Assembly: GCA_902623255.1 (NCBI GenBank)
Contig: CACNSY010000011.1
Span: 1 to 37,779 of the forward strand
Direction: 5' to 3'
Source of the DNA: an uncultured Alphaproteobacteria bacterium
GTDB lineage: Bacteria; Pseudomonadota; Alphaproteobacteria; HIMB59; GCA-002718135
Length of the DNA: 37,779 nt
The translations under genes were made by a program, and so were the position numbers. Of the stretch, positions 1-37,779 are shown piece after piece. Position 1 is the stretch's first letter. Each line of letters begins with the position of its first letter. Under the pieces are notes generated by a model that was not told where the DNA came from, did no database searches, and worked only from the letters and a program-made list of their open reading frames with translations.

Positions 1-1
1 T

Positions 2-103
2 TTTAGTAATACAATTAATTTTTTGATTGGCATTATATTAGGTTTTATAATTTCTTTTATTTTATCTTTCTTTTTAGAATCTAGTACTAAAAAAATCCCC
101 TAA
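2..103 (+). CDS. C-terminal fragment of a membrane protein, possibly Wzz-type
   Basis: An open frame enters from the left edge and ends in TAA at 101-103, giving 33 residues. They form one strongly hydrophobic helix (about residues 5-25) followed by a short polar tail with lysines. That is the shape of the second transmembrane helix and cytoplasmic tail of polysaccharide chain-length regulators (Wzz family), and the next gene encodes an O-antigen ligase/polymerase-like protein, which fits. Only the tail is visible, so the family assignment is inference and any protein ending in a membrane helix is possible. The stop lies 12 bases before the start of the next gene, so the two are probably co-transcribed. 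Confidence 0.45.
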   Translation, partial: FSNTINFLIGIILGFIISFILSFFLESSTKKIP

Positions 104-115
104 CTAATTTTAAAT

Positions 116-1456
116 TTGAAACATTTAATTAATTTATACAAATTATTATTTATAATTAATCCGCTTTCATTAGTTTTGGGACCATTTGCAATTGGTTTAA
201 ATTTAGTAATACAATCAATTATTTATTTAATTAGTTGTAGAAGTAAATTTAAAGTAATTATTAAAGACAGATATGTTATTTTTTTTATATTTTTTTGTTT
301 ATTTTTAATTTTCTCATCTTTAAATTCTAAATATCCCCTTTACAGTCTAGAAAGTTCATTATTTTATTTTAGATTTGGTATTTTTTCGTTATCTATAGCT
401 TTTTTTATTAATAACTTTGATAAATCTTTAATTGTCTTCTCTTACGTATTTAATCTTTTTTTTGTATTTCTGATATTTGATGGAATTTATCAATACATAT
501 TTGGTTATGATATATTTGGTTTCGTACAAAAAGGGGGTAGATTATCTGGGCCATTCAAAGAAGAATATATTTTAGGTGGTGTAATTGCCAAAACTCTACC
601 TATCTTTTTAATATGCAATTATTTTTTTTTAAAAAATTATAAATTTAGAAATTTTCTAGTTATCTTAGTTATTATTTTATCTGGAATTACAATATTCTTG
701 TCTGGAGAAAGATGGTCTTCTTTCTACTTTGTACTTTATATTTTTTTATTAGGAATTACTCTAGATTATAGTAAATTCTCAGTAAGTAGGTCTAAAATTT
801 TTATTAGTTCATTTATTATTTTTATTTTTCTAATTCTATTTCAACATTTGTTTCTTAAAAATAACAATAATTATCTTTTAATTAAAGAAAGATTAATTGA
901 TTTTACTATTCAGCAACTTAACGCAAAAAATGAAAAATATTATTCTGAAAATTTAAAAGAGCTAAAATATACTAACTTTTCTAACAATATAAGATTGTTT
1001 TCAATAGAACATCAAGCATTTTATGAGGTTGGAATTAGAATATTTCTTGATCATCCAATAATTGGTTCTGGGCCAAAATCATTTAGAAAATTATGTAAAG
1101 ACTCTAAATATCAGGTTAGACTTAAATTTCACACCGGCTTAATTTATAATGGTTGTCAGACGCATCCACACCACTTTTATATTCAATTACTTGCTGAGAC
1201 AGGTTTAATTGGAACTTTACCAATTATAATAGTTTTTTTAATATTTTCAGGTAAATTATTTTTACATTTATCTTTTAAGTATTTACGATCAGAACCGACA
1301 ATAAATAATTATAATTTAATTTTAATATTACCTTTATTAATTATATTTTTGCCTGTACTTCCAAGTACAAACTTTTTTTCAAGTTGGAATAGTTTTTTTA
1401 TTTATTTTCTAATAGGATTTTTAATTAAAGATAGATTTAGTTATTTAAAGATATAG
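116..1456 (+). CDS. O-antigen ligase / Wzy-type polymerase family membrane protein
   Basis: This 446-residue polytopic inner-membrane protein has about ten to twelve predicted helices and a large periplasmic loop (about residues 245-355). The loop carries the marks of the Wzy_C/O-antigen ligase superfamily: a D-H-P-x-I-G-x-G-P-x-x-F motif near 312-323 and a T-H-P-H-H-F-Y-x-Q-x-x-x-E-T-G motif at 349-363. An S-G-E-R-W-S motif sits at 196-201 at the end of a helix. Family members join or transfer undecaprenyl-diphosphate-linked glycans in the periplasm, either ligating them to lipid A core (WaaL) or a protein, or polymerising repeat units (Wzy). Sequence alone cannot separate these roles. The start is TTG at 116; no better in-frame start lies upstream. 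The 12-base spacing from the preceding stop suggests one transcript. Confidence 0.8.
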   Translation: MKHLINLYKLLFIINPLSLVLGPFAIGLNLVIQSIIYLISCRSKFKVIIKDRYVIFFIFFCLFLIFSSLNSKYPLYSLESSLFYFRFGIFSLSIAFFINNFDKSLIVFSYVFNLFFVFLIFDGIYQYIFGYDIFGFVQKGGRLSGPFKEEYILGGVIAKTLPIFLICNYFFLKNYKFRNFLVILVIILSGITIFLSGERWSSFYFVLYIFLLGITLDYSKFSVSRSKIFISSFIIFIFLILFQHLFLKNNNNYLLIKERLIDFTIQQLNAKNEKYYSENLKELKYTNFSNNIRLFSIEHQAFYEVGIRIFLDHPIIGSGPKSFRKLCKDSKYQVRLKFHTGLIYNGCQTHPHHFYIQLLAETGLIGTLPIIIVFLIFSGKLFLHLSFKYLRSEPTINNYNLILILPLLIIFLPVLPSTNFFSSWNSFFIYFLIGFLIKDRFSYLKI

Positions 1457-1591
1457 ATAAATATTTTATCTAAGTTGATTTTATTAGGCAAATATTATCG
1501 ATATTTGATTTAAGATCTGATAAGTACGTAGTTGCAATAAAAAAAAGTAGTAAATTTTTATAAGCAAATTATATAAGGTTATTTAATTAAA
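1457..1591 (+). promoter_or_regulatory. 135-base intergenic gap before the glycan array; candidate promoter region
   Basis: This is the longest non-coding gap in the window. It separates the ligase gene from pseB, the first gene of the long plus-strand array, so a promoter for that array is most likely here. Several TTG-type and TATA-type hexamers occur (for example TTGATT at 1505 and TTGCAA at 1532), but in such AT-rich DNA none has convincing spacing to a -10 box. I see no hairpin followed by a T-run and no recognisable operator. The call rests on position rather than a motif. Confidence 0.3.
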
Positions 1592-2599
1592 ATGTTTAAG
1601 TCAAAATCTATATTAGTTACAGGTGGAACAGGTTCTTTTGGAAAGGCATTTATTTTTAATATATTGAATAACTATGATTTTAAAAAAATCATAATATTTA
1701 GTAGAGATGAACTAAAACAATATGAAATGGAAAAAACAATTCCATTAAAATTTAAAAGAAAAGTTAGATTTTTTATTGGAGATGTTAGAGACTTAAACAG
1801 ATTAAAATTTGCTATGAAGGATGTTGATATAGTAATTCATGCAGCGGCTTTAAAGCAAGTTGAAACATCTGAATACAACCCATTTGAAGCTGTAAAAACT
1901 AATGTTTTAGGTGCACAAAATGTTATTGAGTCTTCTCTAGATAATGATATTGAAAAGGTTTTAGCAATAAGTACAGACAAAGCTTCTGCACCTATAAATT
2001 TATATGGTGCAACCAAATTAGTTTCTGATAAGTTATTTATTTCTGCAAATAACTATAAAGGAAATCGAAAAATAGTATTTTCAGTAACAAGATATGGTAA
2101 TGTGATGGGGAGTAGGGGGTCAGTAATTCCACATTTTCTAGATCAAGAAAAAAATGGTTGTATTGAAGTGACTCATAATGAAATGACTAGATTTAATATT
2201 ACATTAGAAGATGCAATAAAGTTTGTAATCAATAACTTAAAAAATATGAAAGGAGGAGAGATTTTTATACCAAAACTATTTTCATATAATATCATGGATT
2301 TAAAAGATGCTATATCTAAAAAATGTAAAGTAAAATTTATAGGAATTAGACCTGGAGAAAAAATTCATGAAGAATTAATTTCTGAAAATGAGTCGTTAAA
2401 CACCCTTGAGTATAAAGATCATTATATTATATTCCCAAATTCACCATTCAATAATTTAGAATTTGAAAAATATAAAAAAATCGCTCTTAAACAAGGTGCT
2501 AAATTTACAAAAAATACTTTCTCATATAATAGTAAAGATAATAAAAATTTTCTTGATATTAAACAATTAAAAAAATTAATATCAAATTTAAATCTTTAA
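1592..2599 (+). CDS. pseB: PseB-type UDP-GlcNAc 4,6-dehydratase (inverting)
   Basis: This 335-residue SDR enzyme matches the soluble PseB/FlaA1 family in length. The NAD(P)-binding motif G-G-T-G-S-F-G is at 11-17, followed by S-R-D-E-L-K-Q-Y-E-M at 37-46, typical of this subfamily. The catalytic T-D-K is at 128-130 and the Y-x-x-x-K pair is Y138/K142, in the context N-L-Y-G-A-T-K. Family knowledge: PseB dehydrates UDP-GlcNAc at C4/C6 and inverts C5, giving UDP-2-acetamido-2,6-dideoxy-L-arabino-hexos-4-ulose, the first committed step to CMP-pseudaminic acid. It acts in the cytoplasm. The ATG start follows the 135-base gap, and pseC begins 2 bases after the stop. The PseC, PseI and cytidylyltransferase genes downstream support the pathway assignment. 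Confidence 0.93.
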   Translation: MFKSKSILVTGGTGSFGKAFIFNILNNYDFKKIIIFSRDELKQYEMEKTIPLKFKRKVRFFIGDVRDLNRLKFAMKDVDIVIHAAALKQVETSEYNPFEAVKTNVLGAQNVIESSLDNDIEKVLAISTDKASAPINLYGATKLVSDKLFISANNYKGNRKIVFSVTRYGNVMGSRGSVIPHFLDQEKNGCIEVTHNEMTRFNITLEDAIKFVINNLKNMKGGEIFIPKLFSYNIMDLKDAISKKCKVKFIGIRPGEKIHEELISENESLNTLEYKDHYIIFPNSPFNNLEFEKYKKIALKQGAKFTKNTFSYNSKDNKNFLDIKQLKKLISNLNL

Positions 2600-2600
2600 A

Positions 2601-3773
2601 GTGAATAGATTAAAAAGTAATTTTCCAATCAGTTATTCTAAACAAACAATTCAAAAAGATGATATTAATTCAGTTTCCAAGGCTTTAACTAATCAATATT
2701 TAACCCAAGGTGGCTTAGTTGATAAATTTGAAAAAAATTTAGCTAAATATTTTAAATCAAGTTATTGTACGGTCTTATCCAATGGCACAGCTGCGCTCCA
2801 TTTGGCTGGAAGAGCTTTAGGATGGAACGAAAAAGATACTGTTATAACAACACCAATAACATTTGTTGCAACAGCTAATAGTATATTATACTCAAATTCA
2901 AATCCCGAATTTGTTGATATAGATAAAAATACTTACAACATTGATTTGAATAAATTAGAAAGGAAAATACAATTACTAAAAAAAAATAACAAAAAAGTAT
3001 CTGCAGTAATTGGTGTTGATTATTCAGGAAGTCCATGTGATTGGGTTGAACTTAGGTATTTGGCAAACAAATATTCTTTTAAATTGATAAACGATAATTG
3101 TCACGCAATGGGCTCTAAATATAAAGGTGATAGAGGTTACGCAGCTAAATACGCAGACATTGTAACTCACAGTTACCATGCAGTTAAAAATATTACAACT
3201 GGAGAAGGTGGAGCTATTTTAACTAATTCAAAAAATATTGCAGAAAAAATAAATGTTCTAAAAACACACGGAATTGAAAAAAAATCTAATAGACATTGGT
3301 TATATGAAATGGAAAAATTAGGTTTTAATTATCGATTAACTGATTTTCAAAGTGCGCTAGGTATTACACAATTATCAAAGTTAAATAAATTTGTTATAAA
3401 AAAAAGAAAAAACGCAAAAAAATATGACATCTCTTTTTCTGACATTGATAATATAGTCTTACCAAAAATTATTAATCAATCTTATCACTCTTACCATTTT
3501 TATCCAATTAGAATTAAAACAATAAAAAATTTAAATATTAAAAATAAAATTATGGAAAGTTTAAAAAAAAATAATATTTATCTGCAAGTGCACTATACTC
3601 CTATATATAACTTTAAATATTACAAAAAAAGGTTTGCCTTTAATCCAAATGAATTTGTTGAGGCAAATAATTTTTTTAGAGAAGAAATATCGTTACCTAC
3701 TTATCCAAATATGACTAATACTGAAATTAAATATGTTATTAGTAACATAAAGCATATTGTTAAAAAGCTTTGA
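2601..3773 (+). CDS. pseC: PseC-type UDP-4-keto-sugar aminotransferase
   Basis: This 390-residue fold-type I PLP enzyme belongs to the DegT/DnrJ/EryC1/StrS family. The G-T-A-A-L-H phosphate-binding motif is at 62-67, N-D-N-C-H-A-M-G at 164-171, and the Schiff-base lysine is K196 in S-Y-H-A-V-K-N-I-T-T-G-E-G-G. Family knowledge: PseC transfers an amino group from glutamate to C4 of the PseB product, giving UDP-4-amino-4,6-dideoxy-N-acetyl-beta-L-altrosamine. The usual acidic residue and alanine before Cys-His (E-D-A-C-H) are N-D-N-C-H here; the aspartate that pairs with the PLP nitrogen is kept. The start is GTG at 2601, immediately after pseB. The stop overlaps the next gene's TTG start. Confidence 0.92.
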   Translation: MNRLKSNFPISYSKQTIQKDDINSVSKALTNQYLTQGGLVDKFEKNLAKYFKSSYCTVLSNGTAALHLAGRALGWNEKDTVITTPITFVATANSILYSNSNPEFVDIDKNTYNIDLNKLERKIQLLKKNNKKVSAVIGVDYSGSPCDWVELRYLANKYSFKLINDNCHAMGSKYKGDRGYAAKYADIVTHSYHAVKNITTGEGGAILTNSKNIAEKINVLKTHGIEKKSNRHWLYEMEKLGFNYRLTDFQSALGITQLSKLNKFVIKKRKNAKKYDISFSDIDNIVLPKIINQSYHSYHFYPIRIKTIKNLNIKNKIMESLKKNNIYLQVHYTPIYNFKYYKKRFAFNPNEFVEANNFFREEISLPTYPNMTNTEIKYVISNIKHIVKKL

Positions 3774-4636
3774 AGAATAAAATAATTATAGGTACAGCAA
3801 ATTTTAATCTTAAATATAGATTAAGAAATAATAATAGATTAAATAAAGCTAAAATTAATGACATTCTAAAATACTGCCATACAAATAAAATTAATTTTTT
3901 TGATACAGCTAGAAATTATGACGAAAGTGAGAGTATTATTGGAGAATTTATTCATAAAAATAATATAAAAAATTTTAAAATTATAACAAAATTTAAATTA
4001 TCAAATTCTAGAGCTTTGCAGAGTGCTTACTTAGATTCTCATAAAAAACTTCAAATTAAACCATGGTGTATATTATTACATGACCCAAAAAAATATATTG
4101 ATGACAATTTTAGAAATGAATTATTTAATTTAAAAAAAGAAAATAAAATAAATAAAATAGGAGTATCTGTTTATACAGAAAAAGAAATACTTGAAATTTT
4201 AAAGATAGAAAAGCCAGATATTATACAATTACCAATAAACATACTTGATCAAAATTTAGTACACAATGGTTTATTGAAAAAAATTAAAAATAATAATATT
4301 GAGATTCACGCAAGATCTATATTTTTAAGAGGTTTATTGTATTATACACCATCTCAAATAATTAATGTTTTTCCCATTATAAAAAAAGAAATTTTATTTT
4401 TGCATAAAATTGCCCAATCTAATAATATATCCATTGGAGATTTATCTTTAATATGGGTAAGTAAAATTAAAGAAATAGATAAAATTATTCTTGGTGTATC
4501 TTCAACTACTGAAATTAAATCTAATTTAATGATAATTAATAAAAAAATTAAAGACAATTACTTTGAAAAAATAAATAAAATCAATATTACTAATCAAAAC
4601 ATTATCAATCCTTCAAAATGGAAAAAAAAATTTTAG
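3770..4636 (+). CDS. Aldo/keto reductase family protein in the Pse cluster
   Basis: This 288-residue (beta/alpha)8 oxidoreductase retains the AKR catalytic tetrad: D45 (F-F-D-T-A), Y50 (R-N-Y-D-E-S-E), K74 (I-I-T-K-F) and H104 (L-L-H-D). G-T-A-N-F near 8-12 is the usual opening strand. AKRs reduce carbonyls with NADPH. The natural substrate is unknown; by position between pseC and the CMP-activating enzyme it probably acts on a nonulosonic-acid precursor or side chain, but this is inference because the classical PseB-C-H-G-I-F route has no AKR step. The TTG start at 3770 overlaps the pseC stop (TTGA), a coupled arrangement. The 3' end overlaps the next gene by 19 bases. The C-terminal tail is lysine/asparagine-rich like its neighbours, with no sign of decay. 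Confidence 0.8.
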   Translation: MKNKIIIGTANFNLKYRLRNNNRLNKAKINDILKYCHTNKINFFDTARNYDESESIIGEFIHKNNIKNFKIITKFKLSNSRALQSAYLDSHKKLQIKPWCILLHDPKKYIDDNFRNELFNLKKENKINKIGVSVYTEKEILEILKIEKPDIIQLPINILDQNLVHNGLLKKIKNNNIEIHARSIFLRGLLYYTPSQIINVFPIIKKEILFLHKIAQSNNISIGDLSLIWVSKIKEIDKIILGVSSTTEIKSNLMIINKKIKDNYFEKINKINITNQNIINPSKWKKKF

Positions 4637-6648
4637 CAATTGTACAAGCAAGATCTGACTCAAAAAGATTGCCTAATAAAATTTTATTAAAACTTTATAA
4701 GAAAAATGTAATTGAGACAATTTATGAAAGATTATTGAAATCGAGATATATTAATCAAATTATTATCGCTACTACAACACTAAGGTCTGATGATAAGTTT
4801 TGTAAGTTTCTGGATAAAAAAAATATCAAATATTTTAGAGGTTCATCAAATAATGTTTTAGATAGGTATTTAAAGGCTGCAAATAAATTTAATGGAAATA
4901 TTATTGTGAGAATTACTGGTGATTGCCCACTTATTGATGTTAAAATTGTAGATAAAGTTATAAAGAATTATTTAGATAATAAAGTTGATTATTCATCAAA
5001 TATAACTCCCCCAACATTCCCTAACGGATTAGATGTTGAAGTTTTTTCATTAAATCTAATTAAAATAAACTTTAAAAAAATTAGAAATCAATATGATCTA
5101 GAACATGTAACTACATTTTTTAGAAAATCTAAAAAAATAAAAAAAATTAATTATGAATTTAAAACAAATTTGTCAAATTTAAGACTAACTTTAGATGATT
5201 ATGAAGATTACAAAAATATTATAAATATTTTTAAGTACTTTAAAAATAAAAATTTCACTACTAATGAAGTTATCAAATATCTTGCTAATTCAGGCTCAAT
5301 AAACAAAAAAATACATATTAGAGATGACTTTAATGAATTAGGAACTGGACAAAAATTATGGAAAAAGGCAAAAAGTATAATTCCTGGTGGGAATATGCTT
5401 ATTTCTAAGAGAGGTGAGTTTTTTCTACCAGAACTTTGGCCAAGTTATTATAAAAAATCTAGCGGCTGTCACATTTGGGATTTAGATAATAAAAAATTCA
5501 TTGATATGGCTCTAATGGGTGTTGGTACTAATATTCTAGGATACTCTTTTAAACCAGTTGATAATGCTGTTATTTCTTCAATAAGAGATGGAAATATGTC
5601 TTCATTAAATTGCAGAGAAGAAGTTTTACTAGCAGAAAAATTAATAGAAATGAACAGTTGGTCTGGAATGGTAAAATTTGCAAAAACTGGAGCTGAAGCG
5701 AGTTCAATCGCAGTAAGAATTGCCAGATCTTATTCTCAAAAAGATAATATTGCTATTTGCGGTTATCACGGTTGGCATGATTGGTATTTAGCATCAAATT
5801 TAAAAAATAAAGAAAGTTTAAATAGCCATCTCTTAAAAGGTCTTTATACATCAGGTGTTCCAAAAAAACTCAAAAATACTGTATTTAGTTTTAATTACAA
5901 TGACTTTGACCAGCTTACTAAAATTATAAAAAAACATAATATAGGAACTATAAAGATGGAAGTAATGAGGAACGTAAGTCCAAAAAATGATTTTTTATTA
6001 AAAGTAAGAGATATTGCAAATAAAAATAATATAGTCCTAATTTTTGATGAATGCACATCCGGTTTCAGAGAATTTTATGGTGGGATGTACAAAAAATTTA
6101 AAATTAATCCTGATATAGTAATTTATGGAAAAGCAATTGCAAATGGTTATCCATTAACAGCGGTTGTAGGGAAAAGAGAAGTTATGGAACATGCAAACAA
6201 CAGCTTTATTTCAAGTACATTTTGGACAGATCGTGTAGGATATGTTGCTGCTTTAAAAACACTTGAGTATATGACAAAAACAAACTCATGGAAAAAAATA
6301 TCATTTATAGGAAAAAAGATCAAAAATAATTGGGTAAAATTAGCAAAAAAATATAATTTAAAAATTAATATCTCGGGCATCGATGCATTACCGAGTTTTA
6401 CGTTATTATATGATGATTGGATAAAGTATAAAACTTATATTACACAAGAAATGCTAAAAAATAATATACTTGCGACTAATACTATTTATGTTTCTCTGGC
6501 ACATAAAGAGATTTATATAAAAAAGTATTTTGTAATTTTAGAGGGGATTTTTAAAAAAATAAAAAATTTTGAAAATGATGAAGATTTGAATATAGATTCT
6601 TATCTTGAAAGCTTACCAGCTCAAACAACTTTTGGAAGAATGAATTAA
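4618..6648 (+). CDS. Fusion: SpsF/PseF-type cytidylyltransferase + class III (GSA-like) aminotransferase
   Basis: This 676-residue protein joins two enzymes. Residues 1 to about 228 are an SpsF/COG1861-type nucleotidyltransferase: I-V-Q-A-R-S-D-S-K-R-L-P-N-K at 8-21, R-I-T-G-D-C-P-L-I-D at 98-107, and F-P-N-G-L-D-V-E-V at 134-142. From about 235 to the end it is a class III PLP aminotransferase like glutamate-1-semialdehyde aminomutase. That part has I-I-P-G-G at 254-258, T-G-A-E-A at 357-361, Y-H-G-W-H-D at 383-388, F-D-E-C at 476-479 with D477, and the PLP lysine K505 in Y-G-K-A-I-A-N-G-Y-P. The N-terminal part probably makes CMP-pseudaminic acid (PseF role). The aminotransferase or aminomutase substrate is unknown, although location suggests a sugar or an acyl donor. 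No stop or frameshift separates the parts. Confidence 0.85.
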   Translation: MEKKILAIVQARSDSKRLPNKILLKLYKKNVIETIYERLLKSRYINQIIIATTTLRSDDKFCKFLDKKNIKYFRGSSNNVLDRYLKAANKFNGNIIVRITGDCPLIDVKIVDKVIKNYLDNKVDYSSNITPPTFPNGLDVEVFSLNLIKINFKKIRNQYDLEHVTTFFRKSKKIKKINYEFKTNLSNLRLTLDDYEDYKNIINIFKYFKNKNFTTNEVIKYLANSGSINKKIHIRDDFNELGTGQKLWKKAKSIIPGGNMLISKRGEFFLPELWPSYYKKSSGCHIWDLDNKKFIDMALMGVGTNILGYSFKPVDNAVISSIRDGNMSSLNCREEVLLAEKLIEMNSWSGMVKFAKTGAEASSIAVRIARSYSQKDNIAICGYHGWHDWYLASNLKNKESLNSHLLKGLYTSGVPKKLKNTVFSFNYNDFDQLTKIIKKHNIGTIKMEVMRNVSPKNDFLLKVRDIANKNNIVLIFDECTSGFREFYGGMYKKFKINPDIVIYGKAIANGYPLTAVVGKREVMEHANNSFISSTFWTDRVGYVAALKTLEYMTKTNSWKKISFIGKKIKNNWVKLAKKYNLKINISGIDALPSFTLLYDDWIKYKTYITQEMLKNNILATNTIYVSLAHKEIYIKKYFVILEGIFKKIKNFENDEDLNIDSYLESLPAQTTFGRMN

Positions 6649-6649
6649 T

Positions 6650-6844
6650 ATGAAAAAAAATACTAATAAATATTTAAAAATTATTGATCAAATAGAGAAA
6701 ATAAGATCAAAAAATAATATTAACTGGATGGATCTCTTAAGATTATCATTTAAACATTCTCCTGAAGATGCAAAAAAACTAGTAAAAAAAATTAATACTA
6801 GTGATAACAAAATATCATCATTATTTAAAAAATTATCAAAATAA
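6650..6844 (+). CDS. Small 64-residue helical protein of unknown function
   Basis: A 64-residue, lysine-rich, apparently all-helical protein with no signal peptide or membrane segment. The most structured-looking stretch is K-N-N-I-N-W-M-D-L-L-R-L-S-F-K-H-S-P at about 21-38, with a central tryptophan and an amphipathic helix. It starts 1 base after the fusion gene's stop and ends directly before the formyltransferase ATG, so it is almost certainly translated as part of the array. I have an impression, from memory only, of similar small proteins with an N-W-M-D core in other nonulosonic-acid clusters; I cannot verify that here. A helper or subunit of a neighbouring enzyme is possible. No function is assigned. 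Confidence 0.7.
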   Translation: MKKNTNKYLKIIDQIEKIRSKNNINWMDLLRLSFKHSPEDAKKLVKKINTSDNKISSLFKKLSK

Positions 6845-7420
6845 ATGAAAATTCTTTTTTTAGGACCCAATAAAGAATCTCAGAAAAAAATAATTAATTA
6901 TTTAAAACATGACAATAATCAAATTATTAACATAAATACAAATATTAATTTTGAAAATATAGACGATAGTTTTGATTTTTTACTTTCATATGGATATAGA
7001 TATAAAATCAAAAAAGAAATTTTAGAAAAAATTAAAATTATTTCTTTAAATCTTCATATTTCTTATTTGCCATGGAATAAAGGTGCAGACCCAAATTTTT
7101 GGAGTTTTGCTGAAAATACACCAAGAGGGGTTTCAATTCACGAAATAAATGAGAATATAGATGATGGACCTATAATTTATAGAAGAAAAATAACATATAA
7201 AAAAAGCGATACTCTGTTTTCTTCTTATAATGATCTTTTGGCTTCTATTGAATCACTTTTTTTTGATAAATGGAAATATTTAAAAAAAAATAATTATAAA
7301 AAGAAAACTATAAAAGAAAAAGGTTCATTCCACAGTTCAAGAGATATTGAAAATTACATTAATTTTTTACATAATGGTTGGGATACAAAAGTAAAAAATA
7401 TAATAGGAATTGCTAAATAA
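6845..7420 (+). CDS. Sugar N-formyltransferase (Fmt-fold), catalytic triad intact
   Basis: This 191-residue protein covers the formyltransferase core of the methionyl-tRNA formyltransferase/GART fold and lacks the C-terminal tRNA-binding-type domain, as single-domain sugar formyltransferases often do. The catalytic Asn-x-His is N69/H71 (S-L-N-L-H), followed by L-P-W-N-K-G-A-D-P, and the aspartate is D106 in N-I-D-D-G-P. Family members move a formyl group from N10-formyl-tetrahydrofolate to an amino group on a nucleotide-activated amino sugar. Placed between the Pse genes, it could formylate the 4-amine of the PseC product (the later C7 amine), giving N-formyl pseudaminic acid instead of the acetylation done by PseH. 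The substrate is inference. The ATG at 6845 follows the preceding stop directly. Confidence 0.82.
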   Translation: MKILFLGPNKESQKKIINYLKHDNNQIININTNINFENIDDSFDFLLSYGYRYKIKKEILEKIKIISLNLHISYLPWNKGADPNFWSFAENTPRGVSIHEINENIDDGPIIYRRKITYKKSDTLFSSYNDLLASIESLFFDKWKYLKKNNYKKKTIKEKGSFHSSRDIENYINFLHNGWDTKVKNIIGIAK

Positions 7421-7421
7421 T

Positions 7422-8480
7422 ATGATTAAAATTGCTAACCGTAAGATTGGAAAAAAATTTAAGCCTTTTGTCATAGCAGAGATGTCAGGAAATCATAATC
7501 AGTCAATAAAAAATGCAATAAAGATTATAGATAAAGCTGCAGAATGTGGTGTTGATGCAGTAAAAATTCAAACTTATACTCCTGATACATTAACAATAAA
7601 CTCAACTAAAGATGATTTTAAGATTAAAGATAAAAATAGCTTATGGAAAAATCAAACTTTGTATCAATTGTATAAGAAGGCATATACTCCATGGGAATGG
7701 CACAAAAAAATTTTCTTACATTGTAAGAAAAAAAATCTTATATGTTTTAGTAGTCCATTTGACGAAACATCAGTTGATTTTCTAGAAAAGTATAATGTGC
7801 CAGCATATAAGATAGCATCATTTGAAATAAATAATATCCCATTAATTGAAAAAATTGCAAAAAAAAGAAAACCCATGGTAATTTCAACTGGTCTAGCAAA
7901 TCTGAAAGAAATAAATGAAGTGGTTAAAACTGCTTATAAAAATGGTTGTAAAAAAATAATTTTGTTAAAATGTACTAGCAGTTATCCAGCCGAACCTGAA
8001 GACTCTAACATCTCAACAATAAGAGATTTAATTAATAGGTTTAATTGTGAAGTTGGAATCTCTGATCATACAAAAGGTATAGGTGTATCTATTGCGGCAA
8101 TATCACAAGGCGCAACTTTTATAGAAAAACATTTTACTTTAGATAGAAAAAAAGGTGGTGTTGATGCTGAGTTTTCTTTAGAGCCAGACGAAATGAGGCA
8201 ACTAGTCATTGAAAGTAAGAGAGCATGGCAATCTCTTGGTAAAATTTTTTATGGATCTACAAAATCTGAGGAAAATTCTATTAAATTTAGGAAATCAATA
8301 TATGTTATTAAAGATATTAATAAGAATGATAAATTTACGAGAGAAAACATAAAAATAATTAGACCTGGATTTGGATTAGAGCCAAAATATTTTAATAAAA
8401 TAATTGGTAAGCACAGTAATCATAACTTAAAAAAAGGTGACGCAATCAAACCTACTTATATAAAAAATTTTAAAAAATGA
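7422..8480 (+). CDS. pseI: PseI-type pseudaminic acid synthase (NeuB family)
   Basis: This NeuB-family synthase condenses phosphoenolpyruvate with a 6-deoxy-diamino hexose to make a nine-carbon 2-keto acid. A-E-M-S-G-N-H-N-Q-S at 19-28 and K-I-Q-T-Y-T-P-D-T at 48-56 are signatures of the PseI branch (NeuB and LegI have A-E-x-G-x-N-H-N-G). The TIM barrel spans about 1-280 with E-K-H-F-T-L and G-G-V-D-A-E-F-S later on. A C-terminal SAF/antifreeze-like domain begins near 285 (F-R-K-S-I-Y-V). I chose the ATG at 7422, one base after the upstream stop; a longer TTG frame from 7410 overlaps the upstream gene and adds only four atypical residues. The protein is then 352 residues, normal for the family. 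The 3' end overlaps the next gene by 4 bases. Confidence 0.92.
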   Translation: MIKIANRKIGKKFKPFVIAEMSGNHNQSIKNAIKIIDKAAECGVDAVKIQTYTPDTLTINSTKDDFKIKDKNSLWKNQTLYQLYKKAYTPWEWHKKIFLHCKKKNLICFSSPFDETSVDFLEKYNVPAYKIASFEINNIPLIEKIAKKRKPMVISTGLANLKEINEVVKTAYKNGCKKIILLKCTSSYPAEPEDSNISTIRDLINRFNCEVGISDHTKGIGVSIAAISQGATFIEKHFTLDRKKGGVDAEFSLEPDEMRQLVIESKRAWQSLGKIFYGSTKSEENSIKFRKSIYVIKDINKNDKFTRENIKIIRPGFGLEPKYFNKIIGKHSNHNLKKGDAIKPTYIKNFKK

Positions 8481-9673
8481 ATAATTTAAAAAAATGCTCT
8501 AGATGTGTAACGCCTGAAACGCATGAAACAATTATTTTTGATGAAAATAATATTTGTAATGTTTGTAATAATCAAACTATCAAGAATAATTTAAATTGGA
8601 ACAAGAAAAAAGTTGAATTATTAGAGATAATTTCAAAATATAAAAATAAAAATAAGTATGATTGTATAGTACCATTTAGTGGTGGCAAAGATAGTACTTG
8701 GACATTGTATTATATAGTTAAACATCTAAATCTAAATCCTTTAGTGGTAAGGTTTGACCACGGATTTTTAAGACCCAACCTGGAAAGAAATACAAAAAAA
8801 ACAATAGAAAAACTTAAAGTTGATTTTTTAAATCATACTCCAGTATGGGAGTTGTCTAGAAAACTAATGCTTCAATCATTTTTAGAAAAAGGTGATTTTT
8901 GCTGGCATTGTCATACTGGTATATTTGCCTATCCAATGTGGGTAGCAATTGAGAAAAAAATACCATTAATAATTTGGGGCGAGCCATCCGCAGAGTATAC
9001 AGCTTATTATAGTTATGATCAGCAAGAAGAAGTCGATGAAAAACGATTTAATAGATATATTAATCTAGGAATCACTGCTGAAGATATGTTGATTCGATTA
9101 GAAGGTTTAGTAAATGAAGAAGATTTAAAGTTTTTTTCTTATCCACCAATTAATGAATTAAAAAAAATAAATTACAAATCAATATGTCTTGGATCTTTCA
9201 TAAAATGGGATACAAAAAAACAGTCTGATATTATAATGAAAGAATTAGATTGGAAAGGTGACGAAGTTGAAAATGTTCCTAACAATTATAATTATGAAAA
9301 AATTGAATGCTATATGCAAGGAGTAAGGGATTATATAAAATATATCAAGAGAGGTTATTCTAGAGTTACCCATTTAACTTCAATAGATATTAGAAACAAA
9401 AGACTAAGTCGAGATAAAGCGCTTGAAATCGTGAATGAATATGAAGGAAAAAGACCGCCAAGTCTTGATATTTTTTTACAATATGTAGGTCTATCTGAAA
9501 TTGAATTTAATGAAATTTTAGCTGAGCATATAGTTTACCCTTATAGCCATAATTTTTCAAATGTAGAAATTGGCAAAAAAACTAATGATTATGATAAATG
9601 GAAGATAAAAGATAAAATGCCAGAGGAGGAAGCAAAAATACTTTTAAATAGATGGAAAAGAAGAAAATTTTAA
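8477..9673 (+). CDS. N-acyl sugar amidotransferase, PP-loop ATPase (WbpG/PseA family), copy 1
   Basis: This 398-residue PP-loop enzyme has an N-terminal four-cysteine, probably zinc-binding motif (C7-x2-C10 and C27-x2-C30) and the ATP pyrophosphatase loop S-G-G-K-D-S-T at 68-74. W-G-E-P-S-A-E-Y-T near 170 and a C-terminal region with R-G-Y-S-R-V-T-H and D-I-R-N-K-R are typical of WbpG/PseA/LgaA amidotransferases. Family knowledge: these activate an N-acetyl (or N-acyl) amide of a sugar with ATP and use ammonia from HisH2-HisF2 partners to form an amidine, as in acetamidino-pseudaminic acid or P. aeruginosa O-antigen. The next two genes are exactly those partners. It follows pseI with an ATGA overlap, which suggests a nonulosonic acid substrate. 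A second set occurs at 12861-15471. Confidence 0.9.
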   Translation: MNNLKKCSRCVTPETHETIIFDENNICNVCNNQTIKNNLNWNKKKVELLEIISKYKNKNKYDCIVPFSGGKDSTWTLYYIVKHLNLNPLVVRFDHGFLRPNLERNTKKTIEKLKVDFLNHTPVWELSRKLMLQSFLEKGDFCWHCHTGIFAYPMWVAIEKKIPLIIWGEPSAEYTAYYSYDQQEEVDEKRFNRYINLGITAEDMLIRLEGLVNEEDLKFFSYPPINELKKINYKSICLGSFIKWDTKKQSDIIMKELDWKGDEVENVPNNYNYEKIECYMQGVRDYIKYIKRGYSRVTHLTSIDIRNKRLSRDKALEIVNEYEGKRPPSLDIFLQYVGLSEIEFNEILAEHIVYPYSHNFSNVEIGKKTNDYDKWKIKDKMPEEEAKILLNRWKRRKF

Positions 9674-9679
9674 ATACGT

Positions 9680-10288
9680 ATGATTGGTCTTATTGATTAT
9701 GGAATGGGCAATATTCATTCATTATTGAGTGCTGGAGAATATTTAGGGATAAAAATTAAATTATGCAAAAACAAAAGTGATTTAAAATCAGTAGAAAAAA
9801 TTATTCTTCCAGGAGTTGGAGCTTTTGGAGCATGTATGGATATCTTAAAATCATCAGGTTTTTATGAAGAATTAAATAATCAAGTAATCAATAAGAAAAA
9901 AATTATTTTAGGTATTTGTTTAGGTATGCAAATTATGGCAACTAAAAGTTTAGAATTTGGTGAAACTAAAGGTTTGAATTGGATTTCTGGAACTGTTGAA
10001 AAAATGAATGTAAGTGATAATTTTAAATTACCTCACGTAGGTTGGAATTCTTTAAATCATTTAAGGCAATCGCCATTATTTAATAATTTGAATCTAGATA
10101 GTGATTATTATTTTGTTCATTCGTACTCATTTAAAAACAAGCATCCAAATGATATTCTAGCAACATTTAGTTATTCATCTGATTATACTGCATCAATAAA
10201 TAAAGGAAATATTTATGGAGTCCAGTTTCATCCTGAAAAAAGTCAAGAAAATGGATTAAGAATATTAGAAAATTTTGTAAATTTATAA
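9680..10288 (+). CDS. hisH: HisH-type glutamine amidotransferase subunit, copy 1
   Basis: This 202-residue class I glutaminase has the full catalytic triad: C80 in G-I-C-L-G-M-Q, and H184/E186 in F-H-P-E-K-S. It opens with I-G-L-I-D-Y-G-M-G-N, standard for HisH, and has L-P-G-V-G-A-F at 43-49. In histidine synthesis HisH supplies ammonia to HisF. Here it lies between a WbpG/PseA amidotransferase and a HisF paralogue lacking a key cyclase residue, with no other histidine gene nearby. It is therefore best read as the ammonia source for sugar amidination. ATG start 6 bases after the preceding stop; the next gene starts 2 bases after the stop. Confidence 0.9.
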   Translation: MIGLIDYGMGNIHSLLSAGEYLGIKIKLCKNKSDLKSVEKIILPGVGAFGACMDILKSSGFYEELNNQVINKKKIILGICLGMQIMATKSLEFGETKGLNWISGTVEKMNVSDNFKLPHVGWNSLNHLRQSPLFNNLNLDSDYYFVHSYSFKNKHPNDILATFSYSSDYTASINKGNIYGVQFHPEKSQENGLRILENFVNL

Positions 10289-10290
10289 AT

Positions 10291-11070
10291 ATGTATAAGA
10301 ATAGATTAATTCCTAAATTACTAATTACTAAAAATATAAAAGCAAATAAAAATATACTTGTAACTTCTTTAAAATTTAACGATTATATTTCTATAGGCGA
10401 TCCTTTTAGTCAAACCAAAATATTTGATGCACAATCTGCAGATGAATTAATCATTCTTAATATTGATAATGAGATTGATATAAATTCTAATTTTCAACTT
10501 TTAAAGAAGATTACTAGTCAAATATTTATTCCAGTAACTTATGGAGGTGGAATAAAAAGTTTAGATTTAGTAAGAGAATATTTAAAAAATGGAGCAGACA
10601 AAATTTCTATAAATACAGAAGCTTTAAAAAACCCCTCTTTAATAAGTAAAATATCTGAATATTTTGGCAAATCTACAGTATGTGTGAGTATTGATTATAA
10701 AAAAAATGAAAAAAATATATACAAAGTGTTTGTAAATAGAGGGAAAGAAGAAACTAATCTTAATCCAATAGAATGGGCAATAGAAGCTGAGAGAAGAGGT
10801 GCAGGAGAAATTGTACTATGTAATATGGATAGAGATGGATCAAAAAATGGTCTTGATTTAAACATTACTAAAAAAATATCAAATTTATTAAACATACCCG
10901 TAATTTCTTCAGGAGGTTGCGGTAGTATTGGAGATTTTGTTGATGGATATAAAATGGGAAAAGCTAGTGCAGTATCGGCAAGTACATACTTTTGTTTTAA
11001 AGATCAAGGATTTATGCAAGTTAGATCATCATTAAAAAATGCTGGAATAAGTATTAGAACAAGTACTTAA
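10291..11070 (+). CDS. hisF: HisF-type barrel subunit of sugar amidination, copy 1 (Asp11 replaced)
   Basis: This 259-residue (beta/alpha)8 barrel is plainly HisF-like: A-D-E-L-I-I-L-N-I-D at 50-59, T-Y-G-G-G-I at 83-88, G-A-D-K-I-S-I-N-T at 101-109, N-M-D-R-D-G-S near 178-184 and I-S-S-G-G at 205-209. The second catalytic aspartate position is kept (D135 in V-S-I-D-Y). The first, Asp11 of true HisF (C-L-D-V), is Leu11 here in P-K-L-L-I-T, so IGP cyclisation is unlikely. This matches HisF2-type proteins of acetamidino-sugar systems, where the barrel is thought to channel ammonia from HisH to the PP-loop amidotransferase. The next gene begins at the base after its stop. Confidence 0.88.
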   Translation: MYKNRLIPKLLITKNIKANKNILVTSLKFNDYISIGDPFSQTKIFDAQSADELIILNIDNEIDINSNFQLLKKITSQIFIPVTYGGGIKSLDLVREYLKNGADKISINTEALKNPSLISKISEYFGKSTVCVSIDYKKNEKNIYKVFVNRGKEETNLNPIEWAIEAERRGAGEIVLCNMDRDGSKNGLDLNITKKISNLLNIPVISSGGCGSIGDFVDGYKMGKASAVSASTYFCFKDQGFMQVRSSLKNAGISIRTST

Positions 11071-12084
11071 ATGATTTTAAAACAAAAAAAAATTAATAAG
11101 ATTATTCTTTTTGGAGGATCTATAATTCTATTAGATGTGGCAAAAAGATTAAGGGAGGAAAAGTTCATTATTGAAGTTTATTCATCAAATAGATTACTGA
11201 ATGAAATTATAAATTCTAATGGATCTCTAAAAACAAATTTAATTTCAGAAAAAATAAAATACTATTCCACTAATAATATAAATAAATCTAAACAAATAAA
11301 TAAGTCTATTACAGCTAATAGTTTAGGGATTGGTTTTGGAGAAACTTGGTCATTTGATAAAAAAATAATAAATCAATTCAACGGATATCTTTTAGATTAT
11401 ATGGGAATTCCACTCCCAAGATATAGAGGTGGAGCCCACTTTACTTGGATGATTATTCAAAATGAAAAAAATAATGGTGCTTGTTTGCAATTAATAAATG
11501 AAGATATGATACAGGGTGTTTATGATTCAGGTGAAATCTTGGTCGAAATAAAATTTAAAAATCATTCAAATTGGAATATTAATGATTATTTCAAAAAGCA
11601 GACTATTATTGCAAAAAAATTAATTCTAAAATTTTTAAAAATTATAAATAAAAAAGATATAAAAGGTAAAAAAATTAATGAAGATAATAGTTTTTATTTA
11701 CCGAGATTAAATACAAAAATAAATGGTTGGATTAACTGGTATTCATGGAATACTAAAGAAATTTTAAGATTTATTAAAGCTTTTGGTGATCCATATGATG
11801 GCGCATCTTCAATGATAAACAATAAAAGAGTTTTCATAAAAAATGCAATCCTTGTTAAAAAAACTACATTCCATCCATTTCAAAATGGTTTAATTTGTAA
11901 GATAAATAATAAAACATATGATGTTATTACTATTGATGGCATAATTAATCTCGAAATTATCTTTGAAAAAAAATCAACAAAATTAATTAAAGTAGGCGAT
12001 AGGATTTATACTCCTTTAAAAAAATTAGAGGCTGCTTTTAAGTCAAAACCTAATTATGATTCATTTGGAATAACTAAAAATTGA
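11071..12084 (+). CDS. Two-domain formyltransferase-like protein with altered active site
   Basis: This 337-residue protein has a GART/Fmt-like N-terminal core and an Fmt C-terminal-like domain from about 230 (N-W-Y-S-W-N, F-G-D-P-Y-D-G-A, N-N-K-R-V-F-I). The substrate-loop L-P-R-Y-R-G-G-A-H at 115-123 and a late aspartate, D152 in Y-D-S-G-E, align with formyltransferases. However, the catalytic Asn-x-His just before the loop is Asp109-Tyr110-Met111 (L-L-D-Y-M-G-I-P). The usual general base is missing, so ordinary formyl transfer from formyl-THF is doubtful. From memory, a D-F-M-G-I variant exists as a subfamily in similar clusters, suggesting a changed rather than dead function. It sits between amidination module 1 and the propeller gene; its role is unknown but probably tied to N-acyl or amidine chemistry. 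Confidence 0.72.
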   Translation: MILKQKKINKIILFGGSIILLDVAKRLREEKFIIEVYSSNRLLNEIINSNGSLKTNLISEKIKYYSTNNINKSKQINKSITANSLGIGFGETWSFDKKIINQFNGYLLDYMGIPLPRYRGGAHFTWMIIQNEKNNGACLQLINEDMIQGVYDSGEILVEIKFKNHSNWNINDYFKKQTIIAKKLILKFLKIINKKDIKGKKINEDNSFYLPRLNTKINGWINWYSWNTKEILRFIKAFGDPYDGASSMINNKRVFIKNAILVKKTTFHPFQNGLICKINNKTYDVITIDGIINLEIIFEKKSTKLIKVGDRIYTPLKKLEAAFKSKPNYDSFGITKN

Positions 12085-12088
12085 AATT

Positions 12089-12868
12089 TTGAAACTAATA
12101 AATTTTAAAAAAGAACTTTTTCTAAATAATAAAATTTTTTTAAAAAATTATCAAAATAGTATTTATGACATTTTAATTAAAAACAATTTACTTTATATTC
12201 CTGATTATAAAAATAATAAATTAGTTATTTTTAATATTTTACAAAAAAGAATTGAAAAAGAAATCTTTGTAAAGAGTCCTCATTCAATAATTTGTGATAA
12301 AAATAAATATTTTATAGTAACTTACAGAAATAAAAAAATATATGAATTTTGTAATTTAAATATAAGTAAAAAAATTTCTAATAAATTTTTTTATAATCCT
12401 ATATCAATAGCAAAAAGTCATAAAAATATTTTAATCATAAATTGGAGTAGAAATATTGAAAATCAAGTATTATTATTTGATTCAAAATTTAATTTTTTAA
12501 AAAGAATAATAATCAATCAGAAACATATATCTGCTCATTATGTAATCTTTAAGTCTAATTTTTTTTACTTAGTAAACCATAATGTTAAAAATCCAAAAAT
12601 TTTTGTGTTAAATATAGATGGTGTTTTAGTTGATGAAATAACTAATAGATATATTAAAAATCCTGTTTCAATTAAATATCATCTAAGTAACTTTTTTATT
12701 TGTGATTATAAGATGAATTCACTAAATATATTTAATAATAATTTTGAATTAATGTATAGTTATCAAAAATTAAGCTACCCTATGAATGTTGCGTTTCAAA
12801 GAAATAAAATTTTTGTTTGTGAAGAATATGGTAATAGAATAGTCTCCTTTGATATTGTTTATGAATAA
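12089..12868 (+). CDS. Small beta-propeller-like (NHL-type) protein, unknown function
   Basis: The 259 residues show repeated blocks of about 40-45 residues, with alternating strands and recurring hydrophobic-aromatic patterns. Examples are L-L-Y-I-P-D-Y-K-N-N-K-L-V-I-F-N, H-S-I-I-C-D-K-N-K-Y-F-I-V-T-Y, P-V-S-I-K-Y-H-L-S-N-F-F-I-C-D-Y and P-M-N-V-A-F-Q-R-N-K-I-F-V-C-E-E-Y-G-N-R-I-V. The last ends in the Y-G-N-R-I-V-S-F-D strand typical of NHL repeats. Five or six blades would fit. There is no signal peptide, so it is probably cytoplasmic, unlike most secreted propellers. The TTG start at 12089 lies 4 bases after the preceding stop, and its stop overlaps the next hisH start. Placement inside the amidination region suggests a scaffold or an enzyme (lactonase- or epimerase-like); this is inference. 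Confidence 0.65.
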   Translation: MKLINFKKELFLNNKIFLKNYQNSIYDILIKNNLLYIPDYKNNKLVIFNILQKRIEKEIFVKSPHSIICDKNKYFIVTYRNKKIYEFCNLNISKKISNKFFYNPISIAKSHKNILIINWSRNIENQVLLFDSKFNFLKRIIINQKHISAHYVIFKSNFFYLVNHNVKNPKIFVLNIDGVLVDEITNRYIKNPVSIKYHLSNFFICDYKMNSLNIFNNNFELMYSYQKLSYPMNVAFQRNKIFVCEEYGNRIVSFDIVYE

Positions 12869-13475
12869 AAAAGTTTGTATCTTAGATTATGGCTCTGGTA
12901 ATGTAAAATCTGTTGAAAACTTAGTTAAGTTTTTAAACTTCGATGTTAAAATTTCAAATAATGAAACAGATATTTTAGAAGCAAGTCATTTGATATTGCC
13001 TGGTGTCGGATCTTTTGAATATTCAATGAATAAAATTAAAGAAAAAATACCAATAAAAATTTTAGAAAATGAAGTTTTATCTAAAAAAAAATTTTTTATG
13101 GGAATATGCGTTGGAATGCAAGTTCTTGCAAATTATGGCTATGAAAATGGAAAATTTGAAGGGCTAGGATGGGTTAAAGGTGAAGTTAAAAAATTACAAG
13201 TTAATAATTTAAGCTTACCTCATATAGGCTGGAATAATTGTGATATTTTAAAAAATGATAAAATATTTTCTGATCTAAATGATATAAGAGATTTTTATTT
13301 TTTACATAGTTATTCTGTTAATCTTGAAAATAAAAATAATATAATTGCAACCACTGTTTATGGTAATAAGTTTTGTAGTGTATTAAAACAAAATAATATT
13401 TATGGAATTCAATTTCATCCTGAAAAGAGTCAGAAAGCTGGCATGATTTTGATAAAAAATTTTTTAAATCAATAA
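12861..13475 (+). CDS. hisH: HisH-type glutamine amidotransferase subunit, copy 2
   Basis: This 204-residue class I glutaminase has its full triad: C83 in G-I-C-V-G-M-Q, and H186/E188 in F-H-P-E-K-S. It opens with the family-typical V-C-I-L-D-Y-G-S-G-N. I chose the ATG at 12861, which overlaps the propeller stop by 8 bases and gives the normal N-terminus (M-N-K-K-V-C-I-L-D-Y); a TTG at 12849 in the same frame would add four unusual residues. It differs clearly from copy 1 along its whole length, so the two sets are not a recent duplication. HisF copy 2 begins at the last base of its stop (TAATG). The partner context indicates ammonia supply for sugar amidination rather than histidine synthesis. 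Confidence 0.9.
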   Translation: MNKKVCILDYGSGNVKSVENLVKFLNFDVKISNNETDILEASHLILPGVGSFEYSMNKIKEKIPIKILENEVLSKKKFFMGICVGMQVLANYGYENGKFEGLGWVKGEVKKLQVNNLSLPHIGWNNCDILKNDKIFSDLNDIRDFYFLHSYSVNLENKNNIIATTVYGNKFCSVLKQNNIYGIQFHPEKSQKAGMILIKNFLNQ

Positions 13476-14284
13476 TGAAAAAAAGAAGATTAATTCCCGT
13501 TTTATTGCTTCGAAACGGTTGGCTTGTACAAAGTAAAAATTTTAAAGAATATCAAAATTTGGGTAATCCAGTAACAGCTGTAAAAAGACTTAGTGAGTGG
13601 GCTTCAGATGAATTAATTTATTTAGATATAAGTCAGGATAATATTTACGATATTAATAGATCTGATCAAGGCTATCCAAATAGAAAATTTTTTTTAGATA
13701 TAATATCTGATGTTTCAAAGGTTACATTTATGCCAATCACTGTTGGAGGTAAAATTAGTAATATAAAGGATATAGAAAATAGGCTCAAAGTAGGTGCAGA
13801 TAAAATATCTCTTAATACAAAAGCAATATATGATTTAAATTTTGTAAAAAAAGCATCAAAAGAGTTCGGATCACAATGTATAGTAATATCTATAGATTTT
13901 ATTAAGGAAGATAATGAATATTTTATATATGATAATAAAAAAAGAAGTATTATTAAATTAGATATTTTTGATTATATAAATAAGATTCAAGATAATGGAG
14001 CAGGTGAAATTCTACTTAATTCTGTAAATAGAGATGGTACTGGCAAAGGGTATGATATAGATTTTTATAACAAAATTTATGAAACTATTAATATTCCAAT
14101 AATTGCCTGTGGCGGTGCTGGTGACTGGTTTGATATGTTCGATGTTTTTGATAAAACAAAAGTTGACGCTGTTGCAGCAGCTAACATTTTCCATTATAGA
14201 GATCAAAGCGTTTTTCTAGCAAAAAAATTTTTATATGAAAAAAATATTAATGTTAGAAAACCAGATTTATTAAATATTAAATGA
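13475..14284 (+). CDS. hisF: HisF-type barrel subunit of sugar amidination, copy 2 (Asp11 replaced)
   Basis: This 269-residue HisF-like barrel has S-D-E-L-I-Y-L-D-I-S at 44-53, T-V-G-G-K-I near 89-94, G-A-D-K-I-S-L-N-T at 107-115, N-R-D-G-T-G-K-G-Y-D downstream and A-C-G-G-A-G in the final phosphate-site region. As in copy 1, the Asp11 position is Leu11 (P-V-L-L-L-R-N-G), while the second aspartate is kept (D141 in I-S-I-D-F). It is longer than copy 1 owing to an extra segment around 54-72 (Q-D-N-I-Y-D-I-N-R-S). The loss of Asp11 in both copies supports a shared non-cyclase role with the neighbouring glutaminase and PP-loop enzyme. The 3' end overlaps the amidotransferase start by 4 bases. 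Confidence 0.88.
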   Translation: MKKRRLIPVLLLRNGWLVQSKNFKEYQNLGNPVTAVKRLSEWASDELIYLDISQDNIYDINRSDQGYPNRKFFLDIISDVSKVTFMPITVGGKISNIKDIENRLKVGADKISLNTKAIYDLNFVKKASKEFGSQCIVISIDFIKEDNEYFIYDNKKRSIIKLDIFDYINKIQDNGAGEILLNSVNRDGTGKGYDIDFYNKIYETINIPIIACGGAGDWFDMFDVFDKTKVDAVAAANIFHYRDQSVFLAKKFLYEKNINVRKPDLLNIK

Positions 14285-15471
14285 TATATTGTAAAAAGTG
14301 TGTTTATCCAAAAATTTCTGTGAATCTACATATAGATGAAGAAGGAGTCTGCAGTAGTTGTAGAACTTTTGAAAAATTTCAAACTTTAGATGATGATTTT
14401 TGGGTTTTAAGAAAAAAAAAGTTTGAGAGGTTAGTTGAAGAAATAAAAAATAATAATAATGATAACTATGATTGTTTAATTCCAGTTAGTGGAGGCAAAG
14501 ACAGCTACTATCAAACTCATATAATAGCTAAAGAATATGGTTTAAAACCATTATTAATGACATATCATGGAAACAATTTTTTACCTGAAGGAGATTACAA
14601 TAGGGATAGAATGAAAGAAGTATTTGATGCTGATCACATAGTTTGGGGGCCAAGTGTCGAAGTTCTAAAAAAACTTAATAGAATCACATTTAAAAGAATG
14701 GGTGACATGAACTGGCAAAATCACTGTGGGATTAATACTTCACCTATATCTGTAGCAGTAAAATTTAAAATTCCTTTAATTATATGGGGTGAAATACCCT
14801 TTGATATTTCTGGCATGTTCTCACCAGATGATTTTGTAGAGTTTAGTGCTAGAGTAAGACACGAGCACGATTTAAGAGGTTATGAGTGGAACGATTTTAT
14901 AAACGACGATGAAGATAAATTATATGAGAAAGATTTTAATTGGGCAAAATATCCAACTGATGAGGAAATACTTAATGTAGGTGTAAGAGGAATTTTTATA
15001 GGTAACTATTTTAAGTGGGATCCAAATTGGCATAAAGATATGATCGAGAAAGAATATTCTTGGAAAAAATCAAAAAATAAATTTGAGAGAACCTATAGAG
15101 ATTTTTCAAATTTAGATGATAGGTATGAAAATGGTGTTCATGATTTGCTTAAATTTATTAAATTTGGTTATGGAAGATGTTCCGATCATGCATCTAAAGA
15201 TATTAGAACAGGTTATATTGATAGAGAGAAAGGAATTGAATATGTAAAAAAATACGACCATGTTGTTTCAAGTGATCTTTATCATTGGTTAAATTATGTA
15301 AATATGGACGAAGAAGATTTTTGGTGCATCGCAGATACTTTTAGAGATCCAAAAGTTTGGTGGATAGAAAACAATAAATGGTATAAAGACAATATTTGGG
15401 GCTCTCCATCTGAATATGGTAGTGTATATTTGTCAGAAAATGATAGAAAAAAATATTATCTTAAAAAATGA
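14281..15471 (+). CDS. N-acyl sugar amidotransferase, PP-loop ATPase (WbpG/PseA family), copy 2
   Basis: The 396-residue second copy has the cysteine pairs C4-x2-C7 and C24-x2-C27, then the PP-loop S-G-G-K-D-S at 70-75 in P-V-S-G-G-K-D-S-Y-Y-Q. Other family marks are W-G-E-I-P near 168-172, F-G-Y-G-R-C-S-D-H-A near 298-307 and D-I-R-T-G just after. It differs from copy 1 in the region after W-G-E, where it has D-I-S-G-M-F-S-P-D-D and an extra tryptophan-rich C-terminal segment, so it may act on another sugar or acyl group. Gene order in this set is HisH-HisF-amidotransferase, versus amidotransferase-HisH-HisF in set 1. It overlaps the GNAT gene by 4 bases, hinting that the acetyltransferase makes its substrate. 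Confidence 0.9.
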   Translation: MIYCKKCVYPKISVNLHIDEEGVCSSCRTFEKFQTLDDDFWVLRKKKFERLVEEIKNNNNDNYDCLIPVSGGKDSYYQTHIIAKEYGLKPLLMTYHGNNFLPEGDYNRDRMKEVFDADHIVWGPSVEVLKKLNRITFKRMGDMNWQNHCGINTSPISVAVKFKIPLIIWGEIPFDISGMFSPDDFVEFSARVRHEHDLRGYEWNDFINDDEDKLYEKDFNWAKYPTDEEILNVGVRGIFIGNYFKWDPNWHKDMIEKEYSWKKSKNKFERTYRDFSNLDDRYENGVHDLLKFIKFGYGRCSDHASKDIRTGYIDREKGIEYVKKYDHVVSSDLYHWLNYVNMDEEDFWCIADTFRDPKVWWIENNKWYKDNIWGSPSEYGSVYLSENDRKKYYLKK

Positions 15472-16004
15472 ATTTTGCAATTATTGGAAAGCACATACAT
15501 TTGCGAAAAATTAGGTTAAGTGATGCAAATAATAAATATTTACAATGGTTAAATGACAAGCAAATTAATCAGTATCTTGAAACTAGACATAAAATTCAAA
15601 CAATTAATTCAATAAAAAATTTTATTATAGATTGTTCTAAAAATAATTCATTTCTGATGGCAATTTGTAAAAATAATACAAAAAAACATATAGGCAATTT
15701 AAAAGTTGGACCTATTAATAAAAATCATAACACTGCTGATATAAGTTATTTTATAGGTGATAAAAAAGAATGGGGAAAAGGTTATGCAACTGAAGCAGTC
15801 AAACTTTCATTAGACTATTCTTTTAATGATTTAAAAATTTATAAATGTTTAGCCGGCGTTTATAAAAGTAACATAGCTTCTTCAAAAGTTTTATTGAGGG
15901 CAGGTTTTAAAAAAGAAGCAACAATTAAAAATATGTTTAATTTTAAATCTAGAAGAGAAGATCATATAATTTACGGTATTTCTAAAAATCATCACAATGT
16001 CTGA
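15468..16004 (+). CDS. GNAT-family N-acetyltransferase (RimJ-like), possible PseH role
   Basis: This 178-residue protein has the GNAT acetyl-CoA loop in E-W-G-K-G-Y-A-T-E-A near 103-112, the preceding strand I-S-Y-F-I-G, and the C-terminal N-x-x-S-x-x-V-L-x-R-x-G-F pattern (N-I-A-S-S-K-V-L-L-R-A-G-F). L-R-K-I-R-L-S-D and Y-L-Q-W-L-N-D near the N-terminus resemble GNATs in surface-glycan clusters. It would transfer acetyl from acetyl-CoA to an amino group. As the only GNAT here, it is the best candidate for acetylating the 4-amine of the PseC product (PseH role) or another sugar amine later made into an amidine by the adjacent copy 2 module. ATGA overlaps at its 5' end and an 8-base overlap at its 3' end indicate coupled translation. 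Confidence 0.8.
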   Translation: MNFAIIGKHIHLRKIRLSDANNKYLQWLNDKQINQYLETRHKIQTINSIKNFIIDCSKNNSFLMAICKNNTKKHIGNLKVGPINKNHNTADISYFIGDKKEWGKGYATEAVKLSLDYSFNDLKIYKCLAGVYKSNIASSKVLLRAGFKKEATIKNMFNFKSRREDHIIYGISKNHHNV

Positions 16005-17277
16005 AAATAGTTTAGAAAATATTAAAAAGAATTTACAATTAATTAATCCTCTTCAAAGAATGATTAATTCTGAAGGGTTAAATAATACATTTGATATACT
16101 TAAAAAAAACAACCCAAATTTAATTATTCATGAATTTAATAGTGGAGATAGGGTTGAGGATTGGGAGGTGCCACAAAGTTGGGAAGTTAAAACTGGACAA
16201 ATGATTGATAAAGATGGAAAAATAATTGCATCAATAGAGGAAAATATTCTTTTTGTTGCACCATATAGTGAGCCAATTAAAGGTTGGTTTAGCAAAGATG
16301 AAATTAAAAAACATTTAATGACTAGAGAAGATAGACCGAATGATTTTTTGTTAGAACACAGAAATGCATATGATTATAATCTTAAAAGTTGGGGAATAAC
16401 ACTGCCATTTAATTTATGGAAAAATCTACCAAACGAAAAATATTTTATTGAAATTGATGTTTCGTGGAAAAAAAATTCTATGAAAGTTGGTGAAGTATTT
16501 ATTAAAGGTAAAACCAGTGAAATAATTTGCTTAACAGCGCATATAGATGAACTATGTAATGATGATCTTGTAAGTTGTATAGTTGCTTTAGAATTCTTTA
16601 ATGAATTGATAAAAATAAAAGATCTAAAATATAGTTATCAACTCTTACTGTTTCCTGAGTTATTTGGCCCAATATTTTATTTAAATAGATTCAAAAAATT
16701 AATAGATAATTACAAAGGTATGTTAAATTTAGAAACTGTAGGTTCAGGTGAAAATCTATGTTTAAAACAATCAATAAATGGAAATAGTGATTTAGATTAT
16801 ATTATGAAACTTACTTTAAAAAATTTACAATTAAAATTTAAAGAATTAGACTTTTTTGCAGGTTATCTTAATGATGAAAAAATTTTTTCTTGGCCAAGTT
16901 TGGGAATTGATAGTATCGCTATACAAAGATACCCATTTAATGAATATCACACTTCATCAGATACAATTGATATAATAAATTATAAATATTTAAGTGAAAT
17001 TTTAGAAATATTAAAAAAATTTACTTTTGTACTTGAGAATGATTATATTCCAGAATATGTAAATTTTTTTCCACCTTGGCTTACAAAAAGAGGATTGTAC
17101 ATTGATAAAATAGATAGACCAGATTTAGATAAAAATAAATTTAATAATCAATTACTTTATTCTATAAATGGAAAAAATAAATTATCAGAAATTTGCTATA
17201 AACATAATTTAGATTTTACAGAGGTATATAATTATTTAGACTCATTTATTGAAAAAGATTTACTTAAAAAGTCATAA
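15997..17277 (+). CDS. DUF4910/DUF2172 aminopeptidase-fold protein with C-terminal winged helix
   Basis: This 426-residue protein matches the DUF4910 family layout, in which an M28-like zinc-peptidase fold carries an embedded DUF2172 domain. Family marks are the early R-V-E-D-W-E-V-P-Q-S-W near 52-62, the putative zinc ligands H182 (T-A-H-I-D-E) and D189 (C-N-D-D-L), the acidic F-P-E-L near 219-222, and H318 in N-E-Y-H-T-S-S-D-T. Residues about 385-425 form a small helical, winged-helix-like tail. Such proteins recur in bacterial polysaccharide loci, but their substrates are not established. The canonical H-x-C-H-P-x-x-A-N-D-N motif is H-I-D-E-L-C-N-D-D here, so activity is uncertain. There is no signal peptide. 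The next gene starts at the last base of its stop (TAATG). Confidence 0.75.
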   Translation: MSENSLENIKKNLQLINPLQRMINSEGLNNTFDILKKNNPNLIIHEFNSGDRVEDWEVPQSWEVKTGQMIDKDGKIIASIEENILFVAPYSEPIKGWFSKDEIKKHLMTREDRPNDFLLEHRNAYDYNLKSWGITLPFNLWKNLPNEKYFIEIDVSWKKNSMKVGEVFIKGKTSEIICLTAHIDELCNDDLVSCIVALEFFNELIKIKDLKYSYQLLLFPELFGPIFYLNRFKKLIDNYKGMLNLETVGSGENLCLKQSINGNSDLDYIMKLTLKNLQLKFKELDFFAGYLNDEKIFSWPSLGIDSIAIQRYPFNEYHTSSDTIDIINYKYLSEILEILKKFTFVLENDYIPEYVNFFPPWLTKRGLYIDKIDRPDLDKNKFNNQLLYSINGKNKLSEICYKHNLDFTEVYNYLDSFIEKDLLKKS

Positions 17278-18830
17278 TGAAAATTTTATTTCAAGCTAGT
17301 GAATATTCATTAAAATATCAATATTATTCTGCAGAAGAAATTTTAAAAACAAACCCTAAATTTGAAATTGGTTTTTTAATAAAAAAAAATATTAACAAAT
17401 TATTACCAAATTCAAAAAATTTTTTTTTTAATCGTTTTATTATTCCTGATATTTTAAATTTTAAACCTAAAGGTATAATTAATTTTAAATTACTTGAAGA
17501 ATTTGAAGAAAAAATTGAAGATGCTAGTATTTGGAGTATAATTTCCAGTGATAGGCAATTAGGTGGTTCTTTCTCCCATGGTTCAATAGGTTATGACATT
17601 CCTTTTTCAAAAAATAGAGAATTACTTTTAGAGTTTTTTTGCTATTTAATAAACTCATATAGAAAAATTTTTAATGAATTTAAACCAACAATTTTTGTTC
17701 CAGCAATTGCAATGAGCAATGTTAGTGTTAAAATATTAGAAGTCATATGTTTAGAACAGGGTGTAAAATATTGTCTTCCTGAAACTTTGAGAATACAAAA
17801 TTACTGTTCAATTTCATCAACTTCACAATTAAAATTTCATAAAATAGAAAATAGTTATAAAAAAATTTATGAAAATAACAATTATAATTTTTCTTCATCC
17901 ACATATGATTTATATAAATCACTTACTAATCAAATTTATCCTAAAAATTACTTTGATGACAACTTAAATAAAAAAGCATTATCTGAGTACAAATTTAATA
18001 ATTATGTATTTAATGTTTTGTTTATTTCATTTATTTTTTTTTTAAAGATTTCATTAGATATATTTAGATTTATAAAAAATATATTTCAATTTATATTCTT
18101 TAGAAAATATATAGTTAATTCAAATTTTAATATTTTTAGAAAATTATATTTTAGATACAGATTATCACTTCAAAAAATAATACTTGGATATCCAAATTAT
18201 TATAATAAATTTTTAAAAAACGATAAATACATTTATTATCCTCTAATGTCTCAGCCTGAATATTCTGTTAATATTTTAAGTAATTGGTATATGAATCAAC
18301 TGAATTTAATAGAAACAATATCCAAAAATTTACCTTCTGATTGGTATTTATATGTTAAAGAACATCCGGCAACCTTAAATGATAGGTTAAGACCTAAAAA
18401 TTATTTTAAAGATATTAAAAAATATCCAAATGTAAAACTAATAAATACTTCAATTGATAGTAATATTTTAATACAGAATTCTAATATTGTAATATGTTCT
18501 TCAGGTACTACTGGTTGGCAGACTATATTAAATAGGAAACCTTTGATTGAATTAAGGGAAAATATTTGGACTATTTTAAATTTGTCAACAGTTTGTTATG
18601 ATATTTATGATTTCAAGAAATATTTTAAAAAAGAATTAATCAGACATAAAAAAGATAAAAAAGAAGAATATAAAAATAAATTATTATCATATTTAGAGTC
18701 AGTTAAAATGAATAGTTTTACACTTACATATCCAGAAGTTTTCTTTTATGATAAGGTTGGAACAAAGAAAGAGTTTAAAAAATGTGGAATTGAGTTTGCA
18801 AAATTTTTATTAAAATATTTAAATAGATGA
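17277..18830 (+). CDS. GT-B-like surface polysaccharide biosynthesis protein
   Basis: This 517-residue protein has a C-terminal half resembling capsule-synthesis/CDP-glycerol glycerophosphotransferase-type GT-B folds. Y-V-K-E-H-P is at 359-364, then a strand-loop I-Q-N-S-N-I-V-I-C-S-S-G-T-T-G-W-Q near 399-415 and N-R-K-P-L-I-E-L at 419-426, equivalent to the nucleotide-site S-S/E-A region. A hydrophobic, aromatic-rich stretch at about 242-278 may associate with the membrane. The N-terminal half is not recognisable to me. It probably transfers a sugar or polyol phosphate in glycan assembly, but donor and acceptor are unknown. It overlaps the ABC transporter gene by 4 bases, suggesting linked assembly and export. 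Confidence 0.6.
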   Translation: MKILFQASEYSLKYQYYSAEEILKTNPKFEIGFLIKKNINKLLPNSKNFFFNRFIIPDILNFKPKGIINFKLLEEFEEKIEDASIWSIISSDRQLGGSFSHGSIGYDIPFSKNRELLLEFFCYLINSYRKIFNEFKPTIFVPAIAMSNVSVKILEVICLEQGVKYCLPETLRIQNYCSISSTSQLKFHKIENSYKKIYENNNYNFSSSTYDLYKSLTNQIYPKNYFDDNLNKKALSEYKFNNYVFNVLFISFIFFLKISLDIFRFIKNIFQFIFFRKYIVNSNFNIFRKLYFRYRLSLQKIILGYPNYYNKFLKNDKYIYYPLMSQPEYSVNILSNWYMNQLNLIETISKNLPSDWYLYVKEHPATLNDRLRPKNYFKDIKKYPNVKLINTSIDSNILIQNSNIVICSSGTTGWQTILNRKPLIELRENIWTILNLSTVCYDIYDFKKYFKKELIRHKKDKKEEYKNKLLSYLESVKMNSFTLTYPEVFFYDKVGTKKEFKKCGIEFAKFLLKYLNR

Positions 18831-20602
18831 TTTTATTATTTAATAAATTATATAAAATTTTTTTAGTTGTTATCAAAACTCCTTTTTTTGAAAGGATTAT
18901 ATTTTTTAACTTTTTTAGCTCTTTCTTAACTGTTTTGGGAATACCATTATTGGTACCGGCTCTTCAATTTCTTCAGAACCCTGAAATAAATGTATCAAAT
19001 AACTTTGTTTATTACTTAAAAGCGATATTTAATTTCATTAATTTAGAGCTGAGTTTTCATTCAATTATTATTTTTGCAGCATCATTAATATTATCTGGAC
19101 AGTTATTAATTCTCCTAATTGAGCTTTTTAGTAAAAAAATTCAAATAAATTTAAATAAAGAATATATGAACAAAATGGTTAATTTTTATTACAGGGTTGA
19201 TTGGTCTTGGATGTTAAAAGATACAGGTGGTAAATTTCAATCAACTTTAAGCAGGGAAATTTTTGCAACTACTGAAACACATCTAGATTCACTGAGGTTT
19301 GTAACAAATATTTTTCAAGTAGTCTTTTTTTCAGTTTCTGCATTTTTCATATCTATACAAGGCTCTGTCTATGCAATATTTTTACTTCTAATAATTTTTA
19401 TAATTAACAGTTTATTTTCGAAAAAATTAAATTTTATCTCAAAAATTAATAATGAAGCTAATATTAATTTATTATCACTTGTGAATTCAATAATTATAAA
19501 TAAAAAATTTTTAAAATCATCCAAAAATTTTGAAAATTTTTCAAAATTTATTTCTAATAAAATAGTAGAAGTTAATAAAACTGAATGGAAATTATCTTTT
19601 ATTGATGGATCTTTAAGAACTTTTAGTTATCTATTTGGAGTAAGTTATATGATTATTATTTTTATATTTCATCAATCTTTGAATATAGGATTTAATCAAA
19701 TAATAGTTTTATTATTAATTTTTTCTAGGTTAATTCCAACATTTACACAATTAATTTCAAATTACAACAGAGTCATTGAAAGATTACCTATTTATGACTC
19801 AGTAAACAACAGAATAGAGAAAATGAAATCCAATTTTGAAAAATTTGGAACTTCTAAAATTGATATGGATAGTGAAATTATATTTAAAGATGTTAATTTT
19901 GATTATGGTAATAATATTCCAGTTTTAAAAAATATTAACTTATCACTTAAACCAAAACTTTTCACAATCATTTATGGGCCATCTGGATCAGGAAAATCAA
20001 CTATTTTAGACTTGTTCCTTGGTTTATTAAAACCTACTAGTGGCAAAATAAGTATTCAGAATTTAAATTTAAATAATGCTGATTTAGATGATTTTAGAAA
20101 AAATATTGCTTATGTAAGTCAAGATACAACATTTATCGAAGACTCTATATTATTCAATTTAAAACTTTCAAACAATAATATTTCCAATGAAAAAATTTAT
20201 GAAATTTGTAAAGAGGTTCAAATTTACGACTTTATAAAAACACTACCACATGGATTTGATACGAAAATTGGAGAGGAAGGTGTAAATTTATCTGGTGGTC
20301 AAAAGCAAAAATTAGCAATAGCTAGGGCATTGCTAAACAATCCAAAAATTTTAATATTAGATGAAGCAACCAGCAATCTTGATTTTAATTCTGAAAAGAA
20401 TATTAATGAAATAATTATTAAGCTTAAAAATAAAGTTACTATATTAGTTGTCACTCATAAATTTTCCTCTTTAAAAGATTCCGATTTAATATATTTTATT
20501 CAAAATGGAAGCATTTCTGAATTTGGTTCATATAATGAATTGATTGAAAAAAAAGGTAATGTATATCAATCATATAAAAATTTTAATTTAAATAATGAAT
20601 AA
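18827..20602 (+). CDS. ABC transporter, fused permease-ATPase (PglK/MsbA-like flippase)
   Basis: This 591-residue half-transporter has an N-terminal membrane domain (about 20-330, six helices) and a C-terminal ATPase. The Walker A motif G-P-S-G-S-G-K-S-T is at 384-392, Q-loop Q432, signature L-S-G-G-Q at 488-492, Walker B I-L-I-L-D-E at 508-513 and switch H544. All nucleotide-site residues look intact. Size and layout match homodimeric exporters such as PglK and MsbA, which flip lipid-linked oligosaccharides or lipid A across the inner membrane. As the only transporter in the window, it is the likely flippase for the glycan made here, replacing a Wzx protein. The start at 18827 is an ATGA overlap with the previous gene; the 3' end overlaps the next gene by 8 bases. 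Confidence 0.85.
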   Translation: MILLFNKLYKIFLVVIKTPFFERIIFFNFFSSFLTVLGIPLLVPALQFLQNPEINVSNNFVYYLKAIFNFINLELSFHSIIIFAASLILSGQLLILLIELFSKKIQINLNKEYMNKMVNFYYRVDWSWMLKDTGGKFQSTLSREIFATTETHLDSLRFVTNIFQVVFFSVSAFFISIQGSVYAIFLLLIIFIINSLFSKKLNFISKINNEANINLLSLVNSIIINKKFLKSSKNFENFSKFISNKIVEVNKTEWKLSFIDGSLRTFSYLFGVSYMIIIFIFHQSLNIGFNQIIVLLLIFSRLIPTFTQLISNYNRVIERLPIYDSVNNRIEKMKSNFEKFGTSKIDMDSEIIFKDVNFDYGNNIPVLKNINLSLKPKLFTIIYGPSGSGKSTILDLFLGLLKPTSGKISIQNLNLNNADLDDFRKNIAYVSQDTTFIEDSILFNLKLSNNNISNEKIYEICKEVQIYDFIKTLPHGFDTKIGEEGVNLSGGQKQKLAIARALLNNPKILILDEATSNLDFNSEKNINEIIIKLKNKVTILVVTHKFSSLKDSDLIYFIQNGSISEFGSYNELIEKKGNVYQSYKNFNLNNE

Positions 20603-21839
20603 AATAATTAAATGTAGAATTTGTAATAACCCAAATCTTGTTAGTATTTTGAAACTAGGTAAGTTTTCACTAACTGGGATATTTCCTAAAGAAAAAAATC
20701 AAAATATTACCAGAGGTAATTTAGAATTAGTTAAATGTCATGATGAAGAAAATTCATCATGTGGGTTGGTGCAATTATCAGAAAATTTTGACTTAAATGA
20801 AATGTATGGGGATAATTATGGCTATAGATCAGCTTTGAATAACTCTATGGTAGATCACTTAAAAAGTATTATTAGTGATATAACAAAACATATTTCTTTA
20901 AAGAAGGGTGATTTAATTATTGATATAGGAAGTAATGACGGTACCACATTATCTTTTTATGATCAAAATATATACGACTTGGTAGGAATTGATCCAACAG
21001 CCTATAGATTTAAACAATACTATAATGAAAACATTAAAATTGTCTCTGATTTTTTTTCTAAAGACATAATCGAAAAAAATAATTATTTTAATAGGGCAAA
21101 GATTATAACATCATTTGCTATGTTTTATGATTTAGAAGATCCTATAGAATTTGCAACTACAATCTCTAAAACTCTTGATGAAAAAGAAGGTATTTGGGTA
21201 TTTGAGCAGAGTTACCTCCCTTCTATGTTAAATCAAATGGCTTATGATACAATATGTCATGAACATTTAGAATATTATTCTTTAAAACAAATTGAATGGA
21301 TATGTAAAAAATCAAATTTAAAAATTATAGATGTTGAGTTAACAAATACAAACGGTGGAAGTTTTTTAGTAAAATGTGCTCATATTAACTCTAATTTAGA
21401 TGCTAATAATCAAAAAATACAATCTGTAATAAAAAGAGAACAAGCTCTTGGAATTAATGATTTAGAAATTTATGAAGTTTTTAAGAAAAATATTGAATCA
21501 TTAAAAAATGATCTTATTAAATTAATTAAAAAAATTAATAATAATGGTCACAAGGTTTATGGGGTAGGTGCTTCAACTAAAGGTAACGTGATATTGCAAT
21601 ATTGTAATTTTAGTAGCCAAGATATTGAATATATTTGTGAGGTTAATAGTGATAAATTTGGATCATTTACACCAGGTACAAATATACCAATAGTAGATGA
21701 GAAAGAAATTAATATTGGTAAAGATGATTACTTAATAATTCTACCTTGGCATTTCAAATTTTTTTTCTTATCTTCTGATCATTATAAAAATAAAAATTTA
21801 ATTTTTCCTTTGCCCAAAATTGAAATAATTAAAACATAG
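20595..21839 (+). CDS. Sugar C-methyltransferase-type SAM enzyme (NovU/TylC3-like)
   Basis: This 414-residue protein shows the three-part layout of deoxysugar C-methyltransferases. First is an N-terminal zinc site (C7, C10, C48, C56) with L-G-x-F-x-L-T-G-I-F-P; next a Rossmann SAM domain with D-I-G-S-N-D-G-T at 110-117 and the family signature Y-G-D-N-Y-G-Y-R-S near 71-79; last a C-terminal domain with V-Y-G-V-G-A-S-T-K-G-N near 320. I-C-H-E-H-L-E-Y-Y-S near 220 is the catalytic-region H-E-H motif. Family members methylate a carbon of a keto-deoxysugar, usually C3 or C5. The protein is full length. The target sugar is unknown. The GMD-like SDR gene starts 6 bases downstream and could act on the methylated product. 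Confidence 0.85.
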   Translation: MNKIIKCRICNNPNLVSILKLGKFSLTGIFPKEKNQNITRGNLELVKCHDEENSSCGLVQLSENFDLNEMYGDNYGYRSALNNSMVDHLKSIISDITKHISLKKGDLIIDIGSNDGTTLSFYDQNIYDLVGIDPTAYRFKQYYNENIKIVSDFFSKDIIEKNNYFNRAKIITSFAMFYDLEDPIEFATTISKTLDEKEGIWVFEQSYLPSMLNQMAYDTICHEHLEYYSLKQIEWICKKSNLKIIDVELTNTNGGSFLVKCAHINSNLDANNQKIQSVIKREQALGINDLEIYEVFKKNIESLKNDLIKLIKKINNNGHKVYGVGASTKGNVILQYCNFSSQDIEYICEVNSDKFGSFTPGTNIPIVDEKEINIGKDDYLIILPWHFKFFFLSSDHYKNKNLIFPLPKIEIIKT

Positions 21840-21845
21840 TAGTTA

Positions 21846-22748
21846 ATGAAAAAAGTAGCATTTATTGTGGGTTCTGATGGTCAGGATGGAAAAATTTTGT
21901 ATAGTAAAATTTATCAAACTTATGACAGTATAATACTTATCAATAAAAATAATTATGATCTTAGTAAAGAATTAGTAATACAAAAATTAATAAAAAAACA
22001 TAAACCAAGTAATATTTTTTATTTTGCAGCTTATCACAATTCAGCAGAAGAAGAGCAAAAAAACAATTTTTTTTTTATTAAAAACTCATATGAAGTAAAT
22101 TATAAATATCCTTTATATTTTTTACAAGCAATAGATAAATTTCATAAAGAATGTAAATTTTTTTTTGCATCATCTTCTTTAATTTTTAAACCATCAAAAT
22201 TAAGAGTTAATGAAAATTCTATAAGAGATCCTAGAGAAATATATTCATATTTTAAAAATGAAACTATGAAGCTGTGTAAGTATTATAGGGACAACAAAAA
22301 TATTTTTGTTAATGTGGGTATATTATTTAATCATGAGTCAGAATATAGAAAAAACACCTATCTAAGTAAAAAAATTATCTTACATGCAATAAAAAATTAC
22401 AATGGATCAAAGAAAAAGTTAATTCTAGGAAACTTAAACTCCTTCATTGATTGGAGTTATGCGTACGATATTATAGATGCAATATTGCTTATGAATAATC
22501 TAAAAAAATCAAGTGATTTTATAATTTGCTCTGGAAAGAAATATTCTATAAAAAATTTTGTTGAATATACTTATAGTTATTTAGGATTAAATTATAAAAA
22601 ATATGTTAAACTAGATAAAAAAATTTTATTTAGAAAACCTGAAATACGAATTGGGAATTATTCAAAATTAAAAAAAGCAACAGGTTGGAGACCAAAAACA
22701 AACTTAAAAGAAATGATCGAAAAAATAGTTGATTCACAAATAAAATGA
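21846..22748 (+). CDS. GDP-mannose 4,6-dehydratase-like SDR with altered catalytic motif
   Basis: This 300-residue extended SDR begins with G-S-D-G-Q-D-G at 9-15, the nucleotide motif of the GMD/RmlD-like group. It has A-S-S-S-L-I-F at 108-114, the Y133-x-x-x-K137 pair and R-x-x-x-Y-L-S-K-K-I near 172. GMD dehydratases have S-S/T-S-E-M-F/Y at the first of these, so the catalytic glutamate is leucine here, and the protein is 20-60 residues shorter than usual GMD. A 4-ketoreductase or epimerase role on a nucleotide sugar is more likely than dehydration; this is inference. A-T-G-W-R-P-K-T near the C-terminus is the usual SDR sugar-enzyme ending. It follows the C-methyltransferase, as ketoreductases often do in deoxysugar routes, and overlaps the GT2 gene by 4 bases. 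Confidence 0.75.
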   Translation: MKKVAFIVGSDGQDGKILYSKIYQTYDSIILINKNNYDLSKELVIQKLIKKHKPSNIFYFAAYHNSAEEEQKNNFFFIKNSYEVNYKYPLYFLQAIDKFHKECKFFFASSSLIFKPSKLRVNENSIRDPREIYSYFKNETMKLCKYYRDNKNIFVNVGILFNHESEYRKNTYLSKKIILHAIKNYNGSKKKLILGNLNSFIDWSYAYDIIDAILLMNNLKKSSDFIICSGKKYSIKNFVEYTYSYLGLNYKKYVKLDKKILFRKPEIRIGNYSKLKKATGWRPKTNLKEMIEKIVDSQIK

Positions 22749-23485
22749 AATATCAAAATATTTTAATCTTTATTCCTACATATAACGAAAAAAATAATGT
22801 TAATTTAATTTATAGTAAAATTAGGTCTTTAATTAAAGACATTGATATCTTATTTCTTGATGATGCATCTCCAGATGGAACAGGTAAAATATTAGATAAT
22901 ATATCAAAAAAAGATCAAAAAGTTACAGTTATTCATAGAAATTCAAAAAATAAAGGTATTGGAAGTGCTCATATAGAAGGAATACATTTCGCTTATTCAA
23001 AGTCTTATGACTATCTAATTACTATGGATTGCGATTTATCCCATTCTCCTGAATTTATTATAAAATTTATTGAAATAAAAAATAATGCTGATGTTGTTGT
23101 TGGTACAAGGTTCCAAAATAATAATAGTATTGAAGATTGGAATTTATATAGAAAATTACTCACAAAATTAGGTCATTTAGCATCTGTAATTTTTTTGGGT
23201 TTGCCATATGATACAACTGGAGCTTTTAGGCTGTATAATTTAAATAAAATTGACAAATCATTTCTTAATCTTATTAAATACAAAAGATACTCTTTCTTTT
23301 TTGAAAGTCTATATATTTTGTCATATAATAAGTATAAAATTGTAGAGATACCAATAACCTTACCATCAAGAGTATATGGTGAGTCAAAACAAAAATTTAG
23401 TGATGTTTTTCTTGGTATAAGAAATCTTTTTTCAATATTTATATCAAGAATAATTTTTAGTAAAAAATACAAAATAAAATCATGA
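22745..23485 (+). CDS. Polyprenol-phosphate sugar synthase (DPM1-like GT2)
   Basis: This 246-residue family 2 glycosyltransferase has P-T-Y-N-E at 11-15, D-D-A-S-P-D-G-T at 39-46 and the metal-binding D-C-D-L-S-H-S-P at 95-102, matching polyprenol monophosphomannose synthases. Y-D-T-T-G-A-F-R-L-Y near 155-165 and R-V-Y-G-E-S-K near 208 are also typical. It lacks the C-terminal GtrA-type membrane helices that some homologues carry. Family knowledge: such enzymes transfer a hexose from GDP- or UDP-sugar to polyprenyl phosphate on the cytoplasmic face, making donors for GT-C enzymes. The polytopic protein at 24173 is a plausible user. ATGA overlaps at both ends tie it to its neighbours. Confidence 0.88.
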   Translation: MKYQNILIFIPTYNEKNNVNLIYSKIRSLIKDIDILFLDDASPDGTGKILDNISKKDQKVTVIHRNSKNKGIGSAHIEGIHFAYSKSYDYLITMDCDLSHSPEFIIKFIEIKNNADVVVGTRFQNNNSIEDWNLYRKLLTKLGHLASVIFLGLPYDTTGAFRLYNLNKIDKSFLNLIKYKRYSFFFESLYILSYNKYKIVEIPITLPSRVYGESKQKFSDVFLGIRNLFSIFISRIIFSKKYKIKS

Positions 23486-24186
23486 TTGATAATTTTAAGG
23501 AAACAAAAGATAAAAAAGAATGGGACTTTTATTGGTCTAAAAAAAAATCAAAAGTAATTTATGATTTTATTGCTTTCTTTTATAGAATTCTATTAATTAG
23601 ACCCTCATTAAATTATCATATTAAAAAATTTTATAAAAATAATTCATATTTGCTTCATGCAGGTTGTGGTGGAGGTCAGGTTGATAAATCAATTTCAAAA
23701 AATATGAATATTTGTGCTATCGATATATCTGATAAAGCTCTCGAATTATATAAAAAAAATAATATTTCAAATAAAGAAGTTATTCATGGATCTATTTTTA
23801 AAACAAACTTTCAAGATAAAAAATTTGATGGAATATATAATTTAGGAGTTATGGAACATTTTGAAATTAAAAATATAAATAAAATTTTAAAAGAGTTTAA
23901 CAGAATTTTAAAAGATGAAGGAAAAATCATAATGTTTTGGCCACACAAAAATGGAATAAGTGTAAATTTTTTAAAATTTCTAAAATATATTTTCAAAATT
24001 CTTTTTAAATTTGATTTAAAATTGCATCCAGATGAAATTACTTATGTTACATCCAAAGAGCAGATAGAATCAATATTAGAAAATAATAATTTAAGTTTGG
24101 ATTATTATTATTTTGGAATAATGGATATGTATACACAATCAGTAATTGTTGCAAAAAAAAATCTAAACAATAATGATTATAAATAA
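23482..24186 (+). CDS. Class I SAM-dependent methyltransferase
   Basis: This 234-residue Rossmann methyltransferase has SAM motif I H-A-G-C-G-G-G-Q at 59-66, an acidic strand end I-C-A-I-D-I-S near 77-83, and the motif IV region Y-N-L-G-V-M-E-H-F at about 118-126. It has no membrane segment or zinc site. The acceptor cannot be read from sequence; in this setting a sugar hydroxyl, an amine or a lipid carrier-linked glycan is likely. It overlaps the GT2 gene by 4 bases and the membrane protein by 14 bases, so it belongs to the same translational unit. Confidence 0.82.
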   Translation: MIDNFKETKDKKEWDFYWSKKKSKVIYDFIAFFYRILLIRPSLNYHIKKFYKNNSYLLHAGCGGGQVDKSISKNMNICAIDISDKALELYKKNNISNKEVIHGSIFKTNFQDKKFDGIYNLGVMEHFEIKNINKILKEFNRILKDEGKIIMFWPHKNGISVNFLKFLKYIFKILFKFDLKLHPDEITYVTSKEQIESILENNNLSLDYYYFGIMDMYTQSVIVAKKNLNNNDYK

Positions 24187-25858
24187 AAAATTTGAGTTTT
24201 TTTTAATTTTTTTTTATTTAATTTTATTTTCAATATTTTTAGGAAATACCATTCACTTAGAGAATATTGATGTTGATATATTATCAAGATTAAAGAATTC
24301 TCTAATACCAAAAGGCTCAATAAATTATGATCCTCAATATAATTTTTTATATTTATTAAATTTTTTAAATACTTGGACTAAATTAGATCCTAATTTTATT
24401 ATTAAAATAATATGGTTATTTGAAAAATTAACTGTAATTTTAGCTTTATATTTTATTAGTTTATTAATCTTTAATATAAGAATTGCTTTAATGATCACTT
24501 TGATCATATTGCCATTTTTTAGATCAGGAGAGGTAGATCAAAAAACATTTTGTTTAGGTATTCAGCTTTTTTCAATTTACTTTTATTTTAATAAAAAATT
24601 TATAATTTCAGCAATATTATTAAGTGTTGTATTTTATATTCATGTTGGAATGGGTGTGTGGTGGTATTTGCCTTCAGTATTTTCATTCATTTTTTTAAAT
24701 TTAAAAAAAGAAAAGGGATTCTCTATTAATAATTTTTTAATATACAATTTTATTACTATATTCCTAATTTTTCCCCTTCTATATTTTTATTTCTATTTAG
24801 TGCAAATTAATGAAAATTTAATTGATTCATCTTTTGTTGATTATTGGATTGGTATTAATAATTCATTCTTTTATTTTATTATTAATAAAAATTATAAAGA
24901 AATTTTTTTTATTTTATCAAATTTTATCTTTTTTGTTTTTTCTTTAATAATTTTAAAAGAATATTTTAAAATAAGTACGAATATTTTATTATCTTTGATT
25001 TATGGTTTTATATCAATTTTTATAATTAACGAAATTTTAGTAATTTCTACTGAAAATCCTTCATTATTAAAACTTCAAATTTTGAGAGCGTATCCAATTT
25101 TGAATTATTTTTCAATTATTTTTTTATCATTTATTTTAATTAAACAGCTTAATAGAGGGAATGCTTTTTTCTTTATTTTTTTTATCCTTTTATTAATTCC
25201 AAGTCCTATTTATATAATTTTTAGATATATAAATTTTTATGAAACAATTTATTTTTTATGGTTTTTTACTTTATTTTATGAATATTTTTACAAAAAAAGT
25301 AATAGGAAAGAAATCAGATTAATTAATTTCAAAATCATTTTTAAGTCGTTTCAAATTAACAAAATTTACTCAATATTAGCTTTTTTTCTTTTATTTTTTG
25401 CAATTATTAATAAATACTTTGATTTGGAAAATCGACTATTGTCATTCATAAGTCAAGAAAAGTACTTTCTGGTTGAAAAATATTCAAATCAAAGTTTAAT
25501 AAATTATATAAATAAAATTGAAGATAAAAATATAATATTTATGATTCCATTCAATTATGCAGATTTATCATATTTAATTAATAAAAAGACATTAGTTTCC
25601 ACTAATGATGTACTTGATCATATACCTGTAAAAGGAGCATTTATGGTTTCTTTTTTTAAAGATGAATTCGCAATTTCAAAAAAAGAAATAACTAATAAAA
25701 TATATATGGAAAATTTATGGAAAAATTTAACTGTTCAAGATTTCATTTTATGGAAAAAAAAATATGGAATAACACATATTATTAGAGAAAAAACAAATAA
25801 ATTGAATTTCAAAAAACTATTTAATGATGATAAGTATATTATTTATATAATTGAATAA
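24173..25858 (+). CDS. Polytopic membrane protein, candidate GT-C glycosyltransferase
   Basis: This 561-residue protein has about eleven or twelve hydrophobic helices, starting with a signal-anchor at 8-25, and a C-terminal soluble segment from about 425. The first external loop carries acidic residues E30, D33 and D35 (H-L-E-N-I-D-V-D), the place where GT-C enzymes hold their D/E-containing motif. It is not a recognisable Wzy, and no named family is obvious to me. The neighbouring polyprenol-phosphate sugar synthase supports a GT-C role, using a polyprenyl-phosphate sugar on the periplasmic side. This is inference from topology and context. A 30-base gap to the next gene is the largest within the 1592-30904 array. 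Confidence 0.65.
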   Translation: MIINKKFEFFLIFFYLILFSIFLGNTIHLENIDVDILSRLKNSLIPKGSINYDPQYNFLYLLNFLNTWTKLDPNFIIKIIWLFEKLTVILALYFISLLIFNIRIALMITLIILPFFRSGEVDQKTFCLGIQLFSIYFYFNKKFIISAILLSVVFYIHVGMGVWWYLPSVFSFIFLNLKKEKGFSINNFLIYNFITIFLIFPLLYFYFYLVQINENLIDSSFVDYWIGINNSFFYFIINKNYKEIFFILSNFIFFVFSLIILKEYFKISTNILLSLIYGFISIFIINEILVISTENPSLLKLQILRAYPILNYFSIIFLSFILIKQLNRGNAFFFIFFILLLIPSPIYIIFRYINFYETIYFLWFFTLFYEYFYKKSNRKEIRLINFKIIFKSFQINKIYSILAFFLLFFAIINKYFDLENRLLSFISQEKYFLVEKYSNQSLINYINKIEDKNIIFMIPFNYADLSYLINKKTLVSTNDVLDHIPVKGAFMVSFFKDEFAISKKEITNKIYMENLWKNLTVQDFILWKKKYGITHIIREKTNKLNFKKLFNDDKYIIYIIE

Positions 25859-25888
25859 CTATATCAGTTATAAAAACTTTATTAATAT

Positions 25889-26869
25889 ATGAATATTTTG
25901 GTTATTGGTGGTGAAGGTTACATTGGTAGCGTTTTAATTAAATATTTATTAGACTCTAAATATATGGTTACATCAATAGACTCATTAATTTATAACCAGC
26001 CAATAAATAATAAATCGTATATTAAAAATAAAAATTACACATATTTAAATCTTGATATTAGATCAAAACAAATTGATAATTTTGAATATCAAAAATATGA
26101 TAAAATAATATTATTATGTGGTTTAGTGGGCGATCCAATTACTAAAAAATATCCTGATTTATCATTAGAAATAAATGAGAACTCTATTATTAGACTTCTA
26201 ATTAATATTGAAAAAACAAAAAAAAATGATGTTATTTTTGTGTCTACCTGTTCCAATTATGGATTAATTGAAGAGGATGAATTTGCCGATGAGAATTATA
26301 AACTTCAACCACTCTCATCATATGCAAGATCAAAAGTTAAAATAGAAAAATATCTTATAAATAGAAGTGATTTAAATTTTACAATTTTAAGATTTGCTAC
26401 TGCATTTGGTTTATCAGAGAGGATGAGATTTGATCTAACACTTAATGAATTTACAAAAAATTTGTTTTTTAATAAAAAATTATATGTTTACGATGCAGAT
26501 ACCTGGAGACCGTATTGTCATGTATATGATTTTGCTAGGTTAATAAAAATTGTTATTAAAAGTGATTCCTACAAAATCAATAGAGAAATATTTAATGCTG
26601 GCAGTGATAAAAATAATTTTACAAAAAGAGATGTGGTCAATACAATTCTAAATGAAATTGACTCAAAAAATAATATTGAATATTTGAGTAAAGGGAATGA
26701 TCCAAGAAATTACAAAGTTAATTTTAATAAAGTAAAAAATCATTTAGGTTTTGAAACATCAATTTCTTTAAATGATGGTGTAAAAGAAATTATTGATTAT
26801 TTATCAAAAAATAAAAGTTTAAATTTGCAACCTAATAATTATGGTAACTATCTAATAAATGAGTCGTAA
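25889..26869 (+). CDS. NAD-dependent nucleotide-sugar epimerase/reductase (SDR)
   Basis: This 326-residue extended SDR has G-G-E-G-Y-I-G-S at 7-14, S-T-C-S-N-Y-G at 119-125 and the catalytic Y145-x-x-x-K149 (S-Y-A-R-S-K). R-F-A-T-A-F-G near 167-173 and W-R-P-Y-C-H-V-Y-D near 206-214 are typical of nucleotide-sugar enzymes. The Asp-Glu pair of 4,6-dehydratases (S-T-D-E-V-Y) is replaced by C-S-N here, which argues against a LegB-type dehydratase and for an epimerase or reductase. It is the first gene after a 30-base gap and overlaps the legC-like start, so it may act on the LegC substrate or an unrelated sugar of the same glycan. Substrate not determinable. Confidence 0.82.
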   Translation: MNILVIGGEGYIGSVLIKYLLDSKYMVTSIDSLIYNQPINNKSYIKNKNYTYLNLDIRSKQIDNFEYQKYDKIILLCGLVGDPITKKYPDLSLEINENSIIRLLINIEKTKKNDVIFVSTCSNYGLIEEDEFADENYKLQPLSSYARSKVKIEKYLINRSDLNFTILRFATAFGLSERMRFDLTLNEFTKNLFFNKKLYVYDADTWRPYCHVYDFARLIKIVIKSDSYKINREIFNAGSDKNNFTKRDVVNTILNEIDSKNNIEYLSKGNDPRNYKVNFNKVKNHLGFETSISLNDGVKEIIDYLSKNKSLNLQPNNYGNYLINES

Positions 26870-28010
26870 TAAAAAAAGATTAAATCTTTCAATTCCTTTT
26901 TTAACAGGGAAAGAAAAAAAATATGTAGATTATTGTTTAAGAACAGGTTGGATATCTTCTGCAGGGAAATTAATAGATGAGTTTGAAAAAAAAATTTGTT
27001 TACTAACTAAATCTAAATATGGGGTGGCATGTGTTAATGGCACTTCCGCACTTCATATCTCACTTTTGTTGGCAGGTGTTAAGGATAATCATGAAGTAAT
27101 TGTGCCAACAATTACTTTTATAGCACCAATAAATGCTGTTAGGTACTGTAATGCTAGCCCTGTATTTATGGATTGTGATAATGATTACAATCTAGATTTA
27201 AAAAAAACGATTGAATTTATTTCTTCAGAAACTTATTTAAAAAATAATAAATCTTATAATAAGAAAACTAATAAACGGATTTCAGCACTAATAGTTGTAC
27301 ACGTTTGGGGTAACACTATAGAATTTTATAATCTCAAAAAATTATGTGATAAAAAAAATATAAAAATCATTGAAGATGCCAGTGAATCTTTAGGATCAAA
27401 GTTTGATAATAATAAATTTTCTGGAACTTTAGGATTTTGCGGATGTATTTCTTTTAATGGAAATAAAATTATAACAACAGGGGGTGGCGGTATTATTTTA
27501 ACACAAAATAAAAAAATTGCTGAAAAAGCCAAGCACCTAACACAGCAAGCAAAAAAAAATATTTGGTTTGAACATGATGAAATTGGATACAACTACAGAA
27601 TGAATAACATACAAGCCGCAATTGGTTTGGGACAAATAGAGAGTTTTAATGAGTTAAAAAAAAGAAAAAAAAATATATACAAAAATTATTCTAATCTTTT
27701 TAATAAAAACATAGAATTTAGTTTTCTTAAGCATAATATTAGAAGTAATTTTTGGATGAATGTTATAAAAATAAAAAATTTTAATAAAATTAAACTCAAA
27801 AAATTAATTAACTTACTTAATGAAAAAAAAATAGAAGCAAGGCCAATTTGGATGCCTAATCATTTGCAAGCAAAATATAAAATATTCCAGAGCTATAAAA
27901 TTAAAAAAGCTTCAAAGTTTTTTAACCAAAGTTTATGTATACCTAGTAGTGTTGAATTGACTAATTCCGATATAAAAATTATCTACAAAACTATATCCTC
28001 GTTAATATAA
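26859..28010 (+). CDS. legC: LegC-type sugar aminotransferase (DegT/DnrJ/EryC1/StrS family)
   Basis: This 383-residue fold-type I PLP enzyme has G-T-S-A-L-H at 61-66, E-D-A-S-E-S-L-G-S at 172-180 and the PLP lysine K203 in S-F-N-G-N-K-I-I-T-T-G-G-G-G. T-G-W-I-S-S-A-G near 29-36 and S-L-L-L-A-G-V near 68-74 are typical of the LegC branch rather than PseC. Family knowledge: LegC aminates C4 of a GDP- or UDP-4-keto-6-deoxy-GlcNAc to give the 4-amino sugar of the legionaminic route. The NeuC/LegG, PtmE and LegF genes follow in order, which supports the assignment. The ATG start overlaps the upstream SDR by 11 bases. Confidence 0.88.
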   Translation: MSRNKKRLNLSIPFLTGKEKKYVDYCLRTGWISSAGKLIDEFEKKICLLTKSKYGVACVNGTSALHISLLLAGVKDNHEVIVPTITFIAPINAVRYCNASPVFMDCDNDYNLDLKKTIEFISSETYLKNNKSYNKKTNKRISALIVVHVWGNTIEFYNLKKLCDKKNIKIIEDASESLGSKFDNNKFSGTLGFCGCISFNGNKIITTGGGGIILTQNKKIAEKAKHLTQQAKKNIWFEHDEIGYNYRMNNIQAAIGLGQIESFNELKKRKKNIYKNYSNLFNKNIEFSFLKHNIRSNFWMNVIKIKNFNKIKLKKLINLLNEKKIEARPIWMPNHLQAKYKIFQSYKIKKASKFFNQSLCIPSSVELTNSDIKIIYKTISSLI

Positions 28011-28013
28011 TTT

Positions 28014-29180
28014 ATGACTAAATCAAAAAAAATGAATATTTGCTTTATTACTTCATCAAGAGCTGAATATGGATTACTAAAAAAACTTATGGGATATTTT
28101 AAAGTAGATAAAAAATTTAACCTACAATTGATTGTAACAGGATCTCATTTAAGTGAAAAATATGGAAATACTTACAAAGAAATTCTCAATGACGGTTTTT
28201 CTATTAACAAAAAAATTAGACCAATCAATAAATATAAAATTACATCAACTAATATTAATGAATTTATTGGTAATTCATTTAAGAATTTTTCAACATCTTT
28301 TTCCTTATTAAAAACTGACTTAATTATTTTATTAGGAGATAGGTACGAGTTAATTGCACCAAGTTATGTAGCTTTAATTATGAAAATTCCAATAGCACAC
28401 ATTCATGGTGGTGAAATTACTAAAGGCTCAATAGATGATAACATTAGACATACTATTACTAAATTATCAAAATTTCATTTTGTAGCTAATATTAATTATA
28501 AAAAAAGATTAATTCGTATGGGTGAAAATCCATCGAGAGTTTTTGTTGTGGGTGCTATGGGTCCAGATAAGATATCCTCTACTAAAATTTTAACTAAAAA
28601 TGCTATCGAAAAAAAATTTAAATTTAATTTTAATAAAGTAAATTATTTAGTCACAATTCATCCAGAAACTTCTAAACTCGAATTTCTAAATATATCACCA
28701 TTGTTAAGTGTTTTAAAAAAAGAAAAAAATTGTAAAATTATTTTTACTGGCTCAAACACTGATGAGAATAGTTTTTATATTAGAAAACAAATTAAAAAAT
28801 TTGTAAAATTATATCCTCTTAAAACTAAATATATTGAATCTATGGGAGATCAATATTATATATCAACAATAAAACATGTTAATTGCGTAATTGGAAATTC
28901 TTCTAGTGGTATACTTGAAGCTCCATATATGAACACACCCACAATAAATATAGGAACAAGGCAAGATGGAAGACTTTTATCAAAGAGTATAATATCATGT
29001 AAATTTACAAAAAAAGAAATTTCAAAAGCAATAGATCAGTTAAAAAAAAGAAATTATGCAGATAAAAAATATTACAAAAATTTACCATACGGAAAAAAGG
29101 GAGGGAGTAAAAGAATTTTTTCAATAATTAAATCATTAAAGACCATATCACATGAAAAAGAATATTATGATTCAAAATAA
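28014..29180 (+). CDS. legG: LegG/NeuC-type hydrolysing nucleotide-sugar 2-epimerase
   Basis: This 388-residue GT-B fold epimerase matches UDP-GlcNAc 2-epimerase (hydrolysing), NeuC/LegG. It has T-S-S-R-A-E-Y-G at 13-20, G-D-R-Y-E-L at 108-113, H-I-H-G-G-E at 129-134 followed by I-D-D-N-I-R-H, and the C-terminal N-S-S-S-G-I-L-E-A near 294-302 with G-T-R-Q-D-G-R. Family knowledge: it removes the nucleotide and inverts C2, giving ManNAc or, in LegG, 2,4-diacetamido-6-deoxymannose, the substrate for LegI. Given the adjacent LegC-type gene, the diamino sugar is the better guess. The ATG start is at 28014; a second ATG at 28032 is possible. It overlaps the ptmE-like gene by 29 bases. Confidence 0.88.
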   Translation: MTKSKKMNICFITSSRAEYGLLKKLMGYFKVDKKFNLQLIVTGSHLSEKYGNTYKEILNDGFSINKKIRPINKYKITSTNINEFIGNSFKNFSTSFSLLKTDLIILLGDRYELIAPSYVALIMKIPIAHIHGGEITKGSIDDNIRHTITKLSKFHFVANINYKKRLIRMGENPSRVFVVGAMGPDKISSTKILTKNAIEKKFKFNFNKVNYLVTIHPETSKLEFLNISPLLSVLKKEKNCKIIFTGSNTDENSFYIRKQIKKFVKLYPLKTKYIESMGDQYYISTIKHVNCVIGNSSSGILEAPYMNTPTINIGTRQDGRLLSKSIISCKFTKKEISKAIDQLKKRNYADKKYYKNLPYGKKGGSKRIFSIIKSLKTISHEKEYYDSK

Positions 29181-30231
29181 AAATATAAAAATTAACCCTA
29201 ATATCAGTATTAAAGAAACTATGAAAATCTTAAGCGTTACTATTGAAAAATGTCTAATAGTTGTCGACAAACGAAATAAATTATTAGGAACAATAACTGA
29301 CGGTGATTTAAGAAGAGGTCTGCTAAAAAATAAAAAAATAAATGATTCAATAAATTATTTATATAATAAGAAACCTTACTTTTTACTAGAAAATAAAAAA
29401 ATTGAGGAGAAAAAAATTAAAAAAATTTTTATTGAAAAAAAATTATCTGTAATTCCTATAGTTAATAATCGAAAAGTAGTTATCGATTATCTAACATTGG
29501 GAAAAATCGAAAATATAAATATAAAAAATAAAAAAATACCAAAAATAGATATTGTTATAATGGCAGGTGGGAAAGGAACAAGACTAGATCCATTTACACT
29601 AATTTTACCCAAACCACTAATACCAATTAAGGAAAAACCTATTATAATTCATATTTTAGAAAAATTTTATGCTCAGGGAAGTAAAAATTTTTACTTATCT
29701 GTTAATTATAAAAAAAATATTATTAAATCATATTTAGATACAGTCAGTAATAAATATAATTTAAATTTTATAGAGGAAAAGAAGCCATTAGGAACAGCGG
29801 GATCACTGTATTTTATGAAAAAACTTATTAAAAATAATTTTATTTTGACAAATTGTGATACTTTAATTGATTTAAATATAAATGATTTATTTGATTATCA
29901 TGTTAAAAGTAAAAATCTTGTTACGCTGATTGTGGCTAAAACAAACTATAAATTTAAATATGGCTCTTGTATTATGGATGAAAATGGATTTTTAAAAACT
30001 ATTGAAGAAAAGCCAAAATTAAGTTTTTTTGCTAATACTGGTATGTATATTATGAGTAAGAAAATATTTGATTATATACCTAAAAATAAAAAATATGATG
30101 CAACTGATTTAATCAATGATTTAAAAAATGATAATAAAAATATTGGCTTGTATGTTATTGATGAAAAAAAATGGATAGATATTGGTGATTGGTCAGAATA
30201 TAAGAAAGTGAAAACTGCTTTTGAAATTTAA
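29152..30231 (+). CDS. ptmE: PtmE-type sugar-1-phosphate guanylyltransferase with CBS pair
   Basis: This 359-residue protein has an N-terminal CBS-domain pair (about 1-118; G-T-I-T-D-G-D-L-R-R at 46-55) and a C-terminal nucleotidyltransferase. The activation loop A-G-G-K-G-T-R is at 138-144, followed by P-K-P-L-I-P-I, E-K-K-P-L-G-T-A-G-S near 208-217 and N-C-D-T-L-I-D as the metal site. Family knowledge: PtmE of Campylobacter makes GDP-GlcN from GlcN-1-P, the entry to a GDP-based legionaminic route. The CBS pair may sense a nucleotide. The presence of this gene favours GDP-activated precursors for this branch. A shorter start at ATG 29167 is also possible. The 3' end overlaps the LegF gene by 11 bases. 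Confidence 0.87.
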   Translation: MKKNIMIQNKNIKINPNISIKETMKILSVTIEKCLIVVDKRNKLLGTITDGDLRRGLLKNKKINDSINYLYNKKPYFLLENKKIEEKKIKKIFIEKKLSVIPIVNNRKVVIDYLTLGKIENINIKNKKIPKIDIVIMAGGKGTRLDPFTLILPKPLIPIKEKPIIIHILEKFYAQGSKNFYLSVNYKKNIIKSYLDTVSNKYNLNFIEEKKPLGTAGSLYFMKKLIKNNFILTNCDTLIDLNINDLFDYHVKSKNLVTLIVAKTNYKFKYGSCIMDENGFLKTIEEKPKLSFFANTGMYIMSKKIFDYIPKNKKYDATDLINDLKNDNKNIGLYVIDEKKWIDIGDWSEYKKVKTAFEI

Positions 30232-30904
30232 AAAAAAAATTCTTTGTATTATTCCTGCAAGAGCTGGTTCAGTTGGTATTTTAAAAAAAAATATTAAAAT
30301 TTTTAATAACAAACCTCTGATATATTGGTCAATTATTGAGAGTTTGAAATCAAAATATATAGATAGAGTAATAGTATCGACTAATTCTAACAAAATCAAA
30401 ACTATATCTGAAAAATATGGCGCCCAAGTTCCTTTTTTAAGACCTGAAAATATTTCAAAAAATAACTCTAATGTTATCAACGCAATTAATCATGTGTTAA
30501 TTAATATAGAGGAAAAATACGACATAGTTGTAATTTTACAACCAACTTCACCTTTAAGAAAAGTTGTTGATATTGATAAGTCTATTAAAATATTTATTGA
30601 AAAAAAGATGAAAAGCTTAGTATCAATAACAAAATTAGAACATCCTTACGAATGGATAATGAAGAAAAGTAAAAATAATAAGATTAAATTTATAAAAAAT
30701 AAGCTTATTTATCAGAGACAAAAAACTATAGATTATTTTATTCCAAATGGTTCAATTTTTATTGCAGACATTAATCATTTAAAGAAAAGTAAAAGTTTAT
30801 ATACTGATGAGACTTATGGTTACGAAATGAAAAATATAGATTCAATTGATATAGATAATATAAATCAATTCAAATTTGCTGAATTTATAATGAAAAATAA
30901 ATAA
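30221..30904 (+). CDS. legF: LegF/NeuA-type CMP-nonulosonic acid cytidylyltransferase
   Basis: This 227-residue protein has I-P-A-R-A-G-S-V-G-I-L-K-K-N-I at 9-23, the CTP-binding motif of CMP-sialic/legionaminic acid synthetases (usual form A-R-G-G-S-K-G-I-P-R-K-N). L-Q-P-T-S-P-L-R near 108-115 and a D-I-D-N-I near the C-terminus also fit. In the first motif two usual residues, the Pro and the Arg after G-I, are changed to Leu and Lys. It probably activates a legionaminic-type acid made by the LegI-like synthase at 36422. It closes the plus-strand array; its stop is one base from the stop of the convergent minus-strand gene. Confidence 0.87.
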   Translation: MKFKKKILCIIPARAGSVGILKKNIKIFNNKPLIYWSIIESLKSKYIDRVIVSTNSNKIKTISEKYGAQVPFLRPENISKNNSNVINAINHVLINIEEKYDIVVILQPTSPLRKVVDIDKSIKIFIEKKMKSLVSITKLEHPYEWIMKKSKNNKIKFIKNKLIYQRQKTIDYFIPNGSIFIADINHLKKSKSLYTDETYGYEMKNIDSIDIDNINQFKFAEFIMKNK

Positions 30905-30905
30905 T

Positions 30906-32696
30906 TTAAAAATTTTGAGAAATTTTATTTAAGATATACATTTTGCTATTTCCTTCATTAAATAAATTATGAATAACAGATATAATTTTTGAAGCTCTAG
31001 AAGAGCCATTATTGTCTTTGAATTGATCAATTTTATTTAGAATATCAGACCAATCACCTAAATCTTTATAATCAATCGAGTTATTTTTAAATTCAATTAT
31101 ATTTTTAATCATCTTGTTTAAATCATTAAAAATTATATTCTGTTTAATATTCTTTATTAATTCAAATTCAAATTGAGCAATATTGCCATAATCTAAGAAA
31201 ATAGATCTTTTATTATTGATAGCACACTCTAATAATGCACTAGGGAAGGCTATTGAAGATAATCCAACACAGATATTGCATAAATTAGAATAATGCGTAA
31301 CAATTTTTTGAAATGGATCAGGTATAATATAACAATTTGCATTATTTTTTAACCCCTTTATTCGATTGTTTCTTTTAATCAAAATATCTAATTCCTGATT
31401 TCTTTTTGATTTAATTATAAGGCCAATTTCAGGATTTTGTTCAGTCAATTTTAAAAATTTATAATAAAAATTTACTATAAATTCTTCGTCAATAAAATGA
31501 TATTGAGTATCTTTTGAATTATTTAGATTATAGTTTGTATCTAATAATAAAATTTTAAATTTTATATCATTATTTAAAAAATATTTATTAATATTGTTTA
31601 ATTCGTTAACTTTAATTTGGTCAGTTTTAGGATAAATATTTCCTACCTGAAAAATTTTATTTATTGGATTAAAACTTTTTAATAATTGACTTTCTGAATG
31701 TTTACCCCAAGTAAAAAATATATCATTTGGATAAAATCCAATAAAATAAGGAGGATTTCCCCAAATATAAGACCTTAATTTACCAACAGATAACCCATCA
31801 ACCTTTTCTAATGCAATCTGCTTTGCTATTACATCATCACCAGTTTCAGTTGCATCAAAATGAATTTTTATATTAAATTGATAAAAAAATGAGTACCAAA
31901 AGTTTATTTTTTTTAAAAAATCTTTAAGTATAATTTTTAAAAATTCGCCAAAATAATCATTTGACTTATAAATACTGATAAAATTTAAAAGATTGTCTAT
32001 TTCTTTTAATGTAAATTTTTTTTTATATTTCCATATTTTTATATAATTAATTTTATTTTTTTTAAGATAATTTATTATGTGAAATTGTGAAGAATTAAAT
32101 CTATTCATTAGATATTTACTTTCAAAATATATAAGCAAATCATTATTATTTAATTCTGAGTTATTCATAAAATAAATATCTGATTTTTTTCCATCTTGAA
32201 TACCTTCAATATAATTTACAGCTATTAGACTATTTTTGCCATTCGCTTGTTGTGACAAAGATTCAAAATTGGATATAGATAAGAATTTTATAATATCTTT
32301 TAGTATTAATTTTGGTACTGCGAGCTTCGATTTTTGATTTAAATAATTTGTGTTATTAGTTTTTATTATTTTTACACCTTTGGCTTTATAATCGAATTCT
32401 TTAAAAATATTATAATATAATCCTGGTATTATATTTTGGTAGATTTTTTTATTTTTAATTTGATTCCATTCGTTTATTTCATTCTTTAAAAAAAAAGGAT
32501 ATAAATCATAATATATTTTTTTTACTATAAAAGTATCAAAATAATTTTTCGGTATTACTTTTATAACCTTTTTATAAATTTTTAAATTTTCTAATTTTTC
32601 TAAAACCTTTGTTGAAAATTCTAAAACATTTCTTCTAGCAGTGTATGTAAGAAATTCACCATTTTTAGATCTTTGATATTTGTTTATAATATTCAT
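30906..32696 (-). CDS. Large GT-B-like surface-glycan protein, poorly characterised
   Basis: This 596-residue protein has no signal peptide or clear membrane helix. Residues from about 275 look like a GT-B transferase of the surface-carbohydrate/CDP-glycerol type. H-F-D-A-T-E-T-G-D is at 279-287, P-P-Y-F-I-G-F-Y-P-N-D near 315-325, T-W-G-K-H-S-E at 329-335, V-G-N-I-Y near 351-355 and V-G-L-S-S-I-A-F-P-S-A-L-L-E-C near 489-503, equivalent to the donor-site E-A motif. The first 270 residues are unassigned. It is the last gene of the minus-strand group and starts 12 bases after the deacetylase stop. It probably transfers a sugar or polyol phosphate to the glycan; donor and acceptor are unknown. 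Confidence 0.55.
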   Translation of the reverse strand: MNIINKYQRSKNGEFLTYTARRNVLEFSTKVLEKLENLKIYKKVIKVIPKNYFDTFIVKKIYYDLYPFFLKNEINEWNQIKNKKIYQNIIPGLYYNIFKEFDYKAKGVKIIKTNNTNYLNQKSKLAVPKLILKDIIKFLSISNFESLSQQANGKNSLIAVNYIEGIQDGKKSDIYFMNNSELNNNDLLIYFESKYLMNRFNSSQFHIINYLKKNKINYIKIWKYKKKFTLKEIDNLLNFISIYKSNDYFGEFLKIILKDFLKKINFWYSFFYQFNIKIHFDATETGDDVIAKQIALEKVDGLSVGKLRSYIWGNPPYFIGFYPNDIFFTWGKHSESQLLKSFNPINKIFQVGNIYPKTDQIKVNELNNINKYFLNNDIKFKILLLDTNYNLNNSKDTQYHFIDEEFIVNFYYKFLKLTEQNPEIGLIIKSKRNQELDILIKRNNRIKGLKNNANCYIIPDPFQKIVTHYSNLCNICVGLSSIAFPSALLECAINNKRSIFLDYGNIAQFEFELIKNIKQNIIFNDLNKMIKNIIEFKNNSIDYKDLGDWSDILNKIDQFKDNNGSSRASKIISVIHNLFNEGNSKMYILNKISQNF

Positions 32697-32708
32697 CTTT
32701 TGTCAAAT

Positions 32709-33650
32709 TTATATATATTGTAAATCATTCGCGTCATATCGCGGTATTTCAAGATTTTTTTGAATATTTTTTAAATTTAAAGAACCTACTTTAGTAGTAA
32801 AAGCATAATTAAATTTATTTTTCTTTAATATTTCCAAACTTTCTAAATTATATGATCCAAATGGGTAGCTTACACTAAAGCAGTCATTTATGTTTAATTT
32901 ATTAGTAAAAAAATCAATAGATTTTTTAATTTCTTGATATTGTTCATCAACAGATAATTGGTCTAACCATTTGTGTGAATATGTATGAACTCCAAAATGC
33001 ATATTGTTATTATGCATTTCAACTATTTCATTTTTAGATAAATATAATTCTTTAGCAAAATTTTTTGAATCAATTGTTACAAATTTATTAAATAAAGTAT
33101 TTAATATTTTATATCTAATATCTTCTTCCAAAAAATATTGAAGCAATCTTTTAATTAAAACAGTATCACGATCATCATATCTTGAAGATAAATTTAGTTG
33201 ATTAATTGAAAGATTATTTAAAGAAATCCTTTTTTCTTTAAATAATAATTTATCAATTTCATCTAAAATTATTTTTCTATTTTGAACTTTTTCTAAAATA
33301 AAATGTATTTTGTTGATATCTGATATCGCCCCCTCATTTATTGCATTTATAATTGGATAAAAGTTTCCTGTAACTTTAAATTTATTTAATATTGGGAATA
33401 CGTATTTATAATGATCTTTGTAACCATCATCAAAAGTTAAGAAAAAACTTGGCGTCTTAGGAATTTTTTTGGTTTTGATTATTAATCCCAGTTCTTCATC
33501 TGATAATATTTTATAATTTTCTGATAAAAACTTTATTTGTTTATAAAATATTTTTTCTTCTAACCCTTTGATCTCAGGGTATTTTGAATTTTTAACAGGT
33601 CTTACGTAATGATACATAATTATATAAATATTATTAGGCTCTAAATTCAT
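32709..33650 (-). CDS. Polysaccharide deacetylase (NodB homology)
   Basis: This 313-residue protein has the NodB-fold motifs L-T-F-D-D-G at 71-76 (D74 catalytic base, D75 metal) and H-T-Y-S-H at 222-226 (both metal histidines), with S-Y-P-F-G-S-Y at 261-267 as motif 3. The metal triad D-H-H is intact. The stretch of about 145 residues between motifs 1 and 2 is longer than in compact NodB domains, so an inserted helical lid is likely. There is no signal peptide, which argues for action on cytoplasmic or lipid-linked sugars rather than exported polymer. Such enzymes remove N- or O-acetyl groups. It lies 12 bases from each neighbouring gene in the same minus-strand operon. Confidence 0.85.
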   Translation of the reverse strand: MNLEPNNIYIIMYHYVRPVKNSKYPEIKGLEEKIFYKQIKFLSENYKILSDEELGLIIKTKKIPKTPSFFLTFDDGYKDHYKYVFPILNKFKVTGNFYPIINAINEGAISDINKIHFILEKVQNRKIILDEIDKLLFKEKRISLNNLSINQLNLSSRYDDRDTVLIKRLLQYFLEEDIRYKILNTLFNKFVTIDSKNFAKELYLSKNEIVEMHNNNMHFGVHTYSHKWLDQLSVDEQYQEIKKSIDFFTNKLNINDCFSVSYPFGSYNLESLEILKKNKFNYAFTTKVGSLNLKNIQKNLEIPRYDANDLQYI

Positions 33651-33662
33651 TATTTTAATTAC

Positions 33663-34577
33663 TTAAAACAATAGTTCATTAGTTTTTATTGAGCATGTAA
33701 ATAAATTTTTTTTAAAATAAATATTATTTTTACAATTATTTATAAAAAAATTAACACTATTAATATTAGATTTATTGTAATCATTTGATTCATTAACATT
33801 AAATTTTTTTATTATTTTTGGTGGAATAAACCTACCATTTTTATCATAGTTTTCTGCAGGTCCATAAATTGTCAATTTCTCATTTATTTGCTCAATGATT
33901 CCATTTTCAAATAGAAGAAAAATTCTTTTTGAATAAGGTGCAAAATATGAACTTGTAATATTTACTAATGCATTGTTATTAAGTTTAACGGTTACATTAG
34001 AAGTATCATATGAGCTACCAATTTTAGAATGATTTGATAATATAGGTTTACTTATATCTTTTATTTTGAAATGAAAATTTATTAAGTCAATCCAGTGAAT
34101 TGAAACTGTTTCAAATGTACCCTTGGGGTTTTTTGAAATATCTGATCTCCAATTATATTTGTATAATTTTTTCAATGCTAATCCATAACTAGAAACAATC
34201 TCACCATGAATTATTTTTCCTAGTTTATATCTAGATATATTCATTAATACTTCTGAAACTTTAGAAAATCTATGATTGAAATTAAAATAAATTTTTTTGT
34301 AGCTAAATTTTTTTAATTTTTTTAAATCTCTTAAATTATTTACCGGTGGTTTTTCGCAAAAAATATAATGATTTTTTAGCTTATTTAAATAATAAAAATG
34401 AGTATTATTTGGAGATAGGATAAATACTATTTTACTTTTAATTACTTTTGTAAAATCTTTTTTTTCATAATAACTACTATTATTTGGTTTATACAAAAAA
34501 AAATTTAATTTTTTTTTTTTTAAAATATTTTGTATTTTTTTTGATTGATTTCCATTACCTATAACAGATATTTCCAT
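33663..34577 (-). CDS. Gfo/Idh/MocA-family oxidoreductase
   Basis: This roughly 304-residue NAD(P)-dependent sugar oxidoreductase has a Rossmann opening M-E-I-S-V-I-G-N-G-N, and E-K-P-P-V-N-N near 85, the family's E-K-P motif with the conserved lysine. A later H-W-I-D-L-I region carries the family histidine. I chose the start whose ATG overlaps the preceding gene's stop by one base (TAATG on the minus strand); an upstream ATG at 34595 adds six atypical residues and a longer overlap. Members oxidise or reduce sugar or sugar-nucleotide carbons. Right after a radical SAM enzyme, it may reset or continue a radical-driven sugar change; substrate unknown. Confidence 0.8.
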   Translation of the reverse strand: MEISVIGNGNQSKKIQNILKKKKLNFFLYKPNNSSYYEKKDFTKVIKSKIVFILSPNNTHFYYLNKLKNHYIFCEKPPVNNLRDLKKLKKFSYKKIYFNFNHRFSKVSEVLMNISRYKLGKIIHGEIVSSYGLALKKLYKYNWRSDISKNPKGTFETVSIHWIDLINFHFKIKDISKPILSNHSKIGSSYDTSNVTVKLNNNALVNITSSYFAPYSKRIFLLFENGIIEQINEKLTIYGPAENYDKNGRFIPPKIIKKFNVNESNDYNKSNINSVNFFINNCKNNIYFKKNLFTCSIKTNELLF

Positions 34578-35737
34578 TAAAATGTAACTCCACATTTATT
34601 ACATGGGTTAACTTTTTTTCTGTCACCATTTACATGCATATTTCTAGTATTTTCGATTATTTTTCCGTTCCAAATTTCTTTTATAGAGTTACTTGACATA
34701 TTGCCAAAAGATAAAAGACTTTTGTAATCTGCATCACAAGGATTAGTTTTTCCATCAAACCAGACATACATTCTATCCCATAAGAATTCACATGGATCAT
34801 TTATATCAGGGTGTTCAGCATTCATATAGGTATCCCATCTTTCAATGGGGTATCCTGCACTTACGTGATCTGATCTTTTAATCCAATATTCTTTGAATTT
34901 TTCTCTATTTAAATTTTTTTCATTATCAATTCCCGATACCCTAATTTCAGTTGAAGATTCTGGATAATATTTTTTTCTTATATTGAAAAGCATATCAACA
35001 TTTTTTGTAATTTTTTCAAAATTACTTCCCTTTCTTAATCTTTCATAATCTTCCTTAATATAATGGTCAGCAGATATTACAATTTGAGTAAGATTATTTT
35101 TGAAAATTCCATGACACATATCATTTGTCAAGAATGATCCATTCGTATTTAACTTAACTTCAAATATATTTTCTTTTTTGTTTAAATAATCAAGCATGTC
35201 TATAAATTTTTTATGCATTGTTGGCTCACCTCTACTGGCAAGGGTAATCGCGCCTACACCAATATCATTTGCATCATCAATTATTTTTTTAAATAATTCA
35301 AAATCCATTACACCCATAAATGGTTTTCTTGTAAAAGATTTATCAGATTGATAGCAAAATGGACATCTTAGATTGCATGCTGATACTGGCTCCAATAGTA
35401 AATATGGTGGATATCCAATGTTAACTTTTTGTGAACCTGTAATATAAAATTTTAATCTAAATAATAAATACTTATAAAGTTTTTCAGCATCTTTATAGTT
35501 TTTTGAAATGAACAACTCTATATGCTTGCTTAGTGGAAAATTTAATTTGTTATTATTTATTAAGTAATTTATTAAAATATTACTATATTCATCGTTAAGT
35601 TTCTTATCAATTTTTTTAAAAACCTCTAAGTTTTCATTTAGAATTTTTTGAATATTTATAACATCAATTTTTTCATTGATTGATATTTGTCTTACTTTGC
35701 CAGATCCTAAATCATTAGTACTTTGTAAATTTTGCAT
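34577..35737 (-). CDS. Radical SAM / SPASM-domain enzyme
   Basis: This 386-residue protein has the radical SAM cluster motif C121-x3-C125-x2-C128 (S-A-C-N-L-R-C-P-F-C-Y-Q), a G-E-P at 170-172 and N-T-N-G-S at 197-201. It has a C-terminal SPASM-type cysteine set (C316, C334, C379, C382) for an auxiliary iron-sulfur cluster. About 105 residues precede the barrel; they are helical, charged and unassigned. Radical SAM/SPASM proteins modify peptides or sugars; in a glycan locus a sugar epimerisation, dehydrogenation or dehydration is plausible, and no precursor peptide is visible nearby. It is the first gene of the minus-strand operon and is divergent from the NeuD-like gene across 85 bases. Confidence 0.85.
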   Translation of the reverse strand: MQNLQSTNDLGSGKVRQISINEKIDVINIQKILNENLEVFKKIDKKLNDEYSNILINYLINNNKLNFPLSKHIELFISKNYKDAEKLYKYLLFRLKFYITGSQKVNIGYPPYLLLEPVSACNLRCPFCYQSDKSFTRKPFMGVMDFELFKKIIDDANDIGVGAITLASRGEPTMHKKFIDMLDYLNKKENIFEVKLNTNGSFLTNDMCHGIFKNNLTQIVISADHYIKEDYERLRKGSNFEKITKNVDMLFNIRKKYYPESSTEIRVSGIDNEKNLNREKFKEYWIKRSDHVSAGYPIERWDTYMNAEHPDINDPCEFLWDRMYVWFDGKTNPCDADYKSLLSFGNMSSNSIKEIWNGKIIENTRNMHVNGDRKKVNPCNKCGVTF

Positions 35738-35822
35738 AAAAATTATCTTATGTGGATATAAATAAATATACCTTTAATTAATCCTAATATATCTATATTT
35801 ATATAAAAAACAAAATTTTTAA
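35738..35822. promoter_or_regulatory. 85-base divergent intergenic region
   Basis: This gap separates the minus-strand radical SAM operon from the plus-strand NeuD-like gene, so promoters for both directions should lie here. It is nearly all A and T, with several TATAAT-like boxes, so no single promoter can be assigned by eye. I see no operator palindrome or riboswitch. Confidence 0.35.
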
Positions 35823-36422
35823 ATGAAAAAGATACTTTTGATTGGAGCTGGTGGACATTGTCAAAGTTGTATTGAGTTAATAGAAGGTCATAAAAATTTT
35901 CAAATAATTGGTTTGATTGACAAAAACAAATCGATTAAAATCAATAAATATCGAGTAATAGGCGATGATACGTCTCTAGACGAACTATCTAAAATTTATA
36001 AATTTGCTTTAGTTACACTTGGTCAATATAAAAATCTAAATTTAAGAGAAAAAATATTTAATAAATTAAAAATACTAAATTTTAAATTACCTGTGATTAT
36101 ATCCAAAAAGTCAGTAGTGTCAAAGAACTCTAAAGTAAAAGATGGCTCAGTAATCATGCCCAATTCTACAATTTCTACAGGAGTAACTATAGGCTATAAT
36201 TGTATAATTAATACTGGAACAATCGTTGAACATAATTCATTAATTAACAACAATTGTAATTTATCACCTGGAGTAATTGTAAATGGCAATGTTGAAATTG
36301 GAAAAAATTCATTTATTGGAAGTGGATCTGTAATTAAAGAGGGCATAACGATTGGAGAAAATTGTTTTGTACGTATGGGTACAATTTTAAAAAAAGATCT
36401 AAAAAGTAATTCTAAAATTTAA
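35823..36422 (+). CDS. NeuD/PglD-like sugar O/N-acyltransferase, possible LegH role
   Basis: This 199-residue protein has a small N-terminal Rossmann-like part (L-I-G-A-G-G-H-C-Q-S at 6-15, then I-I-G-L-I-D) and a C-terminal left-handed beta-helix with hexapeptide repeats from about 95 (V-S-K-N-S-K-V, I-M-P-N-S-T, I-N-T-G-T-I-V-E-H, I-G-K-N-S-F-I-G). The architecture is that of NeuD, PglD and related acetyltransferases. The catalytic His is in V-E-H-N near 134-137. Family members acetylate a UDP-amino sugar (PglD) or sialic acid hydroxyls (NeuD). With legC, legG and legI in the region it is a good LegH candidate. Its stop overlaps the NeuB-like start by one base (TAATG). Confidence 0.85.
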   Translation: MKKILLIGAGGHCQSCIELIEGHKNFQIIGLIDKNKSIKINKYRVIGDDTSLDELSKIYKFALVTLGQYKNLNLREKIFNKLKILNFKLPVIISKKSVVSKNSKVKDGSVIMPNSTISTGVTIGYNCIINTGTIVEHNSLINNNCNLSPGVIVNGNVEIGKNSFIGSGSVIKEGITIGENCFVRMGTILKKDLKSNSKI

Positions 36423-37483
36423 TGAAAAAAATTCAAGTCATTGCTGAAGCTGGAGTTAATCATAATGGTAAAATAAAAAATGCATTTAAATTAGTTGATA
36501 TTGCAAAGGAAGCTAAAGCTGATTTTGTAAAATTTCAAATTTTTGATTCAGAAATGCTTGTAACTGATAATGCGCCATTGGCTAGTTATCAGAAAAATAG
36601 AAAAGTTAAAAATCAAAAAAATCTTATAAAAAAACTAGAATTAGGTTTTAATGATTTTAAAAAAATTAAAAAATATTGTGATACAAAAAAAATTAAATTT
36701 TTATGTACCCCGTTTGATATAAAAAGTTTAGAATTTTTAGTCAAAGATTTGAAGTTAAAAACTATAAAGGTATCAAGTGGTGATATTACTAACTATCAAT
36801 TAATATATCAAACAGGAAGATACAAAAAAAATATTATTATTTCAACTGGTAATTCGAATTTAAAAGAAATCGATTTAGCAATTCAGTTTTACAAATTGGG
36901 TTATGAACAAAAAAGTACAAAAAATTTTAAATTACTAAATTTTAAAAGAGTTAAAATTCCGAATAAACTCAAAAAAAAGATAAATGTTATGCATTGTATT
37001 TCTTCATATCCAACTAAAATTGAACAATTAAACTTAGAAAGTATAAATTTTTTAAAATTTAAATATCCTAAATTAAATATTGGATTATCAGATCATTCTA
37101 AGGAAATTTATACTCCCTTATTGGCAATGGGTATGGGAATAGAACTACTAGAAAAACATTTTACAATTAACAAATTAATGAATGGGCCAGATCATAAAGC
37201 ATCCCTAAATCCAAATGAATTAAAAAATATGATCAAATTAATAAGGGTATATGAAAAGAGTTTTGGTAAATTTAATAAAATATCACAGGTTAATGAAAAA
37301 AAGAATTTAAAGATTGTAAGAAGAAGTATTTATGCAAATCAAAATATTAAAAAGGGTGAAAAATTTAGTTTTGATAATATTATTTTAAAAAGACCATATG
37401 TTAAAAAAAGCAATCCTTTAAATTTTTGGAATTTAATATCTTCAATAGCGAAAAAGGATTATAAAAAAAATGAAATTATTTAA
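36422..37483 (+). CDS. legI: LegI/NeuB-type nonulosonic acid synthase
   Basis: The 353-residue second NeuB-family synthase has A-E-A-G-V-N-H-N-G at 8-16 and K-F-Q-I-F at 37-41, the NeuB/LegI pattern and unlike the A-E-M-S-G-N-H-N of the PseI copy at 7422. C-T-P-F-D near 96-100, S-G-D-I-T-N near 119-124, G-L-S-D-H-S near 212-217, E-K-H-F-T-I and G-P-D-H-K-A-S complete the barrel. A SAF/antifreeze-like domain begins near 290 (R-R-S-I-Y-A). A lysine-rich insertion at about 165-186 makes it slightly long. It condenses PEP with a mannosamine derivative; with LegC and LegG, legionaminic acid or a relative is most likely. The plus strand resumes here after the minus-strand insertion. Confidence 0.9.
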   Translation: MKKIQVIAEAGVNHNGKIKNAFKLVDIAKEAKADFVKFQIFDSEMLVTDNAPLASYQKNRKVKNQKNLIKKLELGFNDFKKIKKYCDTKKIKFLCTPFDIKSLEFLVKDLKLKTIKVSSGDITNYQLIYQTGRYKKNIIISTGNSNLKEIDLAIQFYKLGYEQKSTKNFKLLNFKRVKIPNKLKKKINVMHCISSYPTKIEQLNLESINFLKFKYPKLNIGLSDHSKEIYTPLLAMGMGIELLEKHFTINKLMNGPDHKASLNPNELKNMIKLIRVYEKSFGKFNKISQVNEKKNLKIVRRSIYANQNIKKGEKFSFDNIILKRPYVKKSNPLNFWNLISSIAKKDYKKNEII

Positions 37484-37573
37484 TAATTTAAATATATTAT
37501 TACTATCTAACTATAATTTCTAGATTTTAATAAAAATTATTAAAAAAATAATTAGAAGTAGATTTGAAAAAAA

Positions 37574-37779
37574 GTGTTATCAAAAATTAAAAGATTCAAT
37601 ATTTTAATATTATTAATAATAGTAATATTTCCATTATTTTTATCTATAAGTAATTCTTTAGAATTCACTTTTTCGAGAGCACCACTATTAAATAGTAATA
37701 GTAATTTAATTACATTCCCACTCTCTTTTTTCTATATAATTATTTCTTCATTTATTTTTTTTTTGAATTTAAATTTTCA
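37574..37779 (+). CDS. N-terminal fragment of a membrane protein, truncated by the window edge
   Basis: An open frame begins with GTG at 37574 (an in-frame TGA lies at 37565-37567) and runs off the right edge, giving at least 68 residues. It has a hydrophobic helix at about 8-25 (N-I-L-I-L-L-I-I-V-I-F-P-L-F), a polar loop with N-S-L-E-F-T-F-S-R-A-P, and a second hydrophobic stretch from about 48. This resembles the start of a polytopic inner-membrane protein, perhaps a glycosyltransferase or transporter of the same island. It lies 90 bases beyond legI, with a mostly A/T gap in which I see no convincing promoter or terminator. Start codon and family are uncertain. Confidence 0.5.
   Translation, partial: MLSKIKRFNILILLIIVIFPLFLSISNSLEFTFSRAPLLNSNSNLITFPLSFFYIIISSFIFFLNLNF

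Follow-up and report, generated by a model that had tools for sequence, protein, structure and literature searches.

Two complete amidination modules, each consisting of an N-acetyl sugar amidotransferase (AT), a HisH-like glutaminase and a HisF-like barrel protein, were identified in a 37,779-nt stretch of DNA (the window; contig CACNSY010000011.1 of GCA_902623255.1, an uncultured Alphaproteobacteria bacterium, HIMB59). They represent two separate module types, and membership of a sequence group goes hand in hand with a particular gene order and with particular changes at the HisF active site. The preferred reading, held tentatively and at somewhat under an even chance, is that they are glutamine-fed amidination machines of different ancestry that serve two N-acyl groups in one pseudaminic-acid-type pathway. 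The open reading frames of both modules, proposed in a preliminary description of the sequence, were confirmed as AT1-HisH1-HisF1 (8477-11070) and HisH2-HisF2-AT2 (12861-15471), and the genes of the window considered here are:

1592..2599, + strand, PseB-type UDP-GlcNAc 4,6-dehydratase (TIGR03589, 468.6 bits, over the cut-off)
2601..3773, + strand, PseC-type aminotransferase (TIGR03588, 422.6 bits, 0.9 under the cut-off of 423.5)
3770..4636, + strand, aldo/keto reductase (AKR; PF00248)
4618..6648, + strand, fusion of a PseF-like cytidylyltransferase and a class-III aminotransferase (GSAM; PF02348, PF00202)
6845..7420, + strand, FmtA, amino-sugar formyltransferase-like (PF00551; NLH motif intact)
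7410..8480, + strand, PseI, pseudaminic acid synthase (TIGR03586, 491.9 bits versus a cut-off of 340)
8477..9673, + strand, AT1, N-acetyl sugar amidotransferase of set 1, 398 aa (PP-loop, tetracysteine; TIGR03573; AT1 group of the tree)
9680..10288, + strand, HisH1, glutaminase of set 1 (TIGR01855, 230.5 bits; C/H/E triad)
10291..11070, + strand, HisF1, HisF-like barrel of set 1 (Leu at the Asp11 position)
11071..12084, + strand, FmtB, formyltransferase-like (PF02911; D-x-M instead of N-x-H)
12089..12868, + strand, putative beta-propeller protein between the two sets (AlphaFold2 model)
12861..13475, + strand, HisH2, glutaminase of set 2, start ATG at 12861 (TIGR01855, 224.1 bits; triad)
13475..14284, + strand, HisF2, HisF-like barrel of set 2 (Leu at the Asp11 position)
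14281..15471, + strand, AT2, N-acetyl sugar amidotransferase of set 2, 396 aa (TIGR03573; AT2 group of the tree)
15468..16004, + strand, GNAT acetyltransferase, weakly PseH-like (PF13302; TIGR03585, 38.5 bits, below the cut-off of 93.1)
15997..17277, + strand, DUF4910/DUF2172/M28-like protein, putative de-N-acylase (PF16254, PF09940, PF04389)
25889..30904, + strand, legionaminic-type genes: LegB-like, LegC, NeuC/LegG, PtmE-like and LegF-like
35823..37483, + strand, NeuD-type acetyltransferase and second nonulosonic acid synthase (NeuB/LegI-like, below the NeuB cut-off)

Between 7410 and 18830 every gene is read from the + strand, with neighbours that either overlap or stand no more than 6 bases apart, and every one of the three terminator-like sites between 6500 and 17500 (2.0 in shuffled sequences, sd 1.6) lies within a gene; a single transcript for both sets is plausible. 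The protein encoded between the sets is predicted to be all beta (pLDDT 87.5, AlphaFold2 with a two-sequence input) and is 47% identical to its counterpart in the sister genome AG-894-N13 (G015).

Both amidotransferases belong to the NASAT/WbuX family (TIGR03573, 331 bits for AT1 and 295 bits for AT2 versus a curated cut-off of 203.2), and a profile search of the whole genome with the WbuX model found these two and no others. Each carries the PP-loop SGGKDS and the tetracysteine motif CxxC...[GN]xCxxC, which, with SGGxDS, defines the family in PMC10607449. HisH1 and HisH2 both score above the TIGR01855 glutaminase cut-off of 105.4 and have the Cys-His-Glu triad, a triad kept in all 58 AT1-type and all 14 AT2-type sets, among which the PP-loop is kept in 56 and 13 and the tetracysteine in 55 and 12, respectively. 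The motifs checked in the window's sets are intact, as had been described beforehand.

HisF1 and HisF2 score below the cut-offs of the WbuZ equivalog (TIGR03572, 250 and 244 bits versus 299.7), the AglZ/HisF2 equivalog (NF038364, 214 and 204 bits versus 310) and histidine-pathway HisF (TIGR00735, 212 and 222 bits versus 294.55). They are nonetheless clear relatives of HisF/WbuZ, and they look able to work like the named WbuZ and AglZ-HisF2 equivalogs outside which they fall. Among the positions checked, both keep Arg5, Glu46, Asp98, Lys99, Asp130 and Glu167, and both have Leu at the position of the IGP-synthase Asp11. Residue numbers and roles are those of the Thermotoga maritima protein, with Asp11 and Asp130 taken as the catalytic pair. 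These scores, the change of Asp11 to Leu and a separate histidine-type HisF on contig C12 (367.8 bits, over the cut-off) rule out that the two sets are histidine-pathway copies.

AT1-type and AT2-type amidotransferases are about 30% identical and form separate groups (SH-aLRT 100 and 99) in a tree built after 13 long-branch or outlying rows were removed from a set of 104, comprising 18 picked from 240 proteins and 86 ATs from 127 distinct loci, with the named AT1 loci partly drawn at random. The sole named anchor for the AT types is the Legionella pneumophila structure 8wex, compared by score alone. Gene order is AT-HisH-HisF in 56/58 AT1-type sets and HisH-HisF-AT in 14/14 AT2-type sets, across phyla. 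A tree of HisH plus HisF mirrors that of the ATs, with two changes for three labels over the 84 labelled sets among 94 distinct ones (from 137 listed with duplicates; type assigned by score to three prototypes, the 10 sets of unclear type being uncounted). At 32 positions AT1-type and AT2-type proteins are fixed differently (at least 90% within each group), which fits two substrates. Recent tandem duplication is ruled out by the low identity and the separate multi-phylum groups; the earlier statement that the sets differ in order and sequence stands. The two types do not fall into one clade; a shared clade with identical predicted specificity had been named as an outcome that would make two distinct amidinations unlikely. 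One finding that counts against the preferred reading is that the AT of a PseB-PseC-PseI locus in the same genus (L015/L141) belongs to none of the three types.

Gene neighbourhoods, with genes assigned by best hit, were counted at loci flanked by 7 kb or more on each side (34/58 AT1-type, 6/14 AT2-type). The AT1-type loci are pseudaminic-type: GSAM, a second aminotransferase, was present in 33 of the 34, PseC in 32, PseF in 32, GNAT in 31, PseI in 29 and PseB in 28. Among the six AT2-type loci, four of them from one class sample, PseI was present in five (four over the PseI cut-off), PseB in three and GSAM in one. The contrast in GSAM suggests that different nitrogens may be served, and its link to AT1-type loci allows a third nitrogen. 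FmtA, considered as a marker of set 2 under a formamidino idea, does not track set 2, as it is near 5/34 of these AT1-type loci and 0/6 of the AT2-type loci, and also near short AT2-type loci (L130, L131 and G015).

In G015 the block is syntenic (FmtA-PseI-AT1-HisH1-HisF1-FmtB-propeller-HisH2-HisF2-AT2-GNAT-DUF4910), and a comparison of 11 genes gave the highest identities for AT1 (81%) and AT2 (82%). The dN/dS values between the two genomes are 0.12/1.69 for AT1 and 0.12/1.12 for AT2, with dS near saturation, and 0.019/0.305 for AT1 versus another genome of the genus (G075). With motifs whole, dN below dS and the highest identities of the compared block, there is no sign that one module is dead. 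G015 has one match to the synthase model and, in a profile search of this 87% complete genome, no NeuC over the cut-off. Retention of both sets beside a single synthase match favours two amidinations in one nonulosonic-acid pathway; a second synthase may be missed, given the incompleteness of the genome and 5,000 Ns beside the block. Paired sets recur, as the preliminary description had suggested checking: two complete sets also occur in one locus in G611 (AT2-type gene with an in-frame stop), G968 (second set of no named type) and G629 (partner set AT2-like, outside the core AT2 group), making four genomes with G015. Among 79 genomes of the 80 named AT1 loci (L105 left out), AT2 was found in 3 at E<=1e-80 and 6 at 1e-60, and in comparison sets in 3/398 at 1e-90 (window's genome included) and in 4/397 and 5/395 at 1e-80; enrichment of AT2 among AT1 genomes is thus weak and not clear.

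The window encodes a NeuB/LegI-like synthase and LegB/C/G-type genes as well as PseI, and no third AT was found in the genome, so one set might amidinate a pseudaminic-type sugar and the other a legionaminic-type sugar. This division, an option of the preliminary description, is decidedly improbable. Legionaminic-type genes in this family are accompanied by a third AT type, which differs from the AT1 and AT2 types in gene order and HisF changes and has a legionaminic-type gene within 9 kb for 13/14 of its rows in the AT tree; its member in a legionaminic locus of the same genus (G075) matches 8wex with 489 bits, versus 80 for AT1 and 114 for AT2, which on these scores and their separate tree groups lie outside the legionaminic-type LpNASAT group. 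The first legionaminic-type gene is 10.4 kb past the end of AT2, and G015 keeps both sets with its one synthase match and no NeuC over the cut-off. A legionaminic-specific function of one set is accordingly disfavoured, although the window has a legionaminic pathway without the corresponding AT type and action on that sugar may still occur here. Of the earlier suggestion of two different amidines, what stands is the difference between the sets, in their separate groups and 32 fixed positions; the version with one amidine on each encoded sugar is disfavoured, and the hypothesis of both at C5 and C7 of a single sugar might apply.

An unlikely but credible explanation is that one set acts on a nonulosonic acid while the second modifies a different N-acyl sugar within the same glycan, as with WbuX and WbpG, since hexoses are substrates of the family elsewhere (PMC10607449). 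In G015 another PseB-PseC-AKR run follows AT2 at a distance of about 13 kb, with no second synthase match, and locus L161 (from the class of G600) is without PseI in its 19.9 kb. Nine alphaproteobacterial genomes have an AT2-type gene, and a synthase over the PseI cut-off occurs in only three (G000, G015, G045); the other six (G039, G083, G611, G749, G968, G1014) have lower-scoring synthases only and no NeuC matches, which counts against the preferred reading. On the other side, five synthases that adjoin AT2-type sets exceed the PseI cut-off, with the set directly after PseI in L132, L163, L164 and L165 and one gene between in L162. It is fairly improbable that the sets stand in for each other, making the same product or overlapping ones redundantly or for different chains, without double modification. 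Several pseudaminic and legionaminic variants occur side by side on Campylobacter flagellins (PMC3958885), but the groups are deeply separate, with their 32 differently fixed positions, and both sets, within a single syntenic block, show purifying selection.

If both sets do serve one pseudaminic-type pathway, HisH in each would use glutamine to generate ammonia, HisF, which no longer acts as an IGP synthase, would pass it on, and the PP-loop amidotransferase would use ATP to activate the N-acyl oxygen of the sugar and replace it with NH to give an amidine. Acting on different N-acyl groups of the same nonulosonic acid, the two would yield a sugar with two amidines and a net positive charge. 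AT1 may serve a nitrogen that depends on the AKR/GSAM branch, and AT2 one present without it. In a specific form, which is improbable, AKR/GSAM would introduce a third amine (C8 likeliest), GNAT would acylate it, AT1 would amidinate it and AT2 would act at the ordinary PseA position. No paper that names a nonulosonic acid with two amidines came up in a limited literature search, and for 8-amino nonulosonic acids only a review (PMC3210612) was relevant among the matches listed.

Nonulosonic acids with one amidination are already known, and the nitrogen used by a given amidotransferase is uncertain even for the Campylobacter model. New here are two module types, each with its own gene order across phyla and with a HisH/HisF tree that follows the AT tree. 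An operon with both types is a direct way to tie each to a position, and once tied, amidine position would be predictable from sequence in the phyla with these modules; the rule linking gene order and changes at the HisF active site to sequence group can be tried in annotation right away. If both sets act on one sugar, the product would resemble sialic acid but bear two amidinium groups beside its one carboxylate, and this charge state would probably alter the cell surface and how it is recognised, for example by phages; with the third amine, the sialic-acid-like sugar would have a net positive charge.

The three-part module resembles those that WbpG of P. aeruginosa O5 and WbuX of E. coli O145 form with their HisH/HisF partners. 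These systems differ in that HisF1 and HisF2 score below the WbuZ and AglZ/HisF2 cut-offs and in their hexose substrates (PMC10607449), FucNAc for WbuX and a diacetamido uronic acid for WbpG. PseA of Campylobacter, a CMP-Pse acetamidino synthase (PMC13317340), is like the window's enzymes an amidotransferase of a pseudaminic locus, with an acetamidino-Pse product; unlike here, one amidine per Pse is described, the sugar being written both Pse5Am7Ac and Pse5Ac7Am (PMC3068675). PtmG and LpNASAT (8wex), the product of the latter being probably Leg5Am judging from Legionella LPS papers, are, like AT1 and AT2, NASAT/WbuX proteins with a PP-loop and a zinc tetracysteine motif, but 8wex matches the two far less well than the same-genus legionaminic-locus AT. 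L. pneumophila serogroup 6/12 O-antigen loci (CapD-DegT-AKR-'LPS biosynthesis protein'-HisH-HisF-acetyltransferase-cytidylyltransferase-GSAM-PseG; PMC3694923) share the gene content of AT1-type loci (cf. L073), the 'LPS biosynthesis protein' being by position the probable AT; the likeness is one of gene content, with one set in the passages cited versus two in the window.

The preliminary description placed and identified the six genes of the two amidination modules correctly, namely set 1 (N-acetyl sugar amidotransferase AT1, HisH1 and HisF1) and set 2 (HisH2, HisF2 and AT2), as open reading frames and family matches agree, and its claim of intact key motifs held for the PP-loops of both amidotransferases and the glutaminase triads of HisH1 and HisH2. 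HisF1 and HisF2 have Leu where IGP synthase has Asp11 (Asp11 and Asp130 being catalytic residues of that enzyme), keep the remaining checked positions, and stay under cut-off in each of three equivalog models for HisF-type proteins; a separate HisF that exceeds its cut-off is encoded on contig C12 of the same genome. AT1 and AT2 both exceed the cut-off of the WbuX model (TIGR03573), are its sole two matches in a profile search of the 1.47-Mb, 47-contig, 87%-complete genome, and retain both the PP-loop and the tetracysteine motif, which define the NASAT family in the available part of its description (PMC10607449).

The sets belong to a surface-glycan locus of 23% GC, within a pseudaminic acid (Pse) run ordered PseB, PseC, aldo/keto reductase (AKR), a fusion of cytidylyltransferase and class-III aminotransferase (GSAM), formyltransferase-like FmtA, PseI, set 1, FmtB, a beta-propeller, set 2, GNAT, and a DUF4910/DUF2172/M28-like protein; a legionaminic acid (Leg)-type run is present further along.

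4618-6648, cytidylyltransferase-GSAM fusion (class-III aminotransferase)
8477-11070, set 1 (AT1, HisH1, HisF1)
11071-12084, FmtB, formyltransferase-like
12089-12868, beta-propeller between the two sets
12861-15471, set 2 (HisH2, HisF2, AT2)

All genes in 7410-18830 are on the same strand, overlapping or spaced by at most 6 bases, and the terminator-like sites in 6500-17500 (three, with 2.0 expected) each fall within a gene; judging from this arrangement, the two sets are likely to share one transcript. Neither PseG nor PseH was found over its cut-off among the 35 open reading frames of the window (NCBIfam, best 25 families per protein). The propeller is predicted to be all beta, with about 24 strands (a confident model, pLDDT 87.5), and is 47% identical to its counterpart in the related genome G015, beyond which it has no match among 80 named loci with AT1-type genes. 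In FmtB, the N-x-H of formyltransferases, presumably catalytic, is replaced by D-x-M (DYMGIPLPRYRGGAH), a form that a pattern search found in 9 of 25 listed relatives (including Desulfatibacillum and Bacteroidia), often close to DUF4910 and GNAT genes in AT1-type loci.

A single clade for both sets, which the preliminary description had named, together with identical predicted specificity, as evidence against two distinct amidinations, was not what phylogeny returned: AT1 and AT2 fall in separate groups. In a tree of 104 amidotransferases, as in a second tree of 91 that omitted 13 rows as long-branch or outlying, a single branch sets off each of the AT1-type (42 rows, SH-aLRT 100), AT2-type (28 rows, 99) and Leg-linked (14 rows, 98) groups. 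Membership was set by score to three prototypes; both are quick trees without bootstraps, and the second retains a warning of long branches meeting. In the tree of HisH and HisF partners (84 labelled of 94 sets), the amidotransferase label changes 2 times for 3 labels. Gene order is AT-HisH-HisF in 56 of 58 AT1-type sets and HisH-HisF-AT in all 14 AT2-type sets, and HisF precedes HisH in 12/12 Leg-linked sets. Asp is found at the Asp11 position of HisF in none of these 58 AT1-type and 14 AT2-type sets, with Asp130 kept in 72/72, whereas Leg-linked HisF (e.g. loci L006, L009, L027) has the opposite pattern (Asp11 in 8/12, Asp130 in 0/12). At 32 amidotransferase positions the AT1 and AT2 groups each have their own residue, present in at least 90% of the group; at 44 positions such a residue is common to both. 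In the window's genus, certain loci of Leg or Pse type have amidotransferases outside all three types (e.g. L020, L015); the set in the PseB-PseC-PseI locus of L141 (genome G013) and L015 is possibly a further module type.

Gene context, scored by best hit at loci flanked by 7 kb or more on each side, links the AT1 type to Pse: near 34 AT1-type loci are GSAM (33), PseC (32), PseF (32), GNAT (31), PseI (29), PseB (28) and AKR (24), and few Leg genes (LegB 4, LegG 1, LegI 1, LegC 0). Near the 6 AT2-type loci are a synthase with PseI as best hit (5, of which 4 exceed the PseI cut-off), LegI-type genes (2) and GSAM (1 of 6, versus 33/34; Fisher p = 5e-5, uncorrected for kinship). Six of ten synthases scanned exceed the PseI cut-off (L162-L165 and the first copies at L132 and L102) and four do not (L158, L160 and the second copies at L132 and L102). 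An AT2-type gene is present in nine alphaproteobacterial genomes, of which only three (the window's, G015 and G045) encode a synthase that exceeds the PseI cut-off. The other six (G039, G083, G611, G749, G968 and G1014) have lower-scoring synthases only, which weakens a plain Pse reading of AT2, and they have no NeuC match either. Leg-linked amidotransferases have at least one Leg-type gene within 9 kb in 13 of 14 tree rows; against the Legionella pneumophila structure 8wex, the one from G075 scores 489 bits, AT1 80 and AT2 114.

The 80 fetched AT1-type loci derive from Alphaproteobacteria, Bacteroidota, Cyanobacteria, sulfate reducers and others. Two uncultured Alphaproteobacteria are of the window's genus: in G015 (AG-894-N13) the genes between FmtA and DUF4910, both included, keep the window's order, and G075 (AG-461-E22) has an AT1 96% identical on a contig that stops within HisH1. 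In two Desulfatibacillum loci (L051, L053) and in L116, from a Syntrophales MAG, the run is almost that of the window but lacks the propeller and set 2 (no AKR match in the three, no PseI match in L116), and thus the window's locus looks like an AT1-type Pse locus plus an adjoining second module.

The survey of paired sets that had been proposed found two complete sets per locus also in G015, G611 (L089; AG-422-N15, Pelagibacteraceae; AT1-type and AT2-type), G968 (L158; same taxonomic order as G611; AT2-type and untyped) and G629 (L108; Thermodesulfobacteriota; AT1-type and an AT2-like set outside the core AT2 group). In L089 the match to the AT2-type gene, around 16044, is interrupted by an in-frame stop, the adjacent AT1-type gene being open. 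Of 79 named AT1 genomes, 7 by hand count (G560, G572, G599, G611, G624, G629, G633) have a second amidotransferase no more than 15 kb from the AT1-type one, though not every one of the seven also has a second HisH/HisF. Lentisphaeria S016_21 (G623, L169) differs from the window in that one HisH/HisF pair lies between two amidotransferases, which would share its ammonia. AT2 occurs in 3/79 AT1 genomes at 1e-80 (6/79 at 1e-60), with no clear enrichment over three comparison samples (3/398 at 1e-90, window's genome included; 4/397 and 5/395 at 1e-80), and in 5 of 162 genomes of the window's order, its own included.

G015 has one match to the synthase model and a weak NeuC match (79 bits; cut-off 235.9), counts limited by genome completeness and by 5,000 Ns adjoining the block, and G968 and G611 have one synthase match apiece. 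Thus, two sets persist where the usual Leg pathway is not detectable, which makes two amidinations within one nonulosonic acid pathway (a Pse-type one in the case of the window and of G015) a tentative reading that falls a little short of an even chance. Elsewhere in G015 (contig C6, 78000-97900, L173), a second PseB-PseC-AKR run precedes radical SAM, cytidylyltransferase-like and unidentified genes, with no second synthase match; this run may belong to a further pathway, leading to a diamino sugar or a cyclitol.

In ordinary Pse, the nitrogens are those on C5 and C7. The window encodes a DUF4910-type protein, which is presumably of one family with Campylobacter Cj1295. In the part of the report available (PMC3068675), Cj1295 is described as having an aminopeptidase-like domain, and its proposed role is to remove the acetamido group at C5 of Pse. 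AT1-type loci additionally bring GSAM, and often AKR; the near constancy of GSAM could reflect a third amine on the sugar, with C8 as the likeliest position. A third nitrogen has a precedent in Flexibacter maritimus, which has an 8-amino pentadeoxynonulosonic acid (PMC3210612, in part).

A search under six spellings, in a collection with few subscription journals, found no paper on a doubly amidinated nonulosonic acid. The gene content of AT1-type loci is that of L. pneumophila serogroups 6 and 12, as far as the accessible text describes them (PMC3694923). Amidination modules are already known, described in the sources available with one amidine per sugar, and the two amidotransferases of Campylobacter serve separate sugars, PseA for Pse and PtmG for Leg, according to the available portion of PMC13317340; therefore two complete modules of different types inside one predicted Pse operon appear to be new.
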